Assembly: GCA_030951045.1 (NCBI GenBank)
Contig: JAUZQJ010000036.1
Span: 1-55,113, forward strand
DNA: 55,113 bases
Source: Mariprofundus sp.
GTDB taxonomy: Bacteria > Pseudomonadota > Zetaproteobacteria > Mariprofundales > Mariprofundaceae
Direction of reading: 5' to 3'
The first letter of the stretch is position 1, and the number at the start of each line of letters is the position of its first letter. The position numbers were made by a program, and so were the translations under genes. The notes under the pieces were generated by a model. That model was given only the letters and a program-made list of their open reading frames with translations. It was not told where the DNA came from and made no database searches. Positions 1-55,113 of this stretch are shown piece after piece.

Positions 1-140
1 TCTATCCATAGAGATGCATTCAGTGCTTTATTGTAAAAGCTGGGCATTGCATCGTCGATCCAGGACGTATCTTCAAATCCTTCGGGGATAACTACGCCAT
101 CGGGCATGGTGAAATGTTGGTGTTGTGTTTGATAGCTCAT
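1..140 (-). CDS. Hypothetical protein, N-terminal part only (cut by window edge)
   Basis: The reading frame opens with ATG at 140-138 and runs without a stop off the left edge, giving 46 residues that begin MSYQTQHQHFTMPDG. An AAGGA ribosome-binding site lies six bases upstream, which supports the start. The visible part is soluble, has no signal peptide and is rich in Gln and His at its start. I do not recognise the family. The rest of the gene lies outside the window, so length and function cannot be judged. Confidence 0.55.
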   Translation of the reverse strand, partial: MSYQTQHQHFTMPDGVVIPEGFEDTSWIDDAMPSFYNKALNASLWI

Positions 141-176
141 ATTCTCATCCTTTATTTGTTAGCCATTGCAGCTGCA

Positions 177-203
177 TTCCAATGCTCATTGATTTCATTG
201 GAA
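177..203. promoter_or_regulatory. 8-bp perfect inverted repeat, possible operator
   Basis: TTCCAATG and CATTGGAA are separated by 11 bases in the 262-base gap between the edge gene on the minus strand and the small secreted protein on the plus strand. It could be an operator or a weak hairpin; nothing else decides. No gene is seen in the rest of this gap. Confidence 0.22.
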
Positions 204-402
204 CTTCACTATCGGGCAGCTATTTCTTGTAGCACTCTCCTGCGAAATAAACCAAGAGTAACGGTGCCAGGCATGAATTATTGAGTTAATCTTGAATTTG
301 GAGTGAAATCGAGTGGCGGTGTGGGTTTTCCGCGCATTGTGATGAAGGGCACATTCATGGCTGATGGGAATCGCTTGAATTGCCTCCAGAACGGAGGTCA
401 CA

Positions 403-693
403 ATGAAAAAGACAATAATTACGATTGCTGCTCTATTTGCCTTGATGGCGACACCGGCGCTGGTATCAGCTACTGAGGTGAGTGCCGCGGATAAAGCAAA
501 GGCCGGTATAAGTAGTGCCGCCGACTGGACGGTTTCAGCATCTAAAAAACTCTGGAACATGACAAAGCAGGGCGCTGAAGATTTTAAGGCTTGGTCCGAA
601 GAGAATAAAAAGCATAAAGCACCAGCTAAATGGACCCGGGTTAAAACCGATAAAGGCTGGAGAATAGTGAGAACCGATCAAACAGCTATCTGA
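403..693 (+). CDS. Small secreted protein of unknown function
   Basis: This 96-residue protein starts with a classical signal peptide (Lys-Lys, then a hydrophobic run and cleavage probably after VSA-TEVSA, near residue 24-29). A strong GGAGGT ribosome-binding site sits six bases before the ATG, which makes the gene credible despite its size. The mature part is small, charged and rich in Lys, Ala and Trp (four Trp), with no Cys, so it is probably a soluble or envelope-bound periplasmic protein. A helical stretch (residues 30-70) resembles many small proteobacterial periplasmic proteins, but I recognise no named family. It stands alone, with no close same-strand neighbour. Confidence 0.7.
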   Translation: MKKTIITIAALFALMATPALVSATEVSAADKAKAGISSAADWTVSASKKLWNMTKQGAEDFKAWSEENKKHKAPAKWTRVKTDKGWRIVRTDQTAI

Positions 694-773
694 TTTTTAT
701 CTGAACCGAACTGATCTGACCCTGCCTGGTGTTCATATGACGGTGCCGGGCTTCGATATCAGGAAATGAGCAA

Positions 774-1304
774 TCAAACAGCCGATGTAGACCAAAGTGG
801 TTTCTTTGTGATTTCCAGCCAGGTGAGATAGCTCCGTAGATCAAATTCCAGCTCGTGGTAGTCCGGTTCCATGTTGCAGCAGAGCTGATAAAATGATTTG
901 TCATGCTCGCGCCCTTTCAGATGTGCAAGTTCGTGCACAACCATCATGCGCAAAAATTCAGGCGGCATATCTTTAAACAGCGTTGATACGATCACTTCAC
1001 GTTTGGCCCTGAGGCTTGCCCCTTGTAACCTGGACTTGTGGGCGTGCAGGCCCAATGCTTTGTGGGTGATGTGCAGTTTGCTGTCGAAAGCTATTCTGTC
1101 GAGCGGCTCTGATTTACGCAGGTGGCTATTTTTGACTTCCATAACATAGGCATAAAGCGCTTTGTTTGTACGCACCTTATGGTTATGCGGATACTTTTGC
1201 AGGAGTTCCTCAGCCAGCAGGCCTTGCTCTATCTGCTGTGTGACTCTTTCTGTCTGATCTGCGGGATAGCCGGTAAGGTAATCCGGTGGTGGTTTAGGAA
1301 GCAT
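774..1304 (-). CDS. YgjP-like (DUF45/WLM) zinc metallopeptidase
   Basis: The 176-residue protein carries the zincin motif HELAH (about residues 123-127) followed by LKGREHDKSF, the pattern of the YgjP-like DUF45 family, in which the two His of HExxH and a downstream His (GREHDKSF) bind zinc. A following segment with Cys, Glu and Asp residues and the end LTWLEI also fits the family. It is cytosolic, without signal peptide. The length is short for YgjP proteins (usually around 230), the N-terminal part being reduced. No clear ribosome-binding site precedes the ATG, so the start could be internal. Substrate is unknown; the family is related to SprT-type proteases. Confidence 0.75.
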   Translation of the reverse strand: MLPKPPPDYLTGYPADQTERVTQQIEQGLLAEELLQKYPHNHKVRTNKALYAYVMEVKNSHLRKSEPLDRIAFDSKLHITHKALGLHAHKSRLQGASLRAKREVIVSTLFKDMPPEFLRMMVVHELAHLKGREHDKSFYQLCCNMEPDYHELEFDLRSYLTWLEITKKPLWSTSAV

Positions 1305-1466
1305 CCCGGCAGCTTAATGTATCGTGATGGCTGTGGCTAAGTATATACACGAACTATGTTAGAATTACTGCGTCAGACCAACAACCTCGGCAGCTTGATA
1401 GCTTCCTCTTAAACGATAAAAGCAGTGATGTTGTAGCTCTCGGCCGACACTTTTTTCTTGCTTTTA

Positions 1467-1766
1467 ATGACCATGGTCACCAAAATGGCATATATGACAA
1501 AAATGACACGAAGGAAAATCGAGTTGCTGGCGCAGATTGAAATGTCGCCGCCGCTTTCGATCTATCAGTTGGCCAATCAATGCGGGCGCAATTACCGGCG
1601 TGTCTTTGATCATGTGAAAGAACTTGCAGCAGCCGGGTTGGTCAATGTCCGCCCCGACATTCGCAACGGGCGTCAGGTATCTATTGTCGAAAGTATCTAT
1701 CAGCAACGGCTGCAACGGCTCGATGATATGTTCGCATTCAAGGTGAATATTGATGCAACTCAGTGA
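1467..1766 (+). CDS. Winged-helix DNA-binding protein, putative antitoxin/regulator of the downstream nucleotidyltransferase
   Basis: The protein (99 residues from this start) has a MarR/ArsR-like winged-helix pattern: a helix-turn-helix around PLSIYQLANQCGRNYRRV, a recognition helix ending VKELAAAGLV, and a wing around RPDIRNGRQVSIV. Several in-frame starts (TTG 1458, ATG 1467, 1473, 1485, 1494, 1503) compete and none has a good ribosome-binding site; 1467 is a compromise. The last codons overlap the next gene, whose start lies inside this one, so the pair is translationally coupled. This two-gene arrangement resembles regulator/nucleotidyltransferase toxin-antitoxin pairs of the AbiEi/AbiEii type. 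The fold call is fairly safe, the toxin-antitoxin role is inference. Confidence 0.65.
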   Translation: MTMVTKMAYMTKMTRRKIELLAQIEMSPPLSIYQLANQCGRNYRRVFDHVKELAAAGLVNVRPDIRNGRQVSIVESIYQQRLQRLDDMFAFKVNIDATQ

Positions 1767-2268
1767 GGCTGCCGCCAGACTGTTATCTCTGCTCGATCCC
1801 GAAGGTGTACTGATCGGCGGCATCTGTGGCGCTGTTTATGGTGTGGAACGCTTCACCAGAGATGTCGACATTGCCGCTGACCTCGATCCCGAGGTGATCA
1901 TGCAGCGTTTGCAGCATGCCGGCATCGGCTCGGATGTGCGGCGAAGTAGTGAACCGGGCGACTTGAGCTGGGTTGTGCACGGTCAGTTTGAAAATATCGA
2001 TTTTCAGGTGCTGCCAGCTTCGGAAACCGGGATTTCGACCGGAATGTTTGAGATCAGGGCGGGCCTTCGGATTGCTGATATCAAGGACTTTATTACCAGC
2101 AAATGCATTGCCGCTGGGCAGCAGGATATGCACGATATTGCTGCGATATGTTTAATGCAGCCCGAGCTTGAAGTTTTTAGCCGCGATTGTGCAGCTCACC
2201 ATGGCTGTCTGGAAAAATTGGAGTCATGGCTGGATGACCGTCGTCTGCAACAACGCTACCTGTCGTAA
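1753..2268 (+). CDS. Nucleotidyltransferase-fold protein (AbiEii/MNT-like), putative toxin of a two-gene module
   Basis: The 171-residue protein shows the nucleotidyltransferase signature: GG near residue 22 (LIGGICGAVYG), then RFTRDVDIAADL with the paired Asp residues expected to bind metal, and a later acidic strand ENIDFQV. The C-terminal helices fit the AbiEii/DUF6036-like group. The ATG at 1753 is preferred over the TTG at 1750 because AAGGTG precedes it at good distance. It overlaps the upstream winged-helix gene by 14 bases. The family includes type IV toxins that modify tRNA with nucleotides; whether this one is a toxin is inference from the fold and the coupling. Confidence 0.68.
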   Translation: MQLSEAAARLLSLLDPEGVLIGGICGAVYGVERFTRDVDIAADLDPEVIMQRLQHAGIGSDVRRSSEPGDLSWVVHGQFENIDFQVLPASETGISTGMFEIRAGLRIADIKDFITSKCIAAGQQDMHDIAAICLMQPELEVFSRDCAAHHGCLEKLESWLDDRRLQQRYLS

Positions 2269-2418
2269 ATCGCATGACTGCCTCCGGCGTTATGAAGAGC
2301 AGGGTAAAAGCTGTTGTGCTGTATTCTACGTTCGATGAAAAAATAACGGGTGGATTTAATCTGTCCCGAAGCTGTGAGCCTGAATGAATTATTTGCGTCA
2401 TATCGCGTTTTGTAACCG

Positions 2419-2724
2419 GTGGAATCCGGACTACGCTCGGATACGATCTACTGTTATGACCTTAACCTGCGCGCTTCATTTAATCCTGTATGCATCGATG
2501 GTGAGGTAGCCAAGTTTTATCTATGGCATATAGAGAGTGTGGCGCGCATGGTGGCTGAGAGCGATGCATTTAAACCCAACTGCAATCTGGTGATGATCGA
2601 TTTTCTGTTACGTCATGGCCTGATCACACCTGATCATCATCAGTTCAAAGAGCTTAGTTCAGGACTGCAATCATTCCAGATCATTGCAACAACGCTGAAG
2701 CGCATCCGATTTTTCGTGGAATAG
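2419..2724 (+). pseudogene. Nudix hydrolase (DUF4743-type), C-terminal remnant
   Basis: About 100 residues match the C-terminal half of the DUF4743-containing Nudix hydrolases: a YCYDL strand, an acidic DGEVAKFYLW stretch, and FKPNCNLVMIDFLLRHG, which is a hallmark of that family. The Nudix box itself (GX5EX7REUXEEXGU) and the whole N-terminal part are missing; a stop codon lies directly upstream of the frame (2413-2415) and the preceding 140 bases encode nothing recognisable. The GTG at 2419 has no ribosome-binding site. This is best read as a 5'-truncated dead gene. Confidence 0.7.
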
Positions 2725-2925
2725 ATAGCCATCAGCGGAAGGCAGGGGTACGCTCTGATTTGTCAGCGAGTCGGAAGATACGGCTGATGTTTAAGAGAAC
2801 ACCTCTTCTTCAGCAGTCCTGGCTGGCAGGCATTACCACACATTATGGGAGCAGATCAATCAGACGCCGTGTGGCGGATTGTGATGACTCTCCCGCAGAC
2901 AATCATTGATTGTCAGGAGCGAGAT

Positions 2926-3027
2926 ATGGGCAAGGAACAGAAAAGCGGCAGGGAAGGTAAGAAAGAGGCGGCGATGACACCGAAAGAGAAAAAGGCTGCC
3001 AAAAAAGCTAAAAAGGCAGCCAAATAA
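2926..3027 (+). CDS. Lysine-rich microprotein (33 residues)
   Basis: An ATG at 2926 with the ribosome-binding site AGGAGCG opens a 33-residue frame, MGKEQKSGREGKKEAAM followed by a tail made almost only of Lys and Ala. The tail resembles the basic C-terminal tails of histone-like and nucleic-acid-binding proteins. An upstream extension to 2845 is open but has no ribosome-binding site. Just before the start, GACAAT (2898-2903) and ATTGTC (2909-2914) form an inverted repeat that could be an operator or a hairpin near the ribosome-binding site. Expression and role are unknown; a Lys-rich low-complexity frame can also arise by chance. Confidence 0.4.
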   Translation: MGKEQKSGREGKKEAAMTPKEKKAAKKAKKAAK

Positions 3028-3106
3028 CTGCTGAGCAATACCATCTCTAATCTGAGCACTCTCCACACCTGAGGCCTGGTATTGCTGTTTTAGCCGCGGC
3101 ACTGCT

Positions 3107-3131
3107 GACTGGCGAACTGATCCATGAAGTG
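3107..3131. repeat. 25-bp direct repeat, copy 1 (downstream of multicopper oxidase)
   Basis: This 25-base segment recurs at 5610-5634 with three differences. Read on the minus strand both copies encode FMDQFA. The copy at 5610 is the end of a 40-residue membrane microprotein gene; here the corresponding frame has no start codon, so it looks like a remnant of a second copy. A plus-strand frame ending at the TAA near 3180 is also open across it but has no ATG. Confidence 0.6.
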
Positions 3132-3173
3132 TTCGATAGTTGCCTTGAAAAAGTAGTAGATGTGCTTGTGGTT

Positions 3174-3209
3174 AAATAAAAGCGGGACCGGAAATTACTT
3201 TCCGATCCC
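3174..3209 (-). terminator. Rho-independent terminator of the multicopper oxidase gene
   Basis: An 11-bp stem (GGGATCGGAAA against TTTCCGGTCCC on the minus strand, with one G-T pair) closes a short loop and is followed on the minus strand by GC and TTTTATTT. It lies about 35 bases after the oxidase stop codon. Confidence 0.75.
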
Positions 3210-3245
3210 GTTAATCGCACTAGTCAAGGTCAGTGCTGTGTCCTG

Positions 3246-5384
3246 CTAGTTTTTGCGTACTGATATGTCCGGCATGCCGTGATGTCCGAGATCGTCGCGG
3301 GTGACGATGAACTGACGCATCATATCGTGATCTTCATGTTCCAGCAGGTGACAGTGATAGACATAGCGGCCACAGTAACCGTTGAATTTAGCTTCCACTT
3401 CCACCATCTCACCGGGATTAACCCGAATGGTGTCTTTCAGTCCTTTTTCATTCTCATCCAGACCAGTGCCGGCCACTTCATCTGCATTCGTCATGATCGT
3501 TACAGTGGTGCCATCGGCGATCGCTTGTGTAGTTAAATCTAAGATAGGCAGTTCTCCTTTGTCATTCAGCTCAGATTTCTGGTTATTAACCTCTGTGATC
3601 AGCCTCCTGGATACAGCGATAAACTGCACCAGATGCATATGCATAGGATGGGTGTCAGCGGTCAAATTAATAAAACGCCACCTTTCGCTTGTTCCATATT
3701 TCACAATAAAACTGACCGGATCCTGAAAGCGTTCGGCTACAACATAATAGGTTTGTCCATCAACACTGACGGTTTGTGTCGTCTCCAGTATTGCAGATGA
3801 CTGATTAGCCAGTTCATCGGCGGTTTGAAGTTCCCAGAGTACCAGCACGGTATTATCGACCACATCACCATTTGGCATTGTGAAGATCATGTTTTTTTCA
3901 ACGATAGCAATGGTACGGGTTTGCGTAGTGATATCCGGTTTTTCTATATCGAAGCTGGAGTTGCCCGTTGCTTTGAGAGCTGCAAAGCGTGTCGCCAGAA
4001 GAGGAAAGCTATATGGCGCTGGTGGAAGGCTGCCATCTGGTTCCGGTATAGCAGCCCGAACACTGAACATCATGACTTCTGGGTATGGGGTCCTGTCTTC
4101 ACACAATTCAGGCGAGCCGTTTGGTCCATTGCCGTAATCACCATCGTTCAGGCGTTTAAAAACATCAATGGTTGGTGGAGTAGCCCCGCCCAAAGCGGGC
4201 GTGAAAGGTTGTCTGGCTGCATTGGCGAAAGGAGCTTCTGCGGCATTAAGCACCACAATATCTTTGCCTGCGAGGGGTGCGAAATTGACTAGAAGATCAG
4301 CGCGCTCTGCCGGGGCAAGGATCAGATTCTCTGTTAATTGCACAGGTGCAGCGAACAGGCCTCCATCGCTGCCTATCTGCTGTGTATTCACATGCACATC
4401 TGAATAGGTATAGCCATTGATGGCATCACCCGTTCTTTCGGCAAACAGCAGGCTATAGGTTCTGGAGTTAGCTCCATTGAGAATGCGTAGTCTGTACCAG
4501 TCACCATCGACATCCGTCACTGGCCATATTTTGCCATTCACCAGTGTTAGTGGGCCGGCAAATTCAAGTGGTCCATCGCCCGATTCCACCTTGTGCAAGA
4601 GCTGAACATTTGAATTATTAAAGAGTATGGATGAGTCGGCATCGATTTCATCCGGGGTTTTATGTGCGCCAGGGTTCGTTGTGCCGTCATTACTTATTGT
4701 CAGGTTACGATCCTGAACCACCAGAGCTAATCCCTTCGTTGGCAATGACAGCTTAGCCTCTTCATTATCGGTGATAATCCATGCACCGGCCATGCCTGCA
4801 TAGGCGTGCAGGCGGGTGGTATGCATGGCGTGATCATGATACCAGAGCATTGTGGCGCGTTGTTTGTTTTCATAACGGCAGAGCTCACGCTGACCCGGCA
4901 TGATCATGCTCTCCGGCATACCATCCGAACCAGTGGCTACTTTACCGCCGTGTAGATGGGTCGAAAATCGTGCTTGGCAATGGTGTCCCATAGTCGGTTC
5001 TGCATCCGCCTCAACGCCGATACGGTTCTGTGGGATCGCTGCACCGATGTTTTCTGTGTAATTAGAAGCAATTGCCGGGAACAGCAGCCGGTCGGCTTTT
5101 TGATTGATCGCTGGGTCATCTCCCTTCAGAGCATTGATCCAGGTGATGTCGACGGTCCGGTCTTTTGAGGTGATGATGGAGGGTCCAAGATATTTAGCCT
5201 TCCCGTTTCTGCGTTTGGCATATCCCCAAACAGGTATGTCGATACTGTTAATGCCATCGTCATAGATGGTCGCGATAGCGCTTTTAATATAGATCTTTTT
5301 TCGGCTTTTGGATCGTAGGTCCAGTAATTTCGGCTCTATCAATGTAGTTTTAAATGGATGTATTACATCTGTGATTGCTGCCAT
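3246..5384 (-). CDS. Multicopper oxidase, large, CotA/bilirubin-oxidase-like
   Basis: The 712-residue protein has all four copper-binding motifs: HLHG (143-146), HDH (183-185), HPMHMH (579-584) and HCHLLEHEDHDMM (from 677), the last matching HCHxxxHxxxxM with Cys678 bridging and Met688 as the likely axial type 1 ligand. It should couple one-electron oxidation of a substrate to reduction of oxygen to water. No signal peptide or twin-arginine motif is visible, as in CotA and phenoxazinone-synthase-like enzymes, so it may be cytosolic or exported unusually. GAGGGGG precedes the ATG. It has its own promoter (5485-5512), a leader of about 95 bases and a terminator, so it is a single-gene unit. Metal oxidation (Mn or Fe) is possible in an iron-oxidiser but cannot be read from sequence. 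Confidence 0.9.
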   Translation of the reverse strand: MAAITDVIHPFKTTLIEPKLLDLRSKSRKKIYIKSAIATIYDDGINSIDIPVWGYAKRRNGKAKYLGPSIITSKDRTVDITWINALKGDDPAINQKADRLLFPAIASNYTENIGAAIPQNRIGVEADAEPTMGHHCQARFSTHLHGGKVATGSDGMPESMIMPGQRELCRYENKQRATMLWYHDHAMHTTRLHAYAGMAGAWIITDNEEAKLSLPTKGLALVVQDRNLTISNDGTTNPGAHKTPDEIDADSSILFNNSNVQLLHKVESGDGPLEFAGPLTLVNGKIWPVTDVDGDWYRLRILNGANSRTYSLLFAERTGDAINGYTYSDVHVNTQQIGSDGGLFAAPVQLTENLILAPAERADLLVNFAPLAGKDIVVLNAAEAPFANAARQPFTPALGGATPPTIDVFKRLNDGDYGNGPNGSPELCEDRTPYPEVMMFSVRAAIPEPDGSLPPAPYSFPLLATRFAALKATGNSSFDIEKPDITTQTRTIAIVEKNMIFTMPNGDVVDNTVLVLWELQTADELANQSSAILETTQTVSVDGQTYYVVAERFQDPVSFIVKYGTSERWRFINLTADTHPMHMHLVQFIAVSRRLITEVNNQKSELNDKGELPILDLTTQAIADGTTVTIMTNADEVAGTGLDENEKGLKDTIRVNPGEMVEVEAKFNGYCGRYVYHCHLLEHEDHDMMRQFIVTRDDLGHHGMPDISVRKN

Positions 5385-5484
5385 GAGCTAATCCCCCTCG
5401 GATAATGTTTATCAGCCAATCGTCCTGATTGCGATTTAGTGGATTGTTATCACTATGAGTTTCTCCTTGAAAACCTCTCCTTGT

Positions 5485-5512
5485 TATATAGCAGAAATTC
5501 GGCAACTGTCAA
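5485..5512 (-). promoter_or_regulatory. Sigma-70-type promoter of the multicopper oxidase
   Basis: On the minus strand TTGACA (5512-5507), a 16-base spacer and TATATA (5490-5485) form a near-consensus promoter. It would give a leader of about 95 bases that contains two further AAGGAG-like sequences before the real ribosome-binding site. Confidence 0.65.
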
Positions 5513-5592
5513 AATATGGTATTGATGGTGCAGGGAGAATCAGCTTTTTAATGTTGAATTGAATGGGTGGCTAGTGTTGATATATGATGCTT

Positions 5593-5715
5593 TCAGGAGC
5601 TAGTTGATTGATTGGCGAACTGATCCATGAAATGGCCGACGATGAGGACTTCAAAGCCCCATAAGATAAGCACTACGACAACGGCTCCGATAATAAACAT
5701 GGTAGTTCGGCTCAT
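5593..5715 (-). CDS. 40-residue single-span membrane microprotein
   Basis: ATG at 5715-5713 follows a GGAGAT ribosome-binding site at ideal spacing and opens a 40-residue frame ending at TGA 5593. Residues 6-27 form a strongly hydrophobic span (MFIIGAVVVVLILWGFEVLI) followed by a short polar tail with HFMDQFANQ. Its size and single span resemble the small accessory subunits of respiratory oxidases, but no family is recognisable. It lies upstream of and on the same strand as the multicopper oxidase, though the oxidase has its own promoter between the two. It diverges from the EEP gene. The tail sequence is repeated at 3107-3131 on the far side of the oxidase. Confidence 0.6.
   Translation of the reverse strand: MSRTTMFIIGAVVVVLILWGFEVLIVGHFMDQFANQSTSS
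5610..5634. repeat. 25-bp direct repeat, copy 2 (upstream of multicopper oxidase)
   Basis: Matches 3107-3131 at 22 of 25 positions, in the same orientation, so the pair flanks the oxidase gene as direct repeats 2.5 kb apart. This copy encodes the C-terminal part of the 40-residue membrane microprotein. Confidence 0.6.
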
Positions 5716-5792
5716 GTGATCTCCATAATCCTGATTGGCAGGAACGTATTTATCCATCTGTATTTGTTCTATACTCTATGAACAGGGGTGGG

Positions 5793-6767
5793 ATGATGGC
5801 AAATATCAATATCGCATGGTGGAATCTGGAAAATCTGTTTGATGCGGAGCATGCATCTCGTGATCCACAGCTGAAATCCAAATTAAAATCAGAACTCAAA
5901 GGCTGGAGTGCTGAGGTGCGGGACAGAAAGATCGCGCAGCTGGCCGGTGTAATTGAGCAGATGTTCGATGGGCAGGGCCCTGATCTGCTCGGTGTCTGCG
6001 AAGTAGAGAACGAAATGGTGTTGAAGCGTCTGGCCGATGTCATCGATATACCCGGTCGTGGCTATGAAGTGATCGGGCATGCATCCCATGATGCCAGAGG
6101 CATCGATACCTCTTTTATTGTTGATACAAATAGATTGTCTGTGCTAAGTCGTGATCATCAGGTGGTGATTAAACGTTCAGCTACACGGGATCTGTTCTGG
6201 GCGCATTTAAAGGTGTTGACCACCAATGCTGAATTTGTGGCCGTGGCCAACCACTGGCCATCACGCAGCGGCGGTCAATACACCTCTGAACCATTCCGTA
6301 TGCTGGCGGGTGAAACACATGCCTATATTGTGTCCAACATGCTGGATGCAGAGCAGGGTGGCGATAAGAATTTGCCGATTATCTCCATGGGTGATTTCAA
6401 TGATGAACCGTTTAATCGTTCTATGCAGGAGTATCTGTTGGGTACGCGTGATCCGGGGCAGGTGCGCTATTCCAGGTCAGGTCATATGCTCAATCTGATG
6501 TGGCCGTTGATGCAGGGTCATGATCCCGGCACCTATCTCTATTCCAGTACCTGGCATATGCTCGATCAGTTTCTGGTCAGCTACGGTATGCTGCGCAAGG
6601 ACAGTGAGGTGCAGGTAGATAGTGATAGTCTGGCAATTTATAAACCGGATATGATGAGAGGCAAGAGTGGCAGAGCGCGTCGGTTTAGCCGCCCGTCTGA
6701 AAAAGGTGGAGCCGATGTCGATGGTTATTCAGACCATTATCCCATTACGGTGGAGCTGATGGTTTAA
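5793..6767 (+). CDS. Endonuclease/exonuclease/phosphatase (EEP) family protein
   Basis: The roughly 324-residue protein shows the EEP (DNase I-like) fold motifs in order: WWNLENLF at the start (metal/substrate Asn), GVCEVEN with the catalytic metal-binding Glu (about residue 70), ANHWPSR with a catalytic His (about 155), SMGDFNDEP with the Asp/Asn pair (about 205) and SDHYPI with the final Asp-His pair near the C-terminus. It should hydrolyse phosphodiester or phosphomonoester bonds with Mg; whether DNA, nucleotide or lipid is the substrate is unknown. No signal peptide is present. The ATG at 5793 (or 5796) follows GGGGTGGG and is preferred to 5778. It is transcribed alone. Confidence 0.85.
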   Translation: MMANINIAWWNLENLFDAEHASRDPQLKSKLKSELKGWSAEVRDRKIAQLAGVIEQMFDGQGPDLLGVCEVENEMVLKRLADVIDIPGRGYEVIGHASHDARGIDTSFIVDTNRLSVLSRDHQVVIKRSATRDLFWAHLKVLTTNAEFVAVANHWPSRSGGQYTSEPFRMLAGETHAYIVSNMLDAEQGGDKNLPIISMGDFNDEPFNRSMQEYLLGTRDPGQVRYSRSGHMLNLMWPLMQGHDPGTYLYSSTWHMLDQFLVSYGMLRKDSEVQVDSDSLAIYKPDMMRGKSGRARRFSRPSEKGGADVDGYSDHYPITVELMV

Positions 6768-6807
6768 ACTGATTGCATCGGTATATATTCATTCAACGCA
6801 GTTCAGT

Positions 6808-7989
6808 TCAACGCGGGCTTGTTTGTGGGCACGAATATGTATCATCAATATCAATCATGATGGCTGAGAGTTCTTGTTGAAAGGACAGGGTTTGAGCGAT
6901 CATCATAAGGTTGAAACGATCATATTTGAGTGAATAGGTGGCGACCGTAAATTTTAATGGTTTGTCCTTCGTGTAAGCTTTGCGTTTGTCTGAAATATCC
7001 TGAAAGAGTTTACCGAACTTTGGAATGCCCTGAACTGAAAACCAGATTGAATCCAGCCATACTGTTTGTTCTGCAAATTGCTGTAGATCTTCGGTGAACA
7101 GTGGTACCGAGCCCTTTGCTTGTGCGAGCATCCATTCGATTGGACGCAACGGATGCATGCCTGCGATCAGTGCATAACCTAAATTGTCCTGGGTACCTGT
7201 ATTCAGATGATGGTGTAGTGCCTCCAGGGCTGAGGCAGAGAAGGAGGTGAAAGAGAGCCAGTGATCAGATAAGTCCAACTCATTTTTAGCAACCATATTG
7301 TTAATCAAAGCAGCAACACGTTTACCCAGGTCTGTGCACTTTCCGCCCATACTTTGATTCGGTGCATTACATCCTCTTGTCGATTTCAGCTCCACATAGA
7401 GATGTTTGTTGTTCTTGATATACCCCGCTTTAGAGAAATGTATAAGTACGTTTTTCAGACTATTTTCGTTTAAATACTCTTTTTTGTTTTCAGCAAGTAT
7501 TTGCCACTCTTTTGTGTTGTGATTGTTGTGCATCACGAAGATGCAATCATTACCGTTTTCGCACAAGGCTTTATCCAAATCCGCGGCATGAACATCAATT
7601 TCAATCGCGTCGATCTTTTTTTTAGGCTCAAAAGTCTGATCCATTAGCGCGGTGACATTTTTTGCCGTCGTTGGGCAGCTGCTCCAGTTATTGCCATGGA
7701 TGTTATTTTTTGAACTATCCAGCCCCATGGGATAATAGCGGTAGGAGCCGGCTTGATGTCCAATGACTTCCAGTTTTGTCTTGCGCGGTGTTCCAAACGT
7801 TTCACATGTCTGTAGCAATGGTGTTAGGGCTGCAGGTAGTTGATTACGTTGAAGGCGATTGGGGCTAACGATGCAATCTTTTATGGAGTTTTCGAGAGCC
7901 TTATTCGCATTGCACTCATATAACTGGTTGGCTACAGCGCATGCAGATAGAAGTGGCGTTAACAGCAATAATAGAATTGAAAATCTCAT
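6808..7989 (-). CDS. Lipoprotein with PI-PLC/GDPD-like phosphodiesterase barrel
   Basis: The start at 7989 follows GGAGGGGAATTTT and gives a perfect lipoprotein signal, MRFSILLLLLTPLLSAC, with the lipid-bearing Cys at residue 17; the longer frame to 8028 is not needed. The mature protein (about 376 residues) contains AIEIDVHAADLD and later FVMHNNH and LYVELKS, the spacing seen in PLC-like phosphodiesterase TIM barrels, where the first Glu/Asp and His residues bind Ca or Mg and act in catalysis. A C-terminal IMIDIDD strand also fits. Overall similarity is weak and the exact substrate is unknown; the protein may cleave glycerophosphodiesters in the envelope. It is followed downstream by no linked gene on its strand. 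Confidence 0.6.
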   Translation of the reverse strand: MRFSILLLLLTPLLSACAVANQLYECNANKALENSIKDCIVSPNRLQRNQLPAALTPLLQTCETFGTPRKTKLEVIGHQAGSYRYYPMGLDSSKNNIHGNNWSSCPTTAKNVTALMDQTFEPKKKIDAIEIDVHAADLDKALCENGNDCIFVMHNNHNTKEWQILAENKKEYLNENSLKNVLIHFSKAGYIKNNKHLYVELKSTRGCNAPNQSMGGKCTDLGKRVAALINNMVAKNELDLSDHWLSFTSFSASALEALHHHLNTGTQDNLGYALIAGMHPLRPIEWMLAQAKGSVPLFTEDLQQFAEQTVWLDSIWFSVQGIPKFGKLFQDISDKRKAYTKDKPLKFTVATYSLKYDRFNLMMIAQTLSFQQELSAIMIDIDDTYSCPQTSPR

Positions 7990-8230
7990 AAAATTCCCCT
8001 CCAGAAACAGTACGAATGCATCATTCATCCATTGGTTGGAGACTATAGCCTGATTGTTTGTTGATCTGCATAGTTTATTGGGTGATGTGGAATTCGGGCT
8101 GGTCAGGCAGCTATGCAGAAATGCGGACGAGTGGGTCCCAGACCTTGATTGATTCAGTATGTTTCATATGGCCTCGATGATTCAGGGTGGCGGTAAGCTG
8201 ACAATAGAGGCTGAATTTAACCTGAACTTT

Positions 8231-8848
8231 CTAAACTGAATAAATCCGTTGCCAAACGAGTATGCGATTGTTGTTGGGCATGGGGATATCCTCAACAAAG
8301 TTGATGCCAGCGTCTGAGGCCAGTTGCTTAAGCCAGCAGATGTCGCGAATGCCACGGGTAGGATCAGTGGCGCGCAGTCTGGCATCAAAGGCGATGTTGC
8401 CCTCACTATTATGCTGACCGTTGTCTTTAAATGGCCCGTAGATGAACATAGAAGCACCCGGTCGCATCACGCTTGGAGTATTTGCGAACAGGGCAGCCAC
8501 TGCCATTTTGCTCATGATGTGCAGGGTGTTGGCGCTATAGATCAGATCAAATTGCTGCGATGGCCAGTTGTGCCTGTTACAGACATCGAGCGCCAGCGGT
8601 TGTTTTAGGTTAGTAAGTGCTGCTTCATTGATTCTGCTGGAAATGCCTGCATGTGTATCGGGTAGATCACTGGGCTGCCAGTTGATGGTCGGCAGAGCCC
8701 TGGCAAACATGACAGCGTGCTGGCCACTGCCACTACCGATTTCCAGTACTGTGGCAGAGGCGGGCAGACGCTCTTTAAGTGCCGCGAAAATATGCGGGCC
8801 GTTACGCTGGCAGGATGCGACAAAGGATTGATGCAATACTTTATTCAT
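8231..8848 (-). CDS. DUF938 SAM-dependent methyltransferase
   Basis: The 205-residue protein fits the DUF938 family (bacterial relatives of METTL26) over its whole length: PHIFAALKERLP near the start, the SAM-binding glycine loop VLEIGSGSGQHAVMFA (about residues 35-50), QPSDLPDTHAGI, SANTLHIMS (motif IV region) and the conserved YGPFKDNGQHNSEGN followed by DPTRGIRD. It is soluble. The methyl acceptor is not known for the family. The gene stands between the lipoprotein gene (same strand) and the divergent GGDEF-EAL gene. Confidence 0.85.
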   Translation of the reverse strand: MNKVLHQSFVASCQRNGPHIFAALKERLPASATVLEIGSGSGQHAVMFARALPTINWQPSDLPDTHAGISSRINEAALTNLKQPLALDVCNRHNWPSQQFDLIYSANTLHIMSKMAVAALFANTPSVMRPGASMFIYGPFKDNGQHNSEGNIAFDARLRATDPTRGIRDICWLKQLASDAGINFVEDIPMPNNNRILVWQRIYSV

Positions 8849-8992
8849 ATATTCAAATCTGTTTCCTGCTTGTGAAGCTGGTGTTGAGGTCGATATGCAT
8901 GCTTCAATGCAACCCTTTTTGCTAATCTCCGTAAAGTCCGAATGTTTTACGCCTGTGGTTTTTTACGGGCTAATACTTATTGGCGTATATGT

Positions 8993-9001
8993 TGCTATAA
9001 T
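8993..9001 (+). promoter_or_regulatory. Extended -10 promoter of the GGDEF-EAL gene
   Basis: TGCTATAAT contains a consensus TATAAT with the TGn extension. No convincing -35 box lies 16-18 bases upstream, as is usual for extended -10 promoters. It lies about 85 bases before the ATG. Confidence 0.5.
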
Positions 9002-9084
9002 AGATATTCCATGGTTATTTGAGATCGGGCATGCGAAGTAGATAAACGCAGGCAGAGAGAAATGTGGTGCATGGGAGAGGTATA

Positions 9085-10731
9085 ATGATGGCAAACAGAG
9101 AAGACCGTGCTCCAACAGCTGCTTTGATGGTGACTGATATGCAGTCCCGCGTTATTCGTGTGAATGCGGCATTTTGTGCACTGACCGGATATGCATCTGA
9201 CAATATCATGGGTTGTTCGTCATCTGTGCTGTATGTCTTGCCGGAACAGATATGTGATTTTTCCAGTGTCGAAGCTGAAGCCTTGAAAAATGAGGGTATC
9301 TGGACGGGCAACGTCAATATCAGAAAAGAGAATGGTGAGATGATGAAGGGGGTTCAGACTACTGTTTCCACCAATGATAAAGATGAAGGGTTTTCACACT
9401 ATATTCATATCATCGAAACACTCGATACATATCACCAGGGTGGTTATGATCAGAATACGCAGCTGCCCAGTCGTAATATGTTTAAAGAAATGCTATCGCA
9501 GGAACAGGCCAACGCTAAACGTAAAAAGTTTCAGTTGGGTGTACTGTTTATGGATATAGATAATTTTAAAGTAATCAATGATTCACTGGGATTTGCCAGG
9601 GGTGACCTGTTACTCGGAGAGATTGCCGATCGTTTGAAATCCCAGTTGCGTGGCAACGATCTGATCGCTTGTCTGGGGGGCAACCAGTTTGCAGTTCTAC
9701 TGCCTGATCTTGTGCATCCTGAAGATGCTAATATTGTTACCATGAAGTTGATGCATGCACTGGAAGAAGGCATTGACGTTGCCGGCAATGATGTTGTTGT
9801 TACCATCAGTACCGGTATTGTGATTTTTCCCGGCGATGGAGAAGACAGTGAAAGACTACTCAAACATGCCGAACGTTCGATGTACAAAGCCAAGGAAGAG
9901 GGTGGCAACAACTACCAGTTTTATAAAGCATCGATCCAGCATTCCGCCTCAAACCGGTTAAGTCTTGAAAGTGAAATGAGAAAAGCTATCGAGCGTGAAG
10001 AGTTTGTACTGCATTATCAGCCCCAGATTAATACGAATAATGGTCGTGTTGTAGGTATGGAAGCATTGATCCGCTGGCAACACCCTGTGCGCGGTATGGT
10101 GGCGCCGTACCATTTTATATCGGTTGCAGAAGAGACTGGTATGATTGTGCCGATTGGTGATTGGGTCTTGCTTGAAGCATGTCGCCAGAACAGAGCATGG
10201 CATGATGGCGGCTTGAAGAATTTGAAGGTGGCGGTGAATCTGTCGGCGCGTCAGTTCTCTGACAGGCACTTGCTGGAAAAAGTGGAAAATGTCCTGCAGG
10301 TCTCAGGTCTTGATGTGGAACTGCTGGAACTGGAGATTACCGAGTCTGTTATCATGAAGGATATTGAAGGTACGATTGCACTGCTGGAAAAGCTGGCTGC
10401 GATGGGGGTGACCCTCGCTATTGACGATTTTGGTACCGGATATTCATCATTGAGTTACCTGAAACGCTTCCCCATCAATAAGTTGAAGATAGATAAATCC
10501 TTTATCGATGATGTGATGACCAGTGAAGATGATGCCACCATTGCTGAGGCTATTATCGGGCTCTCGCATAATCTAAAATTGGATGTGATCTGCGAAGGTG
10601 TTGAAGATGAGGACCAATTCAATTGGTTGCAAGCGCGTTCATGCAATGAAATTCAGGGTTATTATTTCAGCAAGCCGCTACCAGCGGATGCATTTGAGGC
10701 CTTTGTAAGAGAAAGAAACGCGCTGTTTTGA
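9085..10731 (+). CDS. PAS-GGDEF-EAL protein, probable c-di-GMP phosphodiesterase with dead cyclase site
   Basis: The 548-residue cytosolic protein has an N-terminal PAS domain (about 8-110, MVTDMQSRVIRVNAAFCALTGY), a GGDEF domain (about 120-285) and an EAL domain (about 300-545). The cyclase signature is GGNQF instead of GGDEF, so synthesis of c-di-GMP is unlikely; such domains often bind GTP and regulate the EAL part. The EAL domain keeps EALIRWQHP, the NLSARQF and ITES motifs, DDFGTGYSSLSYLKRFP and ICEGVED, so hydrolysis of c-di-GMP is expected. The ATG at 9085 follows GGGAGAGG. An extended -10 promoter precedes it and a hairpin terminator follows. It may antagonise the MshEN-controlled synthase at 35.0 kb. 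Confidence 0.9.
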   Translation: MMANREDRAPTAALMVTDMQSRVIRVNAAFCALTGYASDNIMGCSSSVLYVLPEQICDFSSVEAEALKNEGIWTGNVNIRKENGEMMKGVQTTVSTNDKDEGFSHYIHIIETLDTYHQGGYDQNTQLPSRNMFKEMLSQEQANAKRKKFQLGVLFMDIDNFKVINDSLGFARGDLLLGEIADRLKSQLRGNDLIACLGGNQFAVLLPDLVHPEDANIVTMKLMHALEEGIDVAGNDVVVTISTGIVIFPGDGEDSERLLKHAERSMYKAKEEGGNNYQFYKASIQHSASNRLSLESEMRKAIEREEFVLHYQPQINTNNGRVVGMEALIRWQHPVRGMVAPYHFISVAEETGMIVPIGDWVLLEACRQNRAWHDGGLKNLKVAVNLSARQFSDRHLLEKVENVLQVSGLDVELLELEITESVIMKDIEGTIALLEKLAAMGVTLAIDDFGTGYSSLSYLKRFPINKLKIDKSFIDDVMTSEDDATIAEAIIGLSHNLKLDVICEGVEDEDQFNWLQARSCNEIQGYYFSKPLPADAFEAFVRERNALF

Positions 10732-10844
10732 TTGAGCAGGGCAGAGTGCATTCTCTTTTTGATTGGTCAGGATAAACGATGCCATTGTGTAGCAACCGCC
10801 AAATAGAAGTCATATTCGGTCGTTGCAGATTAGGCTAATATCAC

Positions 10845-10892
10845 GCTATCCAGAGGAATACAGAAAAATGAGTATCTCCCTGGATAGCTTTT
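10845..10892 (+). terminator. Long hairpin with T-run after the GGDEF-EAL gene
   Basis: GCTATCCAG begins a 17-base arm that pairs with 10872-10888 at 14 of 17 positions across a 10-base loop, followed by TTTT. It fits a rho-independent terminator for the upstream gene, though it lies 114 bases from the stop and only 60 bases before the next gene, so it could also be a leader hairpin. Confidence 0.5.
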
Positions 10893-10951
10893 CGGTTGAG
10901 GTGATGAGATGGTAATCGTACATTTAAATATTGAAGACAGGCTGTTGATGC

Positions 10952-13543
10952 ATGTCTGAGCCGGTAACTACGTCTGTGGAGAAAGGTTCGGGCAGGGTTA
11001 AAATGTCTCTTGTACGGCGCTTTTTTATGATATTCGCTTGTATCCTATCATTGATGCTGCTCTCTCTCTGGGGATTGCCCACAGCTATGGAGTATGCTGC
11101 AGCATCATGGTTGCAAAAACATGGCGTAAAAGATGCCGCCATTGAAAATATTGATCTCAACCTGTTTCGGGGCACATGCTCTATTGAGGGTTTGAGGGCA
11201 GGAGAGGGACTGAACGTCGGGCATTTCTCAATGCAGATTGATTGGCAGGCCTTATTGAATCATGTTGTGCATATTCGCGCTCTACAGGTCAATAAAGTTG
11301 CAATAGATCTTACTCAGAAAACTGAGACATGGCAGTTGGCAGATATTCAAATACCGGAATCCGAAGTGGACGTTGAACAGAACGTGGCCGAAGATAATAG
11401 TGATAAACCATGGCTGATTATTATCGATGATCTGGTGTTGTCCGAATTGGACCTGCGGGTTACCGCCAATGACTTTTCCCTGGATCTTCCGGTCAAATCA
11501 TTAAAATTGTCACTCTCAGGCCTTCACGATAACCAGCAGAAGATAGTGCATGATATTGAACTGGGGCCGACTACGTTTTCCGGTTTTAAATATAAAGTGA
11601 ATTATCAGCATCTTAACAGTACCGGAGAAACCTCCTTATCACTGCTTTCCAGTGATCTGTTGCAGTCTATGCAGAGCCGTAAGCTGGCTCTTGATCTGGC
11701 TGAACTTAAGGTGGCCAATGATACGGATAAAGCGTTGCTATCGCTGCTGTCGTTGCAGCTTGCTGATGTGGACGTACGAGGCGGAAAACAGTTTATTGTT
11801 GGGTCCGTTGATATGCATGAGGTTCATGTTGACAAGGCGCTAACCGGCAACGGTGCAGTTGCGCTCGATCGTCTGCATGCAGAGAAAATCGATGTGGATA
11901 TGACTGGGACTGTTGACCTCTCCACGTTGAAATTGGATGCGCTCTCGGCCGATGGTTTTGCCGGTGATGATCACTTGCGGGTGAAACAGCTTGCGTTGAG
12001 CGGATTTGCACGCGCCGCCGACGAAACACTCTCCCTGGGTAGTTTGGAGCTTCAGAACAGTGAATTTAAACAGGGTAAACAGTCACTGGGTAGTATTGGT
12101 CATACAACACTTGAACGTTTCTCGATGCGTGGAGTGGATACAGGTGCATTTAAGCTATTGAAACTGGATGCAGTGCAGCTTCCATCCAATGCACAGGGGA
12201 ATCTTGGCACCATAGGTAGTATTCAGGCTGATACGGTGATGCTTGATCACAACGGACTCTATCGTGCTAAGCAGCTGAGATTTGATGATGTGAACACTAC
12301 AATCGTGATACAGAAAGATGGAACGTTAGCAGTGCTGGATGCTATATCCAAATCGCAGCTTGCCAGTACTGCAAAACCAAGCACTGCAAAAGGATCTAAA
12401 AAACGATCCGCATCCAGTGCCGGCAAAGCAGGAAAAGAATTGGATTCAGTGGTCGTGAAAAAAGAGCCTGCTAAAGAGCCCGTTGTGATGATTGACGAAT
12501 TTATTATCTCTGCAGGCAGCCATATCGCATTGCATGATCTGTCGGTGGTGCCTGCATTGAATACGGAGATGCGTGTTCAACATTTTCGTTTTGCTCCGTT
12601 GGATAGTTCAGGCAAACAAGCCGGACAGCTTGATATGCAGATGCAGATGGGTAAATCCGGTGCTTTGAAGGTGAAAGGCGAGCTTTTACCTGCGGCAGGA
12701 GATGCTTTACGAACGGATTTAAATGTGGAACTGAAAAATTATGATCTTGCGCGTCTGTCCGGTTATATCGAAACTGATTTTGGTAAGTCGATTAAAACAG
12801 GGCAGTTTAATCTGAACAGTTCGATGAAAATCGCTAAGGGTAGCCTGGATGCGAAGAACAGGGTGTTGATTCGCCAGCTGGAATTGGGTGATTCCAAACA
12901 GCCGGGTAAGCCCGACATGAAGCTGGGCATGCCTGTCGGGGCAGCGCTGAATATGTTGAGAGATGGTCGTGGTGATATTGACCTTGAAGTGCCAGTCAGT
13001 GGTAAATTGGATGATCCTGATATTAGCCTGAACGCTATTATCAATAAAGCACTGCTTTCTTCGTTAAGTACAGGTGCGATGACCTATGCAACGCTGATAC
13101 TGCAACCTTATGGAAGCATCATTCTTGCCGCTGATCTGGCCAGCGATCTGATTGCCGAGGCCGTTAAACCGAAACTGACACCGGTGATTTTTGAGGAGTT
13201 ACAAACCACGTTGAATCCGGACATGCAGGATTACGTCACCAAAATTGCAGCCTTGTTAATCAAGAGTGATGAGTTTCGTCTGCAGATTTGTGGTGTGGCA
13301 ACACGCATTGAAGGTGAACCTGTACCCAGACCACCGGCCGTGAAGGGTGAAGCTATTAAGGCGAATCCACCGCAAGCTAAAACGGATGCCGCCTTGCTTC
13401 ATGTTGGGCAGTTACGTTCAGATGCAGTCATGAGTGCATTGCAGGCAAAGGGCGTGACAACGGATCGACTGTTTACCTGTCGAAGCAATATTGACGAGGC
13501 CAAGCTTCAAGCTCAGCCCAGAGTGGAATTGATATTAAATTGA
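10952..13543 (+). CDS. DUF748/AsmA-like envelope protein
   Basis: The 863-residue protein has an N-terminal membrane anchor (about residues 24-45) and then a long periplasmic part of repeating beta-strand pattern (leucine-rich alternation such as LSELDLRVTANDFSLDLP) typical of DUF748 and AsmA-like proteins of the bridge-like lipid transfer superfamily. A Lys/Ser/Ala-rich linker interrupts it (about 475-500, KGSKKRSASSAGKAGK). The C-terminal region, with NAIINKALLSSL and the hydrophobic stretch after it, is the characteristic DUF748 end. These proteins are linked to outer-membrane lipid homeostasis and assembly. The ATG at 10952 lacks a clear ribosome-binding site; M18 of the frame is an alternative start. 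It seems monocistronic. Confidence 0.8.
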   Translation: MSEPVTTSVEKGSGRVKMSLVRRFFMIFACILSLMLLSLWGLPTAMEYAAASWLQKHGVKDAAIENIDLNLFRGTCSIEGLRAGEGLNVGHFSMQIDWQALLNHVVHIRALQVNKVAIDLTQKTETWQLADIQIPESEVDVEQNVAEDNSDKPWLIIIDDLVLSELDLRVTANDFSLDLPVKSLKLSLSGLHDNQQKIVHDIELGPTTFSGFKYKVNYQHLNSTGETSLSLLSSDLLQSMQSRKLALDLAELKVANDTDKALLSLLSLQLADVDVRGGKQFIVGSVDMHEVHVDKALTGNGAVALDRLHAEKIDVDMTGTVDLSTLKLDALSADGFAGDDHLRVKQLALSGFARAADETLSLGSLELQNSEFKQGKQSLGSIGHTTLERFSMRGVDTGAFKLLKLDAVQLPSNAQGNLGTIGSIQADTVMLDHNGLYRAKQLRFDDVNTTIVIQKDGTLAVLDAISKSQLASTAKPSTAKGSKKRSASSAGKAGKELDSVVVKKEPAKEPVVMIDEFIISAGSHIALHDLSVVPALNTEMRVQHFRFAPLDSSGKQAGQLDMQMQMGKSGALKVKGELLPAAGDALRTDLNVELKNYDLARLSGYIETDFGKSIKTGQFNLNSSMKIAKGSLDAKNRVLIRQLELGDSKQPGKPDMKLGMPVGAALNMLRDGRGDIDLEVPVSGKLDDPDISLNAIINKALLSSLSTGAMTYATLILQPYGSIILAADLASDLIAEAVKPKLTPVIFEELQTTLNPDMQDYVTKIAALLIKSDEFRLQICGVATRIEGEPVPRPPAVKGEAIKANPPQAKTDAALLHVGQLRSDAVMSALQAKGVTTDRLFTCRSNIDEAKLQAQPRVELILN

Positions 13544-13566
13544 TCATGAACTGAAACTGGATTGAT

Positions 13567-13878
13567 TCAATCCACAGTCGGTAAATACAACGCTTCTAGT
13601 ATCAGTTTGGAGAGGAAGTGGTTGCCGTGTTTGTTCAGGTGAACACCGTCAGATGTGAGTATGCCTGTTGCCGCATTATGTTTGTTATGTGTGCTGAGAT
13701 AGGTCATGAATGACAACCTTAGATCAAGCAGTTGTGAACCGGTCTCATGGGCGATATCTCTGCTTATTTGCGCATAGTGATCAAGCATGTTGTCGTAGCC
13801 CGGGCTGTCGAGAGAGCTATAGCCACCCACTATGGGGAAAACCGGCCATTCATAATGGTGAAAAATTGACTCGTGATG
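13567..13878 (-). pseudogene. SGNH/GDSL hydrolase, C-terminal remnant
   Basis: The frame is open from 13878 and encodes about 100 residues that look like the last third of an SGNH hydrolase: VFPIVGGYSSLDSPGYD, a helix DHYAQISRDIA, and TSDGVHLNKHGNHFLSK, which carries the Asp and His of the catalytic triad. The N-terminal block with the nucleophile Ser (GDS) is absent, and a TAA stop lies directly upstream (13881-13879). An internal GTG gives an 87-residue frame without a ribosome-binding site. It is convergent with the DUF748 gene. A dead fragment is the simplest reading. Confidence 0.65.
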
Positions 13879-13975
13879 TTATGGTGTGACTGTGATATTT
13901 TGGCCTACTTAGGTTGTTCAATATTAAAAGGTAAACTAACTAATGCTCCTAGATTTTCTAACCTCTTGAGGTGAA

Positions 13976-14012
13976 TGAAAGGAGGGACAATAGTGCCATC
14001 CTTTCATTTTTC
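13976..14012 (+). promoter_or_regulatory. Leader hairpin with T-run before the metal-uptake operon
   Basis: TGAAAGGAGGG (13976-13986) pairs with CCATCCTTTCA (13996-14006), 10 of 11 positions, and is followed by TTTTT. Placed about 65 bases before the first gene of the operon, it has the form of a terminator or attenuator. A 17-codon frame (13975-14028, start ATG after GAGGTGA) overlaps it. Confidence 0.4.
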
Positions 14013-14075
14013 AGCTCTGCTTTATTAATATGAATAAAAGATTCTGTTTTTCCTATATATGGTTAGGTTGCGCCG

Positions 14076-14393
14076 ATGAAATGGTTTGGAGATAGCTTGC
14101 GCAGTTTAAGTACCATGCGCCGTTTGCAGTGGATCTGTTCCATGCTGGCTGTTGTCGGTTGTCTTTACGCTGTTGCGAGCATCCATAGCCATGATGATGG
14201 TATTCATGCGCTCGGTGGATCCTGTATCAGCTGCAGTCTTGAAGATGTCGCGGCACACGGTGCAGCGGCCTCCGTGGTATTTGATCCCACAGCAAACCTA
14301 TCCCATATCGAACCGGCAATTTCTCAAGCTGCTGCCTATGTAGCCGTTGCGAGCATTTCAGCCCTTATTCGCGCGCCTCCCGTTTTCTCCTGA
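14076..14393 (+). CDS. Small His/Cys-rich membrane-associated protein (DUF2946/CopL-like)
   Basis: The 105-residue protein has an N-terminal hydrophobic segment (about 17-36, QWICSMLAVVGCLYAVASI) followed at once by HSHDDGIHALGGSCISC, a cluster of three His and a CxxC that can bind a metal, then a weaker hydrophobic C-terminal stretch (about 85-100) ending APPVF. This layout is typical of DUF2946 and CopL-like small proteins that accompany metal transport genes. It is the first gene of a run with an outer-membrane protein, a ZnuA-like and a ZnuB-like protein, which suggests a metal-sensing or metal-handling role. The metal itself is not determined. Confidence 0.6.
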   Translation: MKWFGDSLRSLSTMRRLQWICSMLAVVGCLYAVASIHSHDDGIHALGGSCISCSLEDVAAHGAAASVVFDPTANLSHIEPAISQAAAYVAVASISALIRAPPVFS

Positions 14394-14445
14394 TTTGACT
14401 CGGTGCCTATGGGCACAACAAACAAACATAATCAGGAGATGAATA

Positions 14446-15702
14446 ATGAGATATGCACAACTGTGCATCATGCTTGCCGTGGTCCTTTGGGGGCCTGGTA
14501 GTGCATATGCTGCAAGTGAAATTGAAGAGCTGAAAATTCAGCTTCAGCAGATGATGAAGCGCATTGAACAATTAGAACAAGCAGCTGCAACGAAAGCGTC
14601 CGCAGAAAGCCACATTAAAGTGGCTGCGAACCCTGTTGAAAAAGCAAAAGAACCTGAAACTCCAACCCGTAAGGTAGTGCGTGCTGCTATTGGTGAGAAC
14701 AGTGGTAATCCATCGCTTTCGCTTGTTGGAACCTTTACCGGGCAACGCATTCGCGGCAGTGGTGGTGTGAGAAGCAGTAGCTTCCTGCCGCTATCCGAAG
14801 CTGAAATTGTCTTTGGCGCCAATATTGATCCGCATGCGCGGCTCGATGTCACTGTCACCGGAGCTAATGGTACAATGGCCGTTGAGGAGGGTTTTATTAC
14901 AGCCAATCTGCCATGGGGATTAAATCTGCGAGCTGGTCGTAAGTTTTTGCCGGTGGGCATGGTCAATGAAAAACATCCGCATGCGCTGATATATGCAGAT
15001 CGCCCTAATGGTCTGGTCAATATGTTCGGGCCGGAGATCTTTGTTGGTGATGGGGTATTGATTGATCGGCCGTTTTTTGTAGGGGATTCGGTGCAGACGT
15101 TGACTACCGGTTTCTTTAGCACCCAAAACGATGTGGCTTTTGATCCAACCGGCACCAGCCAGTATGCGGGTATAGCGCGCTGGAGTGGACTCTGGGATCT
15201 GAGTGATGCTGCAACATTCGACCTTGGCGCAAACTATCTGCAGGGTAAAAATGGTATTGCTACAAGTCATTCTTTGACTCGCATTGCTGGTGTCCACGCT
15301 GCACTTAAATATCAGAGCCTTTCGCAAGCGGGATTCAATCTGGGAGGTGAGTGGCTGCGTCGCTGGAAGCAGATGGGAGCAGGGGTAACAACAGCGGTGA
15401 ACGACAGCAGTTATCTGCTTGCAACAGCTACACTTGATCGGAATTGGAAACTCTTTTCCCGTTTTGATTACTCTCGACAATATGATAAGGCAACACCGCT
15501 CAGGTTAACCGAGCGGGCGTTCTCTGCAGGTCTAGTCTGGAATATCAGTGAATTTCAGGGCATTACCCTGCAATACAAACATACCCGCAACGCTTTAACA
15601 GCAGTTGCCACCGATCTGGGCATTGCAGCTGGTGGTCGTGCCAATGCCTGGTATTTGCGCTGGGTTGTAGCCATCGGTCCGCATCGTGCACACCAATACT
15701 AA
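14446..15702 (+). CDS. Outer-membrane beta-barrel protein with N-terminal coiled coil, metal-operon associated
   Basis: The 418-residue protein starts after AGGAGATGAATA, with a signal peptide cleaved near AYA-ASE (residue 22-23), then a coiled coil (about 25-50, EIEELKIQLQQMMKRIEQLE). From about residue 85 the sequence is built of alternating amphipathic strands rich in Gly and aromatic residues, with a final strand ending WVVAIGPHRAHQY, consistent with a porin-like barrel. Coiled coil plus barrel is common to trimeric phosphate- or metal-selective porins. It lies directly upstream of the ZnuA-like gene, so it may bring the same metal across the outer membrane. I do not recognise a precise family. 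Confidence 0.65.
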   Translation: MRYAQLCIMLAVVLWGPGSAYAASEIEELKIQLQQMMKRIEQLEQAAATKASAESHIKVAANPVEKAKEPETPTRKVVRAAIGENSGNPSLSLVGTFTGQRIRGSGGVRSSSFLPLSEAEIVFGANIDPHARLDVTVTGANGTMAVEEGFITANLPWGLNLRAGRKFLPVGMVNEKHPHALIYADRPNGLVNMFGPEIFVGDGVLIDRPFFVGDSVQTLTTGFFSTQNDVAFDPTGTSQYAGIARWSGLWDLSDAATFDLGANYLQGKNGIATSHSLTRIAGVHAALKYQSLSQAGFNLGGEWLRRWKQMGAGVTTAVNDSSYLLATATLDRNWKLFSRFDYSRQYDKATPLRLTERAFSAGLVWNISEFQGITLQYKHTRNALTAVATDLGIAAGGRANAWYLRWVVAIGPHRAHQY

Positions 15703-15712
15703 GGAGAGTTCT

Positions 15713-16603
15713 ATGAATAAATTTAAATATATCATGTTAACCATGCTGCTTCTGCTTCCCGTAGTTGCAGATGCAGAGCCATATATTGTCGCCACACTGC
15801 CTGCACTGGGTCAAATCGCTGCGGCAGTGGCTGGAGAGGATGGAAAGGTTAAAGTGTTGTCAAGGGTGGGGCAGGATCCTCACTTTGTACTGCCTAAACC
15901 AACACTTGCCCGTCACCTTGCCAAAGCGGATCTGTTGGTTACAGCAGGGCTGGCACTGGAGGGGGGCTGGTTACCACCACTGATTGCGCTTTCTCGCAAC
16001 AATAGGATTCGTCCCGGGCAAGCAGGTTATTTTGCCGGTGCTGATGCGATTGAAGTGCTAGGCGTGATGGACAAGGTGGATCGGTCGATGGGTGATGTGC
16101 ACTCTGAAGGCAATCCGCATTGGTGGCTGGATCCGCTCAGAGCAGCGGTGGTGGCCTCCGTTATTGCTGAACGACTGGCAAAGATCGACCCGGATCATGC
16201 CGCAGCTTATCATCAGCGAGCAGCGGCTTTTGGCGAGCGCTTGCAGGCATTGGTGAACATCTGGAAACCAAGATTGGCAGGGGCAACTTCGGTAGTCAGT
16301 TATCACGACTCTTACCTCTATTTCAGTCAACGCTTTGGCATTCCCGTTGTCGGTTTTATTGAACCCAAACCGGGTGTTGAAGCTTCGACACGTCATCTTG
16401 ATACCCTGTTAACCGTGATTGCCCGTGAGCATGTCGGCCAGATCTGGGTGGAGCCATATCATATGGGGCGTATTGTTAAGCGGGTAGCATCGCTCTCCGG
16501 CGCTGAACTGGTGAACATGCCGGATGCGGTGGCTGGTGAGGGCGCTGATGGTTATCTGTCCATGATAGAGTCGCTGCTTAAAGGCGCTGGAGCAGGGCGT
16601 TGA
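15713..16603 (+). CDS. znuA: ZnuA-like metal ABC transporter substrate-binding protein
   Basis: The start at 15713 follows AAGGAGAG and gives a signal peptide cleaved near ADA-EPY (residue 19-20). The 296-residue cluster A-I (TroA/ZnuA) protein has the expected metal ligands: QDPHFVLP (first His), GNPHWWLDP (second His) and SYHDSYLYF (third His), with a Glu-rich site near GFIEPKPGVEAS. The His-rich loop of classical ZnuA is reduced to MGDVHSEGNPH. It would capture zinc (or manganese) in the periplasm and pass it to the permease that follows; their genes overlap by four bases. The preceding outer-membrane protein gene ends only 11 bases upstream. Metal choice cannot be read safely. Confidence 0.85.
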   Translation: MNKFKYIMLTMLLLLPVVADAEPYIVATLPALGQIAAAVAGEDGKVKVLSRVGQDPHFVLPKPTLARHLAKADLLVTAGLALEGGWLPPLIALSRNNRIRPGQAGYFAGADAIEVLGVMDKVDRSMGDVHSEGNPHWWLDPLRAAVVASVIAERLAKIDPDHAAAYHQRAAAFGERLQALVNIWKPRLAGATSVVSYHDSYLYFSQRFGIPVVGFIEPKPGVEASTRHLDTLLTVIAREHVGQIWVEPYHMGRIVKRVASLSGAELVNMPDAVAGEGADGYLSMIESLLKGAGAGR

Positions 16604-17328
16604 TTCTCTGGTTCAGCCTAGCGGCCTGTTTGCTTGTCTCGTTCTACTTGCCTGTGCTTGGCCAGCAGATTCTTCAACGCAGGATTATCTTTGTCGATCT
16701 GGCACTGGCTCAAGTGGCTGCGGTTGGTTATGCCGTAGGCATAGCGGTCGATGGTAATGGCATGCTTTACGCAGCGGTGATTACAGCCGGGGTAGTTGTG
16801 ATACTGGCCCTGTTCCCGGATAAGAGTGATTTGCCCAAAGAGGCTGTAATGGGAGCGCTTTATGCACTGGCTGTCTCCGTTGGCATGATGGTTTTAGCAA
16901 TGCTTCCGCATGCCGAAGGGCAGATGATGGAGTTGATGTTTGGCAGTGTGCTTGGCGTGAATGAAACCGAGTTGATGATTATGGCAGTGGCGGGAGCTGT
17001 GGCGCTGCTATTATCTAAACAGCGATTCGGAGATCATCTGCTTGGACGTATGATCTTTTATGGATCGTTGGCGATTGCCGTAGTGCCTGCGATCTATGCG
17101 GTGGGTGTGATTCTGGTCTTTGCGATGCTGGTGATGCCGGGGCTTTCTGTATGGCGTGATGGTAATAATGGTTCGGCACTGCAAGCAGTGGCTGTTGCTG
17201 CAGTGGCGAGTGTGTGTGGGATCATCTTCTCTGACTACTTTGATTATCCACCTTCATCGGCCGTTGTTGTGTTTCTGGCCGCGATTTCACTGATTTGGCG
17301 TGGTATTTCGAAGATGAAAAATAGATAG
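16600..17328 (+). CDS. znuB: ZnuB-like metal ABC transporter permease (ABC-3 family)
   Basis: The 242-residue protein is hydrophobic throughout with seven to eight membrane spans and fits the ABC-3 (ZnuB/MntB/TroC) family: QQILQRRIIFVDLALAQVAAVGYA near the start, and the conserved VIYAVGVILVFAMLVMPG... region (here YAVGVILVFAMLVMPGLS) in the last third. It begins with TTG overlapping the stop of the binding-protein gene (TTGA), which implies translational coupling. No ATPase gene follows: the next gene is truC and the gap of about 250 bases holds nothing recognisable. The transporter must therefore use an ATPase encoded elsewhere, or be incomplete. Confidence 0.85.
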   Translation: MILWFSLAACLLVSFYLPVLGQQILQRRIIFVDLALAQVAAVGYAVGIAVDGNGMLYAAVITAGVVVILALFPDKSDLPKEAVMGALYALAVSVGMMVLAMLPHAEGQMMELMFGSVLGVNETELMIMAVAGAVALLLSKQRFGDHLLGRMIFYGSLAIAVVPAIYAVGVILVFAMLVMPGLSVWRDGNNGSALQAVAVAAVASVCGIIFSDYFDYPPSSAVVVFLAAISLIWRGISKMKNR

Positions 17329-17576
17329 TGAATAAAGCTGAACGGGTAGAGGAGAGGCTCCGGTCATCGTTAGGAATAGACCATCTGTTATCGCCTCTTT
17401 CGTCTGGCGATACTTCACTAGCAGATCCATAGATGCCAATCACTGACTGTCCGAGTTTGTCCCGGCCTGTCGCTATATTGCTGCAGGGTATCGGGATGCA
17501 ATCGGTAGCGATTCTTTAATTAATAAATGGGGCTAACAGCGCTTTCCTTTTCATATCTCCCATGCATGCTTCGCGT

Positions 17577-18305
17577 ATGCTGGATATTCTTTATCAGGAC
17601 GAATGGCTGATCGCAATCAATAAACCGGCAGGCTTGCTGGTCCATCGTTCCATGATTGATCGTCATGAAACCCGCTTTGCCATGCAGATGCTGCGTGATC
17701 AGATCGGTCAGCATGTGTTTCCTGTGCATCGGCTCGACAAGCCGACTTCCGGTGTGCTGCTGTTCGCTCTGAATCCCGACACTGCACGCAAGATGGGGGA
17801 TCTGTTCAGTGCCGGAGTGGTCGGAAAAGAATATCTGGCTGTGGTGCGCGGATATACGGAAGAGCAGGGAGCAATCGATTATCCATTGAAAGAAGAACTG
17901 GATAAAAAGAGCGATCAAAAAGCAGCCCCTGATAAAGCAGCACAGGAGGCGGTTACGGCGTACCGGCGTCTTGCGACTGTGGAGCTGTCGTATCCAGTTG
18001 GTCGCTATCAAACGGCAAGGTATTCATTGCTATCTCTGACGCCGAAAACCGGTCGTAAGCATCAATTGCGGAGACATCTCAAACATGTGTTTCATCCGAT
18101 AGTGGGCGACACCACACATGGCGATGGCAAACAGAATCAATTTTTTCGTGATCAATTCAATACGCATCGTCTGTTGCTGCATGCGAATCGACTCAGTTTT
18201 TTGCATCCTGAAACAGCTTGTAAGATGGATATTCATGCACCGCTTCAAGGTGATCTTGCCGACGTCATGACTGCTATCGGTCTCAGTGGTGCAGTTCCGA
18301 GGTAG
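17577..18305 (+). CDS. truC: tRNA pseudouridine(65) synthase TruC
   Basis: The protein (242 residues) matches TruC from its first residues (MLDILYQDEWLIAINKPAG, LLVHRSMIDRHE) through the catalytic motif HRLDKPTSGVLL, where Asp is the nucleophile, to the C-terminal KTGRKHQLRRHLKH motif that is typical of RluA-family enzymes. TruC makes pseudouridine at position 65 in the T arm of some tRNAs. The start at 17577 is chosen because the homologous enzymes begin with this ML(D/E)ILYQDE; the longer frame to 17562 lacks support. It is convergent with rluE, which modifies rRNA. Confidence 0.92.
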   Translation: MLDILYQDEWLIAINKPAGLLVHRSMIDRHETRFAMQMLRDQIGQHVFPVHRLDKPTSGVLLFALNPDTARKMGDLFSAGVVGKEYLAVVRGYTEEQGAIDYPLKEELDKKSDQKAAPDKAAQEAVTAYRRLATVELSYPVGRYQTARYSLLSLTPKTGRKHQLRRHLKHVFHPIVGDTTHGDGKQNQFFRDQFNTHRLLLHANRLSFLHPETACKMDIHAPLQGDLADVMTAIGLSGAVPR

Positions 18306-18343
18306 AAGGTGTCGCTGATATGATGGTATGGCAGGCAGTCTGT

Positions 18344-19003
18344 TTATTTACGGTGTTTTTTTTTAGCGGGGGCTGATTTGAAGCGCGGTGTTTTTTTTCT
18401 ATCCTGTCTGTGGTTTTTTCTGTCAGCATTGGTGGAGGGTTTGGGAAACAGTGACCAGAGTAGTGCTTCATCCACGTCGTCATATTCACCCGTTGACAGA
18501 TTATCCAGATTGATCGGGCCAATGGCGTAACGAATCAGGCGCAGGGTGGGGTAGCCGACTGCTGCGGTCATGCGGCGCACCTGTCGGTTGCGTCCTTCAG
18601 ATATTTGTAAGCTAATCCATGTAGTGGGGATCTCTGCGCGTACACGAATGGGAGGATTGCGTGGCCATAAGTTGGCCGGTTCATCCATTCGGACGGCCTG
18701 GGCTGGCAGCGTTATACCATCTTTGAGTTTTACTCCATCACGCAATGCTTGTATCGCATCATCGCTGATCTGGCCATCCACCTGCACCCAGTAGGTTTTT
18801 TTAAGTTTATGATCGGGATGCGAGATGCGATTCTGTAACGGGCCATCATTGGTCAGCAGTAACAAGCCTTCACTATCGCGATCCAGACGACCAGCCGCAT
18901 AAATGCCGGGCAGGCGGATGTAATCAGCCAGTGTTTGCCGTTCATTCGCATCGGTGAACTGGCATAGCACCTGAAAGGGTTTGTTGAATCGAAGCGTAGT
19001 CAT
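18344..19003 (-). CDS. rluE: 23S rRNA pseudouridine(2457) synthase RluE
   Basis: This 219-residue RsuA-family enzyme matches RluE closely: [13 protein letters not shown] at the start, [20 protein letters not shown] with the catalytic Asp of RLDRDSEG, the LWPRNPPIR signature, and [20 protein letters not shown]. It lacks the S4 domain, as RluE does. RluE forms a pseudouridine in domain V of 23S rRNA. The C-terminus is extended by about 30 Lys/Arg-rich residues ([18 protein letters not shown]), which may help RNA binding. It diverges from the M18 aminopeptidase gene. Confidence 0.93.
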
Positions 19004-19121
19004 GGCTGTGCTCGACTCTGAATCACTGTTCGCGATAGCGCCAGCGAGGTGATGTGTGTTGCACTAAGTTGTGGAATCCAGATCATAGCGCAAAATTGAT
19101 ATCATGGCGGTAGAGGCTCTT

Positions 19122-20444
19122 ATGCAGAATAACGACTTTGTGAATGGTTTGCTCGATTTTGTAAAAAGGTCTCCGACACCTTTTCATGCAGTGCAAAACA
19201 TGGTTGCAAAGCTGGAAGCTGCAGGCTTTCAGCGTTTGGCGGAAAAGGAGCAGTGGCAGCTGAATGATCAGCCCGCTGGTGGTAAGTATTTTGTTACGCG
19301 CAACGATTCATCGATTGTCGCCTTTCGTCTAAACCAGCCTCTGACAGACGGCATGTTTATGGTGGGAGCGCACACCGATAGTCCATGTTTGAAAGTTAAA
19401 CCGAATCCTGAAGTGATTAATCAGAATTATTTGCAGCTGGGTGTTGAAGTGTATGGCGGTGCCTTACTCAACCCCTGGTTTGATCGTGACCTTTCCCTCG
19501 CCGGGCGTGTCAGTTATGTCGATGCTAATGATCAGATCGCGCATCAACTGATTGATTGGCAGAAAGCGATTGCCATTGTTCCGAGTTTAGCGATACATCT
19601 GGATCGGGAAGCCAATGAAAACCGTACCATCAACAAACAAGAGCATCTGGCGCCGGTATTGATGAGGCTGCCTGAGCAAGAGGTGGATAACAGTAAAGAT
19701 GCCGGCCCGCGTTTGAAAATGCTGTTGTTGGATATGATCAATGCGCAAATGGAAGCTGCCGGCAATCATAAAGCAGCAGCCGTGCAGGTGCTCGATTATG
19801 AGTTGAGTTTTTATGATGTGCAGGCACCGGCTGTGGTGGGTTTGCAAGATGATTTTATCGCCAGTGCCAGACTTGATAATCTACTTAGCTGCTATACCGG
19901 TTTGATGGCGCTTATGGGCGATGAGACTGGACAGAATGCCTTGCTGGTCTGTAACGATCATGAAGAGATTGGCAGTGTCTCGGCCGCCGGAGCACAGGGG
20001 AACTTTCTAAAATCGGTGCTGAAACGCCTGACCGGCAATGAAGAGAGTATGTCGCGTATGATCGCATCCAGCATGATGATCTCTGTTGACAATGCTCATG
20101 CTGTGCATCCCAACTACCCTGATAAACATGAGCCCAATCATGGCCCGCTCATCAATGCCGGGCCGGTCATCAAAATGAATGCCAATCAGCGTTATGCCAG
20201 CAATAGTGAAACCAGTGCTCTGTTTAAGCATTGGTGTGATCAAGTGAATGTGCCGGTGCAGTCCTTCGTGGTGCGCTCCGATTTGGGGTGCGGCAGTACG
20301 ATTGGCCCGGTTACTGCGAGCGGACTGGGTGTGCGCACCGTTGATATTGGTGTGCCGACATTTGCCATGCACTCGATTCGTGAACTGGCTGGATACAAGG
20401 ATGCCTTTTATCTCTATAAGGTGTTACGTCACTATTACACCTGA
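19122..20444 (+). CDS. apeB: M18 family aminopeptidase
   Basis: The 440-residue enzyme belongs to the M18 (aspartyl aminopeptidase-like) family: [16 protein letters not shown] at the start, [14 protein letters not shown] (first zinc-binding His and Asp), the central [15 protein letters not shown] (bridging Asp), CNDHEEIGS (catalytic Glu-Glu pair) and the end [18 protein letters not shown] with the last His ligand. It removes N-terminal, mostly acidic, residues from peptides and acts in the cytosol as a large oligomer. The start at 19122 is chosen because GAGG precedes that ATG at good distance; the longer frame begins at 19104. The gene is single. Confidence 0.92.
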
Positions 20445-20534
20445 TTGATCAGGAGGTTGATGGGGGATGGAAATGTCAGTGTTTGCGTGTTCAGTGTGCG
20501 CAGGTGCAACAAGGCGCGTAAATGTTGATGCCGT

Positions 20535-20798
20535 TTATAACACCATCTTCACATCAGGGTGCGCATGTAATGTCTGATAAATAGCGTTGATTTGTGCCTT
20601 GCTGGTAGCGGTAATGGTGACGGTTACAGCCAGGTACTTGCCTGTGCGGCTGGGTTTTGATGTTACCGCACCTTCACCAAGGTTAGGAGTATGTTTACGC
20701 ACAATCATCACTACATCATTTTCAAAATGTTTATGATTGGTTCCCATTGCCTTAACTGGAAACTGACAAGGGAACTCCAAAAGTGTCTCTTCGCTCAC
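20535..20798 (-). CDS. ybeD: YbeD/DUF493 family protein
   Basis: The 87-residue protein fits the DUF493 (YbeD) family: LLEFPCQFPVKAMG, the central segment with VVMIVRKHTP, and AVTVTITATSKAQINAIYQTLHAHPDVKMVL, a ferredoxin-like beta-alpha-beta fold related to ACT-like regulatory domains. In E. coli ybeD lies between dacA and lipB and is thought to help lipoate metabolism, but here it stands alone, so no pathway can be taken from context. TTATTG... on the complementary strand provides a reasonable ribosome-binding site region (AGGAGTTATTG) before the ATG. Confidence 0.88.
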   Translation of the reverse strand: MSEETLLEFPCQFPVKAMGTNHKHFENDVVMIVRKHTPNLGEGAVTSKPSRTGKYLAVTVTITATSKAQINAIYQTLHAHPDVKMVL

Positions 20799-20855
20799 AA
20801 TAACTCCTAATGTTCCTGAGATAAGCTTTAAAAGCCCTAAATATCGTCAATTGTG

Positions 20856-20880
20856 CTGATCATGCAATATCAATGATCAG
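20856..20880. promoter_or_regulatory. Inverted repeat between divergent genes, possible operator
   Basis: CTGATCAT and ATGATCAG form a perfect 8-bp inverted repeat with nine bases between, in the 135-base gap between ybeD (minus) and the cupredoxin-like gene (plus). Its place and size suit a dimeric regulator; no known box is matched. Confidence 0.3.
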
Positions 20881-20933
20881 AGAACAACGACAGTTAATTT
20901 GTAATACGATGCCGAGAATGGCGACTACGGGCC

Positions 20934-21386
20934 ATGAAACGTATTCAAAACTATGCATTGGTTCTGTTATCGCTGCTCTTGTTCAATGTGAATGATGCAT
21001 TGGCAAGCGAGGTGATTTATCTGACTCAGACGAACTGCCAGTTTATTGAGGCAGAAAATGGTTTGGATCATCATTTCCAAAGCCGCTCTTCCGATGATTG
21101 TGTGCGCTTAAACGAAAAGAGTGCGGATCAACGTTTGGCTAAAGCAAAGGTGTTGCGACTGAAGGCGGGCGATTATCTTTTTCGTGTGCAAAACCGCGAT
21201 GTCTCTTATGCCTTGGGTTTCTGGTTGCGTGGTGCTGGCTTGTCGCGATTGAGTTTGCCCGGCGTTTCCGGGGGTGGTATTACAACGGGGCAAAGCAGAG
21301 ATTATGCCGTAGCACTTGTGCCGGGAACATATATCTACTCTTGCCCTTTGAACCCCACCCCAGATTATATCTTACACGTAAAATAG
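20934..21386 (+). CDS. Secreted cupredoxin-like protein
   Basis: The 150-residue protein has a signal peptide (cleavage near ALA-SEV, residue 24-25) and then a small beta-rich domain. The second half (LKAGDYLFRVQNRDVSYALGF ... DYAVALVPGTYIYSCPLNPTPDYILHVK, abbreviated here) has the strand order and the YSCPLNP turn of cupredoxins, but the usual copper-binding His residues around that Cys are absent, so a type 1 copper site is doubtful. The mature protein has three Cys in total (TNCQF, DDCVRL, YSCPL), so a disulfide is possible. It is the first gene of a run with the TVP38 protein and the disulfide oxidoreductase. No strong ribosome-binding site precedes the ATG. Confidence 0.5.
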   Translation: MKRIQNYALVLLSLLLFNVNDALASEVIYLTQTNCQFIEAENGLDHHFQSRSSDDCVRLNEKSADQRLAKAKVLRLKAGDYLFRVQNRDVSYALGFWLRGAGLSRLSLPGVSGGGITTGQSRDYAVALVPGTYIYSCPLNPTPDYILHVK

Positions 21387-21394
21387 GAGAACAG

Positions 21395-22090
21395 ATGTTT
21401 AAACGAATAATGCCATTAATGTTGTTGGCGGGTATGTTAGTGCTATTTTTTTGGTTCGATCTTGCACAATATATCAGCTTTGATGCATTGGCAGAACATA
21501 GAGTAAGTTTGTTGAACTGGGTGGATCTGCATGCCATGCTGGCTCCGCTGGCATATATATTATTGTATGTTGTTGTGGTTGCATTTTCATTGCCTGGCGG
21601 CTTGGTGATGACGGTAAGTGGCGGTTTCCTATTCGGTGCAATCGCAGGTGGTATGTATGCTGTGATTGGAGCGAGTCTGGGAGCCACTGCCCTGTTTCTG
21701 ATTGCGAAAACATCATTAGGTGATTACCTGCTATCGAAAGCGGGTGATATGGTGCATAAAATGCAAAAGGGTTTTGCTGAAGATGCCTTGAGTTATATGT
21801 TTGTGTTGCGTTTGGTGCCGCTGTTTCCGTTCTTTATTGTTAATCTCGTGCCTGCTTTCTTGGGCGTGTCTTTGCGCACATATGTAGTTGCTACATTTTT
21901 TGGCATCATGCCTGCTACATTCGTTTATGCTCTGGCCGGTTCTGGTTTTGGTAGTGTGTTGGATCAGGGGCAGGGTGTAACACTTACAGGTGTTCTCACA
22001 CCTGAAATGTTGGCTGCGTTGTTGGGACTGGCTTTATTGGCAATGATCCCGGTTATTTATAAACGAATGAGTAACAAAGCTAAGGTTTAA
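21395..22090 (+). CDS. TVP38/TMEM64 (DedA-related) membrane protein
   Basis: The start at 21395 follows AGGAGAACAG and gives a 231-residue polytopic protein with about five membrane spans. It has the TVP38/TMEM64 (SNARE-associated/VTT) hallmark: FSLPGGLVMTVSGGFLFG followed by GASLGATALFLIAK, and later LRLVPLFPFFIVNLVPAFLG, the re-entrant, Arg/Pro-containing segment shared with DedA proteins. Related proteins act as lipid scramblases or in membrane homeostasis. It lies between a cupredoxin-like gene and a pyridine nucleotide-disulfide oxidoreductase; the TVP38-oxidoreductase pair is frequent in bacteria and often annotated near mercuric reductase-like genes. The joint function is unknown. Confidence 0.85.
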   Translation: MFKRIMPLMLLAGMLVLFFWFDLAQYISFDALAEHRVSLLNWVDLHAMLAPLAYILLYVVVVAFSLPGGLVMTVSGGFLFGAIAGGMYAVIGASLGATALFLIAKTSLGDYLLSKAGDMVHKMQKGFAEDALSYMFVLRLVPLFPFFIVNLVPAFLGVSLRTYVVATFFGIMPATFVYALAGSGFGSVLDQGQGVTLTGVLTPEMLAALLGLALLAMIPVIYKRMSNKAKV

Positions 22091-22125
22091 AGCAGTCCTG
22101 TGAGTAAGGGCGAAAGGAGAAACAC

Positions 22126-23562
22126 GTGAGTCAGGTTATGGATAAGATACTAAATGTTGATATTTGCGTGATTGGCGCAGGTTCCGGAGGCTTGAGTGTG
22201 GCTGCCGGAGCATCTCAAATGGGTGCGAAGGTGGCACTGGTAGAAAAGGCTGATATGGGTGGCGACTGCCTGAATACCGGCTGTGTGCCGTCAAAGGCGC
22301 TGTTGGCAGCAGGCCATGCGGCCCAGTCGATGCGTGATGCCGATGCGTTTGGTATTCAATCTCAGATACCTGAGGTGGATTGGCAACAGGTGCATGATCA
22401 TGTGCATAGTGTGATTGGTGCGATTGCTCCGAATGATTCGCAACAGCGCTTTGAAGAGCTGGGCGTGACGGTTATTCGTGCGGCTGGAAGCTTTGAAGAT
22501 GAGCGCACGCTTAGGGCTGGTGATAGACTGATTCGGGCTAAATATTTTGTACTGACGACGGGTTCATCTGCCTTTGTGCCTCCGATTGATGGTTTGCAGG
22601 GCATTGATTATTTCACCAATGAAAATATTTTTGATAATAGTGAAGCAATAGAACATTTGATTGTGATTGGCGGTGGCCCGATTGGTATGGAGTTGGCGCA
22701 AGCACATTTGCGCTTGGGTGCGAAAGTTACGGTGATGGAAATGGCCCGCCTGTTGATGAAAGATGATCCCGAATTAACCAGGATTGTGATTGATCGTTTA
22801 GCATCAGAGGGTATGGACTTTTATGAGGGTGGGCGTGATCTGCGTTTAGAGAAAAATGCAGATGGGAAAATTGCAGTGCGATGCAAAACTGATGCGGGAG
22901 AGCAATGCGTGGTGGGTTCTCATTTATTGATTGCAACCGGGCGACGTGCCAATGTGAATGGATTAAATCTGGAGGCTGCAGGCGTTGTCTATAGTCCTAG
23001 GGGTGTAGACGTTGATGCGCGTTTGCGCAGTAGCAATAAACGCATCTTTGCGATCGGCGATGTGGCAGGTCCTTATCAGTTTACCCATATGGCTGCTTAT
23101 CAAGCGGGTATTATTATTCGTAATATGTTGTTTAAGTTGCCTGCTAAGGTGGATTACTCTGCCGTACCGTGGGTGACCTATACAGATCCTGAATTGGCGC
23201 ATGTAGGGATGAGCGAGGTAGATGCCAATAAGGCGGGTAAAGAGATTCGCGTGTTGCGTTGGCAGTTTAAGGAAAATGACAGGGCACAGGCCGAGCGGCG
23301 TACTGAAGGTCTGGTGAAAGTGATTACTACCCCCAAAGGGCTGATTCTGGGTGCAAGTATTGTGGGATTACATGCAGGAGAATTGATTCAGCCATGGATT
23401 CTTGCGGTGACGCAAAAACAGAAGATTGGTGCGATGGCTTCCATGATTGCACCTTATCCGACACTCGCGGAAGTGAATAAACGTATTGCGGGCAGTTTCT
23501 ATACGGAGAAACTGTTTTCTAATACAACACGATGGATCGTGCGTTTTCTGATGCGTTTTTAA
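22126..23562 (+). CDS. Pyridine nucleotide-disulfide oxidoreductase, MerA/Lpd-like
   Basis: The 478-residue flavoprotein begins with GTG after AAAGGAG. It shows the FAD-binding motif VIGAGSGGLSVAAGASQMG, the redox pair GGDCLNTGCVPSKAL (two Cys four residues apart), the NAD(P)H-binding motif IGGGPIGMELAQAHLRLG, the second FAD motif RIFAIGDVAG and a C-terminal dimerisation domain (TYTDPELAHVGM, then APYPTLAEV). The terminal His-Glu pair of lipoamide dehydrogenase is replaced by APYPT, as in mercuric reductase-like branches, but the MerA C-terminal Cys-Cys pair is absent. It is thus neither a true MerA nor a standard Lpd. It is probably co-transcribed with the TVP38 gene upstream. Confidence 0.85.
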   Translation: MSQVMDKILNVDICVIGAGSGGLSVAAGASQMGAKVALVEKADMGGDCLNTGCVPSKALLAAGHAAQSMRDADAFGIQSQIPEVDWQQVHDHVHSVIGAIAPNDSQQRFEELGVTVIRAAGSFEDERTLRAGDRLIRAKYFVLTTGSSAFVPPIDGLQGIDYFTNENIFDNSEAIEHLIVIGGGPIGMELAQAHLRLGAKVTVMEMARLLMKDDPELTRIVIDRLASEGMDFYEGGRDLRLEKNADGKIAVRCKTDAGEQCVVGSHLLIATGRRANVNGLNLEAAGVVYSPRGVDVDARLRSSNKRIFAIGDVAGPYQFTHMAAYQAGIIIRNMLFKLPAKVDYSAVPWVTYTDPELAHVGMSEVDANKAGKEIRVLRWQFKENDRAQAERRTEGLVKVITTPKGLILGASIVGLHAGELIQPWILAVTQKQKIGAMASMIAPYPTLAEVNKRIAGSFYTEKLFSNTTRWIVRFLMRF

Positions 23563-23597
23563 TGTGGTCATTTCCGGCACAGTTGAGGTGAAAATAA

Positions 23598-23637
23598 TTG
23601 ACCGTTTTATTCAATCGGGTATATTGCCCGACTGAAT
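23598..23637 (+). promoter_or_regulatory. Sigma-70-type promoter overlapped by an inverted repeat
   Basis: TTGACC (23598-23603), 16 bases, TATATT (23620-23625) form a strong promoter. An inverted repeat (23609-23619 with 23627-23637, 10 of 11 paired) spans the -10 box, as an operator would, and could alternatively fold as a hairpin just before the ribosome-binding site of the next gene. Confidence 0.6.
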
Positions 23638-23650
23638 AGGAGTTTTTATT

Positions 23651-23983
23651 ATGAAGAATTTATTATTGATGGGTGTGTTTGGTATGTTGATGGCGGTTGC
23701 GTTTGCCGGTCAGTCCGTATCTGGTGTATCTCTTGTTACAGCTGCGTATGCAGGTGGTGGACATGGTCATGATGATGATGATGATGGATATGGCGGCTCC
23801 TGTCCTGATGGTGTAGCAACCTGTATTCGGGCAGATGGTTCCAGTTATACTGACCTGAATAATCTCCCTGCAACTGCTGCCGGTAATGACGATGGTAACG
23901 ATGATGGTACTACCAGTGCTGCTACTCCTAGCACTACTGATACTCATACATTCGCGAATCCGAGAAATCAGCGTTCATTCTAA
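23651..23983 (+). CDS. Small secreted His/Asp-rich protein
   Basis: The 110-residue protein has a long signal peptide (cleavage near AYA-GGG, residue 34-35) followed by GGGHGHDDDDDGYGGSC, a His/Asp cluster able to bind divalent metal, a pair of Cys (GSCPDG...TCIRADG) and then a low-complexity Asp/Asn/Thr/Ser tail (about 75-100). It is probably exported and partly disordered. It has its own promoter, ribosome-binding site (AGGAG) and terminator, so it is a single-gene unit expressed on its own terms. I recognise no family. A metal- or mineral-surface role is only an idea suggested by the acidic tail. Confidence 0.65.
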   Translation: MKNLLLMGVFGMLMAVAFAGQSVSGVSLVTAAYAGGGHGHDDDDDGYGGSCPDGVATCIRADGSSYTDLNNLPATAAGNDDGNDDGTTSAATPSTTDTHTFANPRNQRSF

Positions 23984-24002
23984 TAGTAAATTGTTTCTTT
24001 AA

Positions 24003-24030
24003 AGGCGTCCCTGATGGGGCGTCTTTTTTT
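24003..24030 (+). terminator. Rho-independent terminator
   Basis: A 9-bp stem with two G-T pairs (AGGCGTCCC / GGGGCGTCT) and a TGAT loop is followed by seven T. It lies about 20 bases after the small His/Asp-rich protein gene. Confidence 0.8.
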
Positions 24031-24153
24031 ATGGTGGATGAAAAGTTGTGTTGAAGCGGATTTGCAGAAAAACCTTCTTATGGTCTTGATATTTACGGTG
24101 TTTGTGGCTTTCAATCCTTGCAATGATGACGTGCGCTGTGAGTATTGGAGATG

Positions 24154-25398
24154 ATGAATTTACGATTTTCGATATTTACCTATTGCTATGGTCTGTTGTT
24201 ATTGATGTGTCCGCTTTTTGCGTATGCAGCGAACAACACGGTTGTCCGTGATGTGCGCCTGTGGACCGCACCTGATCATACGCGCCTTGTGTTCGATATG
24301 AGTGGAACAATGAATTACACGCTGTTTCGCTTGCATGAACCTGAACGTATTGTCATTGATATGGATCAGGTCACCCTGAAGTCCGATTTAAAAAAACTAA
24401 GCTTGCCTGATCCTGTGATTAAGGACATTCGTTCTGGCTCTTCTGCTCCGGGTAGTGTGCGCATAGTGATTGATGTGAAGGAAAAGGTTCAGCCGCGCTC
24501 TTTTTTGCTAAAACCTATGAAAGATAAGCCGAATCGATTGGTGGTGGATTTGATGCGGCCTGAGAAAACAAAGAAAGTGGCCAAGAGTGCGATGTCAGCT
24601 GATGGTAAGAAGCAACTTGTGATTGCTGTTGATGCAGGGCATGGCGGAGAAGATCCCGGAGCAAGCGGGCCGAATAAAGTCAGGGAGAAGGATATTACCT
24701 TGGCTGTAGCCAAAAAACTGGCTAAAAAAATTAATGCTTACCCGGGCATGAAGGCTATTTTAATTCGTGAAGGGGATTATTTTGTAGCGTTACAGAAAAG
24801 GGTCGCTTTGGCGCGTAAGATGCGGGCCGATTTGATGATCAGTATTCATGCCGATGCCATTAATATTCGAAGTGTGAAGGGGGCCAGCGTGTATACTTTA
24901 TCCGAAAAGGGCGCGACTCCGGATAGAGCTGCCAGAGCTCTGGCAGCAAAGGAAAACGCTGCCGATGATGTTGGTGGTGTGGCATTTGAGCAGATAAATG
25001 ATCCACTGGTGAACCTTATCCTGGGCGATATGCTTCGACGCGCTAGTTTGAACAGTTCCCAGTTATTGGCTGAAGAGGTGTTAATGCGGTTGAAAAAAGT
25101 TGGTCCGGTCAAATATGCAGAACCCAAGCATGCCCGGTTTTATGTGTTGAAGGCAATGGAAATACCTAGTGTATTGGTGGAGCTGGACTTCATATCGAAT
25201 CCGGTGCGTGAAAAGAAACTGAAGAGCGCTCGCCATCAAGATGATCTGGCATCTGCCTTGTTTGATGCCAGTGTGGGCTTCTTCCGCAAAATGGGGCGTT
25301 TAAAGCAATCGAATGCCCGCAATGTTCAACCGCCATATCGACCATTGGCAAGCGCGCTTGATTACGCCAGCGCATACAATAATAATGACATCTACTGA
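24154..25398 (+). CDS. amiC: N-acetylmuramoyl-L-alanine amidase, AMIN + Amidase_3 (AmiC-type)
   Basis: The roughly 414-residue protein has a signal peptide (cleavage near AYA-ANN), an AMIN domain (about 25-130, VVRDVRLWTAPDHTRLVFDMSG) for peptidoglycan or septal targeting, and a zinc amidase domain (about 145-385). Zinc and catalytic residues are visible: VDAGHGGEDPGA (His), VREKDITL (Glu), MISIHADA (His) and VLVELDFISNP (catalytic Glu). An inserted helix between the third and fourth sites (DDVGGVAFEQ ... RRASLNSSQ) is the regulatory alpha-helix region of divisome-controlled amidases. It cuts the peptide from the glycan strand during cell separation. The next gene, msbA, begins inside its last codons. 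The exact start (24151 or 24154) is unsure. Confidence 0.9.
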   Translation: MNLRFSIFTYCYGLLLLMCPLFAYAANNTVVRDVRLWTAPDHTRLVFDMSGTMNYTLFRLHEPERIVIDMDQVTLKSDLKKLSLPDPVIKDIRSGSSAPGSVRIVIDVKEKVQPRSFLLKPMKDKPNRLVVDLMRPEKTKKVAKSAMSADGKKQLVIAVDAGHGGEDPGASGPNKVREKDITLAVAKKLAKKINAYPGMKAILIREGDYFVALQKRVALARKMRADLMISIHADAINIRSVKGASVYTLSEKGATPDRAARALAAKENAADDVGGVAFEQINDPLVNLILGDMLRRASLNSSQLLAEEVLMRLKKVGPVKYAEPKHARFYVLKAMEIPSVLVELDFISNPVREKKLKSARHQDDLASALFDASVGFFRKMGRLKQSNARNVQPPYRPLASALDYASAYNNNDIY

Positions 25399-27166
25399 TC
25401 TTTATCGTCGCCTGTTGGGCTTTTTGTTGCCTTACAAAGGCCGCTTAAGTATTGCTGTATCTTGTATGGTGGTGTTGGCTGCCTGCACTGCCGCGATGGC
25501 CTGGATGTTGAAACCCGTATTGGATGAAGCGCTTTCAGGCAAGAATGAGGATCTGATTTATATTATCCCTCTCTTGGTGATCGTGCTCTACCTGATCAAA
25601 GGAGCGGCCTATTTTGGTCAGGCTTATATCATGGGTTATATTGGTCAGAAGGTTATTTTTGATCTGCGTAATCTGCTTTATCAGCGCTTAACTGCTCAAT
25701 CCCTGGCCTTTTTTGCGCATCGTAAAACCGGGGAGTTGTTAGCACGGCTATCTTATGATGTTACGCTGGTGCAAGCGGCTGTAAGTACGGCTGTGACGGC
25801 ATTGATGCGTGATGCCATTTCTATTGTGTTTCTGCTGGGTGTGATTTTGATTCAGGACTGGTTATTGGCATTGATTGCGATGCTGGTGTTTCCAGCTGTG
25901 GTTTATCCTATTGCCCGCTTTGGTCGAAAAATGCGTCATGCCACTCTCGATGGCCAGGCGGCGATGGGGGATTTAACCTGTCTGCTGGAAGAGACGGTAG
26001 GTGGTATTCGGGTAGTGAAAGCCTTTGGTATGGAAGCCTATGAGCGCGGGCGTTTTCGCAAGTTTACCGGTGACTTTATGTCGCATCAGCTGAAAATATT
26101 CAAAGTGAATGCACTCTCGTTTCCTATTATGGAGTTGCTGGCAGGCTTTGGTATTGCCGGCGTGTTGCTATATGGTGGAATGCGGGTGGCATCCGGTGAA
26201 ACGACCGCAGGCACATTGGTGTCGTTTCTTGCTGCTGTGATTATGCTCTATGAACCTGTGAAGCGATTGTCCCGGGCAAATAATGAAATTCAGCAGGGCT
26301 TAGCTGCCGGAGAACGTATTTTTGAAGTGCTTGATGAGCATGTTGAAGTCGAAGATGCGGCACATGCACATGTCTTGCCGCCATTCTCAAATGCTATTAA
26401 ATTTGAACAGCTCAGTCTGCAGTATTCAGGTACAGATCGTCCTGTACTGGAAGATATTAATGTTACGGTAGCCGCCGGTCAGGTTGTGGCTCTGGTGGGG
26501 CGCAGTGGTGCTGGAAAAACCTCTCTGGTGAATCTGGTACCGCGCTTTATGGATGTGTCTGCCGGACGTGTGTTGATAGATGAACTGGATGTGCGTGATG
26601 TAACACAGGCCTCTTTGCGCAGTCAGATTGCGTTGGTGACACAGGAAATTATTCTGTTTAACGATACGATACTCAGTAATATTGCTTATGGTCATGCGGA
26701 TATTGATATGGCCAGGGTTGAGGCGGTGTCGAGAGCAGCTAATGCACATGAATTCATTGAAAAGTTACCGCAAGGATATAATACGATTGTAGGTGAGCGT
26801 GGTGTGATGCTTTCCGGTGGGCAGCGTCAACGGATATCGATGGCCCGGGCTCTGTTGAAAGATGCACCGATTCTTATCTTGGACGAAGCGACCAGTGCCC
26901 TGGATACCGAATCTGAGCGTCTGGTGCAGCAGGCCATAGACCGTTTAATGAATGGACGTACGGTGATTGTGATTGCACACCGGCTTTCTACTATCCGTCA
27001 TGCTGATCAAATTGTTGTGTTGGATGAAGGCAAGGTGATTCAGAAGGGTGAGCATGAGGCTTTATTGCGTGAAGGTGGTTTGTATTCTGAGCTTTATAAC
27101 CTTCAGTTTGACTCGCTAAAGAGAGCCTCGAATGAGGTTGAATCGAATACATCAGGATCTTATTAA
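25385..27166 (+). CDS. msbA: Lipid A export ABC transporter MsbA
   Basis: The 593-residue half-transporter has six membrane spans (about 15-310) and a C-terminal ATPase domain: Walker A GRSGAGKTSL, Q-loop VTQEIILF, signature LSGGQRQR, Walker B ILILDEATSALD, and the switch His in VIAHRLST. Length, order and sequence fit MsbA, which flips lipid A-core across the inner membrane as a homodimer. The ATG at 25385 lies 14 bases inside the end of amiC, so the frame that begins further upstream is not used. A DUF374 acyltransferase-like gene follows after 12 bases; this msbA-DUF374 order is common near lipid A genes. Confidence 0.92.
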   Translation: MTSTDLYRRLLGFLLPYKGRLSIAVSCMVVLAACTAAMAWMLKPVLDEALSGKNEDLIYIIPLLVIVLYLIKGAAYFGQAYIMGYIGQKVIFDLRNLLYQRLTAQSLAFFAHRKTGELLARLSYDVTLVQAAVSTAVTALMRDAISIVFLLGVILIQDWLLALIAMLVFPAVVYPIARFGRKMRHATLDGQAAMGDLTCLLEETVGGIRVVKAFGMEAYERGRFRKFTGDFMSHQLKIFKVNALSFPIMELLAGFGIAGVLLYGGMRVASGETTAGTLVSFLAAVIMLYEPVKRLSRANNEIQQGLAAGERIFEVLDEHVEVEDAAHAHVLPPFSNAIKFEQLSLQYSGTDRPVLEDINVTVAAGQVVALVGRSGAGKTSLVNLVPRFMDVSAGRVLIDELDVRDVTQASLRSQIALVTQEIILFNDTILSNIAYGHADIDMARVEAVSRAANAHEFIEKLPQGYNTIVGERGVMLSGGQRQRISMARALLKDAPILILDEATSALDTESERLVQQAIDRLMNGRTVIVIAHRLSTIRHADQIVVLDEGKVIQKGEHEALLREGGLYSELYNLQFDSLKRASNEVESNTSGSY

Positions 27167-27178
27167 AGGAGATTAGCC

Positions 27179-27817
27179 GTGAAAGATCGTTTTGTTGCCT
27201 GGCTGATTCCGCGTTTGATTAAATGTATTTTTCTGTTTTTAGAGAAGACAATTCGTTGGCATACGATTGGTGAGCCCTATTCATCAAATGACACACAACG
27301 ATGTGTGCATGCCTTTTGGCATGCGCGTCTGTTGATGATTCCTCATTTGTCTCGTAATGGTGTATGGCATGGTTATATGCTTATTTCTTCCCATAGAGAT
27401 GGTGGTTTTATTGCCGATACGATGCATTTGATGGGGATTGATACGGTGCGTGGCTCATCAACGCGCGGTGGTGCCAGGGCTATGTTGAAGATGCTCAGGG
27501 CTGCGAAAAATGATAATAGACATATTGGCATTACACCTGATGGTCCGAAGGGGCCGCGTGAAGTGGTGCAGAAAGGCATGGTTCAAATGGCCATGAAGTC
27601 AGGCCTACCTATTGTGCCTGTTTGTTATGCGACCAAGCGCCACTGGCGAATCAATTCCTGGGACAGGTTTTATATTCCGCAGCCGTTCACGTCCGGGGTG
27701 TTTGTTATTGGGGATGAGATTTTGATCTCCGAGCATGATGATATGGATGATGCTGTAGCCCGTGCACAGCAAGGTATGGATGAAGCGCAGCGGCGGGCCG
27801 ACAGTTACTTTAATTAA
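27179..27817 (+). CDS. DUF374 lysophospholipid acyltransferase-like protein
   Basis: The 212-residue protein matches the DUF374 family: HAFWHARLLMIPHLSR near the start, SSHRDGGFIADTMHLMGIDTVRGSSTRGG and then ITPDGPKGPREVVQKGMVQMA, a pattern related to the acyltransferase fold of LpxL/LpxM. A membrane-binding N-terminal helix precedes it. Members are thought to act in lipid A or membrane lipid synthesis and often sit near msbA, as here. It starts with GTG after AAAGGAG. Its 3' end overlaps by eight bases the 3' end of the convergent phosphatase gene, so no room for a terminator exists between them. Confidence 0.85.
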   Translation: MKDRFVAWLIPRLIKCIFLFLEKTIRWHTIGEPYSSNDTQRCVHAFWHARLLMIPHLSRNGVWHGYMLISSHRDGGFIADTMHLMGIDTVRGSSTRGGARAMLKMLRAAKNDNRHIGITPDGPKGPREVVQKGMVQMAMKSGLPIVPVCYATKRHWRINSWDRFYIPQPFTSGVFVIGDEILISEHDDMDDAVARAQQGMDEAQRRADSYFN

Positions 27818-28616
27818 ACAAGCGTGAGAAAATGCCCGGTTTATTCCGGCCTGACGCTTTGGCCAGAATAAGAATGATGGAGATATTATCCGGGCCGCCT
27901 GCATTATTGGCCATCTGAATGAGCTGGGTGCATGACTTTTTCAAATTATTTTTACTGTGTATCAGGGTTCGGCAGATATCTTCATCGGATACAACATCGG
28001 TTAATCCATCTGAACACATGAGGTAAAGATCTTCAGCACGCACTATATCTTCAACGATGTCAGCCTCCACTTCCGGAGCGACACCAAGGGCGCGGGTAAC
28101 AAGGTTTTTGATCGTGGAGTTGCGCGCATCATCAGCGGTGAGCAGGCCGCGCTGTACCTGTTCGTGGATCAGAGAATGATCATCTGTGACATGTGTGAGT
28201 TTATGATCACGCAGACGGTACATACGCGAGTCTCCCACGTGGGCTGCTGTGATATGGCTGCCGTAAAATGCAGATGCCAAGACTGTTGTTCCCATGCCAG
28301 CGCATTCAGATTGTGTTTGTGCCGTGTTATAAATGGAGTCATTGGATTTTTTAATCGCTTGTCTAAGCAGTACTGATTCTCCTGTGAAGCCTATGTCCTT
28401 ATCAATCTGTGCTTGCGGCATGTTAAATATTTTATCTTTCATGTGCTCGGTGATGATATCAACAGCCATTGCACTGGCTACTTCTCCTGCATTGTAACCG
28501 CCCATGCCATCGGCAAGTACTGCGATACCATGTGAAGGGGTGATAAGTACACAGTCTTCATTGTGATCGCGTTTGATTCCGACATCGGTCATGGCAAACA
28601 TATCTACTGTTATCAC
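27810..28616 (-). CDS. PP2C-type Ser/Thr protein phosphatase (Stp1/PrpC-like)
   Basis: The 268-residue protein has the PP2C metal-binding motifs: TDVGIKRDHNEDC with the first Asp, AVLADGMGGYNAGEVAS with the DGMGG motif, TAAHVGDSRMYRL, MCSDGLTDVVSD and the final GGPDNISIILI. It should remove phosphate from Ser/Thr residues with two Mn or Mg ions. It begins by ATGA overlap with the stop of the kinase gene at 28613, so kinase and phosphatase are coupled and form a matched pair. It is cytosolic, with no anchor. Confidence 0.92.
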   Translation of the reverse strand: MITVDMFAMTDVGIKRDHNEDCVLITPSHGIAVLADGMGGYNAGEVASAMAVDIITEHMKDKIFNMPQAQIDKDIGFTGESVLLRQAIKKSNDSIYNTAQTQSECAGMGTTVLASAFYGSHITAAHVGDSRMYRLRDHKLTHVTDDHSLIHEQVQRGLLTADDARNSTIKNLVTRALGVAPEVEADIVEDIVRAEDLYLMCSDGLTDVVSDEDICRTLIHSKNNLKKSCTQLIQMANNAGGPDNISIILILAKASGRNKPGIFSRLFN

Positions 28617-31030
28617 TGACTTTCTCCGTTGTTCTTTAGCGATTGCAGACAGAGCGATACTTTTCCCAGTACGTCACTGGCTGTTTCAATGCGTTGAGCC
28701 GCTTTTTTAGTGAGTAGCTCATCAATAAGCTGACAAATACATTCGGGGACATCTGGATTATGTTCGCGAATATCAACGTGTGGTTGTTTGGCGATCTTAT
28801 ACATTAATTTGGATAGTGATTCGGCTCTGAAAGGGCGCACACCGCTTGCCAGCTCATAGAGCATAACACCAAGTGAAAATAGGTCGGAGCGACCGTCCAG
28901 TGGTTTTCCTGAAAGTTGTTCCGGTGACATATAAGATGGTGTTCCCAGCACAACACCTGCTTTGCTTTTGCTGGAATCAATAATGTGCGCAATGCCAAAA
29001 TCGGTCACTTTTACAGATTTATTTTTTAATATCATGATGTTGGCAGGCTTAATGTCGCGATGAATGACGCCGTGGCTATGGGCATATTGCAATGCTTCAG
29101 CCACTTTTCCAACGACCTTTAGCGTTGTGGAGAAAGGCAATAACCTACCTTTTTTAGTATAGGGTGAGAGATCAATGCCATCAAGAAATTCCATGGCGAT
29201 ATAGGCCAGGTCATGTTCATCGCCGGCATCAAAAATAGTAACGATGTTCGGGTGATTGAGCATGCCTGCAATTTCAGCTTCATGGAAAAACTTGGTCTTA
29301 ACATCTTCAAGCTCTTCCGGTTCAAACTCTTGCGAAAGTGCCATGGTTTTAATGGCAACCTTGCGGTTTATTTTAGGATCTTTGCCCAGATAAACAGTGC
29401 CCATGGCACCTTTGCCTAATTCACTGATGATTTCATAGCGGCCTAATGTAGGAATATTGTTTCCTGTCAGTAGCAGGGTCGCAAGTGCAGTGTTTGAATA
29501 ACTATCTGATGTAGTGTCATCGCTGTTTTTAGTAGCGTTCATGCGAGAAGTAACATCCTGATAATCGGGGTTGTGGGAGCTGATATGTTCATATACTGCT
29601 GTAGCTTGCTTGAATTGCCGTTTGCGCTCAAAGGCAAGACCCAACTTATAAAGAGTAGTTAGCATATCATCATTAATCGGGCAACTTAAGAATTTTTCAA
29701 AGGCCTGGTCCAGCATGCCCTGATTCTGGAAAGAAGTGCCCAGCATTTTATTGGTGTTGTGTAAGTTTTTTAGAGGCTTTTTCTTAGGGTTTTTGAATAC
29801 AAAGCGTTGTTTGTATGTGACGGCAATGTGCCCAATAAGGAGCAGTAAGGCGGCCATAGTCGTTTGTAGCCATGTGGAATAATATTGCAGTGCGATTAGA
29901 TCGCTGCCTATTAATACAATGAATGCCAGACCCGATATAGTGGCAGCTGATCGGGTTGAAATGCGTGGTAGCAGGTAGATAAGGTACAGGCCGATGATAA
30001 GTAGAAGGGCTACTTCAGCGCTGTATGTCCAGCTTGGGCGTTGAAAGAGTTGCTTGTGCAAAATACTTCGCAGTACATGGGCGCTAAACTCAATGCGTGC
30101 CATGTTCTGATTTCCGGGGCTGGAGAATGTTTGCTCAGAGCGATGATCAGAGTTGCTAATGAGGATGATTTTATTTTTGAAGGCGGTTGCGGGAATTTTA
30201 CCTTCGTGCAATTGACTGAATGTATAGGTTTGAAAAAATGGTGTGCCGCCAGCTTGAGAAAATGAAGGGTATATACGGCTTTGCGTATCAGTAGTGAGGC
30301 TTAATGGTCCCAGTTCAATGTCATCTCCCAGGTGTATGCGAATATCATCAAGGGGAATGTTTAATGATTTTGCCGCCAATAGCAGTGGTAATGATGGAAA
30401 ATAATGCTTTCCATAGGCGATGATCATGGTTTCAGATCTTGCCACGCCGTCACTATCATTAATGATGCTCATATGTCCTATGCCGGCAGCTGCTAAAGAG
30501 AGCTCTTTGTAGGGGGCAGACATTCCAGAGGCATAAACGGGAACTTCTGACTGATTTGTATTGACATGCTTGAGCGCCATCGCATTGAAATAACCGGGCA
30601 TGGTTGCCTGGCTTTGAATGTTGGTCTCATCGATCTCAAAGTAGAGAGGTAATACGATGTTGCCGGCATTACGGACGGCGTCTTCCAGCGCGTCATGACT
30701 GTTGTTGGGATTTATCGTCGATGGGGTGGCTGGTTTTTTTAAAGTGGCATCAATGCCAATGAAGCTCGCATTGGCTGCGGTGAGTGTATGAATGGATGAT
30801 GTAATGGCCTGTCGGGGTGTAAGCCCTTTCTTATGTAGTGTGCTTGCATCTATGTTCAGGATGACAATTTGATCGTCAGGTGATGTAGTGGTCTGGGTGG
30901 CAAATACATCATAGATCATGCGTTCTATAGTTTTCATCGGTGATGTTTGCTGTTGGACGGCCAGTACAAAGAGTAACGTCAGTATGCCACCAACGAACCA
31001 GTTTGATTTCCAGATTGCACCAAAACTCAA
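28613..31030 (-). CDS. CHASE2-TPR receptor Ser/Thr protein kinase
   Basis: The 805-residue protein begins with an anchor (about 10-25), an extracytoplasmic CHASE2 sensor domain (about 40-325), three membrane spans (about 335-410), a short TPR-like helical region (about 430-500) and a kinase domain (about 532-790). The kinase is complete: glycine loop GKGAMG, Lys561 in VAIK, catalytic HRDIKPAN (657-664), DFG (677-679) and TPSYMSPE. Unlike PknB-type kinases it has no PASTA domains and places the kinase at the C-terminus. It starts with TTG after GGGAGGG. The overlapping PP2C gene is the likely reversal partner. The signal sensed by CHASE2 and the target are unknown. Confidence 0.9.
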   Translation of the reverse strand: MSFGAIWKSNWFVGGILTLLFVLAVQQQTSPMKTIERMIYDVFATQTTTSPDDQIVILNIDASTLHKKGLTPRQAITSSIHTLTAANASFIGIDATLKKPATPSTINPNNSHDALEDAVRNAGNIVLPLYFEIDETNIQSQATMPGYFNAMALKHVNTNQSEVPVYASGMSAPYKELSLAAAGIGHMSIINDSDGVARSETMIIAYGKHYFPSLPLLLAAKSLNIPLDDIRIHLGDDIELGPLSLTTDTQSRIYPSFSQAGGTPFFQTYTFSQLHEGKIPATAFKNKIILISNSDHRSEQTFSSPGNQNMARIEFSAHVLRSILHKQLFQRPSWTYSAEVALLLIIGLYLIYLLPRISTRSAATISGLAFIVLIGSDLIALQYYSTWLQTTMAALLLLIGHIAVTYKQRFVFKNPKKKPLKNLHNTNKMLGTSFQNQGMLDQAFEKFLSCPINDDMLTTLYKLGLAFERKRQFKQATAVYEHISSHNPDYQDVTSRMNATKNSDDTTSDSYSNTALATLLLTGNNIPTLGRYEIISELGKGAMGTVYLGKDPKINRKVAIKTMALSQEFEPEELEDVKTKFFHEAEIAGMLNHPNIVTIFDAGDEHDLAYIAMEFLDGIDLSPYTKKGRLLPFSTTLKVVGKVAEALQYAHSHGVIHRDIKPANIMILKNKSVKVTDFGIAHIIDSSKSKAGVVLGTPSYMSPEQLSGKPLDGRSDLFSLGVMLYELASGVRPFRAESLSKLMYKIAKQPHVDIREHNPDVPECICQLIDELLTKKAAQRIETASDVLGKVSLCLQSLKNNGESQ

Positions 31031-31258
31031 AAGAAACAGCCCTCCCTATAAAATTTGAATACTACGGTTGAACAACGCTAGCATTTGTTTTTCTGGCAGC
31101 TGATGGCAGGAAACTGTTAGGGCTACGCAAAATGCATCCGTTAGAAATACGCATGTATATTGGCAACTATGGGGGGCGCGTGCAACTGTCCTTTCGTTTT
31201 GTTTGAAATGGTTCGAGGATTATGAAATTATCGTATCATCCTACACTGTAAATTCGTG

Positions 31259-31287
31259 TTGACAGTCATACTGCTGCTCATTACGGT
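31259..31287 (+). promoter_or_regulatory. Promoter of tRNA-Asn
   Basis: TTGACA (31259-31264), 17 bases and TACGGT (31282-31287) lie 13 bases before the tRNA. The -35 box is consensus and the -10 box weak. Confidence 0.5.
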
Positions 31288-31299
31288 TCGCGCACATTT

Positions 31300-31375
31300 T
31301 CCCTGATAGTTCAGTTGGTAGAACGGTGGACTGTTAATCCATATGTCGCAGGTTCGAGTCCTGCTCAGGGAGCCA
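31300..31375 (+). tRNA. tRNA-Asn (anticodon GTT)
   Basis: A full cloverleaf is visible: acceptor TCCCTGA / TCAGGGA, D loop AGTTGGTAGA, anticodon stem with loop CTGTTAA (GTT), T arm with GGTTCGAGTCC, discriminator G and encoded CCA. Length 76. It has its own promoter and terminator. Confidence 0.96.
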
Positions 31376-31382
31376 TTTGCAA

Positions 31383-31409
31383 GGGTCGGTTTATACCGGC
31401 CCTTTTTTT
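31383..31409 (+). terminator. Rho-independent terminator of tRNA-Asn
   Basis: GGGTCGGT pairs with ACCGGCCC (one G-T pair) across a TTAT loop, followed by seven T, seven bases after the tRNA. Confidence 0.88.
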
Positions 31410-31470
31410 CTTTTGGTTGCCGTGATTTCATGGGATAAAGTTTGGAATAGAGATATTTTTTTTGGTTGTG

Positions 31471-32301
31471 ATGCGTACAATGATGGGAATGAAAACTTGT
31501 TTATTGGTGGCGGTTCTAATGCTGTGCTCTTGTGGTGCAGGAATGGTGCCGCTAAAGCCTTACCTTGTACAAGATGTGAAGACTATTGAAGTTGCGCAGA
31601 TCGAGGCGGGTAATTCATTGCTGGTTCGTCGTGTGAATCCACTCTTTCTTGCTATGGGCTCGTCAGGTTTGATGGCCGATGCTGTGGTTGTTGCTAATCA
31701 TGCTTTCCGATATGAACAGCATGCCGGCCCGGTGCATCAAATGTGCGTAACATTGTTTGAGAAAACATTATTGCAAGCACTGGCGGCACAGGGTTTTCAA
31801 GCCAACTCATCCAATAAAAGGTTTTGGGACTATTTTAAAGGTAGCCAAAAGTCATTGCGGGAATCGACCGATGGCTTGCTGCATATTCGCTTGCAGCAGA
31901 TGGGGTTTTGGTCAAAAGCAGTGGATGATGGCTATTTTCCATCGTTGATGGTGGTGGTTGAGATGATTGACCCGGTAAGTAGAGATGTGTTGTATAGTGA
32001 CAGGTTCTCTATGGGTATAGACCTAACTTCAGTGAAAGTAATAGATGTGGCAAATGGCTATAGTAATATATTGCCCTTAGGGCAGGAATTCTTGCCGTAT
32101 GAAAATTTCAATGATTTATTGGAACATGCGGATGAAAGTCGCGATGATTTGTTGCGCGTGGTATCGCGTGCTGCGCATTATATAAGTCAGAGTTTGCGTC
32201 GGCCGAAGACAGTGCCGATGGAGGCTGGTGCTCCAATGTTGATAAAGAGCATGCCTGAGATGCCAAGCTCCACCCGTATTGATGCATATACACGCAAATA
32301 G
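31471..32301 (+). CDS. Lipoprotein of unknown function upstream of the polysaccharide cluster
   Basis: The roughly 276-residue protein begins with a lipoprotein signal (MKTCLLVAVLMLCSC, Cys at the end of the lipobox), though several in-frame ATG codons (31471, 31480, 31483, 31489) precede it and none has a clear ribosome-binding site. The mature part has no motif that I recognise; the middle (QMCVTLFEKTLLQALAAQGF, then VVVEMIDPVSRDVLYSDRF) looks like an alpha/beta domain of the type found in envelope lipoproteins related to GNA1162/LptE-like folds, but this is a guess. It ends in a Met/Pro-rich tail. A terminator-like hairpin and about 275 bases separate it from the cluster, so it is probably not in the same transcript. 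Confidence 0.6.
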   Translation: MRTMMGMKTCLLVAVLMLCSCGAGMVPLKPYLVQDVKTIEVAQIEAGNSLLVRRVNPLFLAMGSSGLMADAVVVANHAFRYEQHAGPVHQMCVTLFEKTLLQALAAQGFQANSSNKRFWDYFKGSQKSLRESTDGLLHIRLQQMGFWSKAVDDGYFPSLMVVVEMIDPVSRDVLYSDRFSMGIDLTSVKVIDVANGYSNILPLGQEFLPYENFNDLLEHADESRDDLLRVVSRAAHYISQSLRRPKTVPMEAGAPMLIKSMPEMPSSTRIDAYTRK

Positions 32302-32404
32302 TTGGCGCTGTGTGCCTAATTGATGGTGATGTGATTGCGAATTATTGTTCATTTTATTTCCTGAAATGCTGCTTGTATTAACTTGCAGCAGGAAAGGCTT
32401 CCGG

Positions 32405-32429
32405 GAAAGCTAAATGCGCTTTCTTTTTT
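32405..32429 (+). terminator. Terminator-like hairpin before the polysaccharide (stalk-like) operon
   Basis: GAAAGC and GCTTTC pair across a 7-base loop and are followed by TTTTTT. It suits termination of the upstream lipoprotein gene. The 275-base gap also holds AT-rich TATAAT at 32445-32450, which may be the -10 box of the downstream operon, but no good -35 box is seen. Confidence 0.55.
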
Positions 32430-32577
32430 GAGAAAACATATAAATATAATGTGTGTTTTATTAAGGTTTGATGCGCTCCTTTCTTGATTAAATATTTTTC
32501 ACTGAGTATGCTCCGGAAAATCTAAGCGCTGTTTTCAGACTGTAATGAAATGAGTCAATGGATTGGGTGGGGAATAT

Positions 32578-35028
32578 ATGGTTTTTTATATGTGTGTGAA
32601 AAATAATGTAAAGCGGGTTTTGTCGCTAACAGTCCTGTTTTTGTTTGCCGGGGTATTGATTTCTCCCGCAGCGTATGCTGCTGTAGGTGACCGATTAGAG
32701 GTTTCCGGAGCCAATGCAAGTTTGTATGCTAATCCTGCTGAAACATCCACAGAGCTGGTTCGGGCTGCTATCGGAGAACAAATGGTTGAGATGGATCGCC
32801 GGGGTTCCTGGGTGTTTGTATCGCTGAAGCGTACTGGAGCACAGGGCTGGATGAAGACGTCAGTGACGCGTAAGGCAGTGCGTAAAGTCGTAAAGTCAAA
32901 ATCTTATGTTAAAAAAGCAGTGAAAAATAAGGCGCTATCGAAACCTGCTCCTATTGCTGTGGGTTTGAAGACATTGCCTGAGGCTGCAGCGCCTGTATCT
33001 AATGCACCCTATCTTGCCAGAACGTTGAGCCTGAAGGATATCGGGTTGACTACAGGGATTCTGTTTGAAGGTGCAAATGGTGTGCATGCCCAGACATTTT
33101 ATTTTCCTGCACCACTGGACTCCATGATTTCACATGGCGCCTTCCGTTTGGTGTTCAGAGCATCGCCAAATTTACTGCCGTTGGCGAATGTGCGCGTGTC
33201 TATCAATGATGTGCCTCAAAAACAAATTAACTTGCCTGCTGATGGTTCAATGCATGCGCTGGATGTGCGTCTGCCCTCATCGGCCTTTAATGGTAGTTTG
33301 GTGAAAGTGACTGTGACGTCTATCTTGCCTGTTTCGGATAATCGCTGCTTTGATGGGCGTTTGAGTGATATTTTCCTGCATGTGCTGCCTGAGAGTGCGT
33401 TGTCTATTTCTTATCAGCCTGTCGAGAAGTCTATTCGTGATGCGTGGCGCATGTTACCTCAGGATGTGACTATTAGTCTGTCTGCAGGTCGTTTGAGTAA
33501 GGAGCAATTTGCTTCCACTCTGGCATTGATGGCGTTGCTGGTTGATGCTGACAAGACAGTGAGAATCACAAGGCTGCCTGAAGTTGGTGATATCGTGATT
33601 GCTCCCCGAGCATCGCTTGATCCTGTTGTCGCTCAGGGCGTGGGTGTAAATAAATCTTTGGATGGGGCAAGTAACCTTGTGCTGGCCAAGTTTGCCAATC
33701 GCTCAGCTATAGTGCTGTTGGATCCATATGATATTCAGCCGATGTACCTGCTGGATGATACATGGAAAATGCTGGCGGCTGCGGAACGTTACCGGGTGTT
33801 CAGACCTGACAATATTCACTCACATGTTGAAATGCAGGGTGCTGGTGATGACTCAGGATTCTTTGCTCTGCCGCTGGCGAAACTGGGTATGGATATAAGT
33901 ACCAGAGCGCTAAGCAAAGAAACCAATTGGCACACTGTGATTAATCCATTTGCTTTACCGATGGGTACACAGCCGGAGATGCTGAACCTTAATATCGTAG
34001 CGCCTGTGCGTTGGGACAATGACCCTACCTATGAGCTATATGTATTCCTTAATGATGTCCTGGTGAAAGCGGCGCGTTTGGAAAATCATGGTATGAAGCA
34101 ACATTTCACGGTCAATCTTCCGGAAGAGTATCAGAGGCAGTTTAATGATATCCGTATCGTAGTTCAGCATGATGTTGTGGAAGGTAATTGTGAAGGCGTG
34201 ATGCCGCACGATTATGTTCAAATTACTCCGGATAGTACTTTGGTGGTGAAGAGCAGTGAAATTGATGCACCGAAAGCCTTTTCTGATTTAGCCAAGTATT
34301 TCTTGCCTGGATTTGATACTTATGTGGAAGACTCTTATTTGGATAAACCTGAGCAGATTCTGCATTTGATGTCACGACTATCGGCTGATTTCCCGCTGAT
34401 TATTGATCATACACGACTGCACTTTATGGCAGCTGGTGATGTGCTGGCTCCTGAAGGACCATTTGTAGGAGTGGGGCACTTTACGCTCAGTGATGATATT
34501 GTCGCACCGGTTCGTTTTGATCGCGGTCGTGTGAAAATCACAGCGCCAAATGGCGAGTCGTATTTCGATGTGGATCAACTGTCCAAAATTACGATTGCGC
34601 AAATAGCCCGATCTGCAACGGCATACGGTTTGTGGATCGCACCTTCTGATGCAGAGGATCTGTCAAAAATTGAGCGGCTTGAATTGTCTGAAGATGATGT
34701 CGCCTTTATTGATTCACACGGTGTGGCGAAGACCCTGGACTCATCGGAGCCGACATTGGCTGAAGTCTATTACCCTGATGTTGAAGACTGGTTTGATGTG
34801 CTGGGTAAGTATAAATTCTGGTTGATGGTGCTGTTGTGGTTCTTAATGACAATGGTAGTAGTTTATCTCTATCGTATGTCCAGAATCAATAAACTGGCAC
34901 GTGAAGATGATGATGCTATGTATCAGGCGGATGAAGATCAGATGCAGGGTGGTCATGCTGCACATCTGCATGAAGATCACACGACTCACCCAAGTTCTGA
35001 TTTGGACCACCTTGATGAGAAACGGTAA
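32578..35028 (+). CDS. sfz1: SH3-BcsB fusion: periplasmic cellulose-synthase-like subunit (sfz1-like)
   Basis: The ATG at 32578 follows GGTGGGG and gives 816 residues: a signal anchor (about 13-37), an SH3-type domain (about 40-95, ending GAQGWMKTSVTR), a Lys-rich linker and then a BcsB domain (about 145-740) with paired carbohydrate-binding and flavodoxin-like modules, such as YFPAPLDSMISHGAFRLVF and the segment with DNRCFDGRLSD, followed by a single membrane span (about 747-765) and a cytosolic His/Asp-rich tail. BcsB proteins guide the nascent glucan through the periplasm and anchor the catalytic subunit. Here the partner is the glycosyltransferase starting eight bases downstream. The N-terminal SH3 domain is unusual for BcsB and may bind peptidoglycan. 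The symbol rests on recalled cluster order. Confidence 0.82.
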   Translation: MVFYMCVKNNVKRVLSLTVLFLFAGVLISPAAYAAVGDRLEVSGANASLYANPAETSTELVRAAIGEQMVEMDRRGSWVFVSLKRTGAQGWMKTSVTRKAVRKVVKSKSYVKKAVKNKALSKPAPIAVGLKTLPEAAAPVSNAPYLARTLSLKDIGLTTGILFEGANGVHAQTFYFPAPLDSMISHGAFRLVFRASPNLLPLANVRVSINDVPQKQINLPADGSMHALDVRLPSSAFNGSLVKVTVTSILPVSDNRCFDGRLSDIFLHVLPESALSISYQPVEKSIRDAWRMLPQDVTISLSAGRLSKEQFASTLALMALLVDADKTVRITRLPEVGDIVIAPRASLDPVVAQGVGVNKSLDGASNLVLAKFANRSAIVLLDPYDIQPMYLLDDTWKMLAAAERYRVFRPDNIHSHVEMQGAGDDSGFFALPLAKLGMDISTRALSKETNWHTVINPFALPMGTQPEMLNLNIVAPVRWDNDPTYELYVFLNDVLVKAARLENHGMKQHFTVNLPEEYQRQFNDIRIVVQHDVVEGNCEGVMPHDYVQITPDSTLVVKSSEIDAPKAFSDLAKYFLPGFDTYVEDSYLDKPEQILHLMSRLSADFPLIIDHTRLHFMAAGDVLAPEGPFVGVGHFTLSDDIVAPVRFDRGRVKITAPNGESYFDVDQLSKITIAQIARSATAYGLWIAPSDAEDLSKIERLELSEDDVAFIDSHGVAKTLDSSEPTLAEVYYPDVEDWFDVLGKYKFWLMVLLWFLMTMVVVYLYRMSRINKLAREDDDAMYQADEDQMQGGHAAHLHEDHTTHPSSDLDHLDEKR

Positions 35029-35036
35029 TTACAAGG

Positions 35037-37115
35037 ATGAGTACCCAGGCAGGATTAGTAAGGCCTAAAATTGGCGAGATGCTGTTGAGTGATAGATTGA
35101 TCACTCAACAGCAACTTGATCAGGCACTTGATCAACAGCGCAATCAAGGCGGCCGAATCGGGGATATCATTTTGTCCCATGGCTGGGTGAATCCGGCAGA
35201 GTTTTACACTGTGTTGTCAGATCATTTCCGGCGCGGCCTTATCGGTGATCTGTTGTTGGAAAAAGGACTGATAAGTCAGGATCAGATGGCAGAGCTGCTT
35301 GAAATTCAACAGCAGTGGGGAACCCGTTTTGGTGATATTGTTCTGTCAAAAGGGTGGGTGTCATCTTATCAGATAGGGCAGGTGCTTGCGGAGCATTTTG
35401 GCAAACCCAATGTAAATTTGTTGGAGGAAGCTCCTGACCGTGATGTGATTGATCGTGATAATTTATCTACCTATTCTGAAAACCTGTTTGTACCATGGCG
35501 GCGAGAAAATGGGCTGTTGCTAGTTGCTGTTGTGGATGTGAATCCGGAATTGCTTGCGTTGGTGGGAAACACTGTTGGTGAACCCTTTGATTTTATTATT
35601 ACTTCCAAATTCGATGTGATCTGGTTTTTGCAGAGCATTGGCGATATGTTTTATAGTGAAAGGGCTGTACATGAGTTGGCCAATGTACAACCGGAATATT
35701 CTGCCAGTGAAGTGATTACTCCAAAGCAATTGCGTTTTTTGTTTATCCTGATGAGTTTGAGCATGGTCATTATCGCATTTTGGCCATTAGAGGCGTTCAT
35801 TGTACTGATTTTCGGTATTTCACTGTTTTTGATGGTGAATTTCGGTCTGCGTATGGTGCTTACCTGGGTGGGTGGTGATCCAGAATTTGATAATGTGGTG
35901 ACGGATGAAGAAGTGGCTGCATTGGATGAAAGAACGCTTCCTGTCTATTCGATTTTGTTACCCATGTATCATGAGGCAGCTACGCTCCCAGCTATTGCAC
36001 AGGCATTGCGTTCGATTGATTACCCTTTGTCCAAGCTCGATATCAAACTTATTCTTGAACAAGATGATGACGAGACGATCGATAAAGCAAAAGAGCTGAG
36101 TCTTGAGGGGATTTTTGAAATTATTCGCGTGCCGGATTGCTTGCCCAAGACCAAGCCCAAGGCATGTAACTATGCATTGCACTTTTGTCGAGGTGAATTG
36201 GCAACGATCTATGATGGAGAGGATGCTCCTGAACCGGATCAGCTGAAAAAGGCTGTGATTGCCTTCCGAAAAGGTGCTCGCAACATTGCCGTAATTCAGG
36301 CGCGACTTAATTATTTTAATGCCACAGAAAACTGGTTAACACGTATGTTTACCATGGAATATTCGTTATGGTTTGATTTTTATCTGCCGGCATTAGATGC
36401 TCTGAATATTCCTATTCCTCTCGGTGGTACTTCAAATCACTTTAAGATGGATGTGTTGCGTGAAATGGATGGATGGGATCCTTATAATGTGACCGAGGAC
36501 TGTGACCTCGGCGTGCGTTTGGTGCAGAAGGGATATCATGTTGGTGTATTGAACTCTACCACATTTGAAGAAGCCAATAACTCCATTCCCAATTGGATTC
36601 GGCAGCGCTCGCGCTGGCTAAAGGGATATATGCAGAGTTATCTGGTGCATATGCGTACCCCGATTTCGTTTTATCGTAAACTTGGTCACGTTGGTTTTTG
36701 GGGCTTCCAGTTTTTTATTGGGGGTACTATTTTTAGTGCTCTGCTTATGCCCGTCATGGCACTGTTTTATGCGGTCTGGTTGCTGACGAGTACATCCTAT
36801 TTCGATCCATTATTCCCTCCGTTAGTGCTTTATATTACCTTGTTTAATTTGTCGATTGCCAATGGTTTTCTTATTTATCTGTTCATGTTGAGTGGTTTTA
36901 AACGTAAATATTTTAATTTGATTCCATGGGCAATTACAGTGCCATTTTATTGGATGTTGCAATCATGGGCGGCTTATAAAGGTTTGTGGCAGTTGATTCA
37001 TAATCCATTCTATTGGGAAAAAACGCATCATGGCCTTACTACGTTTGGAGTAGATCATGAAACAGGTGGCGCACCGCATTCAGCACCGCTTGCCAGTAAG
37101 AGTGGTGCGCATTAA
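35037..37115 (+). CDS. sfz2: Cellulose-synthase-like family 2 glycosyltransferase with two tandem MshEN domains (sfz2-like)
   Basis: The 692-residue protein begins with two MshEN units (about 10-120): four repeats of the IG(D/E)xxL...L...L pattern (KIGEMLL, RIGDIIL, LIGDLLL, RFGDIVL), the known c-di-GMP-binding fold. Then come two membrane spans (about 230-273), a GT2 catalytic domain (about 300-540) with LEQDDDE, YDGEDAPEP (metal-binding acidic motif, about 392), TEDCDLG (about 486) and QRSRWLKG (about 522-529, acceptor site), and further spans to about 640. This is the catalytic arrangement of BcsA, but the C-terminal PilZ domain is absent and the N-terminal MshEN pair takes its place as nucleotide sensor. 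The product polymer is unknown. The next gene follows with no gap. Confidence 0.88.
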   Translation: MSTQAGLVRPKIGEMLLSDRLITQQQLDQALDQQRNQGGRIGDIILSHGWVNPAEFYTVLSDHFRRGLIGDLLLEKGLISQDQMAELLEIQQQWGTRFGDIVLSKGWVSSYQIGQVLAEHFGKPNVNLLEEAPDRDVIDRDNLSTYSENLFVPWRRENGLLLVAVVDVNPELLALVGNTVGEPFDFIITSKFDVIWFLQSIGDMFYSERAVHELANVQPEYSASEVITPKQLRFLFILMSLSMVIIAFWPLEAFIVLIFGISLFLMVNFGLRMVLTWVGGDPEFDNVVTDEEVAALDERTLPVYSILLPMYHEAATLPAIAQALRSIDYPLSKLDIKLILEQDDDETIDKAKELSLEGIFEIIRVPDCLPKTKPKACNYALHFCRGELATIYDGEDAPEPDQLKKAVIAFRKGARNIAVIQARLNYFNATENWLTRMFTMEYSLWFDFYLPALDALNIPIPLGGTSNHFKMDVLREMDGWDPYNVTEDCDLGVRLVQKGYHVGVLNSTTFEEANNSIPNWIRQRSRWLKGYMQSYLVHMRTPISFYRKLGHVGFWGFQFFIGGTIFSALLMPVMALFYAVWLLTSTSYFDPLFPPLVLYITLFNLSIANGFLIYLFMLSGFKRKYFNLIPWAITVPFYWMLQSWAAYKGLWQLIHNPFYWEKTHHGLTTFGVDHETGGAPHSAPLASKSGAH

Positions 37116-38648
37116 ATGAACAGAGCTAATACATCTCGGGTGCACACGCAGTCATGGAGCTTTGCACATCATCAGGGTACATGGCTTTTAGTTTTCCTGA
37201 CCATAATGTTGGTTGGATTGACTGTTTGGGTATTGTCAAACGGTTTTTTCCTTGAAAGTGCGATGCAGAGTTGGTCGATTGTCATTTCAGCCTTGGGTTC
37301 AGAGGATGTTCTGCTTGAAAACTTGACCATGTTAACACCGCATCTTCCCTTGTATCTGCTGATTCCATTCTATTTTATACCAAGTCTTGATACTGGGGCA
37401 GCACCATATCTGGTGTCAATCCTTGCGACATCTTTATTGTTATGGATGTGGGCCAGAGATTTAAAAGATGTGGATATTACCCAGACAAGGCTGGCAATCG
37501 TGGCGTTATTGATTGTATTGCATCCTGCGTTTTTGTGGGCTGCAACGTCGGGTGGACATATTTCACTTACCATGATTACGTTTTATCTGTTGTATCGTTC
37601 TGCTCAGCATATTATTACCGTTCATGATATCCATTCATACATTTCGATGGCCGTTGTGTTCGTTGTATTCTTTTTTATTGATGGCACTGCAATTTATATT
37701 TTTGTGGCTTTGATTCCTCTGATTGTATTGATCGCTCCAATTCGCGCTATCATGATATCACCAATGAGTCTGTACCTGATTATCGGTACTCCGTTTGCCT
37801 TCGCAGTGGGTACATGGGCATATATGAACTGGATTTTTGAAGGCAGTTTTTCATTTTTTATTACGAATGCGGATTCCGCCTTTTTAGGTGGAATGCTTTC
37901 AATTGCCCAATACCCATGGTTGCAGGATTATGGCGGTGAATTCTTTCAACCGTTCCTTGTAGCTACGGGCTATTTGTTGATTGCATATCCGGTATCCATT
38001 TATTTGTTACTGGATACTATCGATGATAACCATCGCTTTCGTGCAACATTTGTATTGATGTTGCATCCGCTCATTGCGATCGGAATTGCGACAAGTCAGC
38101 ATTATCTTACGCATCCTTTTGAGATTTTAACCCTGGTGAGTGCGGGACTGATGGCAGAGCTTACATATGTAAAAATGCAGACGCGACGTGAATTTACTTT
38201 GTTGGTCATTTTTCTGATGGTCAGTGTTGCCGGCGGCTGGTGGTTATTTGTTGAAACTGCAAACCCACAAATGACGCGTTGGTACAAGGCACTACAAGGA
38301 GAGAATACCTCTGTCGCGATTGTTGACGATGCCGACTATCAATTGGGAAAATGGTTAAACGTTCACCGAATGCCGACCATTATTTATGAGCGAACCGCTT
38401 ATCGCGTGATAGTAGCTCGAGGTGATGCGGAAGGTCTCTTATTGTCTTATTCTCACGGATTCAAGTCTGCAATGCGACAACGTATTCCTGACGTGGAGCA
38501 GATAGTAGCCTCTGATCCGGGTACATTGGCGGGTAAGCGTGATCGAATAAATATTAGACATCCACATTTATATAGCCATGGCATGAGTGGATATAAGTTG
38601 GTCTATGATAAGCTTGGCTGGCGTGTATATCGGAAAATACATGCATAA
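37116..38648 (+). CDS. sfz3: Polytopic membrane protein of unknown function in the polysaccharide operon (sfz3-like)
   Basis: The 510-residue protein starts directly after the stop of the glycosyltransferase gene. It has about ten to twelve membrane spans (from about 25 to 385), with conserved-looking loops such as LHPAFLWAATSGGH, then a soluble C-terminal part of about 120 residues (from AIVDDADYQLGKWLN to the end). The loop with an acidic start and the C-terminal domain recall GT39/PMT-like membrane glycosyltransferases, but no catalytic motif can be named with confidence. It may help polymer translocation or modify the lipid-linked or nascent polymer. The last codons overlap the next gene by eight bases. 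Confidence 0.7.
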   Translation: MNRANTSRVHTQSWSFAHHQGTWLLVFLTIMLVGLTVWVLSNGFFLESAMQSWSIVISALGSEDVLLENLTMLTPHLPLYLLIPFYFIPSLDTGAAPYLVSILATSLLLWMWARDLKDVDITQTRLAIVALLIVLHPAFLWAATSGGHISLTMITFYLLYRSAQHIITVHDIHSYISMAVVFVVFFFIDGTAIYIFVALIPLIVLIAPIRAIMISPMSLYLIIGTPFAFAVGTWAYMNWIFEGSFSFFITNADSAFLGGMLSIAQYPWLQDYGGEFFQPFLVATGYLLIAYPVSIYLLLDTIDDNHRFRATFVLMLHPLIAIGIATSQHYLTHPFEILTLVSAGLMAELTYVKMQTRREFTLLVIFLMVSVAGGWWLFVETANPQMTRWYKALQGENTSVAIVDDADYQLGKWLNVHRMPTIIYERTAYRVIVARGDAEGLLLSYSHGFKSAMRQRIPDVEQIVASDPGTLAGKRDRINIRHPHLYSHGMSGYKLVYDKLGWRVYRKIHA

Positions 38649-39648
38649 GCGCTTATTATTATGGTTCACCGTATCTGCTGTCGGCCTTTTGGCTGGATGT
38701 GCGTCTGTTGGTGAATTAAAAAATCAATCCATGCTGCGTGGTTTTAATGTGATGCAGCATAAGAATGTCGGCTGGAATGAACCGCAGGCACGGCGTTCAA
38801 TGCAACGAGTGAGTAATGTAGGCAGCAATGCAGTGGTGCTTATTACGTTTCTTGAACAAAATGCCGCATCGTCTCTGCAGGTAAGGCATTCAGATGCTGT
38901 AAGCTTTGATCAACTAACACATGCGATTGAATATGCCCATGACTTTAACCTTGAAGTCATTCTTAAGCCGCAAATATTGGTGGGTAATGCTTGGCCAAGT
39001 GCGATTTCTCATCGCAGTCAGAGAGATTGGAACCAGTGGTTTGAAAGCTATTCAGCGCATATTGTTGAGTATGCCAAGTTTGCATCAAGACATCAGGTTC
39101 AAACGTTTGTGATAGGCACAGAGCTTTCCAAGGCTTCTCGATATGTGGATTGGCCAAGATTGATTCATCGGGTGCGCACAGTGTTCCATGGTAAAATCAC
39201 TTATGCTGCGCATAACGTGAAAGGTGTTCAGGCATTTCCATATTGGAATCAGTTGGATGCTGTATCGCTAACGCTATACCCTTCACTTGGTAGTTCAGGA
39301 CAATATGACGAAATGCAGTCGCTTGTTCACGATGCCGTGAAAAAACTACAACGTTCTGTGCAGAAAATTGATCTTCCGCTTTGGGTGCTGGAGGTTGGGA
39401 TGCCCTCAGCTGCTGGTGCATCTGCCAAGCCCTGGGAGTGGCATAGTTTGAAACATGCTCGTGTGGATTTGAGATTACAGCGTGATGCAATAGATATTTG
39501 GTTGAGGGCACTGGATCAGCCTTGGATCAATGGTGTCTTTATTTGGGCGTGGTACAGTGATGCGTCAATTGGTGGCAGGATGGATGCTGATTACACACCT
39601 CAGAATAAACCTGCCGAACAAGTTATTCGGCGTTATTGGAAATTTTGA
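38641..39648 (+). CDS. sfz4: Lipoprotein with glycoside-hydrolase TIM barrel, GH113-like (sfz4-like)
   Basis: The start at 38641 overlaps the upstream gene and gives a lipoprotein signal with Cys at residue 20 (VGLLAGCAS). The 335-residue protein is a TIM-barrel hydrolase: a first strand GFNVMQHKN, then FVIGTELSKA with Glu161 as the likely acid/base, WVLEVGMP with Glu251 as the likely nucleophile, and FIWAWYSDA with KPAEQVIRRYW at the end. Spacing and end motif fit GH113-like (beta-mannanase-related) enzymes. Anchored in the envelope, it could trim or edit the new polymer, as BcsZ (a cellulase) does in cellulose operons. Substrate is inference; a manC gene nearby would fit mannose in the polymer. 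Confidence 0.75.
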   Translation: MHKRLLLWFTVSAVGLLAGCASVGELKNQSMLRGFNVMQHKNVGWNEPQARRSMQRVSNVGSNAVVLITFLEQNAASSLQVRHSDAVSFDQLTHAIEYAHDFNLEVILKPQILVGNAWPSAISHRSQRDWNQWFESYSAHIVEYAKFASRHQVQTFVIGTELSKASRYVDWPRLIHRVRTVFHGKITYAAHNVKGVQAFPYWNQLDAVSLTLYPSLGSSGQYDEMQSLVHDAVKKLQRSVQKIDLPLWVLEVGMPSAAGASAKPWEWHSLKHARVDLRLQRDAIDIWLRALDQPWINGVFIWAWYSDASIGGRMDADYTPQNKPAEQVIRRYWKF

Positions 39649-39650
39649 TC

Positions 39651-40595
39651 ATGCGGATTAAAGGAGTGGATTTGATTCGACTATGGCAACAGATAATTAG
39701 ATGTATCATATTAATTGCAGGTCTATCTCTGGCACCTTCAGCATATGCTGGGGTGGGCATGCTTGCGGGCGGTGAATCGCTATATAATTCAGATCTCAGT
39801 TTTGCTGGTGGCAATGCCATTTGGGATGCAAGTCGCAATAAAATTCTTTCTGTCTGTAAACGTAGAAATGCGAATTTGGTTCAGGGTTATGAGTATGGAT
39901 ATTCTTATTTTTATACAGTCTATGCCAATGTGACCTTTGCTTACCGTAAGTGTGGTCAAATATTTCGCTCCATGCGTATTAATCGGGTTACAGGCAAGAT
40001 CAGACCTGCAACGACAAAGTTCGGTGGCCAGGCGTCCGGTATAGGAGATATTCAAATCGGTGTGCGTGCACGATTGAATCATGCCAATACAGCAGCATGG
40101 GAAGGGGCATTGATCATTCCCGGTGGTTATGATGGTAATAGTCCAGCGACTCTGGGGCGTGGGGCTTTAGGTTTGTCGTTAGGACTGAAGTTTGCATCTG
40201 ATGCTGGTTTAAGTAAGCGGAGTTCATGGGCGTGGAAAATGGGTACTAAGCTGACCTATTTCTTTGCCAGTAAGGGGAACTCTATAACCTCCTTTGGCCA
40301 GTTGAGTTATGCCTTTACAGAAACAAACTTTGAGCAGACAGGTAACTTTATGTCACTACGCATCAATAATAGTTTTGCTATGGCGAATAATGGCCTGCAG
40401 AAAACACTTTTTTATAATCAGATTCCATCAAGTTTAACCAATAGTGATTCAACCGCATTGTCGCTGGGGTATAGCCATGCTTTTGTAAATTCAGGATGGT
40501 CAACAAACGTTCGAGTAGGAAAAGCATTCTTCGGCCGCAGTTCACCTGTTGATTACACTGCAGGCTGGGGCTTTAGCTACCGTTGGATGGACTAG
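39651..40595 (+). CDS. sfz5: Outer-membrane beta-barrel protein, putative export channel (sfz5-like)
   Basis: The 314-residue frame begins at ATG 39651; a TTG at 39672 is a strong alternative, since AAGGAG lies five bases before it and the protein then has a compact signal peptide ending AYA-GVG. The mature part is rich in Gly, Ser and aromatic residues with alternating strands (for example GIGDIQIGVRARLNH and GWGFSYRWMD at the end), as in 12- to 16-strand barrels. Two Cys (CKRR and RKCGQ) may form a loop disulfide. No family is recognised. In the operon it is the only candidate for the outer-membrane pore, the role BcsC has in cellulose export. Confidence 0.65.
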   Translation: MRIKGVDLIRLWQQIIRCIILIAGLSLAPSAYAGVGMLAGGESLYNSDLSFAGGNAIWDASRNKILSVCKRRNANLVQGYEYGYSYFYTVYANVTFAYRKCGQIFRSMRINRVTGKIRPATTKFGGQASGIGDIQIGVRARLNHANTAAWEGALIIPGGYDGNSPATLGRGALGLSLGLKFASDAGLSKRSSWAWKMGTKLTYFFASKGNSITSFGQLSYAFTETNFEQTGNFMSLRINNSFAMANNGLQKTLFYNQIPSSLTNSDSTALSLGYSHAFVNSGWSTNVRVGKAFFGRSSPVDYTAGWGFSYRWMD

Positions 40596-40596
40596 A

Positions 40597-43500
40597 ATGA
40601 AAGCAAAGAAATCTCTAAAACTGTGTCTGCTGCCACTGCTAACTATAGCGGTGGCCGTTGGTGTGGTGCATGCGAAAGAGGGAGATGTTTATAGCTTGCA
40701 GGCTGACACGAGTTTGCGCAAGGGCCCTGATAGCTTTTATGTACCAACCGGTAGTGCTGCAAAAGGAGCCCGGGCTATTGAGTTGAATAGTGCTGGTGCA
40801 TGGAAAAAAGTGCGAATATTTTCCAGTGGTGATGTGGGTTGGGTCAATAGTGGTTCTCTTTCTGGTGAGTCTGTGAATGTTGGCTCGTCGAAGGTTCTGA
40901 ATGATAATATAGGGACTAAAAAATCAACGCTCCCAGCTGTGGTCGTGAATGATGATCTGCAACTGTCACCGAAGCCTGAATCTGATCTATCGCCACAATT
41001 TGAAAACGGAACACCTGCTCTGTCGGAATCTACCGATATAGCTGTGGCAGATCAGAAGCAAGTGCTTCCATCAAAGCCTGTTGTGCAAGAGATGACTCCT
41101 TCAAAGGATCATGTGGATGGTGGGCGTTTAACGCCATTGTTTGAGGATGGTGCTGTATCTCAGGAAATGGCTCCGGAACGTGTAGCTGAGCAGCCTGTTG
41201 CAAGCAATGAAGAGATGCCTCCGGTAATAGAATCGGATCAAAAAGAGTTGCCTGTATCGGTTCAACCACAGGTCGCTAAAAGCGAGCCTATGCTTGACCC
41301 TGATAACACTGGTTTGCAACAGTTTCCAGTTCAGTTGGTGAGTAGTGCTTCAACCGAAGTGGATGCTCCCATTGCGGAAAATGCAATAAAAATGTCTGCA
41401 AAAGAGGAGTCTGTTGCAACGAGTACTCAGACTGCCGACGCGATGGCTAGTGTGCCTTTATCTCCGGCCGCAGACCAATCGTTGAGTATTCCTGAAAATG
41501 TAGTGTCGGACACTGCAACGTTTGAAGTAGAACCCATCCAAAAAAGTGTTCCTGCATCAGATGCGATAGATAGTGTTGAAGCGAAACCCGTACCTGCATT
41601 GAATAATGTTGTTGAAACGATTGCCAACACAGAGACAAATGAACCTCTAGGAGCATCACAAATGGTGATGCAAACAACAGTCATCAGGGTTGGTCCCAGT
41701 GCCTTGTCAGAGGTGTTGGGATGGGCTGGATCAGGTGCCCGGGTTCAGACCATTCAGCAGGATGGCAAATGGATGAAGGTGCGTTTGCAGGATAGCAGTC
41801 GTATTGGTTGGGTTGAGGCCGCTTCTTTGGATGGTAGCAATGTGGTTGCTACTTCTGTAGTGATGACGAATAAGCCAACTAATGAGCCAGCCAACGAACC
41901 TGTTAACGAACCAGTTAATAAGCCAATCAACGAACCAGTACCTATCAACGAACCAGTACCAGTCAACGAACCAGTACCAGTCAACGAACCGGTTAATGAG
42001 CCGGAACAATTAGTGCAGAAGGCGACCGTTGAGCCGCTTACAACTACAGATGTGAATCGCTCCAGCACGGCTAAAGCCGTTGATACTGCTGCCGTTACTC
42101 CTGACAGCATGGTGGAGAGTCAACGCGACGTACAAGCTATGCCGCAGCAGACAAGCCCTAATGTAGAAGCCACCCAGACAGAAGTGGTGCCTGCCGAGAG
42201 TAAAAAAGCGACCTATACATTCAATCGTACAGCAGCCCTTAGAGATGGGCCTGCAACAACATTTGATTCAGTTTCATGGGCTGGTGCGGGGGCGCAGGCA
42301 ACAGAACTTGAACGCAACGGTGATTGGGTACGCCTTCAATTGCAGGTGAGTAAAAGGATTGGTTGGGTTTATGCTCAATCGCTGAATCTCGTTGCGGCGG
42401 GTGCAGGAGTGGCAAGTGCTGCAGCAGCAGCGAGCACCCCATCAGCCAGTTTAACTGTACTTCCTGTGCGCATGACGCAAGCCAGTGATCATAAGCCGTC
42501 AATTGAAGCTCCAGTTCGTGAGAATATCGAAGCTGATCCGGTTATTGCAAAGGTTGAGCCGAAAGCCGTTCAGGTAACTGATATAAAAAAAACATCCAGC
42601 GCGATCAGTAAGCTCTATAGCTTTAATGAAAAAGCTAATTTACGAGCAGGACCGGCTGTAAGGTATGATGTGGTTTCTTGGGCCGGTGAAGGTGTATATG
42701 CGTTAGAGCAGGATCGCAATGGTGACTGGTTACGAGTGCAGTTGCAGGCGAATAAACGTATAGGCTGGGTAAACAAGCGATTGTTGACCCCGGTAAAAGC
42801 CGGTGCAACCCCGCAAGGGGCGATCAATGCGAATGCTGATGTGGCACCAGCTGTGATGATGGTGAATGCTGATAAGGCTGTTAAGTTACCAGAGGAATCC
42901 ATTGATGATTCTGATCATAAACTACATTTCTTTAAGCAGACGAGTACTTTAAGAGCAGGCCCCGGCAAAGAATTTGAAAAGGTTGCATGGGGCGGCAGGA
43001 ATGAGTCAGCCGAGCAAATCGGCCACAGTGGTGATTGGAAACAAGTACGCATGACCATTAGTGGAAAAACAGGCTGGGTGTTTAACGAGTACCTGGTGCG
43101 CGCAATGCATCCTGGCCATATCATGGGTGTGACACGCTCAATGCTATCACCCGCTGTAAAAAGTATGGGGAAAAACGGCCAAATGTATCTGGTCGTACGT
43201 ACGGTACCATTGCATGCCGCGGCAGGGGATTTGGCTGATTTAATAGGCTCTGTTCAAAAAGGTGATCTGGTTGCTTGGCTGGAAGAGCGCAATGGTTGGG
43301 TGAGAGTGAATCCACAGATCGATGGTGGTAAAATCGGTTGGATTGAAGCGAATTTATTGAGAAAGCAAGAGCAGTTTAACGTTGAACATACGCAGGTATT
43401 AATCGGCAAAGACAATATGCTGTCGTATAAAGATAGAATTTCAAAAGGTGAAGTGTTTAATTTTTCATATGCGGCTCTGGAGGAAGCTTTATACAAGATT

Positions 43501-45141
43501 CCTGTTGAGGACATTCACATCCGTATTAGCAAGGATAATCTGGAAGCGATCTTCCTGAAGCGACAGTATGATCTTTCTCCATTTGAGATGCGCTTAACCA
43601 CGGGGCGACATCGCTTGTCAGGCACAATAAAGGTGCTGGGTAGTTCGACGCGTATATTTAAGAAAAAATCCTTACTCATTAAATTGGATAAAGAGAGTGC
43701 GCGCTGGTATGGCCATCGCCGCATGGCATTGCGTTCTATGGCATCTGATAAAGCCTTGATGCGAGAATGGATGACCTGGAAAATGATGGCTGCTCTTGGC
43801 ATGAAAGTGCCGGAAGTACATTTTACGCGCGTAACCTTTAATAAGGGTGAGAAAACTGGTCTGTACCTATCCATTGAGTGGATGGGAAAAGAGTTTCTTG
43901 AAGGCAATAATCTGGATGCACGCGGAGAGTTTTATCAACCAAACGATGGAGCCCACTGTGGTGATCTGTATTCACCCGAAAGTGTAGAGTTGTGTTTTGA
44001 TAAGATTACGCCATTTGGAGATTTCAGTAATCTCAAATCAATGGCAAAATCTGTGAATTCGGCGACCAATGAAAATATAGATACCGTGTTGGCAAAATAT
44101 TTTGAAGATGAATCCATCATTAACTGGATTGCTGTGAATGCACTGGTGACCAATGGTGATACATATAATAAAAACTACTGGCTTTATTATCACCCCACAA
44201 AAGAGAAATGGACCGTGGTACCGTGGGATTATAATCTGACATTCGGGCGCACATATGATCAATATGCAACGCGTAAATTTAGAATTTTTAATGATAACTT
44301 CCAATATTATTATCCACCTGATGTAGGAGCTGGTAACCCGATCAAAGATAAAGTGTTGCGTAATCCTGCACTTAGAAAACGTTTGGAAGATAAAATCAAA
44401 CATTTGACGGGTATGGAACCGAATGGATCAGAACAAACGTTTGGCTGGTTCTCTCCTACTGTGATGCAGGCGCGTATTGGAAATCTCGCCGCGGTGGTAG
44501 GTAAAGAGGTGTATAAGGATTCATTCCTCTCTTATGGTGAAGCTGATTTTACGAAAACGTATGAGTCACTGATGCACTATGTTACTGCACACGACCATTT
44601 TCTGAAGACGAAGCTGTTTGGAGATTTCCCATGGGCTCCTGAACCACCAAACCAGCCATATGCATTCATGCATTTGCCTGAAACATTGCTTGGTGAGGGA
44701 AACATCGATGCCGGCTCTGAATCACTACATATGGTGGATCATAGCTGGGGATATTTTGTGGCGCATTTGAATTTGAATGAACCATTGAAGACAAAAGCAG
44801 CGTTTGAAGTAAAAATTGAAGGTGGAGTAACACCTAAATATCTGCCGACTGTTGTGCAATCTGCGAGCCGATGTATTGAACGTTCATGGTTGTTGAAAAC
44901 GAAAACGGACAAGGTCTCTGTTACTGGTGACCTTATGGTTGAATATACGCAGGAAAATTCACGGCGTTCTGAAGTGCCTCCAAGGGTCCATGAAGAACTG
45001 CTGGAATTGTGGATGCTTGATGGAAATCGTTGGAAACCCATTCAAACTGAAGTCAATGAATACTCGAATACGTTGACTGCTAAAAATGTGCATGTGGAAT
45101 CAGGCCATCATTATCGATTTGTTGCGTGTAGCCCGTTCTAA
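40597..45141 (+). CDS. sfz6: Giant SH3-repeat/CotH-domain surface protein (sfz6-like)
   Basis: The ATG at 40597 begins one base after the upstream stop. The 1,514-residue protein has a signal peptide (cleavage near HAK, residue 26) and six SH3-type domains (about 30-90, 350-410, 537-600, 671-730, 772-835 and 860-925), each with an (A/L)R.GP segment and a final GW(V/I) pair, the sixth lacking the GP turn. A spacer with an Asn-Glu-Pro repeat lies at about 427-469. A CotH domain (about 940-1290) follows, with LRSMASDKALMREWMTWKM, INWIAVNAL (1175) and VPWDYNLTFG (1208), then a further C-terminal domain to the end. CotH proteins have an atypical kinase fold and can phosphorylate spore-coat proteins. 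The usual DxD-like site reads DYN here. Likely periplasmic or surface bound through SH3 contacts. Confidence 0.85.
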   Translation: MKAKKSLKLCLLPLLTIAVAVGVVHAKEGDVYSLQADTSLRKGPDSFYVPTGSAAKGARAIELNSAGAWKKVRIFSSGDVGWVNSGSLSGESVNVGSSKVLNDNIGTKKSTLPAVVVNDDLQLSPKPESDLSPQFENGTPALSESTDIAVADQKQVLPSKPVVQEMTPSKDHVDGGRLTPLFEDGAVSQEMAPERVAEQPVASNEEMPPVIESDQKELPVSVQPQVAKSEPMLDPDNTGLQQFPVQLVSSASTEVDAPIAENAIKMSAKEESVATSTQTADAMASVPLSPAADQSLSIPENVVSDTATFEVEPIQKSVPASDAIDSVEAKPVPALNNVVETIANTETNEPLGASQMVMQTTVIRVGPSALSEVLGWAGSGARVQTIQQDGKWMKVRLQDSSRIGWVEAASLDGSNVVATSVVMTNKPTNEPANEPVNEPVNKPINEPVPINEPVPVNEPVPVNEPVNEPEQLVQKATVEPLTTTDVNRSSTAKAVDTAAVTPDSMVESQRDVQAMPQQTSPNVEATQTEVVPAESKKATYTFNRTAALRDGPATTFDSVSWAGAGAQATELERNGDWVRLQLQVSKRIGWVYAQSLNLVAAGAGVASAAAAASTPSASLTVLPVRMTQASDHKPSIEAPVRENIEADPVIAKVEPKAVQVTDIKKTSSAISKLYSFNEKANLRAGPAVRYDVVSWAGEGVYALEQDRNGDWLRVQLQANKRIGWVNKRLLTPVKAGATPQGAINANADVAPAVMMVNADKAVKLPEESIDDSDHKLHFFKQTSTLRAGPGKEFEKVAWGGRNESAEQIGHSGDWKQVRMTISGKTGWVFNEYLVRAMHPGHIMGVTRSMLSPAVKSMGKNGQMYLVVRTVPLHAAAGDLADLIGSVQKGDLVAWLEERNGWVRVNPQIDGGKIGWIEANLLRKQEQFNVEHTQVLIGKDNMLSYKDRISKGEVFNFSYAALEEALYKIPVEDIHIRISKDNLEAIFLKRQYDLSPFEMRLTTGRHRLSGTIKVLGSSTRIFKKKSLLIKLDKESARWYGHRRMALRSMASDKALMREWMTWKMMAALGMKVPEVHFTRVTFNKGEKTGLYLSIEWMGKEFLEGNNLDARGEFYQPNDGAHCGDLYSPESVELCFDKITPFGDFSNLKSMAKSVNSATNENIDTVLAKYFEDESIINWIAVNALVTNGDTYNKNYWLYYHPTKEKWTVVPWDYNLTFGRTYDQYATRKFRIFNDNFQYYYPPDVGAGNPIKDKVLRNPALRKRLEDKIKHLTGMEPNGSEQTFGWFSPTVMQARIGNLAAVVGKEVYKDSFLSYGEADFTKTYESLMHYVTAHDHFLKTKLFGDFPWAPEPPNQPYAFMHLPETLLGEGNIDAGSESLHMVDHSWGYFVAHLNLNEPLKTKAAFEVKIEGGVTPKYLPTVVQSASRCIERSWLLKTKTDKVSVTGDLMVEYTQENSRRSEVPPRVHEELLELWMLDGNRWKPIQTEVNEYSNTLTAKNVHVESGHHYRFVACSPF
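41875..42003 (+). repeat. In-frame tandem repeat encoding Asn-Glu-Pro units
   Basis: A 12-base unit (Asn-Glu/Lys-Pro-Xaa) is repeated about six times and then passes to an 18-base unit (Asn-Glu-Pro-Val-Pro-Val/Ile) repeated three to four times almost identically. It keeps the frame of the CotH protein and makes an extended Pro-rich spacer. Length variation between strains is likely. Confidence 0.9.
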
Positions 45142-45215
45142 CAGTGGGTGTTTGATTTTATAGGTGATCAGAATAGAGCGTTTAAAGGAAATCAAAAAGT
45201 GGAACTACTAAGATA

Positions 45216-46478
45216 ATGAAAATAAAACAGCTCACACAAGGAATATGGGACGACATGAAGAGTGAAGAGGGTAAGGCGACGTTTCGTTTTGCTGTTCGCC
45301 TTTTCCTGATCCTGCTTGCCTATTATCTTATGAAGCCCGTTCGAGAAGAATTGATTCTTGATGGCGGCAGCGCTGCTATTCGAAGTTATGCGCTGGCGGG
45401 TCAGGCTGCACTGTTATTGTTATTGGTACCCTTTTATAGTCACATTATTAAACACCTGCATGGCGATAAGTTGTTTCTCATTGTGACCCTGTTTTTGGCA
45501 GGCAATATAGGCGTGTTTTATTTGCTTGGTTCTGCGGGCATGGATATAGGCGTGGCCTTCTTTGTCTGGTTGGGTATTTTTTCGGTGGTTCAGATCTCCC
45601 AGTTCTGGACCATGGTCAGCGATTATCACTGTGTAGATAAGGGTAAGAGACTAACCTCATATATCGCCATCGGTGGTTCACTTGGTGCAATGATTGGTGC
45701 GATGATCGCTAAATCACTCTATATTGAGTTAGGTGCCTATAATCTGATGTTGTTGGCTGTGTTCATGCTTATCGTGGCCGTATTTATTCCAGGTGCTAAG
45801 GAAGGCTTGCGTAAAGACCATCATGATGAAGATGCGGATGATGAGTCCATCAAACATCTGCTGGGTGGATTGAAACGGGTGATGGATGTGCCTTACCTAC
45901 GCTGGATTGCTGCATCGGTAGTGTTACTCAACCTGATTAATTCAACCGGCGAATTTGTGCTGGCCAGTTTTGTAACAGCAGAGATGAGCGGGCATGAAAT
46001 TGGAGCTTTTTACTCAAGCTTTTATCTCTATGTAAATATTGCCACGCTGGTACTGCAGGCCTTTGTAGTGCGGCCATTGTATCAGGTGATTGGTGTTGGC
46101 GGAGCTTTGATCAGTTTAGCAGCCATTAATTTGATAATGTATATGTCGGTGCTTGCATTCCCTGTACTGGCTTGGTTTGCCATTGTGAAAATGGCCGATA
46201 ACAGTATTGATTATTCTGTTGCGAATACCACCAAGCAGATCCTGTTTTTGCCACTGGATCGTTTTACACGCTATGAAGGTATGTTGGCGATCAATACGTT
46301 TTTCACCCGCTTCGGTGATTTGATTCAGGGCGGTGTTATTTTTGTTGTGATTTCAATGTTGGCCATGTCACCAATGACATTGGTATGGACGAATATCGTA
46401 TTATGTCTATTATGGTTGTATGTAACTGTGAACGTTAGCCGACGGTTTAAGAAACAAACAGCATCCACGAATATGTGA
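45216..46478 (+). CDS. Nucleotide (NTP/NDP) exchange transporter-like membrane protein
   Basis: The 420-residue protein has ten to twelve spans and the pattern of bacterial TLC/Npt-type ATP/ADP transporter relatives: LAYYLMKPVREELIL near the start, QFWTMVSDYHCVDKGKRL in the middle and GGSLGAMIGAMIA after it, followed by an acidic loop (DHHDEDADDES) and, in the second half, NTTKQILFLPLDRFTRYEG, which is typical of the family. True ATP/ADP translocases belong to intracellular parasites; free-living members have unknown substrates. It follows the CotH gene by 74 bases in the same direction. A role in moving a nucleotide or other precursor for the CotH kinase or the polymer is speculation. Confidence 0.7.
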   Translation: MKIKQLTQGIWDDMKSEEGKATFRFAVRLFLILLAYYLMKPVREELILDGGSAAIRSYALAGQAALLLLLVPFYSHIIKHLHGDKLFLIVTLFLAGNIGVFYLLGSAGMDIGVAFFVWLGIFSVVQISQFWTMVSDYHCVDKGKRLTSYIAIGGSLGAMIGAMIAKSLYIELGAYNLMLLAVFMLIVAVFIPGAKEGLRKDHHDEDADDESIKHLLGGLKRVMDVPYLRWIAASVVLLNLINSTGEFVLASFVTAEMSGHEIGAFYSSFYLYVNIATLVLQAFVVRPLYQVIGVGGALISLAAINLIMYMSVLAFPVLAWFAIVKMADNSIDYSVANTTKQILFLPLDRFTRYEGMLAINTFFTRFGDLIQGGVIFVVISMLAMSPMTLVWTNIVLCLLWLYVTVNVSRRFKKQTASTNM

Positions 46479-46573
46479 TTTGCGTAACATTGTTTTTATA
46501 CGTTTAGGTGATGTTGGGTGCGGTGTTTGGTTTAGTGTATTAATAAAACTTTCGAAAGGTAAGAGGGTGGATC

Positions 46574-47983
46574 ATGAGTGATAGATTAAAAGCAGTGGTA
46601 TTGGCAGGCGGTTCCGGAAGTCGTCTGTGGCCGTTGTCGCGTCAACAGCTTCCTAAGCAGTTTCTCAATTTAAATGGTCATGAAAGTATGTTGGGCGCCA
46701 CCATTAACCGCTTAAGTCCATTGATCGAAAGAGATAATGTATGGGTTGTTACGGGTGAGAAACACGCGACTGGTGAGGCTTTTTCTGAGCTGGATGGGCT
46801 GAATCAGATGCTGGAACCCTGCGGCCGCAATACAGCACCTGCTGTCGCGCTCAGTGCAGCACTGATGCAAGATTTAAACGACGATGATCCCATTATGGTG
46901 GTATTGCCTGCCGATCATATTATATCCAAGAAAGATGCGTTCCAGGCTTGTCTGCAACAAGCAGTAGAAGCAGCTAAAGCAGGGCGGCTGGTAACATTCG
47001 GTATTTTCCCTAATCAGCCGGAAACCGGTTTCGGTTATGTCCAGACTGAAGAAAGTGTAGATGGGATTCACCGCGTACTTCGTTTTGTTGAAAAGCCGAA
47101 TAAAGAAAAAGCTCAAAAAATGCTGGATGATGGTAACTATTACTGGAATTCCGGTATGTTTGTCTGGAGAGCATCAGTTATTCTGGCTGAAGTCGAAAAA
47201 TATTTACCGGATGTGTGGGCTGTCTTGCAAGATATGCGCAAGCGTTGGAATAGCGGGGAAGTCTGGCAGGAGGTGGTCAGAACCACGTTTGATCAGATGC
47301 CGGATATCTCTATTGATTATGGTGTGATGGAGCGATCCGAGATTGTATCTCTGGTTTCTGCTGATATTGGCTGGTCTGATGTGGGCAGTTGGGATGCAGT
47401 GCATGAGATTGCGACTAATGATACTGATGGCAATGAAATCAGTGGTAATGTGTTGGCCATTGATTGTAAAAACTCACTATTCAGAAGTGAGTCGCGCTTG
47501 ATTGCAGCCGTTGGTTTGGACGACATGATCGTGGTGGAAACTCCTGATGCGATTTTATTGGCTAAAGCCGGCGAATCTCAGCGCGTGCGTGAGCTGGTAG
47601 ATTCCCTAAAACTGGGTGGTGAGAAATATCATATTGAGCATGTGACCGTACGTCGTCCTTGGGGTAGTTATACCGTGCTGGGTGAAGCTGGTGATGGTTA
47701 TCAACTCAAGCGTATTACTGTCTTGCCAGGTGGAAAACTTAGTTTGCAGGCGCATCAGCATCGCTCAGAGCATTGGGTGGTTGTAGCTGGCACTGCAACG
47801 GTGACATGTGGAGATCTGGTCAAAGTGGTTGCCAGAAATGGCAGTGCATATATTCCTATCGGTGAAGTTCACCGCTTGGAAAACCGGGGTAAAGTGCCTG
47901 TGCAGCTCATTGAAGTGCAAGTTGGTGATTATCTTGAAGAAGATGATATTGAACGCTTTGAAGATGTGTATGGTAGAAGCTAG
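46574..47983 (+). CDS. manC: Mannose-1-phosphate guanylyltransferase / mannose-6-phosphate isomerase
   Basis: The 469-residue type II bifunctional enzyme (ManC/AlgA/XanB) has the nucleotidyltransferase motif LAGGSGSRLWPLSR with the activator Lys (LPKQFL), FVEKPNKEKA for sugar binding, and a C-terminal cupin (about 355-460, YQLKRITVLPGGKLSLQAHQHRSEHW) that carries the isomerase activity with metal-binding Gln/His residues. It makes GDP-mannose from fructose-6-phosphate with a phosphomannomutase. It starts about 95 bases after the transporter gene and is followed by a strong terminator, so it may be the last gene of the polysaccharide operon. This suggests mannose or a mannose-derived sugar in the polymer, but GDP-mannose also serves LPS. 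Confidence 0.93.
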   Translation: MSDRLKAVVLAGGSGSRLWPLSRQQLPKQFLNLNGHESMLGATINRLSPLIERDNVWVVTGEKHATGEAFSELDGLNQMLEPCGRNTAPAVALSAALMQDLNDDDPIMVVLPADHIISKKDAFQACLQQAVEAAKAGRLVTFGIFPNQPETGFGYVQTEESVDGIHRVLRFVEKPNKEKAQKMLDDGNYYWNSGMFVWRASVILAEVEKYLPDVWAVLQDMRKRWNSGEVWQEVVRTTFDQMPDISIDYGVMERSEIVSLVSADIGWSDVGSWDAVHEIATNDTDGNEISGNVLAIDCKNSLFRSESRLIAAVGLDDMIVVETPDAILLAKAGESQRVRELVDSLKLGGEKYHIEHVTVRRPWGSYTVLGEAGDGYQLKRITVLPGGKLSLQAHQHRSEHWVVVAGTATVTCGDLVKVVARNGSAYIPIGEVHRLENRGKVPVQLIEVQVGDYLEEDDIERFEDVYGRS

Positions 47984-48014
47984 CTAGCGTTGTTCCGCTA
48001 AGATCGACTAATTG

Positions 48015-48052
48015 AAAAGCCCTTGAGCTAACCAGCTCAAGGGCTTTTTTTT
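48015..48052 (+). terminator. Strong rho-independent terminator after manC
   Basis: A perfect 15-bp stem (AAAAGCCCTTGAGCT / AGCTCAAGGGCTTTT) with an AACC loop is followed by more T, about 30 bases after the manC stop. It closes the whole operon. Confidence 0.92.
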
Positions 48053-48135
48053 GTTCATCGCACAATAAGGTAACCATCAACGTGAGCTCAAAAGCAGTAT
48101 TCCTTGGCTTCCGTAATGAGCTTTTCTAGCACTCA

Positions 48136-48290
48136 AAACTAATGCAAGAAGCCCGGATGAGATTGAATCATTATAGTTTTTTAGAGAGACGCCTAACACA
48201 AAAGCCCCGCGTGATATTAAGTCATACCTTTTTTAGAGCACAGGCCTAGCGCAAAAAGGCGAAGTGACATTAAGTCACTTCGCCTTTTAT
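48136..48290. repeat. Three diverged tandem copies of the tRNA-Leu terminator region
   Basis: Units of about 53-54 bases begin at 48136, 48190 and 48243 and share the pattern CTAA-CGCAAAAAGCC, a central GATATTAAGTCAT segment and CTTTTTTAGAG. The third is intact as the active terminator of tRNA-Leu; the first two have lost most of the stem. A fainter copy may precede them (from about 48085). This and the manC terminator account for the 310-base gap between manC and the tRNA; no gene is seen. Confidence 0.55.
48253..48288 (-). terminator. Terminator of tRNA-Leu
   Basis: GGCGAAGTGAC and its perfect complement with a five-base loop, flanked on both sides by A/T runs, so it can work in both directions. 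It lies six bases beyond the tRNA 3' end on the minus strand. Confidence 0.88.
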
Positions 48291-48293
48291 TTC

Positions 48294-48380
48294 TGGTACC
48301 GAGAGCCGGAGTCGAACCGGCACGGCCGTAAAGCCATTGGATTTTGAATCCAACGTGTCTACCAGTTTCACCATCCCGGC
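48294..48380 (-). tRNA. tRNA-Leu (anticodon CAA)
   Basis: On the minus strand the 87-base sequence has acceptor GCCGGGA / TCTCGGT, the long variable arm typical of Leu tRNA, anticodon stem TTGGA with loop TTCAAAA (anticodon CAA), T arm GGTTCGACTCC, and encoded ACCA. The first pair is G-T. Confidence 0.95.
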
Positions 48381-48588
48381 AAGCACTTACACTCTACCCC
48401 TACATGATCCAGGGAGACTTTAATCTACCAATATGATCGTTGTAGAAACAAGATCATGTCGAAAGACGCCGCGAAGCATTCCTCTCTGCCTTTCAACTGT
48501 CAAGGTTGTAGTGCGAAAATAGCTAGAGAGGCGGTTCGTTACTGATCACCGGGTTGTGCATATGATCATGCTGGAACAGATACCCGAG

Positions 48589-49083
48589 TTATAAGTGACT
48601 GAAATACCTGTAACTGTTGCGCGTCTCCTTGGCGCGATACATGGCGATATCGCCATTTTTCAGCAGGTCGGTGATATCTTCGCCATCTGCCGGGTAGAGC
48701 GCAATGCCGATACTGCAGCCGATGCGACGGCTGTGTTCACCCAGCTCAAACGGCTCCGAAAGCGTGGCAATGATTTTTTCAGCGATCTGAGCTGCCTGTT
48801 CCTCTTTACTAACGTTGGATAGAATTACGGTAAATTCATCACCACCCATGCGCGCAATCGTATCGGATTTACGTACGCACCGAAGCAGGCGGGTAGGCAG
48901 ACCTGTCAATTGATCATTGTGCGCCAGCTGATGCAGTCGCAGTTCGTTGTGTTTGCGCTCAATCACGGTCGCCAGCGTGTCAGTCACCGTTTTCAGGTAG
49001 AGCTGTTCGGCTTCACTGTCACGGTGGCCGGCGGGCACGTACAGGGCAATCGCATTGAAAGGCGGAAATGTCACGAACTCAAA
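48589..49083 (-). pseudogene. GGDEF-domain gene, truncated and internally deleted
   Basis: The frame encodes a helix (QLYLKTVTDTLATVIERKHNE) and then a GGDEF domain that keeps LAHNDQLTGLP, MGGDEF, SIGIALYPADGED and MYRAKE. About 50 residues normally found between LTGLP.R and the ACVR.SDT region are missing, including the metal-binding Asp of the FLDID strand, so the domain cannot work. The 5' end is lost: around 49084 the sequence passes into transposase DNA. FPPFNAIALYVPAGH at the visible start looks like the end of a GAF-type sensor. This is a dead gene, cut by the neighbouring insertion element and later deletions. Confidence 0.8.
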
Positions 49084-49945
49084 GGCATCTTTTTTATCAC
49101 GCTTTGTGCATCTATTTGCGGTGCCGACAGCTGGGTTGCCATTGAAACGTTTGGTAAGGCAAAATAAGCGTGGTTTACAAATCTACTGTCGTTCGAAATG
49201 GAATTCCTTCCCATGATACATTCGGTAATGTCTTTTCATTGATTAACACAGATGAGTTCTGCCATTGTTTTAGGCGCTGGGTGGATGATTTACGCCAGAT
49301 CAGCAAACTCGATATCATCAGCATTGATGGAAAATGCTTGCGTCGCAGCCTGGATGCGAGTTCCAACAAAGCAGCGATCTATATGGTAAGCGCTTGGTCC
49401 TCTAGCAATCAGCTGGTGCTGGGCCAGCAACGTGTAGATGATAAGTCCAATGAGATCACTGCAATACCAAAGCTATTGGCGCAACTGGATATTGCAGGTT
49501 CCGTAATCACTATAGATGCCATGGGCTGCCAAACCAAAATTGCTGAAGAAATTATCGATGGCGAAGCTGATTACATGTTGAGCCTTAAAGGAAACCAAGG
49601 CGCATTGCATGATGATGTAGCGTGTTTTTTTGAGTCGGAGCATACATCCCCAACTGTTGGCTTTGAAAGTATTGATGGCGGTAACAGCACAGCGTGAATG
49701 TAACAACGGTCATAAACGCGAAGAAACGCGTTATTTTATCAGCAGTTTAGATGCGACTGACCGTGCACGAAAAGGAAATAGTGCGGCAAATATGGCAGTG
49801 GTTCGGCATATTGCATTGAATCTGATCAAAGCCGATACATCATCCAAAATCGGCATTAAGAATCGAAGGCTTAAAGCTGGGTGGGATAATGATTATTTGG
49901 AAAAACTGCTAATGGGAAAGTGACAGTATTAATGCGATTGCCCTG
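49084..49945 (+). mobile_element. ISAs1-family insertion sequence remnant (transposase pseudogene, right end kept)
   Basis: Transposase pieces lie in three frames: GIFFITLCASICGADSWVAIETFG (split by a TAA at 49165), then, after a one-base shift near 49197, NGIPSHDTFGNVFSL, DGKCLRRSLDASSNKAAIYM and ITIDAMGCQTKIAEEIIDG up to a TGA at 49695, and then a third frame with REETRYFISSLDA and RKGNSAANMAVVRHIALNLIK ending 49923. The catalytic DDE residues are partly kept (IDG, IDAMGCQ). About 30 residues are missing before REETRYF and again before RKGNS. The N-terminus and left end are lost. The right inverted repeat remains. Dead element. Confidence 0.85.
49929..49945. repeat. Right terminal inverted repeat of the ISAs1-family remnant
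   Basis: TTAATGCGATTGCCCTG reads outward as CAGGGCAATCGCATTAA, the typical end of ISAs1-family elements. No matching left end is found near 49084 and no target duplication can be checked. Confidence 0.65.
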
Positions 49946-50025
49946 GCTATCCCGTGCAGTTGCCTTGCAATCCGTCACAAACAGGCAAGGATATGAGCAT
50001 ATATTTGGTAGGGGAAAGAGGGATC

Positions 50026-51291
50026 ATGGCGCTTGAGAAACATATAGATTCTGACGTTGTTATCGTTGGCGGCGGTGCCATTGGTGCTGTGCTGGCATTG
50101 GAGTTGGATCGGCTGAATTATAGTGTGGCTGTGATTGAGCTGCGCACGCCAACGTTTGCATCGAGTGATCCTGAGCGGGTAGTGGCATTGAATGATGGTT
50201 CCCGTTGTTATCTGGAATCGCTGGGGCTGTGGAAAGAGATTGAAGAGCTCGGTCTGGGTGATATCCATCATATTGTAGTGACAGAACCGGGTAACCGTGG
50301 GCGTTTCGATTTGCATGCCAGTGATCTTCAGAGCACTGATAAAGAACATGCATTGGGTTATGTTGTGGAGATGGGTCATCTGCTCGAACCGATGTATCGG
50401 GCTTTGCAGGCATCATCCGTTGAACTGATTGCACCGGCATGCATTGAGAATTTTGAACTGTTAGAAGATCAGGTATCTATTCAAATGCGTCGTGGTGATG
50501 AGCAATTAACTATTTCATCAGCTCTATTGCTTGGTGCGGATGGCACCTATAGCCAGATGCGCGCCATGGCAGGCATCGATGTGTTTGGCTGGGATTATAA
50601 TCGTTTTGGACTGGTGGCATCGGTGACTACAGAGCGTGGCCATCAGGAGACAGCACATGAATGTTTCCGCTCATCCGGCCCGCTGGCCTTTTTACCCCTG
50701 GCAGATGGCCGTTTCTCTATTGTCTGGGCTGCCACACCGGCTGAAGCAACACAGCTGTTGGCGATGGATGATGAGGCCTTTATCTATGCCCTGCAAAAAG
50801 CCGCCGGGGCATCCACGATGTCGAAGCTTGGTGCGGTTACCTCCGTTTCAAAACGTGCCAGCTTTCCACTTGAATTGACCATAGCGAAATCATTTGCCCA
50901 ATCTCGATTGGCTTTGCTTGGAAATGCTGCCCACACCATCCATCCGGTGGCAGGGCAGGGTATGAATCTGGGCTTTCGTGATGTGGAGACGCTGATTGAA
51001 GTGCTCTCGCACGCCAAAGCGCAACAAGGGGATGCGTATTGTGATCCCGGTCAATCAATTCTTATGCAGGCATATGCAGAAAATCGCCGTGGTGATGTGA
51101 TGGCCGTGGCCGGATTTACCGAGTCAATGTCACACATCTTTGGTAGCAGTGTGCCCGGCGTGAAATGGTTGCGCGGAATGGGGTTGGATAATCTTTCCCG
51201 TGTGCCAGCCCTGGCTGATCTGCTGCTGCAACAGGCATCGGGCCTTGCCCAATTTAAACAGTTTAAACGCCCGGAGGTAAACCATGAGTGA
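50026..51291 (+). CDS. UbiH/COQ6-family FAD-dependent monooxygenase (first of two)
   Basis: The start at 50026 follows AAAGAGGG and gives 421 residues: FAD-binding VVIVGGGAIGAVLALELDRL at the start, the middle GADGTYSQMRAMAGI (second FAD contact), and GNAAHTIHPVAGQGMNLGFRDV (third), the UbiH/UbiF/VisC signature. These enzymes hydroxylate the benzene ring of ubiquinone precursors with NAD(P)H and oxygen. The next gene overlaps by eight bases and encodes a paralogue, so the pair could supply two ring hydroxylations. Which position (C-1 or C-6, UbiH/UbiI-like) is not readable. The upstream IS remnant ends about 80 bases before. Confidence 0.85.
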   Translation: MALEKHIDSDVVIVGGGAIGAVLALELDRLNYSVAVIELRTPTFASSDPERVVALNDGSRCYLESLGLWKEIEELGLGDIHHIVVTEPGNRGRFDLHASDLQSTDKEHALGYVVEMGHLLEPMYRALQASSVELIAPACIENFELLEDQVSIQMRRGDEQLTISSALLLGADGTYSQMRAMAGIDVFGWDYNRFGLVASVTTERGHQETAHECFRSSGPLAFLPLADGRFSIVWAATPAEATQLLAMDDEAFIYALQKAAGASTMSKLGAVTSVSKRASFPLELTIAKSFAQSRLALLGNAAHTIHPVAGQGMNLGFRDVETLIEVLSHAKAQQGDAYCDPGQSILMQAYAENRRGDVMAVAGFTESMSHIFGSSVPGVKWLRGMGLDNLSRVPALADLLLQQASGLAQFKQFKRPEVNHE

Positions 51292-52516
51292 TCATGCTGA
51301 TGTAGTGATTGTTGGTGGTGGCATGGTCGGTTTGGCGCTGGCTTGTGCTTTAAGGCATACCGGTTTGCGTATTGTGATCATTGAACGTGGTGAGCCGCCA
51401 GTGCGTCTCTCGCTCGATAGAGATTGCCGTGTATCGGCCATTGTGATGGGCAATGTACGTATTCTTGAAGGTTTGGGTGTCTGGAAGCACCTCAAAGATG
51501 ATGCAGGGCCAATGCGCAGCATGAAGATATGGGATAATCAAGAGCCGGGTGGTATCCGTTTTGATGCATCCGAGATTGAAGAAGAAGCTCTAGGTTATCT
51601 GATTGAGAACTCCTGCACCCAGCGTGCTATGCATAAAACACTGCTGGATAGTGATGATGTCGAACTCTATTCACCGGCTGAAATCACAGCCATCGATTGG
51701 CAGCCGGGTGACTGGGGACAAGAAGATTGTTCGAAAAACCCGGCCAAGATAACGCTTGCTGATGGACGGGTGATTACAACACCATTGATTGTAGGCGCTG
51801 ATGGCGGTCGCTCATGGGTGCGTGAGCAGGCTGGCATCGGTGTCTGGCAGCGTGATTATGCGCAGAAAGGTGTGGTGGTGAATGTGCGCGCTGAACATCC
51901 GCACCGTGGTATTGCGTTTCAGCGTTTTCTGCCGACCGGCCCATTAGCCGTATTGCCGTTGAGTGATAATGTCTGCTCCATCGTTTGGAGTGCAGAAAAT
52001 GCCGAGGCAGACCGTCTGCTTGCGATGTCTGATGAAGAGTTTTTGGATGCATTGAATCTCACCTTTGGCCCTGTGCTTGGTCGTATTACAGAAGCCGGTG
52101 ACCGGGCTGCTTTCCCGTTAAAAGGGCAGTTGGCCAAACATATGGTGCGTGAACGCGTGGCGCTGGTTGGCGATGCTGCGCATTGTATTCATCCTCTGGC
52201 TGGGCTGGGCGTGAATTTAGGCTTGCGCGATGCCATGGTATTGGCGCAGGAAATTGCTGATGCCAAACGCTTTGATGAAGATTGGGGCGAGTTGGTGGTT
52301 TTAGATCGTTATATGAAACAGCGTATGCCGGATGTGTTATCGGTCATGGGCTCCATGGAAGGACTGCATCGGGTGTTCACGACAAACATTCCGGGTCTGA
52401 AGGAAGCGCGCGGTCTGGGCATGCGTATGGTTGGTAATGCCGGAGCGATCAAACATCTGCTGATGCGTAACTCGACCGGTCTCTCCCTACCAGTCCCAAA
52501 ACAGATCCGTACCTGA
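51284..52516 (+). CDS. UbiH/COQ6-family FAD-dependent monooxygenase (second of two)
   Basis: The 410-residue protein begins with ATG overlapping the previous gene by eight bases, behind GGAGGTAAACC. Motifs: VVIVGGGMVGLALACALRHTG, GADGGRSWVREQAGI and GDAAHCIHPLAGLGVNLGLRD. The third motif is closer to the UbiH consensus (GDAAH.IHPLAG.G.NLG) than that of its partner. It shares length and order with the upstream protein, so a tandem duplication followed by divergence is likely. Expected role is hydroxylation in ubiquinone synthesis; the exact ring carbon is not known. No terminator follows; the 322-base gap behind it holds interspersed repeats. Confidence 0.87.
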   Translation: MSDHADVVIVGGGMVGLALACALRHTGLRIVIIERGEPPVRLSLDRDCRVSAIVMGNVRILEGLGVWKHLKDDAGPMRSMKIWDNQEPGGIRFDASEIEEEALGYLIENSCTQRAMHKTLLDSDDVELYSPAEITAIDWQPGDWGQEDCSKNPAKITLADGRVITTPLIVGADGGRSWVREQAGIGVWQRDYAQKGVVVNVRAEHPHRGIAFQRFLPTGPLAVLPLSDNVCSIVWSAENAEADRLLAMSDEEFLDALNLTFGPVLGRITEAGDRAAFPLKGQLAKHMVRERVALVGDAAHCIHPLAGLGVNLGLRDAMVLAQEIADAKRFDEDWGELVVLDRYMKQRMPDVLSVMGSMEGLHRVFTTNIPGLKEARGLGMRMVGNAGAIKHLLMRNSTGLSLPVPKQIRT

Positions 52517-52529
52517 CTATTGAATAATA

Positions 52530-52690
52530 GAATCAAAAGCGCTCACCGCAAAGAGCGCAAAGTTACGCGAAGTAAGATCAGACAGGCATCAATATTCCGA
52601 TGAGTGTAACCCACGCTGCACACTCATGTTCCATCTTTCTTTGCATTTCCTTGGCGTAACTTGGCGTACTTTGCGGTAAAAAAGGTTATT
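52530..52690. repeat. Interspersed intergenic repeat with internal inverted arms
   Basis: ACCGCAAAGAGCGCAAAGTT (from 52545) is matched on the other strand by ACCGCAAAGTACGCCAAGTT (52678 downward). The arms are about 28-38 bases with a stretch of some 65 bases between them. The motif family (CGCAAAG repeated) is found between genes in many bacteria; role unknown. The rest of the 322-base gap carries the related segment at 52769-52800 and no gene. Confidence 0.6.
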
Positions 52691-52768
52691 CCTGGATTGG
52701 GAGAAGCGAAGCGGGTTGAGTCGTTATTAGGCTCACCTCTGCTTTTAGATATATATAATTCTGAATTT

Positions 52769-52800
52769 TTTCTTTGTGCCTCTGTGCCTTTGTGGTGAAT
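52769..52800. repeat. Second interspersed repeat of the ACCACAAAGGCACAGAGG type
   Basis: On the minus strand it reads ATTCACCACAAAGGCACAGA followed by GGCACAAAG, a motif known to recur in intergenic regions of unrelated bacteria. It lies 39 bases before the permease gene. Confidence 0.55.
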
Positions 52801-52838
52801 GGTGTTGATATTTAATAATTACAGTAGTACTTCGCAAC

Positions 52839-53588
52839 ATGGATGATCTGCAAAATTGGCAATATATTGTTGCTGCACTGATTTTTGTCTGGACCGGCTT
52901 TGTGCGTTCAGGTCTGGGGTTTGGCGGAGCAGCTCTTGGTCTGCCGCTATTGCTGCTGGTGGTTGATGATGCACTGGTCTGGCTGCCGCTGATTGGTATT
53001 CACCTGCTCTTCTTTTCATCGATCACTGTCAGTTCCCGCATGCAGCATATTGATTGGGCCTATCTCAAAAAAGCACTAGCCATCATGATTATTCCCATGC
53101 TGGTTGGGGTGTTCGGACTGCTGACGCTGCCTTCTGAGTGGGTGGTGGTGTTTGTCTATCTCACCACGCTGTTTTATGCCTGCTGTTATCTGTTTAAGTT
53201 TCAGATCCGCAGCAATAACCGGTGGGCTGATCATGTGCTGCTGATGAGTGGCGCCTATGCTGCCGGTGTATCGCTCATTGGGGCACCACTTATTGTGGCT
53301 GTGTTCACCCATCACGTGGTCAAAGAGATGTTGCGCAACACCTTGTTTGTGCTGTGGTTTATACTGGTGGTGATCAAACTCTCCGTATTGTGGTCGGTGG
53401 ATGTGAATTTCTGGTGGTGGCACCACCTCTGGTTGTTACCATGCGCCGCTATTGGCCATGTGGTTGGTCTGAAGTTGCATGATCACCTGATGACAGGTGA
53501 GGCGACCAGGTTTAAACAGGTGATAGGTGCTGTGCTGGTACTGATATGTATGGTTGGTCTGTCGGTTCAGTTTGAAAATGTGTTTTAA
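52839..53588 (+). CDS. TSUP (TauE/SafE) family permease
   Basis: The 249-residue protein has about eight membrane spans in two similar halves, each with the TSUP motif: FVRSGLGFGGAALGLPLLLL in the first half and GVSLIGAPLIVAVFTHHV in the second. TSUP proteins export or import small sulfur-containing or organic anions such as sulfite, sulfoacetate or taurine. No ribosome-binding site precedes the ATG at 52839. The PQ-loop gene follows after 21 bases, so both may be on one transcript with ppiC. The substrate is not known. Confidence 0.85.
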   Translation: MDDLQNWQYIVAALIFVWTGFVRSGLGFGGAALGLPLLLLVVDDALVWLPLIGIHLLFFSSITVSSRMQHIDWAYLKKALAIMIIPMLVGVFGLLTLPSEWVVVFVYLTTLFYACCYLFKFQIRSNNRWADHVLLMSGAYAAGVSLIGAPLIVAVFTHHVVKEMLRNTLFVLWFILVVIKLSVLWSVDVNFWWWHHLWLLPCAAIGHVVGLKLHDHLMTGEATRFKQVIGAVLVLICMVGLSVQFENVF

Positions 53589-53609
53589 GTGACAGTAAAG
53601 AGGTGTTGA

Positions 53610-53885
53610 GTGAGTTTAGGAAATATTGATGGCTGGCAATTGATGGGCACGGTGGCGGCGCTGTCATTTACGGTAGGTTTTGTGGATCAGCTTCGCATCA
53701 CCTATAAAACTCAGAATGTAGATGGCTTGTCATTTTTGCAATGGGCCGTGTTTGCCTCTGCATCGAGTATGTTTACAGCCTATTATGTGCATTTGGATCA
53801 GTGGATGATGGTGGCTGTTTCTGTTTTTGGTACGTGCTGCTGTCTAGCTATTCTGGCCATGATGATGCGTTTCAAGAGCACATAA
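53610..53885 (+). CDS. SemiSWEET/PQ-loop transporter
   Basis: The 91-residue protein has three membrane spans and the PQ-loop pattern of SemiSWEETs: GTVAALSFTVGFVDQLRITYKTQNVDGLS, in which the usual Pro-Gln is replaced by Asp-Gln, then FLQWAVFASASSMFTAYYVH. SemiSWEETs act as homodimers that let sugars pass along their gradient; here the changed PQ site makes sugar transport uncertain. It begins with GTG after AGAGGTGTTG. Its stop overlaps the start of ppiC (TAATG). Confidence 0.75.
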   Translation: MSLGNIDGWQLMGTVAALSFTVGFVDQLRITYKTQNVDGLSFLQWAVFASASSMFTAYYVHLDQWMMVAVSVFGTCCCLAILAMMMRFKST

Positions 53886-54163
53886 TGCGCAGTGCGATGG
53901 CCAAACATATTCTGGTCAAAACCAGACAGGAAGCTGAAGAACTGAAACAGCGCCTCGCCAAGGGTGAAGACTTTGCCAAACTGGCTAAAAAATACTCTCT
54001 ATGCCCCTCAAAAAAGTGCGAAGGTGATTTGGGTGAGATCTATCCGGGCCAATTGGTGAAATCGGTTGAACAGGTGATCTTCAATAAACCGCTTTCAAAG
54101 GTACACGGCCCCATCAAAAGTAAGTTCGGCTTTCATCTGATCGTGGTCTATTTCAGAAACTAA
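53885..54163 (+). CDS. ppiC: Peptidyl-prolyl cis-trans isomerase PpiC (parvulin)
   Basis: The 92-residue protein is a stand-alone parvulin domain of the PpiC type: KHILVKTRQEAEELKQRL at the start, GEDFAKLAKKYSLCPSKK, GDLGEIYPGQLVKSVEQVIF and GPIKSKFGFHLIVVYFRN, with the active-site Cys/Ser (SLCPS) and His (HILV, FHLI) residues. It catalyses proline isomerisation in the cytosol. It starts at ATG 53885, sharing one base with the stop of the PQ-loop gene; the frame that runs back to 53741 is out of phase with that gene and not used. Confidence 0.92.
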   Translation: MRSAMAKHILVKTRQEAEELKQRLAKGEDFAKLAKKYSLCPSKKCEGDLGEIYPGQLVKSVEQVIFNKPLSKVHGPIKSKFGFHLIVVYFRN

Positions 54164-54193
54164 ACTCTATCTTCTCTCATAGCGGGGGTTCAT

Positions 54194-54811
54194 GTGAACA
54201 AACAAATTATGGAACTGATCGACAAAATTAGAACGCTTGAAGATGAGCTGGAGCTGGAGCTGGTCAAACGGCGTGAAGAGCTGCGCTTTGAACTGATTGG
54301 GCGCAAGGTTCGTTTCGAGCAAGAGATTCTGGAGCGACACAGAGCTCTAAAAACCAGCTTGACCCGCTATGTCGTTGAAGCGCGTCCATTGGTCGCCCTG
54401 ACTGCTCCTTTCATCTATATGATTATTATTCCTTTTTGTCTGCTGGATCTGTTTGTCTCTATCTACCAGTTTATCTGCTTTCCTGTCTATGGCATCCCAA
54501 AAGTACGACGTCGGGATCATATCGTTTTTGATCGGCATAAGTTGGGCTATCTCAATGCACTGGAGAAGTTCAACTGTTTTTACTGCTCCTATGGCAATGG
54601 GTTAATCTCCTTCGTACGCGAAGTTGCCGCGCGTACAGAGCAGTACTGGTGCCCGATCAAGCATGCCCGCCGTATCAGTGGTACACATCCCCACTATAGT
54701 GGCTTTTTCGATTATGGTGATGCTGATACCTGGCACGACAAGATGAAGGATGTCCGTTGTGACTTTGATCAAGGGAAGAAACCGAAAAGCAGAGGTGGAA
54801 AAGAGAGGTGA
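54194..54811 (+). CDS. Conserved hypothetical protein with coiled coil and membrane spans
   Basis: The 205-residue protein begins at GTG 54194 with a strongly charged coiled coil (about 1-58, IRTLEDELELELVKRREELR), followed by a hydrophobic segment of one or two spans (about 66-100, LVALTAPFIYMIIIPFCLLD) and a polar C-terminal part with FNCFYCSYGNGL and EQYWCPIKHARR, three Cys that could bind a metal. The C-terminus is Lys/Arg-rich. I have seen similar Cys-containing proteins of unknown function in proteobacteria but cannot name the family. It follows ppiC by 30 bases and may be cotranscribed. Confidence 0.7.
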   Translation: MNKQIMELIDKIRTLEDELELELVKRREELRFELIGRKVRFEQEILERHRALKTSLTRYVVEARPLVALTAPFIYMIIIPFCLLDLFVSIYQFICFPVYGIPKVRRRDHIVFDRHKLGYLNALEKFNCFYCSYGNGLISFVREVAARTEQYWCPIKHARRISGTHPHYSGFFDYGDADTWHDKMKDVRCDFDQGKKPKSRGGKER

Positions 54812-54915
54812 TCTGATTATCAGGTTGTGATTGGTGGGGGATCTGTGTTTTGCGGGGTCTACCATTGGCATGAGTTATTGCGTTGTTTGAAGGGTAAAGG
54901 GGCAGATACCGTCTA

Positions 54916-55113
54916 TTAAGTTACTGCAGCCTGATAAAACAAACGGATTAGTGGGGCATGCCGCCCGTGCATCATGGCGTGTTCCATGGCTGCAAAATAT
55001 ATCGCTCTATTTTCTCCATTAAAAACAGGGGGCATTAAACGGGCATTCAAACATTGCGCCATCATCAAGGCGCGACCCACACGGCCATTACCATCACCAA
55101 AGGGGTGAATTGC
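54916..55113 (-). CDS. Fic family protein, C-terminal part (cut by window edge)
   Basis: The minus-strand frame enters from the right edge and ends at TAA 54916. It encodes 65 residues starting AIHPFGDGNGRVGRALM, the complete Fic active-site motif HPF.(D/E)GNGR..R, with the catalytic His and the anion-binding loop, and a tail of helices. Fic proteins transfer AMP or other groups from nucleotides to target proteins; many are toxins of toxin-antitoxin systems. The rest, including any inhibitory helix, lies outside the window. Confidence 0.85.
   Translation of the reverse strand, partial: AIHPFGDGNGRVGRALMMAQCLNARLMPPVFNGENRAIYFAAMEHAMMHGRHAPLIRLFYQAAVT

Follow-up and report, generated by a model that had tools for sequence, protein, structure and literature searches.

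A complete further copy of the sfz cluster in Mariprofundus and a predicted route from polysaccharide synthase to stalk matrix

Introduction

Iron stalks figure in discussions of how to recognise iron-oxidising life, and surveys in the literature use BLAST matches to sfz homologues to judge stalk-forming potential. A run of six genes in a Mariprofundus contig raises the question of whether it is such a cluster and, if so, which polymer it might produce and how production might be controlled. Throughout, the window denotes the whole stretch of DNA analysed (55,113 nucleotides; contig JAUZQJ010000036.1).

Results and discussion

A complete sfz cluster

The six open reading frames, for which ATG starts were chosen, lie tightly packed on the plus strand at 32578-45141 (Table 1). 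Gaps of 8, 0, 2 and 1 nucleotides separate sfz1/sfz2, sfz2/sfz3, sfz4/sfz5 and sfz5/sfz6, and sfz3 overlaps sfz4 by 8 nucleotides, which matches exactly the limit of eight bases given in a sequence-only reading of this DNA. The same reading proposed the order BcsB-like protein, family-2 glycosyltransferase (GT2), membrane protein, hydrolase, barrel and SH3/CotH protein. Pfam agrees with this order and a structural model supports the barrel; sfz3 and sfz5 matched no domain in the Pfam profile search. The transcription unit may extend as far as manC (position 47983). Terminator-like sites numbered 22, against 15.6 expected.

Table 1. Features of the sfz locus, in positions of the window
Feature	Positions	Strand	Evidence
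sfz1: BcsB-like synthase subunit	32578..35028	+	Pfam BcsB 6.6e-20
sfz2: MshEN + family-2 glycosyltransferase	35037..37115	+	Pfam MshEN 1.9e-7, GT2 1.1e-21
sfz3: multi-pass membrane protein, predicted GT-C glycosyltransferase	37116..38648	+	AF2 model, Foldseek
sfz4: GH113 endo-beta-1,4-mannanase-like protein	38641..39648	+	Pfam GH113 2.9e-45
sfz5: signal-like N-terminal helix + predicted 12-strand beta-barrel	39651..40595	+	AF2, Foldseek
sfz6: signal-like N-terminus, six SH3 repeats, CotH kinase domain	40597..45141	+	Pfam, PDB
sfz6 SH3 array, 6 units within aa 38-921	40708..43359	+	SH3 count
sfz6 CotH kinase domain, with WDYN	43627..44598	+	Pfam, alignment
TLC/ATP-ADP-antiporter-like membrane protein	45216..46478	+	Pfam TLC 1e-7
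manC: mannose-1-phosphate guanylyltransferase / mannose-6-phosphate isomerase	46574..47983	+	Pfam NTP_transferase 1.5e-49, MannoseP_isomer 8.1e-46
Intrinsic-terminator-like stem, 16 pairs, 3' of manC	48014..48049	+	Consensus match only

Sequence comparison indicates that the locus is almost certainly an sfz cluster, in a Mariprofundus closely related to EBB-1. The cluster is already known, and the present locus is a complete further copy. Six genes, sfz1-sfz6, with the same order and domains have been described in stalk-forming Zetaproteobacteria, with EBB-1 and PV-1 listed as stalk formers (PMC8250860). The gene lengths here (2451, 2079, 1533, 1008, 945 and 4545 nt for sfz1-sfz6, stop included) all fall inside the ranges in Table 2 of that paper (1067-2576, 2051-2084, 1499-1535, 971-1037, 929-983 and 3311-7352). 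The expected BcsB, GT2, hydrolase and SH3 plus CotH domains are all present, the hydrolase being GH113.

Three stalk formers were compared by name: EBB-1, PV-1 and ET2. In best segments, Sfz1-Sfz6 are 96, 98, 96, 96, 99 and 80% identical to those of EBB-1 (L005), the nearest relative among the compared loci, and the DNA is about 94.6% identical over the stretch compared. The corresponding values for PV-1 (L010) are 58, 73, 64, 59, 60 and 52%, with the aligned Sfz6 segment amounting to 65% of the query. These values accord with the figure of at least 50-70% that PMC8250860 gives between stalk formers, Sfz1 against PV-1 being just below the paper's 60. For ET2, identities are 57-74% for sfz1-4, and 45 and 44% for sfz5 and sfz6. 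The PV-1 genome (G049) holds a single sfz3 match, which makes L010 the likely published locus. The six-gene order with open frames is repeated in other Mariprofundus genomes, and the operon therefore reflects more than chance. The identity with sfz1-sfz6, which the sequence-only reading had proposed, is thus borne out by order, lengths and domains, with the same order in EBB-1 and PV-1; the comparison with Mariprofundus proteins that it proposed returned conserved six-gene matches, at 80-99% identity for EBB-1.

Sfz6 and its neighbour in two operon clades

Mariprofundus operons form two clades, A and B, of which A includes EBB-1 and PV-1; M. micogutta ET2 carries an operon of each. Sfz6 has 6-13 SH3 units in clade A and none in clade B. 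Long arrays (at least six units) were seen in clade A only; G002 has three units and L021 a single one. We infer that genomes with a clade B operon include those of the dread formers CP-5 and CP-8. If this is true, the SH3 array together with WDYN in Sfz6 would be a candidate marker of stalk-type versus dread-type operons.

Pfam finds six SH3_3 stretches and a CotH domain (2.8e-50) in the present Sfz6, which also matches CotH in the PDB (5jd9, 4.6e-13). WDYN is found in 13/13 clade A sequences and WDYD or WDFD in all ten others of the same alignment, as well as in one further clade B-like copy and one fragment. The catalytic residues of Bacillus subtilis CotH are given as D228 and D251 in PMC7821199, and the two Asp residues that we mapped to them, from spacing and the 5jd9 alignment, are kept in 23/23 aligned Sfz6 sequences; in clade A, Asn occupies a third acidic position close by. 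An active kinase is a somewhat unlikely reading of Sfz6. A scaffold whose kinase domain has degenerated and lacks enzymatic activity, for which we put the odds just short of even, is favoured for clade A by the division between WDYN and WDYD/WDFD and by an SH3 array that fits a binder, whereas retention of both mapped catalytic Asp residues in every aligned copy argues for the kinase.

In the adjacent TLC-like protein, the Pfam TLC match covers aa 309-411 (MFS_1 falls under its cut-off), and an ADP,ATP carrier is matched in the PDB (9j3n, 2.1e-5, aa 321-416). The gene lies 3' of sfz6 in Mariprofundus, gammaproteobacterial and Desulfurivibrionaceae loci, except in the second copies L074 and L076. 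That this carrier feeds ATP to the system is quite unlikely. A general pairing of CotH with TLC-like genes was also considered in 398 genomes of the phylum (E 1e-10). CotH was present in 10 non-Zetaproteobacterial genomes, of which G396 alone also has TLC-like genes, and none of the 10 showed the two side by side; the pairing is therefore seen in sfz loci only, and the general form was rejected. Among the matches listed by a literature search, nothing concerned CotH with nucleotide carriers.

Homologous clusters and the link to stalks

A role of sfz in stalks, which is a correlation, is quite probable. PMC8250860 associates the conserved cluster with stalk formers and, in the portion considered here, reports no mutant. 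Alternatively, the operon could, like Xag and NfrB, produce an exopolysaccharide for attachment or biofilms in general and serve adhesion in stalk formers, with the stalk itself dependent on other genes. Consistent with such an operon are six-gene homologous clusters in three MAGs (L015, L016 and L045), two of them gammaproteobacterial and one from Desulfurivibrionaceae, partial clusters (L021 and L027), xag genes in Xanthomonas, and the clade B operon in genomes taken for dread formers. However, the published tie to stalk formers and the restriction of long SH3 arrays to clade A both speak against it, and we consider it unlikely.

The clusters in other bacteria mean that homologues alone are no proof of stalks; sfz homologues in other bacteria should be flagged as insufficient evidence. 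The combined result that the sequence-only reading had named against itself did not occur, but one half of it holds: homologous loci exist in bacteria without known stalks (gammaproteobacterial and Desulfobulbales MAGs, and xag of Xanthomonas). Mis-binning is a less likely origin of the L015/L016 and L045/L027 clusters because they recur in genomes of relatives: the L016 genome (G411) is among the relatives of the L015 genome, and G439, taken as the L027 genome, is among those of the L045 genome. With sfz3 matched in 2/27 and 2/28 genomes of the L015 and L045 relatives (centres included), the distribution is patchy. Sfz2 matches at 1e-80 occur in 46 non-Zetaproteobacterial genomes, with at most two candidates scored per genome. 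Among 15 of these that were examined, L163 also has sfz1, sfz3 and sfz4 matches and L165 a weak sfz5 match beside the GT2 gene, and none of the 15 loci matched sfz6 or TLC.

Sfz4, manC and the polymer

By its sequence, Sfz4 is a member of GH113, the beta-1,4-mannanase family, and not of GH10. Beyond the family profile, its putative catalytic residues E161 and E251, a pair deduced from the alignment, are invariant in 13/13 aligned sequences. The PDB match is beta-1,4-mannanase 5ylh (8.9e-29), and each of the seven PDB sequences found with E values up to 1 bears the name beta-1,4-mannanase. A lipobox-like LAGC is visible by eye. GH113 is described as probably mannan-specific in PMC9032380, which gives endo-beta-1,4-mannanase activity for the enzymes of Xanthomonas campestris ATCC 33913 and X. 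citri. Sfz4 is just 28-32% identical to aligned Xanthomonadaceae proteins. In 10/10 Xanthomonas/Pseudoxanthomonas genomes, which exclude both assayed strains, the single GH113 gene is part of xag and adjoins the gene for the Sfz2 homologue (positions compared by hand). According to PMC3528676, the biofilm polysaccharide made under the direction of xag is uncharacterised, and dispersal of biofilms involves, by implication, a beta-1,4-mannanase.

A GH113 hydrolase with manC, and thus GDP-mannose, downstream leads to the prediction of a beta-mannan-type polymer, to which we give even odds. Second copies excepted, manC adjoins all Mariprofundus loci long enough to show it. No manC lies close to the L015 and L045 clusters, the L016 and L021 loci ending too early to tell, and manC may serve other glycans. 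PMC3179512 suggested that stalk formation needs mannose-containing glycoproteins or glycolipids, the part considered not naming mannan. A neighbouring phosphomannose isomerase was tied to exopolysaccharides in PMC8250860, again with no naming of mannan, and none of the papers searched combines Mariprofundus with a word starting mannan.

The competing polymer is cellulose, or a different beta-glucan, from a BcsA/BcsB-like pair. Bcs cellulose synthases are characterized by a PilZ domain in the GT2 subunit, an accompanying cellulase and the features of BcsC. Sfz1 is indeed BcsB-like, and among GT2 proteins of solved structure cellulose synthases come closest in sequence, with a weak match (E 8e-5). 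However, the operon hydrolase is a GH113 protein with mannanases as its only PDB matches, the Pfam cellulase (GH5) match to Sfz4 is weak and below cut-off, and Pfam finds no PilZ match in Sfz2. Because of the GH113 hydrolase and the missing PilZ match, a cellulose operon was set aside as very improbable.

Sfz1, Sfz2 and putative c-di-GMP control

Sfz1 has a hydrophobic signal-like N-terminus, an SH3-like domain at aa 47-95 (E 6.1e-7 with an HMM built in this analysis) and a hydrophobic C-terminal segment. The 'secretion-like' end of Sfz2 is, as judged from Pfam, an MshEN c-di-GMP-receptor-type domain. Ahead of the Pfam MshEN stretch (aa 122-201) lie two pairs of MshEN-type binding motifs (aa 11-63 and 68-120), and the GT2 part carries TED and QxxRW motifs. 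The pair is doubled in 19/19 aligned Zetaproteobacterial Sfz2 sequences.

MshEN is a c-di-GMP receptor domain (PMC5013675) whose motif comprises two 24-residue motifs with a 5-residue spacer, and NfrB, a GT-MshEN synthase, binds c-di-GMP (PMC8669469). Each of the four half-motifs here agrees at 10/11 relaxed positions, and their spacing is the published one; the deviations are at position 10 (first), position 1 (third) and the last position (second and fourth). The final Gln of each pair's second half gives way to His, which falls outside the relaxed published motif, in all aligned sequences but L009, L074 and L037, and c-di-GMP binding by Sfz2 is therefore not assured. Control of c-di-GMP type is nonetheless a probable prediction. 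A translocation part like that of type II secretion ATPases, discussed and called questionable in PMC8250860, shares an InterPro entry with their N-termini but was dropped as extremely improbable, since MshEN, an established receptor domain (PMC5013675), was the sole match and the Pfam search found no ATPase domain.

Proposed working of the sfz machinery

Structural models suggest folds for the remaining two proteins. Sfz3 (AF2 pLDDT 83.2, pTM 0.84) is predicted to have a GT-C fold, with oligosaccharyltransferase and DPY19 as best Foldseek matches (top five: E 5e-4 to 1e-3, prob 1.00, TMq 0.44-0.50). Sfz5, modelled with moderate confidence (pLDDT 72.7, pTM 0.69), is predicted to form a 12-strand outer-membrane barrel. 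Its best matches are the amyloid exporter FapF (5o67, 7.4e-11) and a COG4313 channel (4rl8, 8.8e-10), with no polysaccharide exporter among them.

In the working that we propose, with a probability of roughly 0.6, c-di-GMP would act on the MshEN-type end of the inner-membrane synthase Sfz2, which together with Sfz1 would make and push out a beta-1,4-mannan or glucomannan from GDP-mannose provided by ManC. Sfz3 may decorate the chain in the periplasm with side sugars taken from a lipid carrier, and the putative lipoprotein Sfz4 may trim or release chains, as BcsZ does for cellulose. Sfz5 would be the outer-membrane channel. The SH3 array of exported Sfz6 might bind or bundle fibres while its CotH domain may phosphorylate matrix components, for which the TLC-like carrier may provide ATP outside the cytoplasm. 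The end product would be the organic matrix of the twisted iron stalk. If this is true, the stalk polymer gains a testable chemistry (beta-mannan) and a switch (c-di-GMP on Sfz2). A more elaborate joint reading would have a beta-1,4-mannan-type fibre gated by c-di-GMP through the doubled MshEN pair; an SH3-array CotH kinase, supplied with ATP by the TLC-type carrier, would bundle this fibre and phosphorylate it outside the cytoplasm, its phosphates would seed or steer iron oxide, and the SH3 expansion in clade A would separate twisted stalks from dreads. As a whole this is improbable.

Comparison with known systems

The locus shares genes, order, lengths, domains and the downstream antiporter and phosphomannose isomerase genes with the published sfz cluster (PMC8250860). 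It differs in how domains are read: GH113 instead of GH10, an MshEN domain of c-di-GMP type, predicted GT-C and 12-strand barrel folds for Sfz3 and Sfz5, and SH3 in Sfz1. Xag of Xanthomonas (PMC4643136, PMC3528676) shares an MshEN-GT2 gene (product 48-56% identical) that stands in a row with sfz3-like and GH113 genes. Unlike sfz, the xag loci examined lack sfz5, sfz6 and TLC matches, have an sfz1 match in Pseudoxanthomonas only (28%), and show at most two half-motifs versus four in Sfz2. NfrBA of E. coli differs in its C-terminal MshEN and in a donor thought to be UDP-ManNAc; its nfrB-nfrA-ybcH operon is presented in the part of PMC8669469 considered with no GH113, SH3 or CotH genes named. Bcs cellulose synthase has in common with sfz a BcsB-like subunit, a GT2 synthase and its own hydrolase, whereas Sfz2 has no PilZ match, the hydrolase is of a mannanase family and Sfz5 has no TPR match in Pfam. 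Finally, the BcsA/B-GH113 locus of C. difficile (PMC7710045) resembles sfz in its GT2, BcsB-like and GH113 genes. That organism is Gram-positive, and the text considered names a ManNAc precursor gene and a deacetylase rather than manC, sfz3, sfz5 or sfz6; its authors read the product as a mannose-type (ManNAc-rich) polymer.

Identity and distribution of the cluster

The sfz1-sfz6 cluster was defined in PMC8250860, and the lengths of the window genes all fall inside the ranges of Table 2 in that paper. All six genes occur in unchanged order in Mariprofundus sp. EBB-1 and M. ferrooxydans PV-1, which are stalk formers according to Table 1 of the same source. From Sfz1 to Sfz6, identity to the window is 96, 98, 96, 96, 99 and 80% for EBB-1 and 58, 73, 64, 59, 60 and 52% for PV-1. 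The fitting lengths, equal gene order and 52-99% protein identity bear out the sequence-only reading, which had recognized this operon as the stalk-formation cluster. At the DNA level, the window and the EBB-1 locus are 94.6% identical over 21,986 aligned positions, a value that we take to be near the usual species border.

Across the class, sfz3 is present in 18 of 78 genomes, comprising 17 of the 23 from the genus of the window and one of the 55 outside it (G002). Other sfz genes lie on short contigs in three genomes of the genus (G056, G065 and G066), and some part of the cluster was recovered by these searches in 20 of its 23 genomes.

Operon organization and neighbourhood

The six open reading frames are separated or overlap by 8, 0, 8, 2 and 1 bases in succession, as expected from the earlier description of a six-gene operon with spacing of at most eight bases. 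Pfam domains from sfz1 to sfz6 are BcsB; MshEN and GT2; none; GH113; none; and six SH3_3 stretches plus CotH, with no match in the scan of Sfz3 and Sfz5 from the window. The position of the region's longest terminator-like stem, 3′ of manC, suggests that the transcription unit may span eight genes, from sfz1 to manC.

Features of the window in and around the sfz operon
Feature	Position	Strand	Remark
Multicopper oxidase	3246-5384	-	
PAS-GGDEF-EAL protein	9064-10731	+	
N-acetylmuramoyl-L-alanine amidase and ABC exporter	24145-27166	+	5-8 kb upstream of sfz1, not adjacent
PP2C-like gene	27810-28616	-	label from sequence reading
CHASE2-Ser/Thr protein kinase	28613-31030	-	domain scan; adjoins PP2C-like gene
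Putative lipoprotein	31471-32301	+	immediately 5′ of sfz1; no Pfam match
sfz1-sfz6	32578-45141	+	
TLC-like carrier gene	starts 45216		downstream of sfz6
manC	starts 46574		downstream of TLC-like carrier gene
Terminator-like stem	48014-48049		3′ of manC

Genes for the CHASE2 kinase and the PP2C-like protein also lie upstream of sfz in EBB-1, ET2, KV, OFTM123, OFTM252 and CG1_02, and the putative lipoprotein has matches in EBB-1, OFTM252, PV-1 and CG4_9. The amidase and ABC exporter are two of the five gene kinds in the sfz-linked cassette of PMC8250860.

Sfz2 and its c-di-GMP-type domain

Sfz2 has an N-terminal MshEN domain fused to a GT2 domain bearing TED and QxxRW motifs. PilZ and BcsC are features of cellulose synthases. 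MshEN is described as a c-di-GMP receptor domain in the part of PMC5013675 consulted. The Pfam MshEN profile covers residues 122-201 of Sfz2, and the published binding motifs precede this stretch. Four half-motifs are present in all 19 Zetaproteobacterial Sfz2 sequences aligned, including that of the window (residues 11-120). Elsewhere, there are two each in the gammaproteobacterial loci L015 and L016, two Desulfobulbales rows and a Pseudoxanthomonas row. Four Xanthomonas Sfz2-like rows have one half-motif at an equal cut-off, at which none was detected in L047 or in L021, a gammaproteobacterial locus where the sequence ends at the contig edge. When the first 200 residues of the window protein were shuffled, a single best score of 10 arose in 23 of 2,000 shuffles; the protein itself carries four score-10 units, in register. 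The c-di-GMP reading falls short of full confidence because most members have His where the second half should have its final Gln. The PAS-GGDEF-EAL protein encoded on the same contig is a possible c-di-GMP enzyme.

Two operon clades

A tree of 47 Sfz2 rows, in which some deeper, long-branched rows are of unsure placement, includes a clade A of 13 Mariprofundus or other zetaproteobacterial rows, the window among them (support 100/100), and a sister clade B of seven rows (100/99). Clade B includes G046 and G048, which we infer to be CP-5 (2.54 Mb) and CP-8 (2.3 Mb), listed as dread formers in Table 1 of PMC8250860. In the genome taken to be M. micogutta ET2 (G050), the TLC/manC site is occupied by a clade A operon, and a clade B operon lies elsewhere with neither TLC nor manC beside it; G058, taken to be OFTM123, likewise has both types. 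The trait of ET2 is ambiguous in PMC8250860, where thin filaments are reported and stalks were observed, with most cells lacking stalks; its Methods and Results/Discussion hold no mention that we found of the second operon. Further copies lie on short contigs of metagenome-assembled genomes, two of clade A-like sfz3 in G060 (L089, L090) and one clade B-like in G058 (L091), and reflect either strain mixture or true duplication.

All 13 full-length clade A copies of Sfz6 (12 assigned by the tree and that of G059 by identity) are 1,454-2,270 residues long; they carry WDYN in their CotH domain and contain 6-13 SH3 units. The five full-length copies from tree-placed clade B operons all have 678-843 residues, WDYD and no SH3 unit, with which Pfam concurs. 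WDYD without an SH3 match is also found in the 675-residue Sfz6 of L091 and in a fragment from G066 (L179). Outside both clades, SH3 units number none in L015, L016 and L045 (a Desulfurivibrionaceae locus), one in L021 and three in G002, all with WDYD or WDFD. The partial clade A-like copy L090, with one SH3 unit in 286 residues, was excluded from this comparison. Because clade A is a single lineage, its SH3 and WDYN traits are one-time changes rather than independent correlations; its rows with a nameable phenotype are PV-1, EBB-1 and ET2 only.

Other components of the operon

A structure model, with modest TM-scores, suggests a GT-C fold for Sfz3, and Sfz5 is predicted with moderate confidence to be a 12-strand barrel. 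GT-C enzymes use lipid-linked sugars. In an unrelated genome (G125), an Sfz5-like barrel is weakly matched (E 1e-12, 23%) immediately 5′ of an MshEN-GT2-family gene (locus L165, about 7015-9600), an arrangement that fits Sfz5 as a synthase partner. An SH3-like N-terminus was found in 21 of 24 Sfz1 sequences scanned, from both clades, Gammaproteobacteria and Desulfurivibrionaceae, and was missed in L014 (shortened), L027 and L037; this domain goes unmentioned in the Methods and Results/Discussion of PMC8250860.

Sfz6 combines an SH3 array with a CotH domain that retains two Asp residues mapped to catalytic ones (reference positions from part of PMC7821199), and a third acidic position is altered in clade A. 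The TLC-like carrier gene comes next after sfz6 in Mariprofundus, gammaproteobacterial and Desulfurivibrionaceae loci and does not adjoin the second-copy operons L074 and L076. Our guess is that this carrier would supply ATP to a kinase outside the cytoplasm; a search of 398 genomes of the phylum showed no general pairing of CotH and TLC-like genes.

Sfz4 and the predicted polymer

PMC8250860 assigns the Sfz4 hydrolase to family 10, whereas our analysis places it in GH113, with seven PDB matches all named beta-1,4-mannanase. Residues E161 and E251 are invariant in all 13 aligned sequences and are taken here, from the alignment, as the putative catalytic pair; 5yli and 5ylh differ by an Ala in the former at the position matching E251. 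In the consulted part of PMC9032380, GH113 is regarded as probably mannan-specific, with activity demonstrated for two Xanthomonas enzymes and none found in one large clade. Each of ten related genomes has a single GH113 gene, which in all ten lies next to the Sfz2 homologue, and this gene position suggests that the tested enzymes are probably Sfz4 counterparts. BcsZ trims cellulose. Polymer identity has been inferred from the specificity of a synthase-associated hydrolase (PMC7710045, in part), and by the same logic, together with the adjacent manC, we predict that the polymer made by the operon would be of beta-mannan type. In the open-access literature (subscription papers and supplements lay outside the search), no paper pairing Mariprofundus with a mannan- term was found; a mannose role in stalk-related glycoproteins had already been proposed in the portion of PMC3179512 consulted.

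Clusters beyond Zetaproteobacteria

Gene order matches sfz1-6 plus TLC in two gammaproteobacterial metagenome-assembled genomes (L015, L016) and one from Desulfurivibrionaceae (L045). Loci broken off at contig ends run from sfz2 to TLC in another gammaproteobacterial genome (L021) and from sfz1 to sfz3 in one from Desulfobulbaceae (L027). About 1 kb separates sfz4 from sfz5 in L015 and L016, occupied in L015 by an opposite-strand gene of the phosphodiesterase/sulfatase superfamily (14335-15306, reverse strand). Proteins of these non-zetaproteobacterial loci share the following identities with the window: Sfz1, 30-33%; Sfz2, 58-63%; Sfz3, 36-40%; Sfz4, 35-41%; Sfz5, 23-36%; and Sfz6, 33-38% over parts of its length. 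The genome of L016 was found among relatives of the L015 genome, and the presumed genome of L027 among those of the L045 genome, which makes mis-binning of these clusters less likely; most relatives of the L015 and L045 genomes gave no sfz3 match. Xanthomonas loci match sfz2, sfz3 and sfz4 only.

Given such clusters and genes in other bacteria, sfz homologues by themselves are no indicator of stalks, and surveys that infer stalks from them call for caution. The window cluster is a new member of a cluster that is itself already known. Relative to the consulted parts of PMC8250860 and the other sources, what is new comprises the domain corrections, the two-clade marker, the second operon of ET2 and the clusters beyond Zetaproteobacteria.
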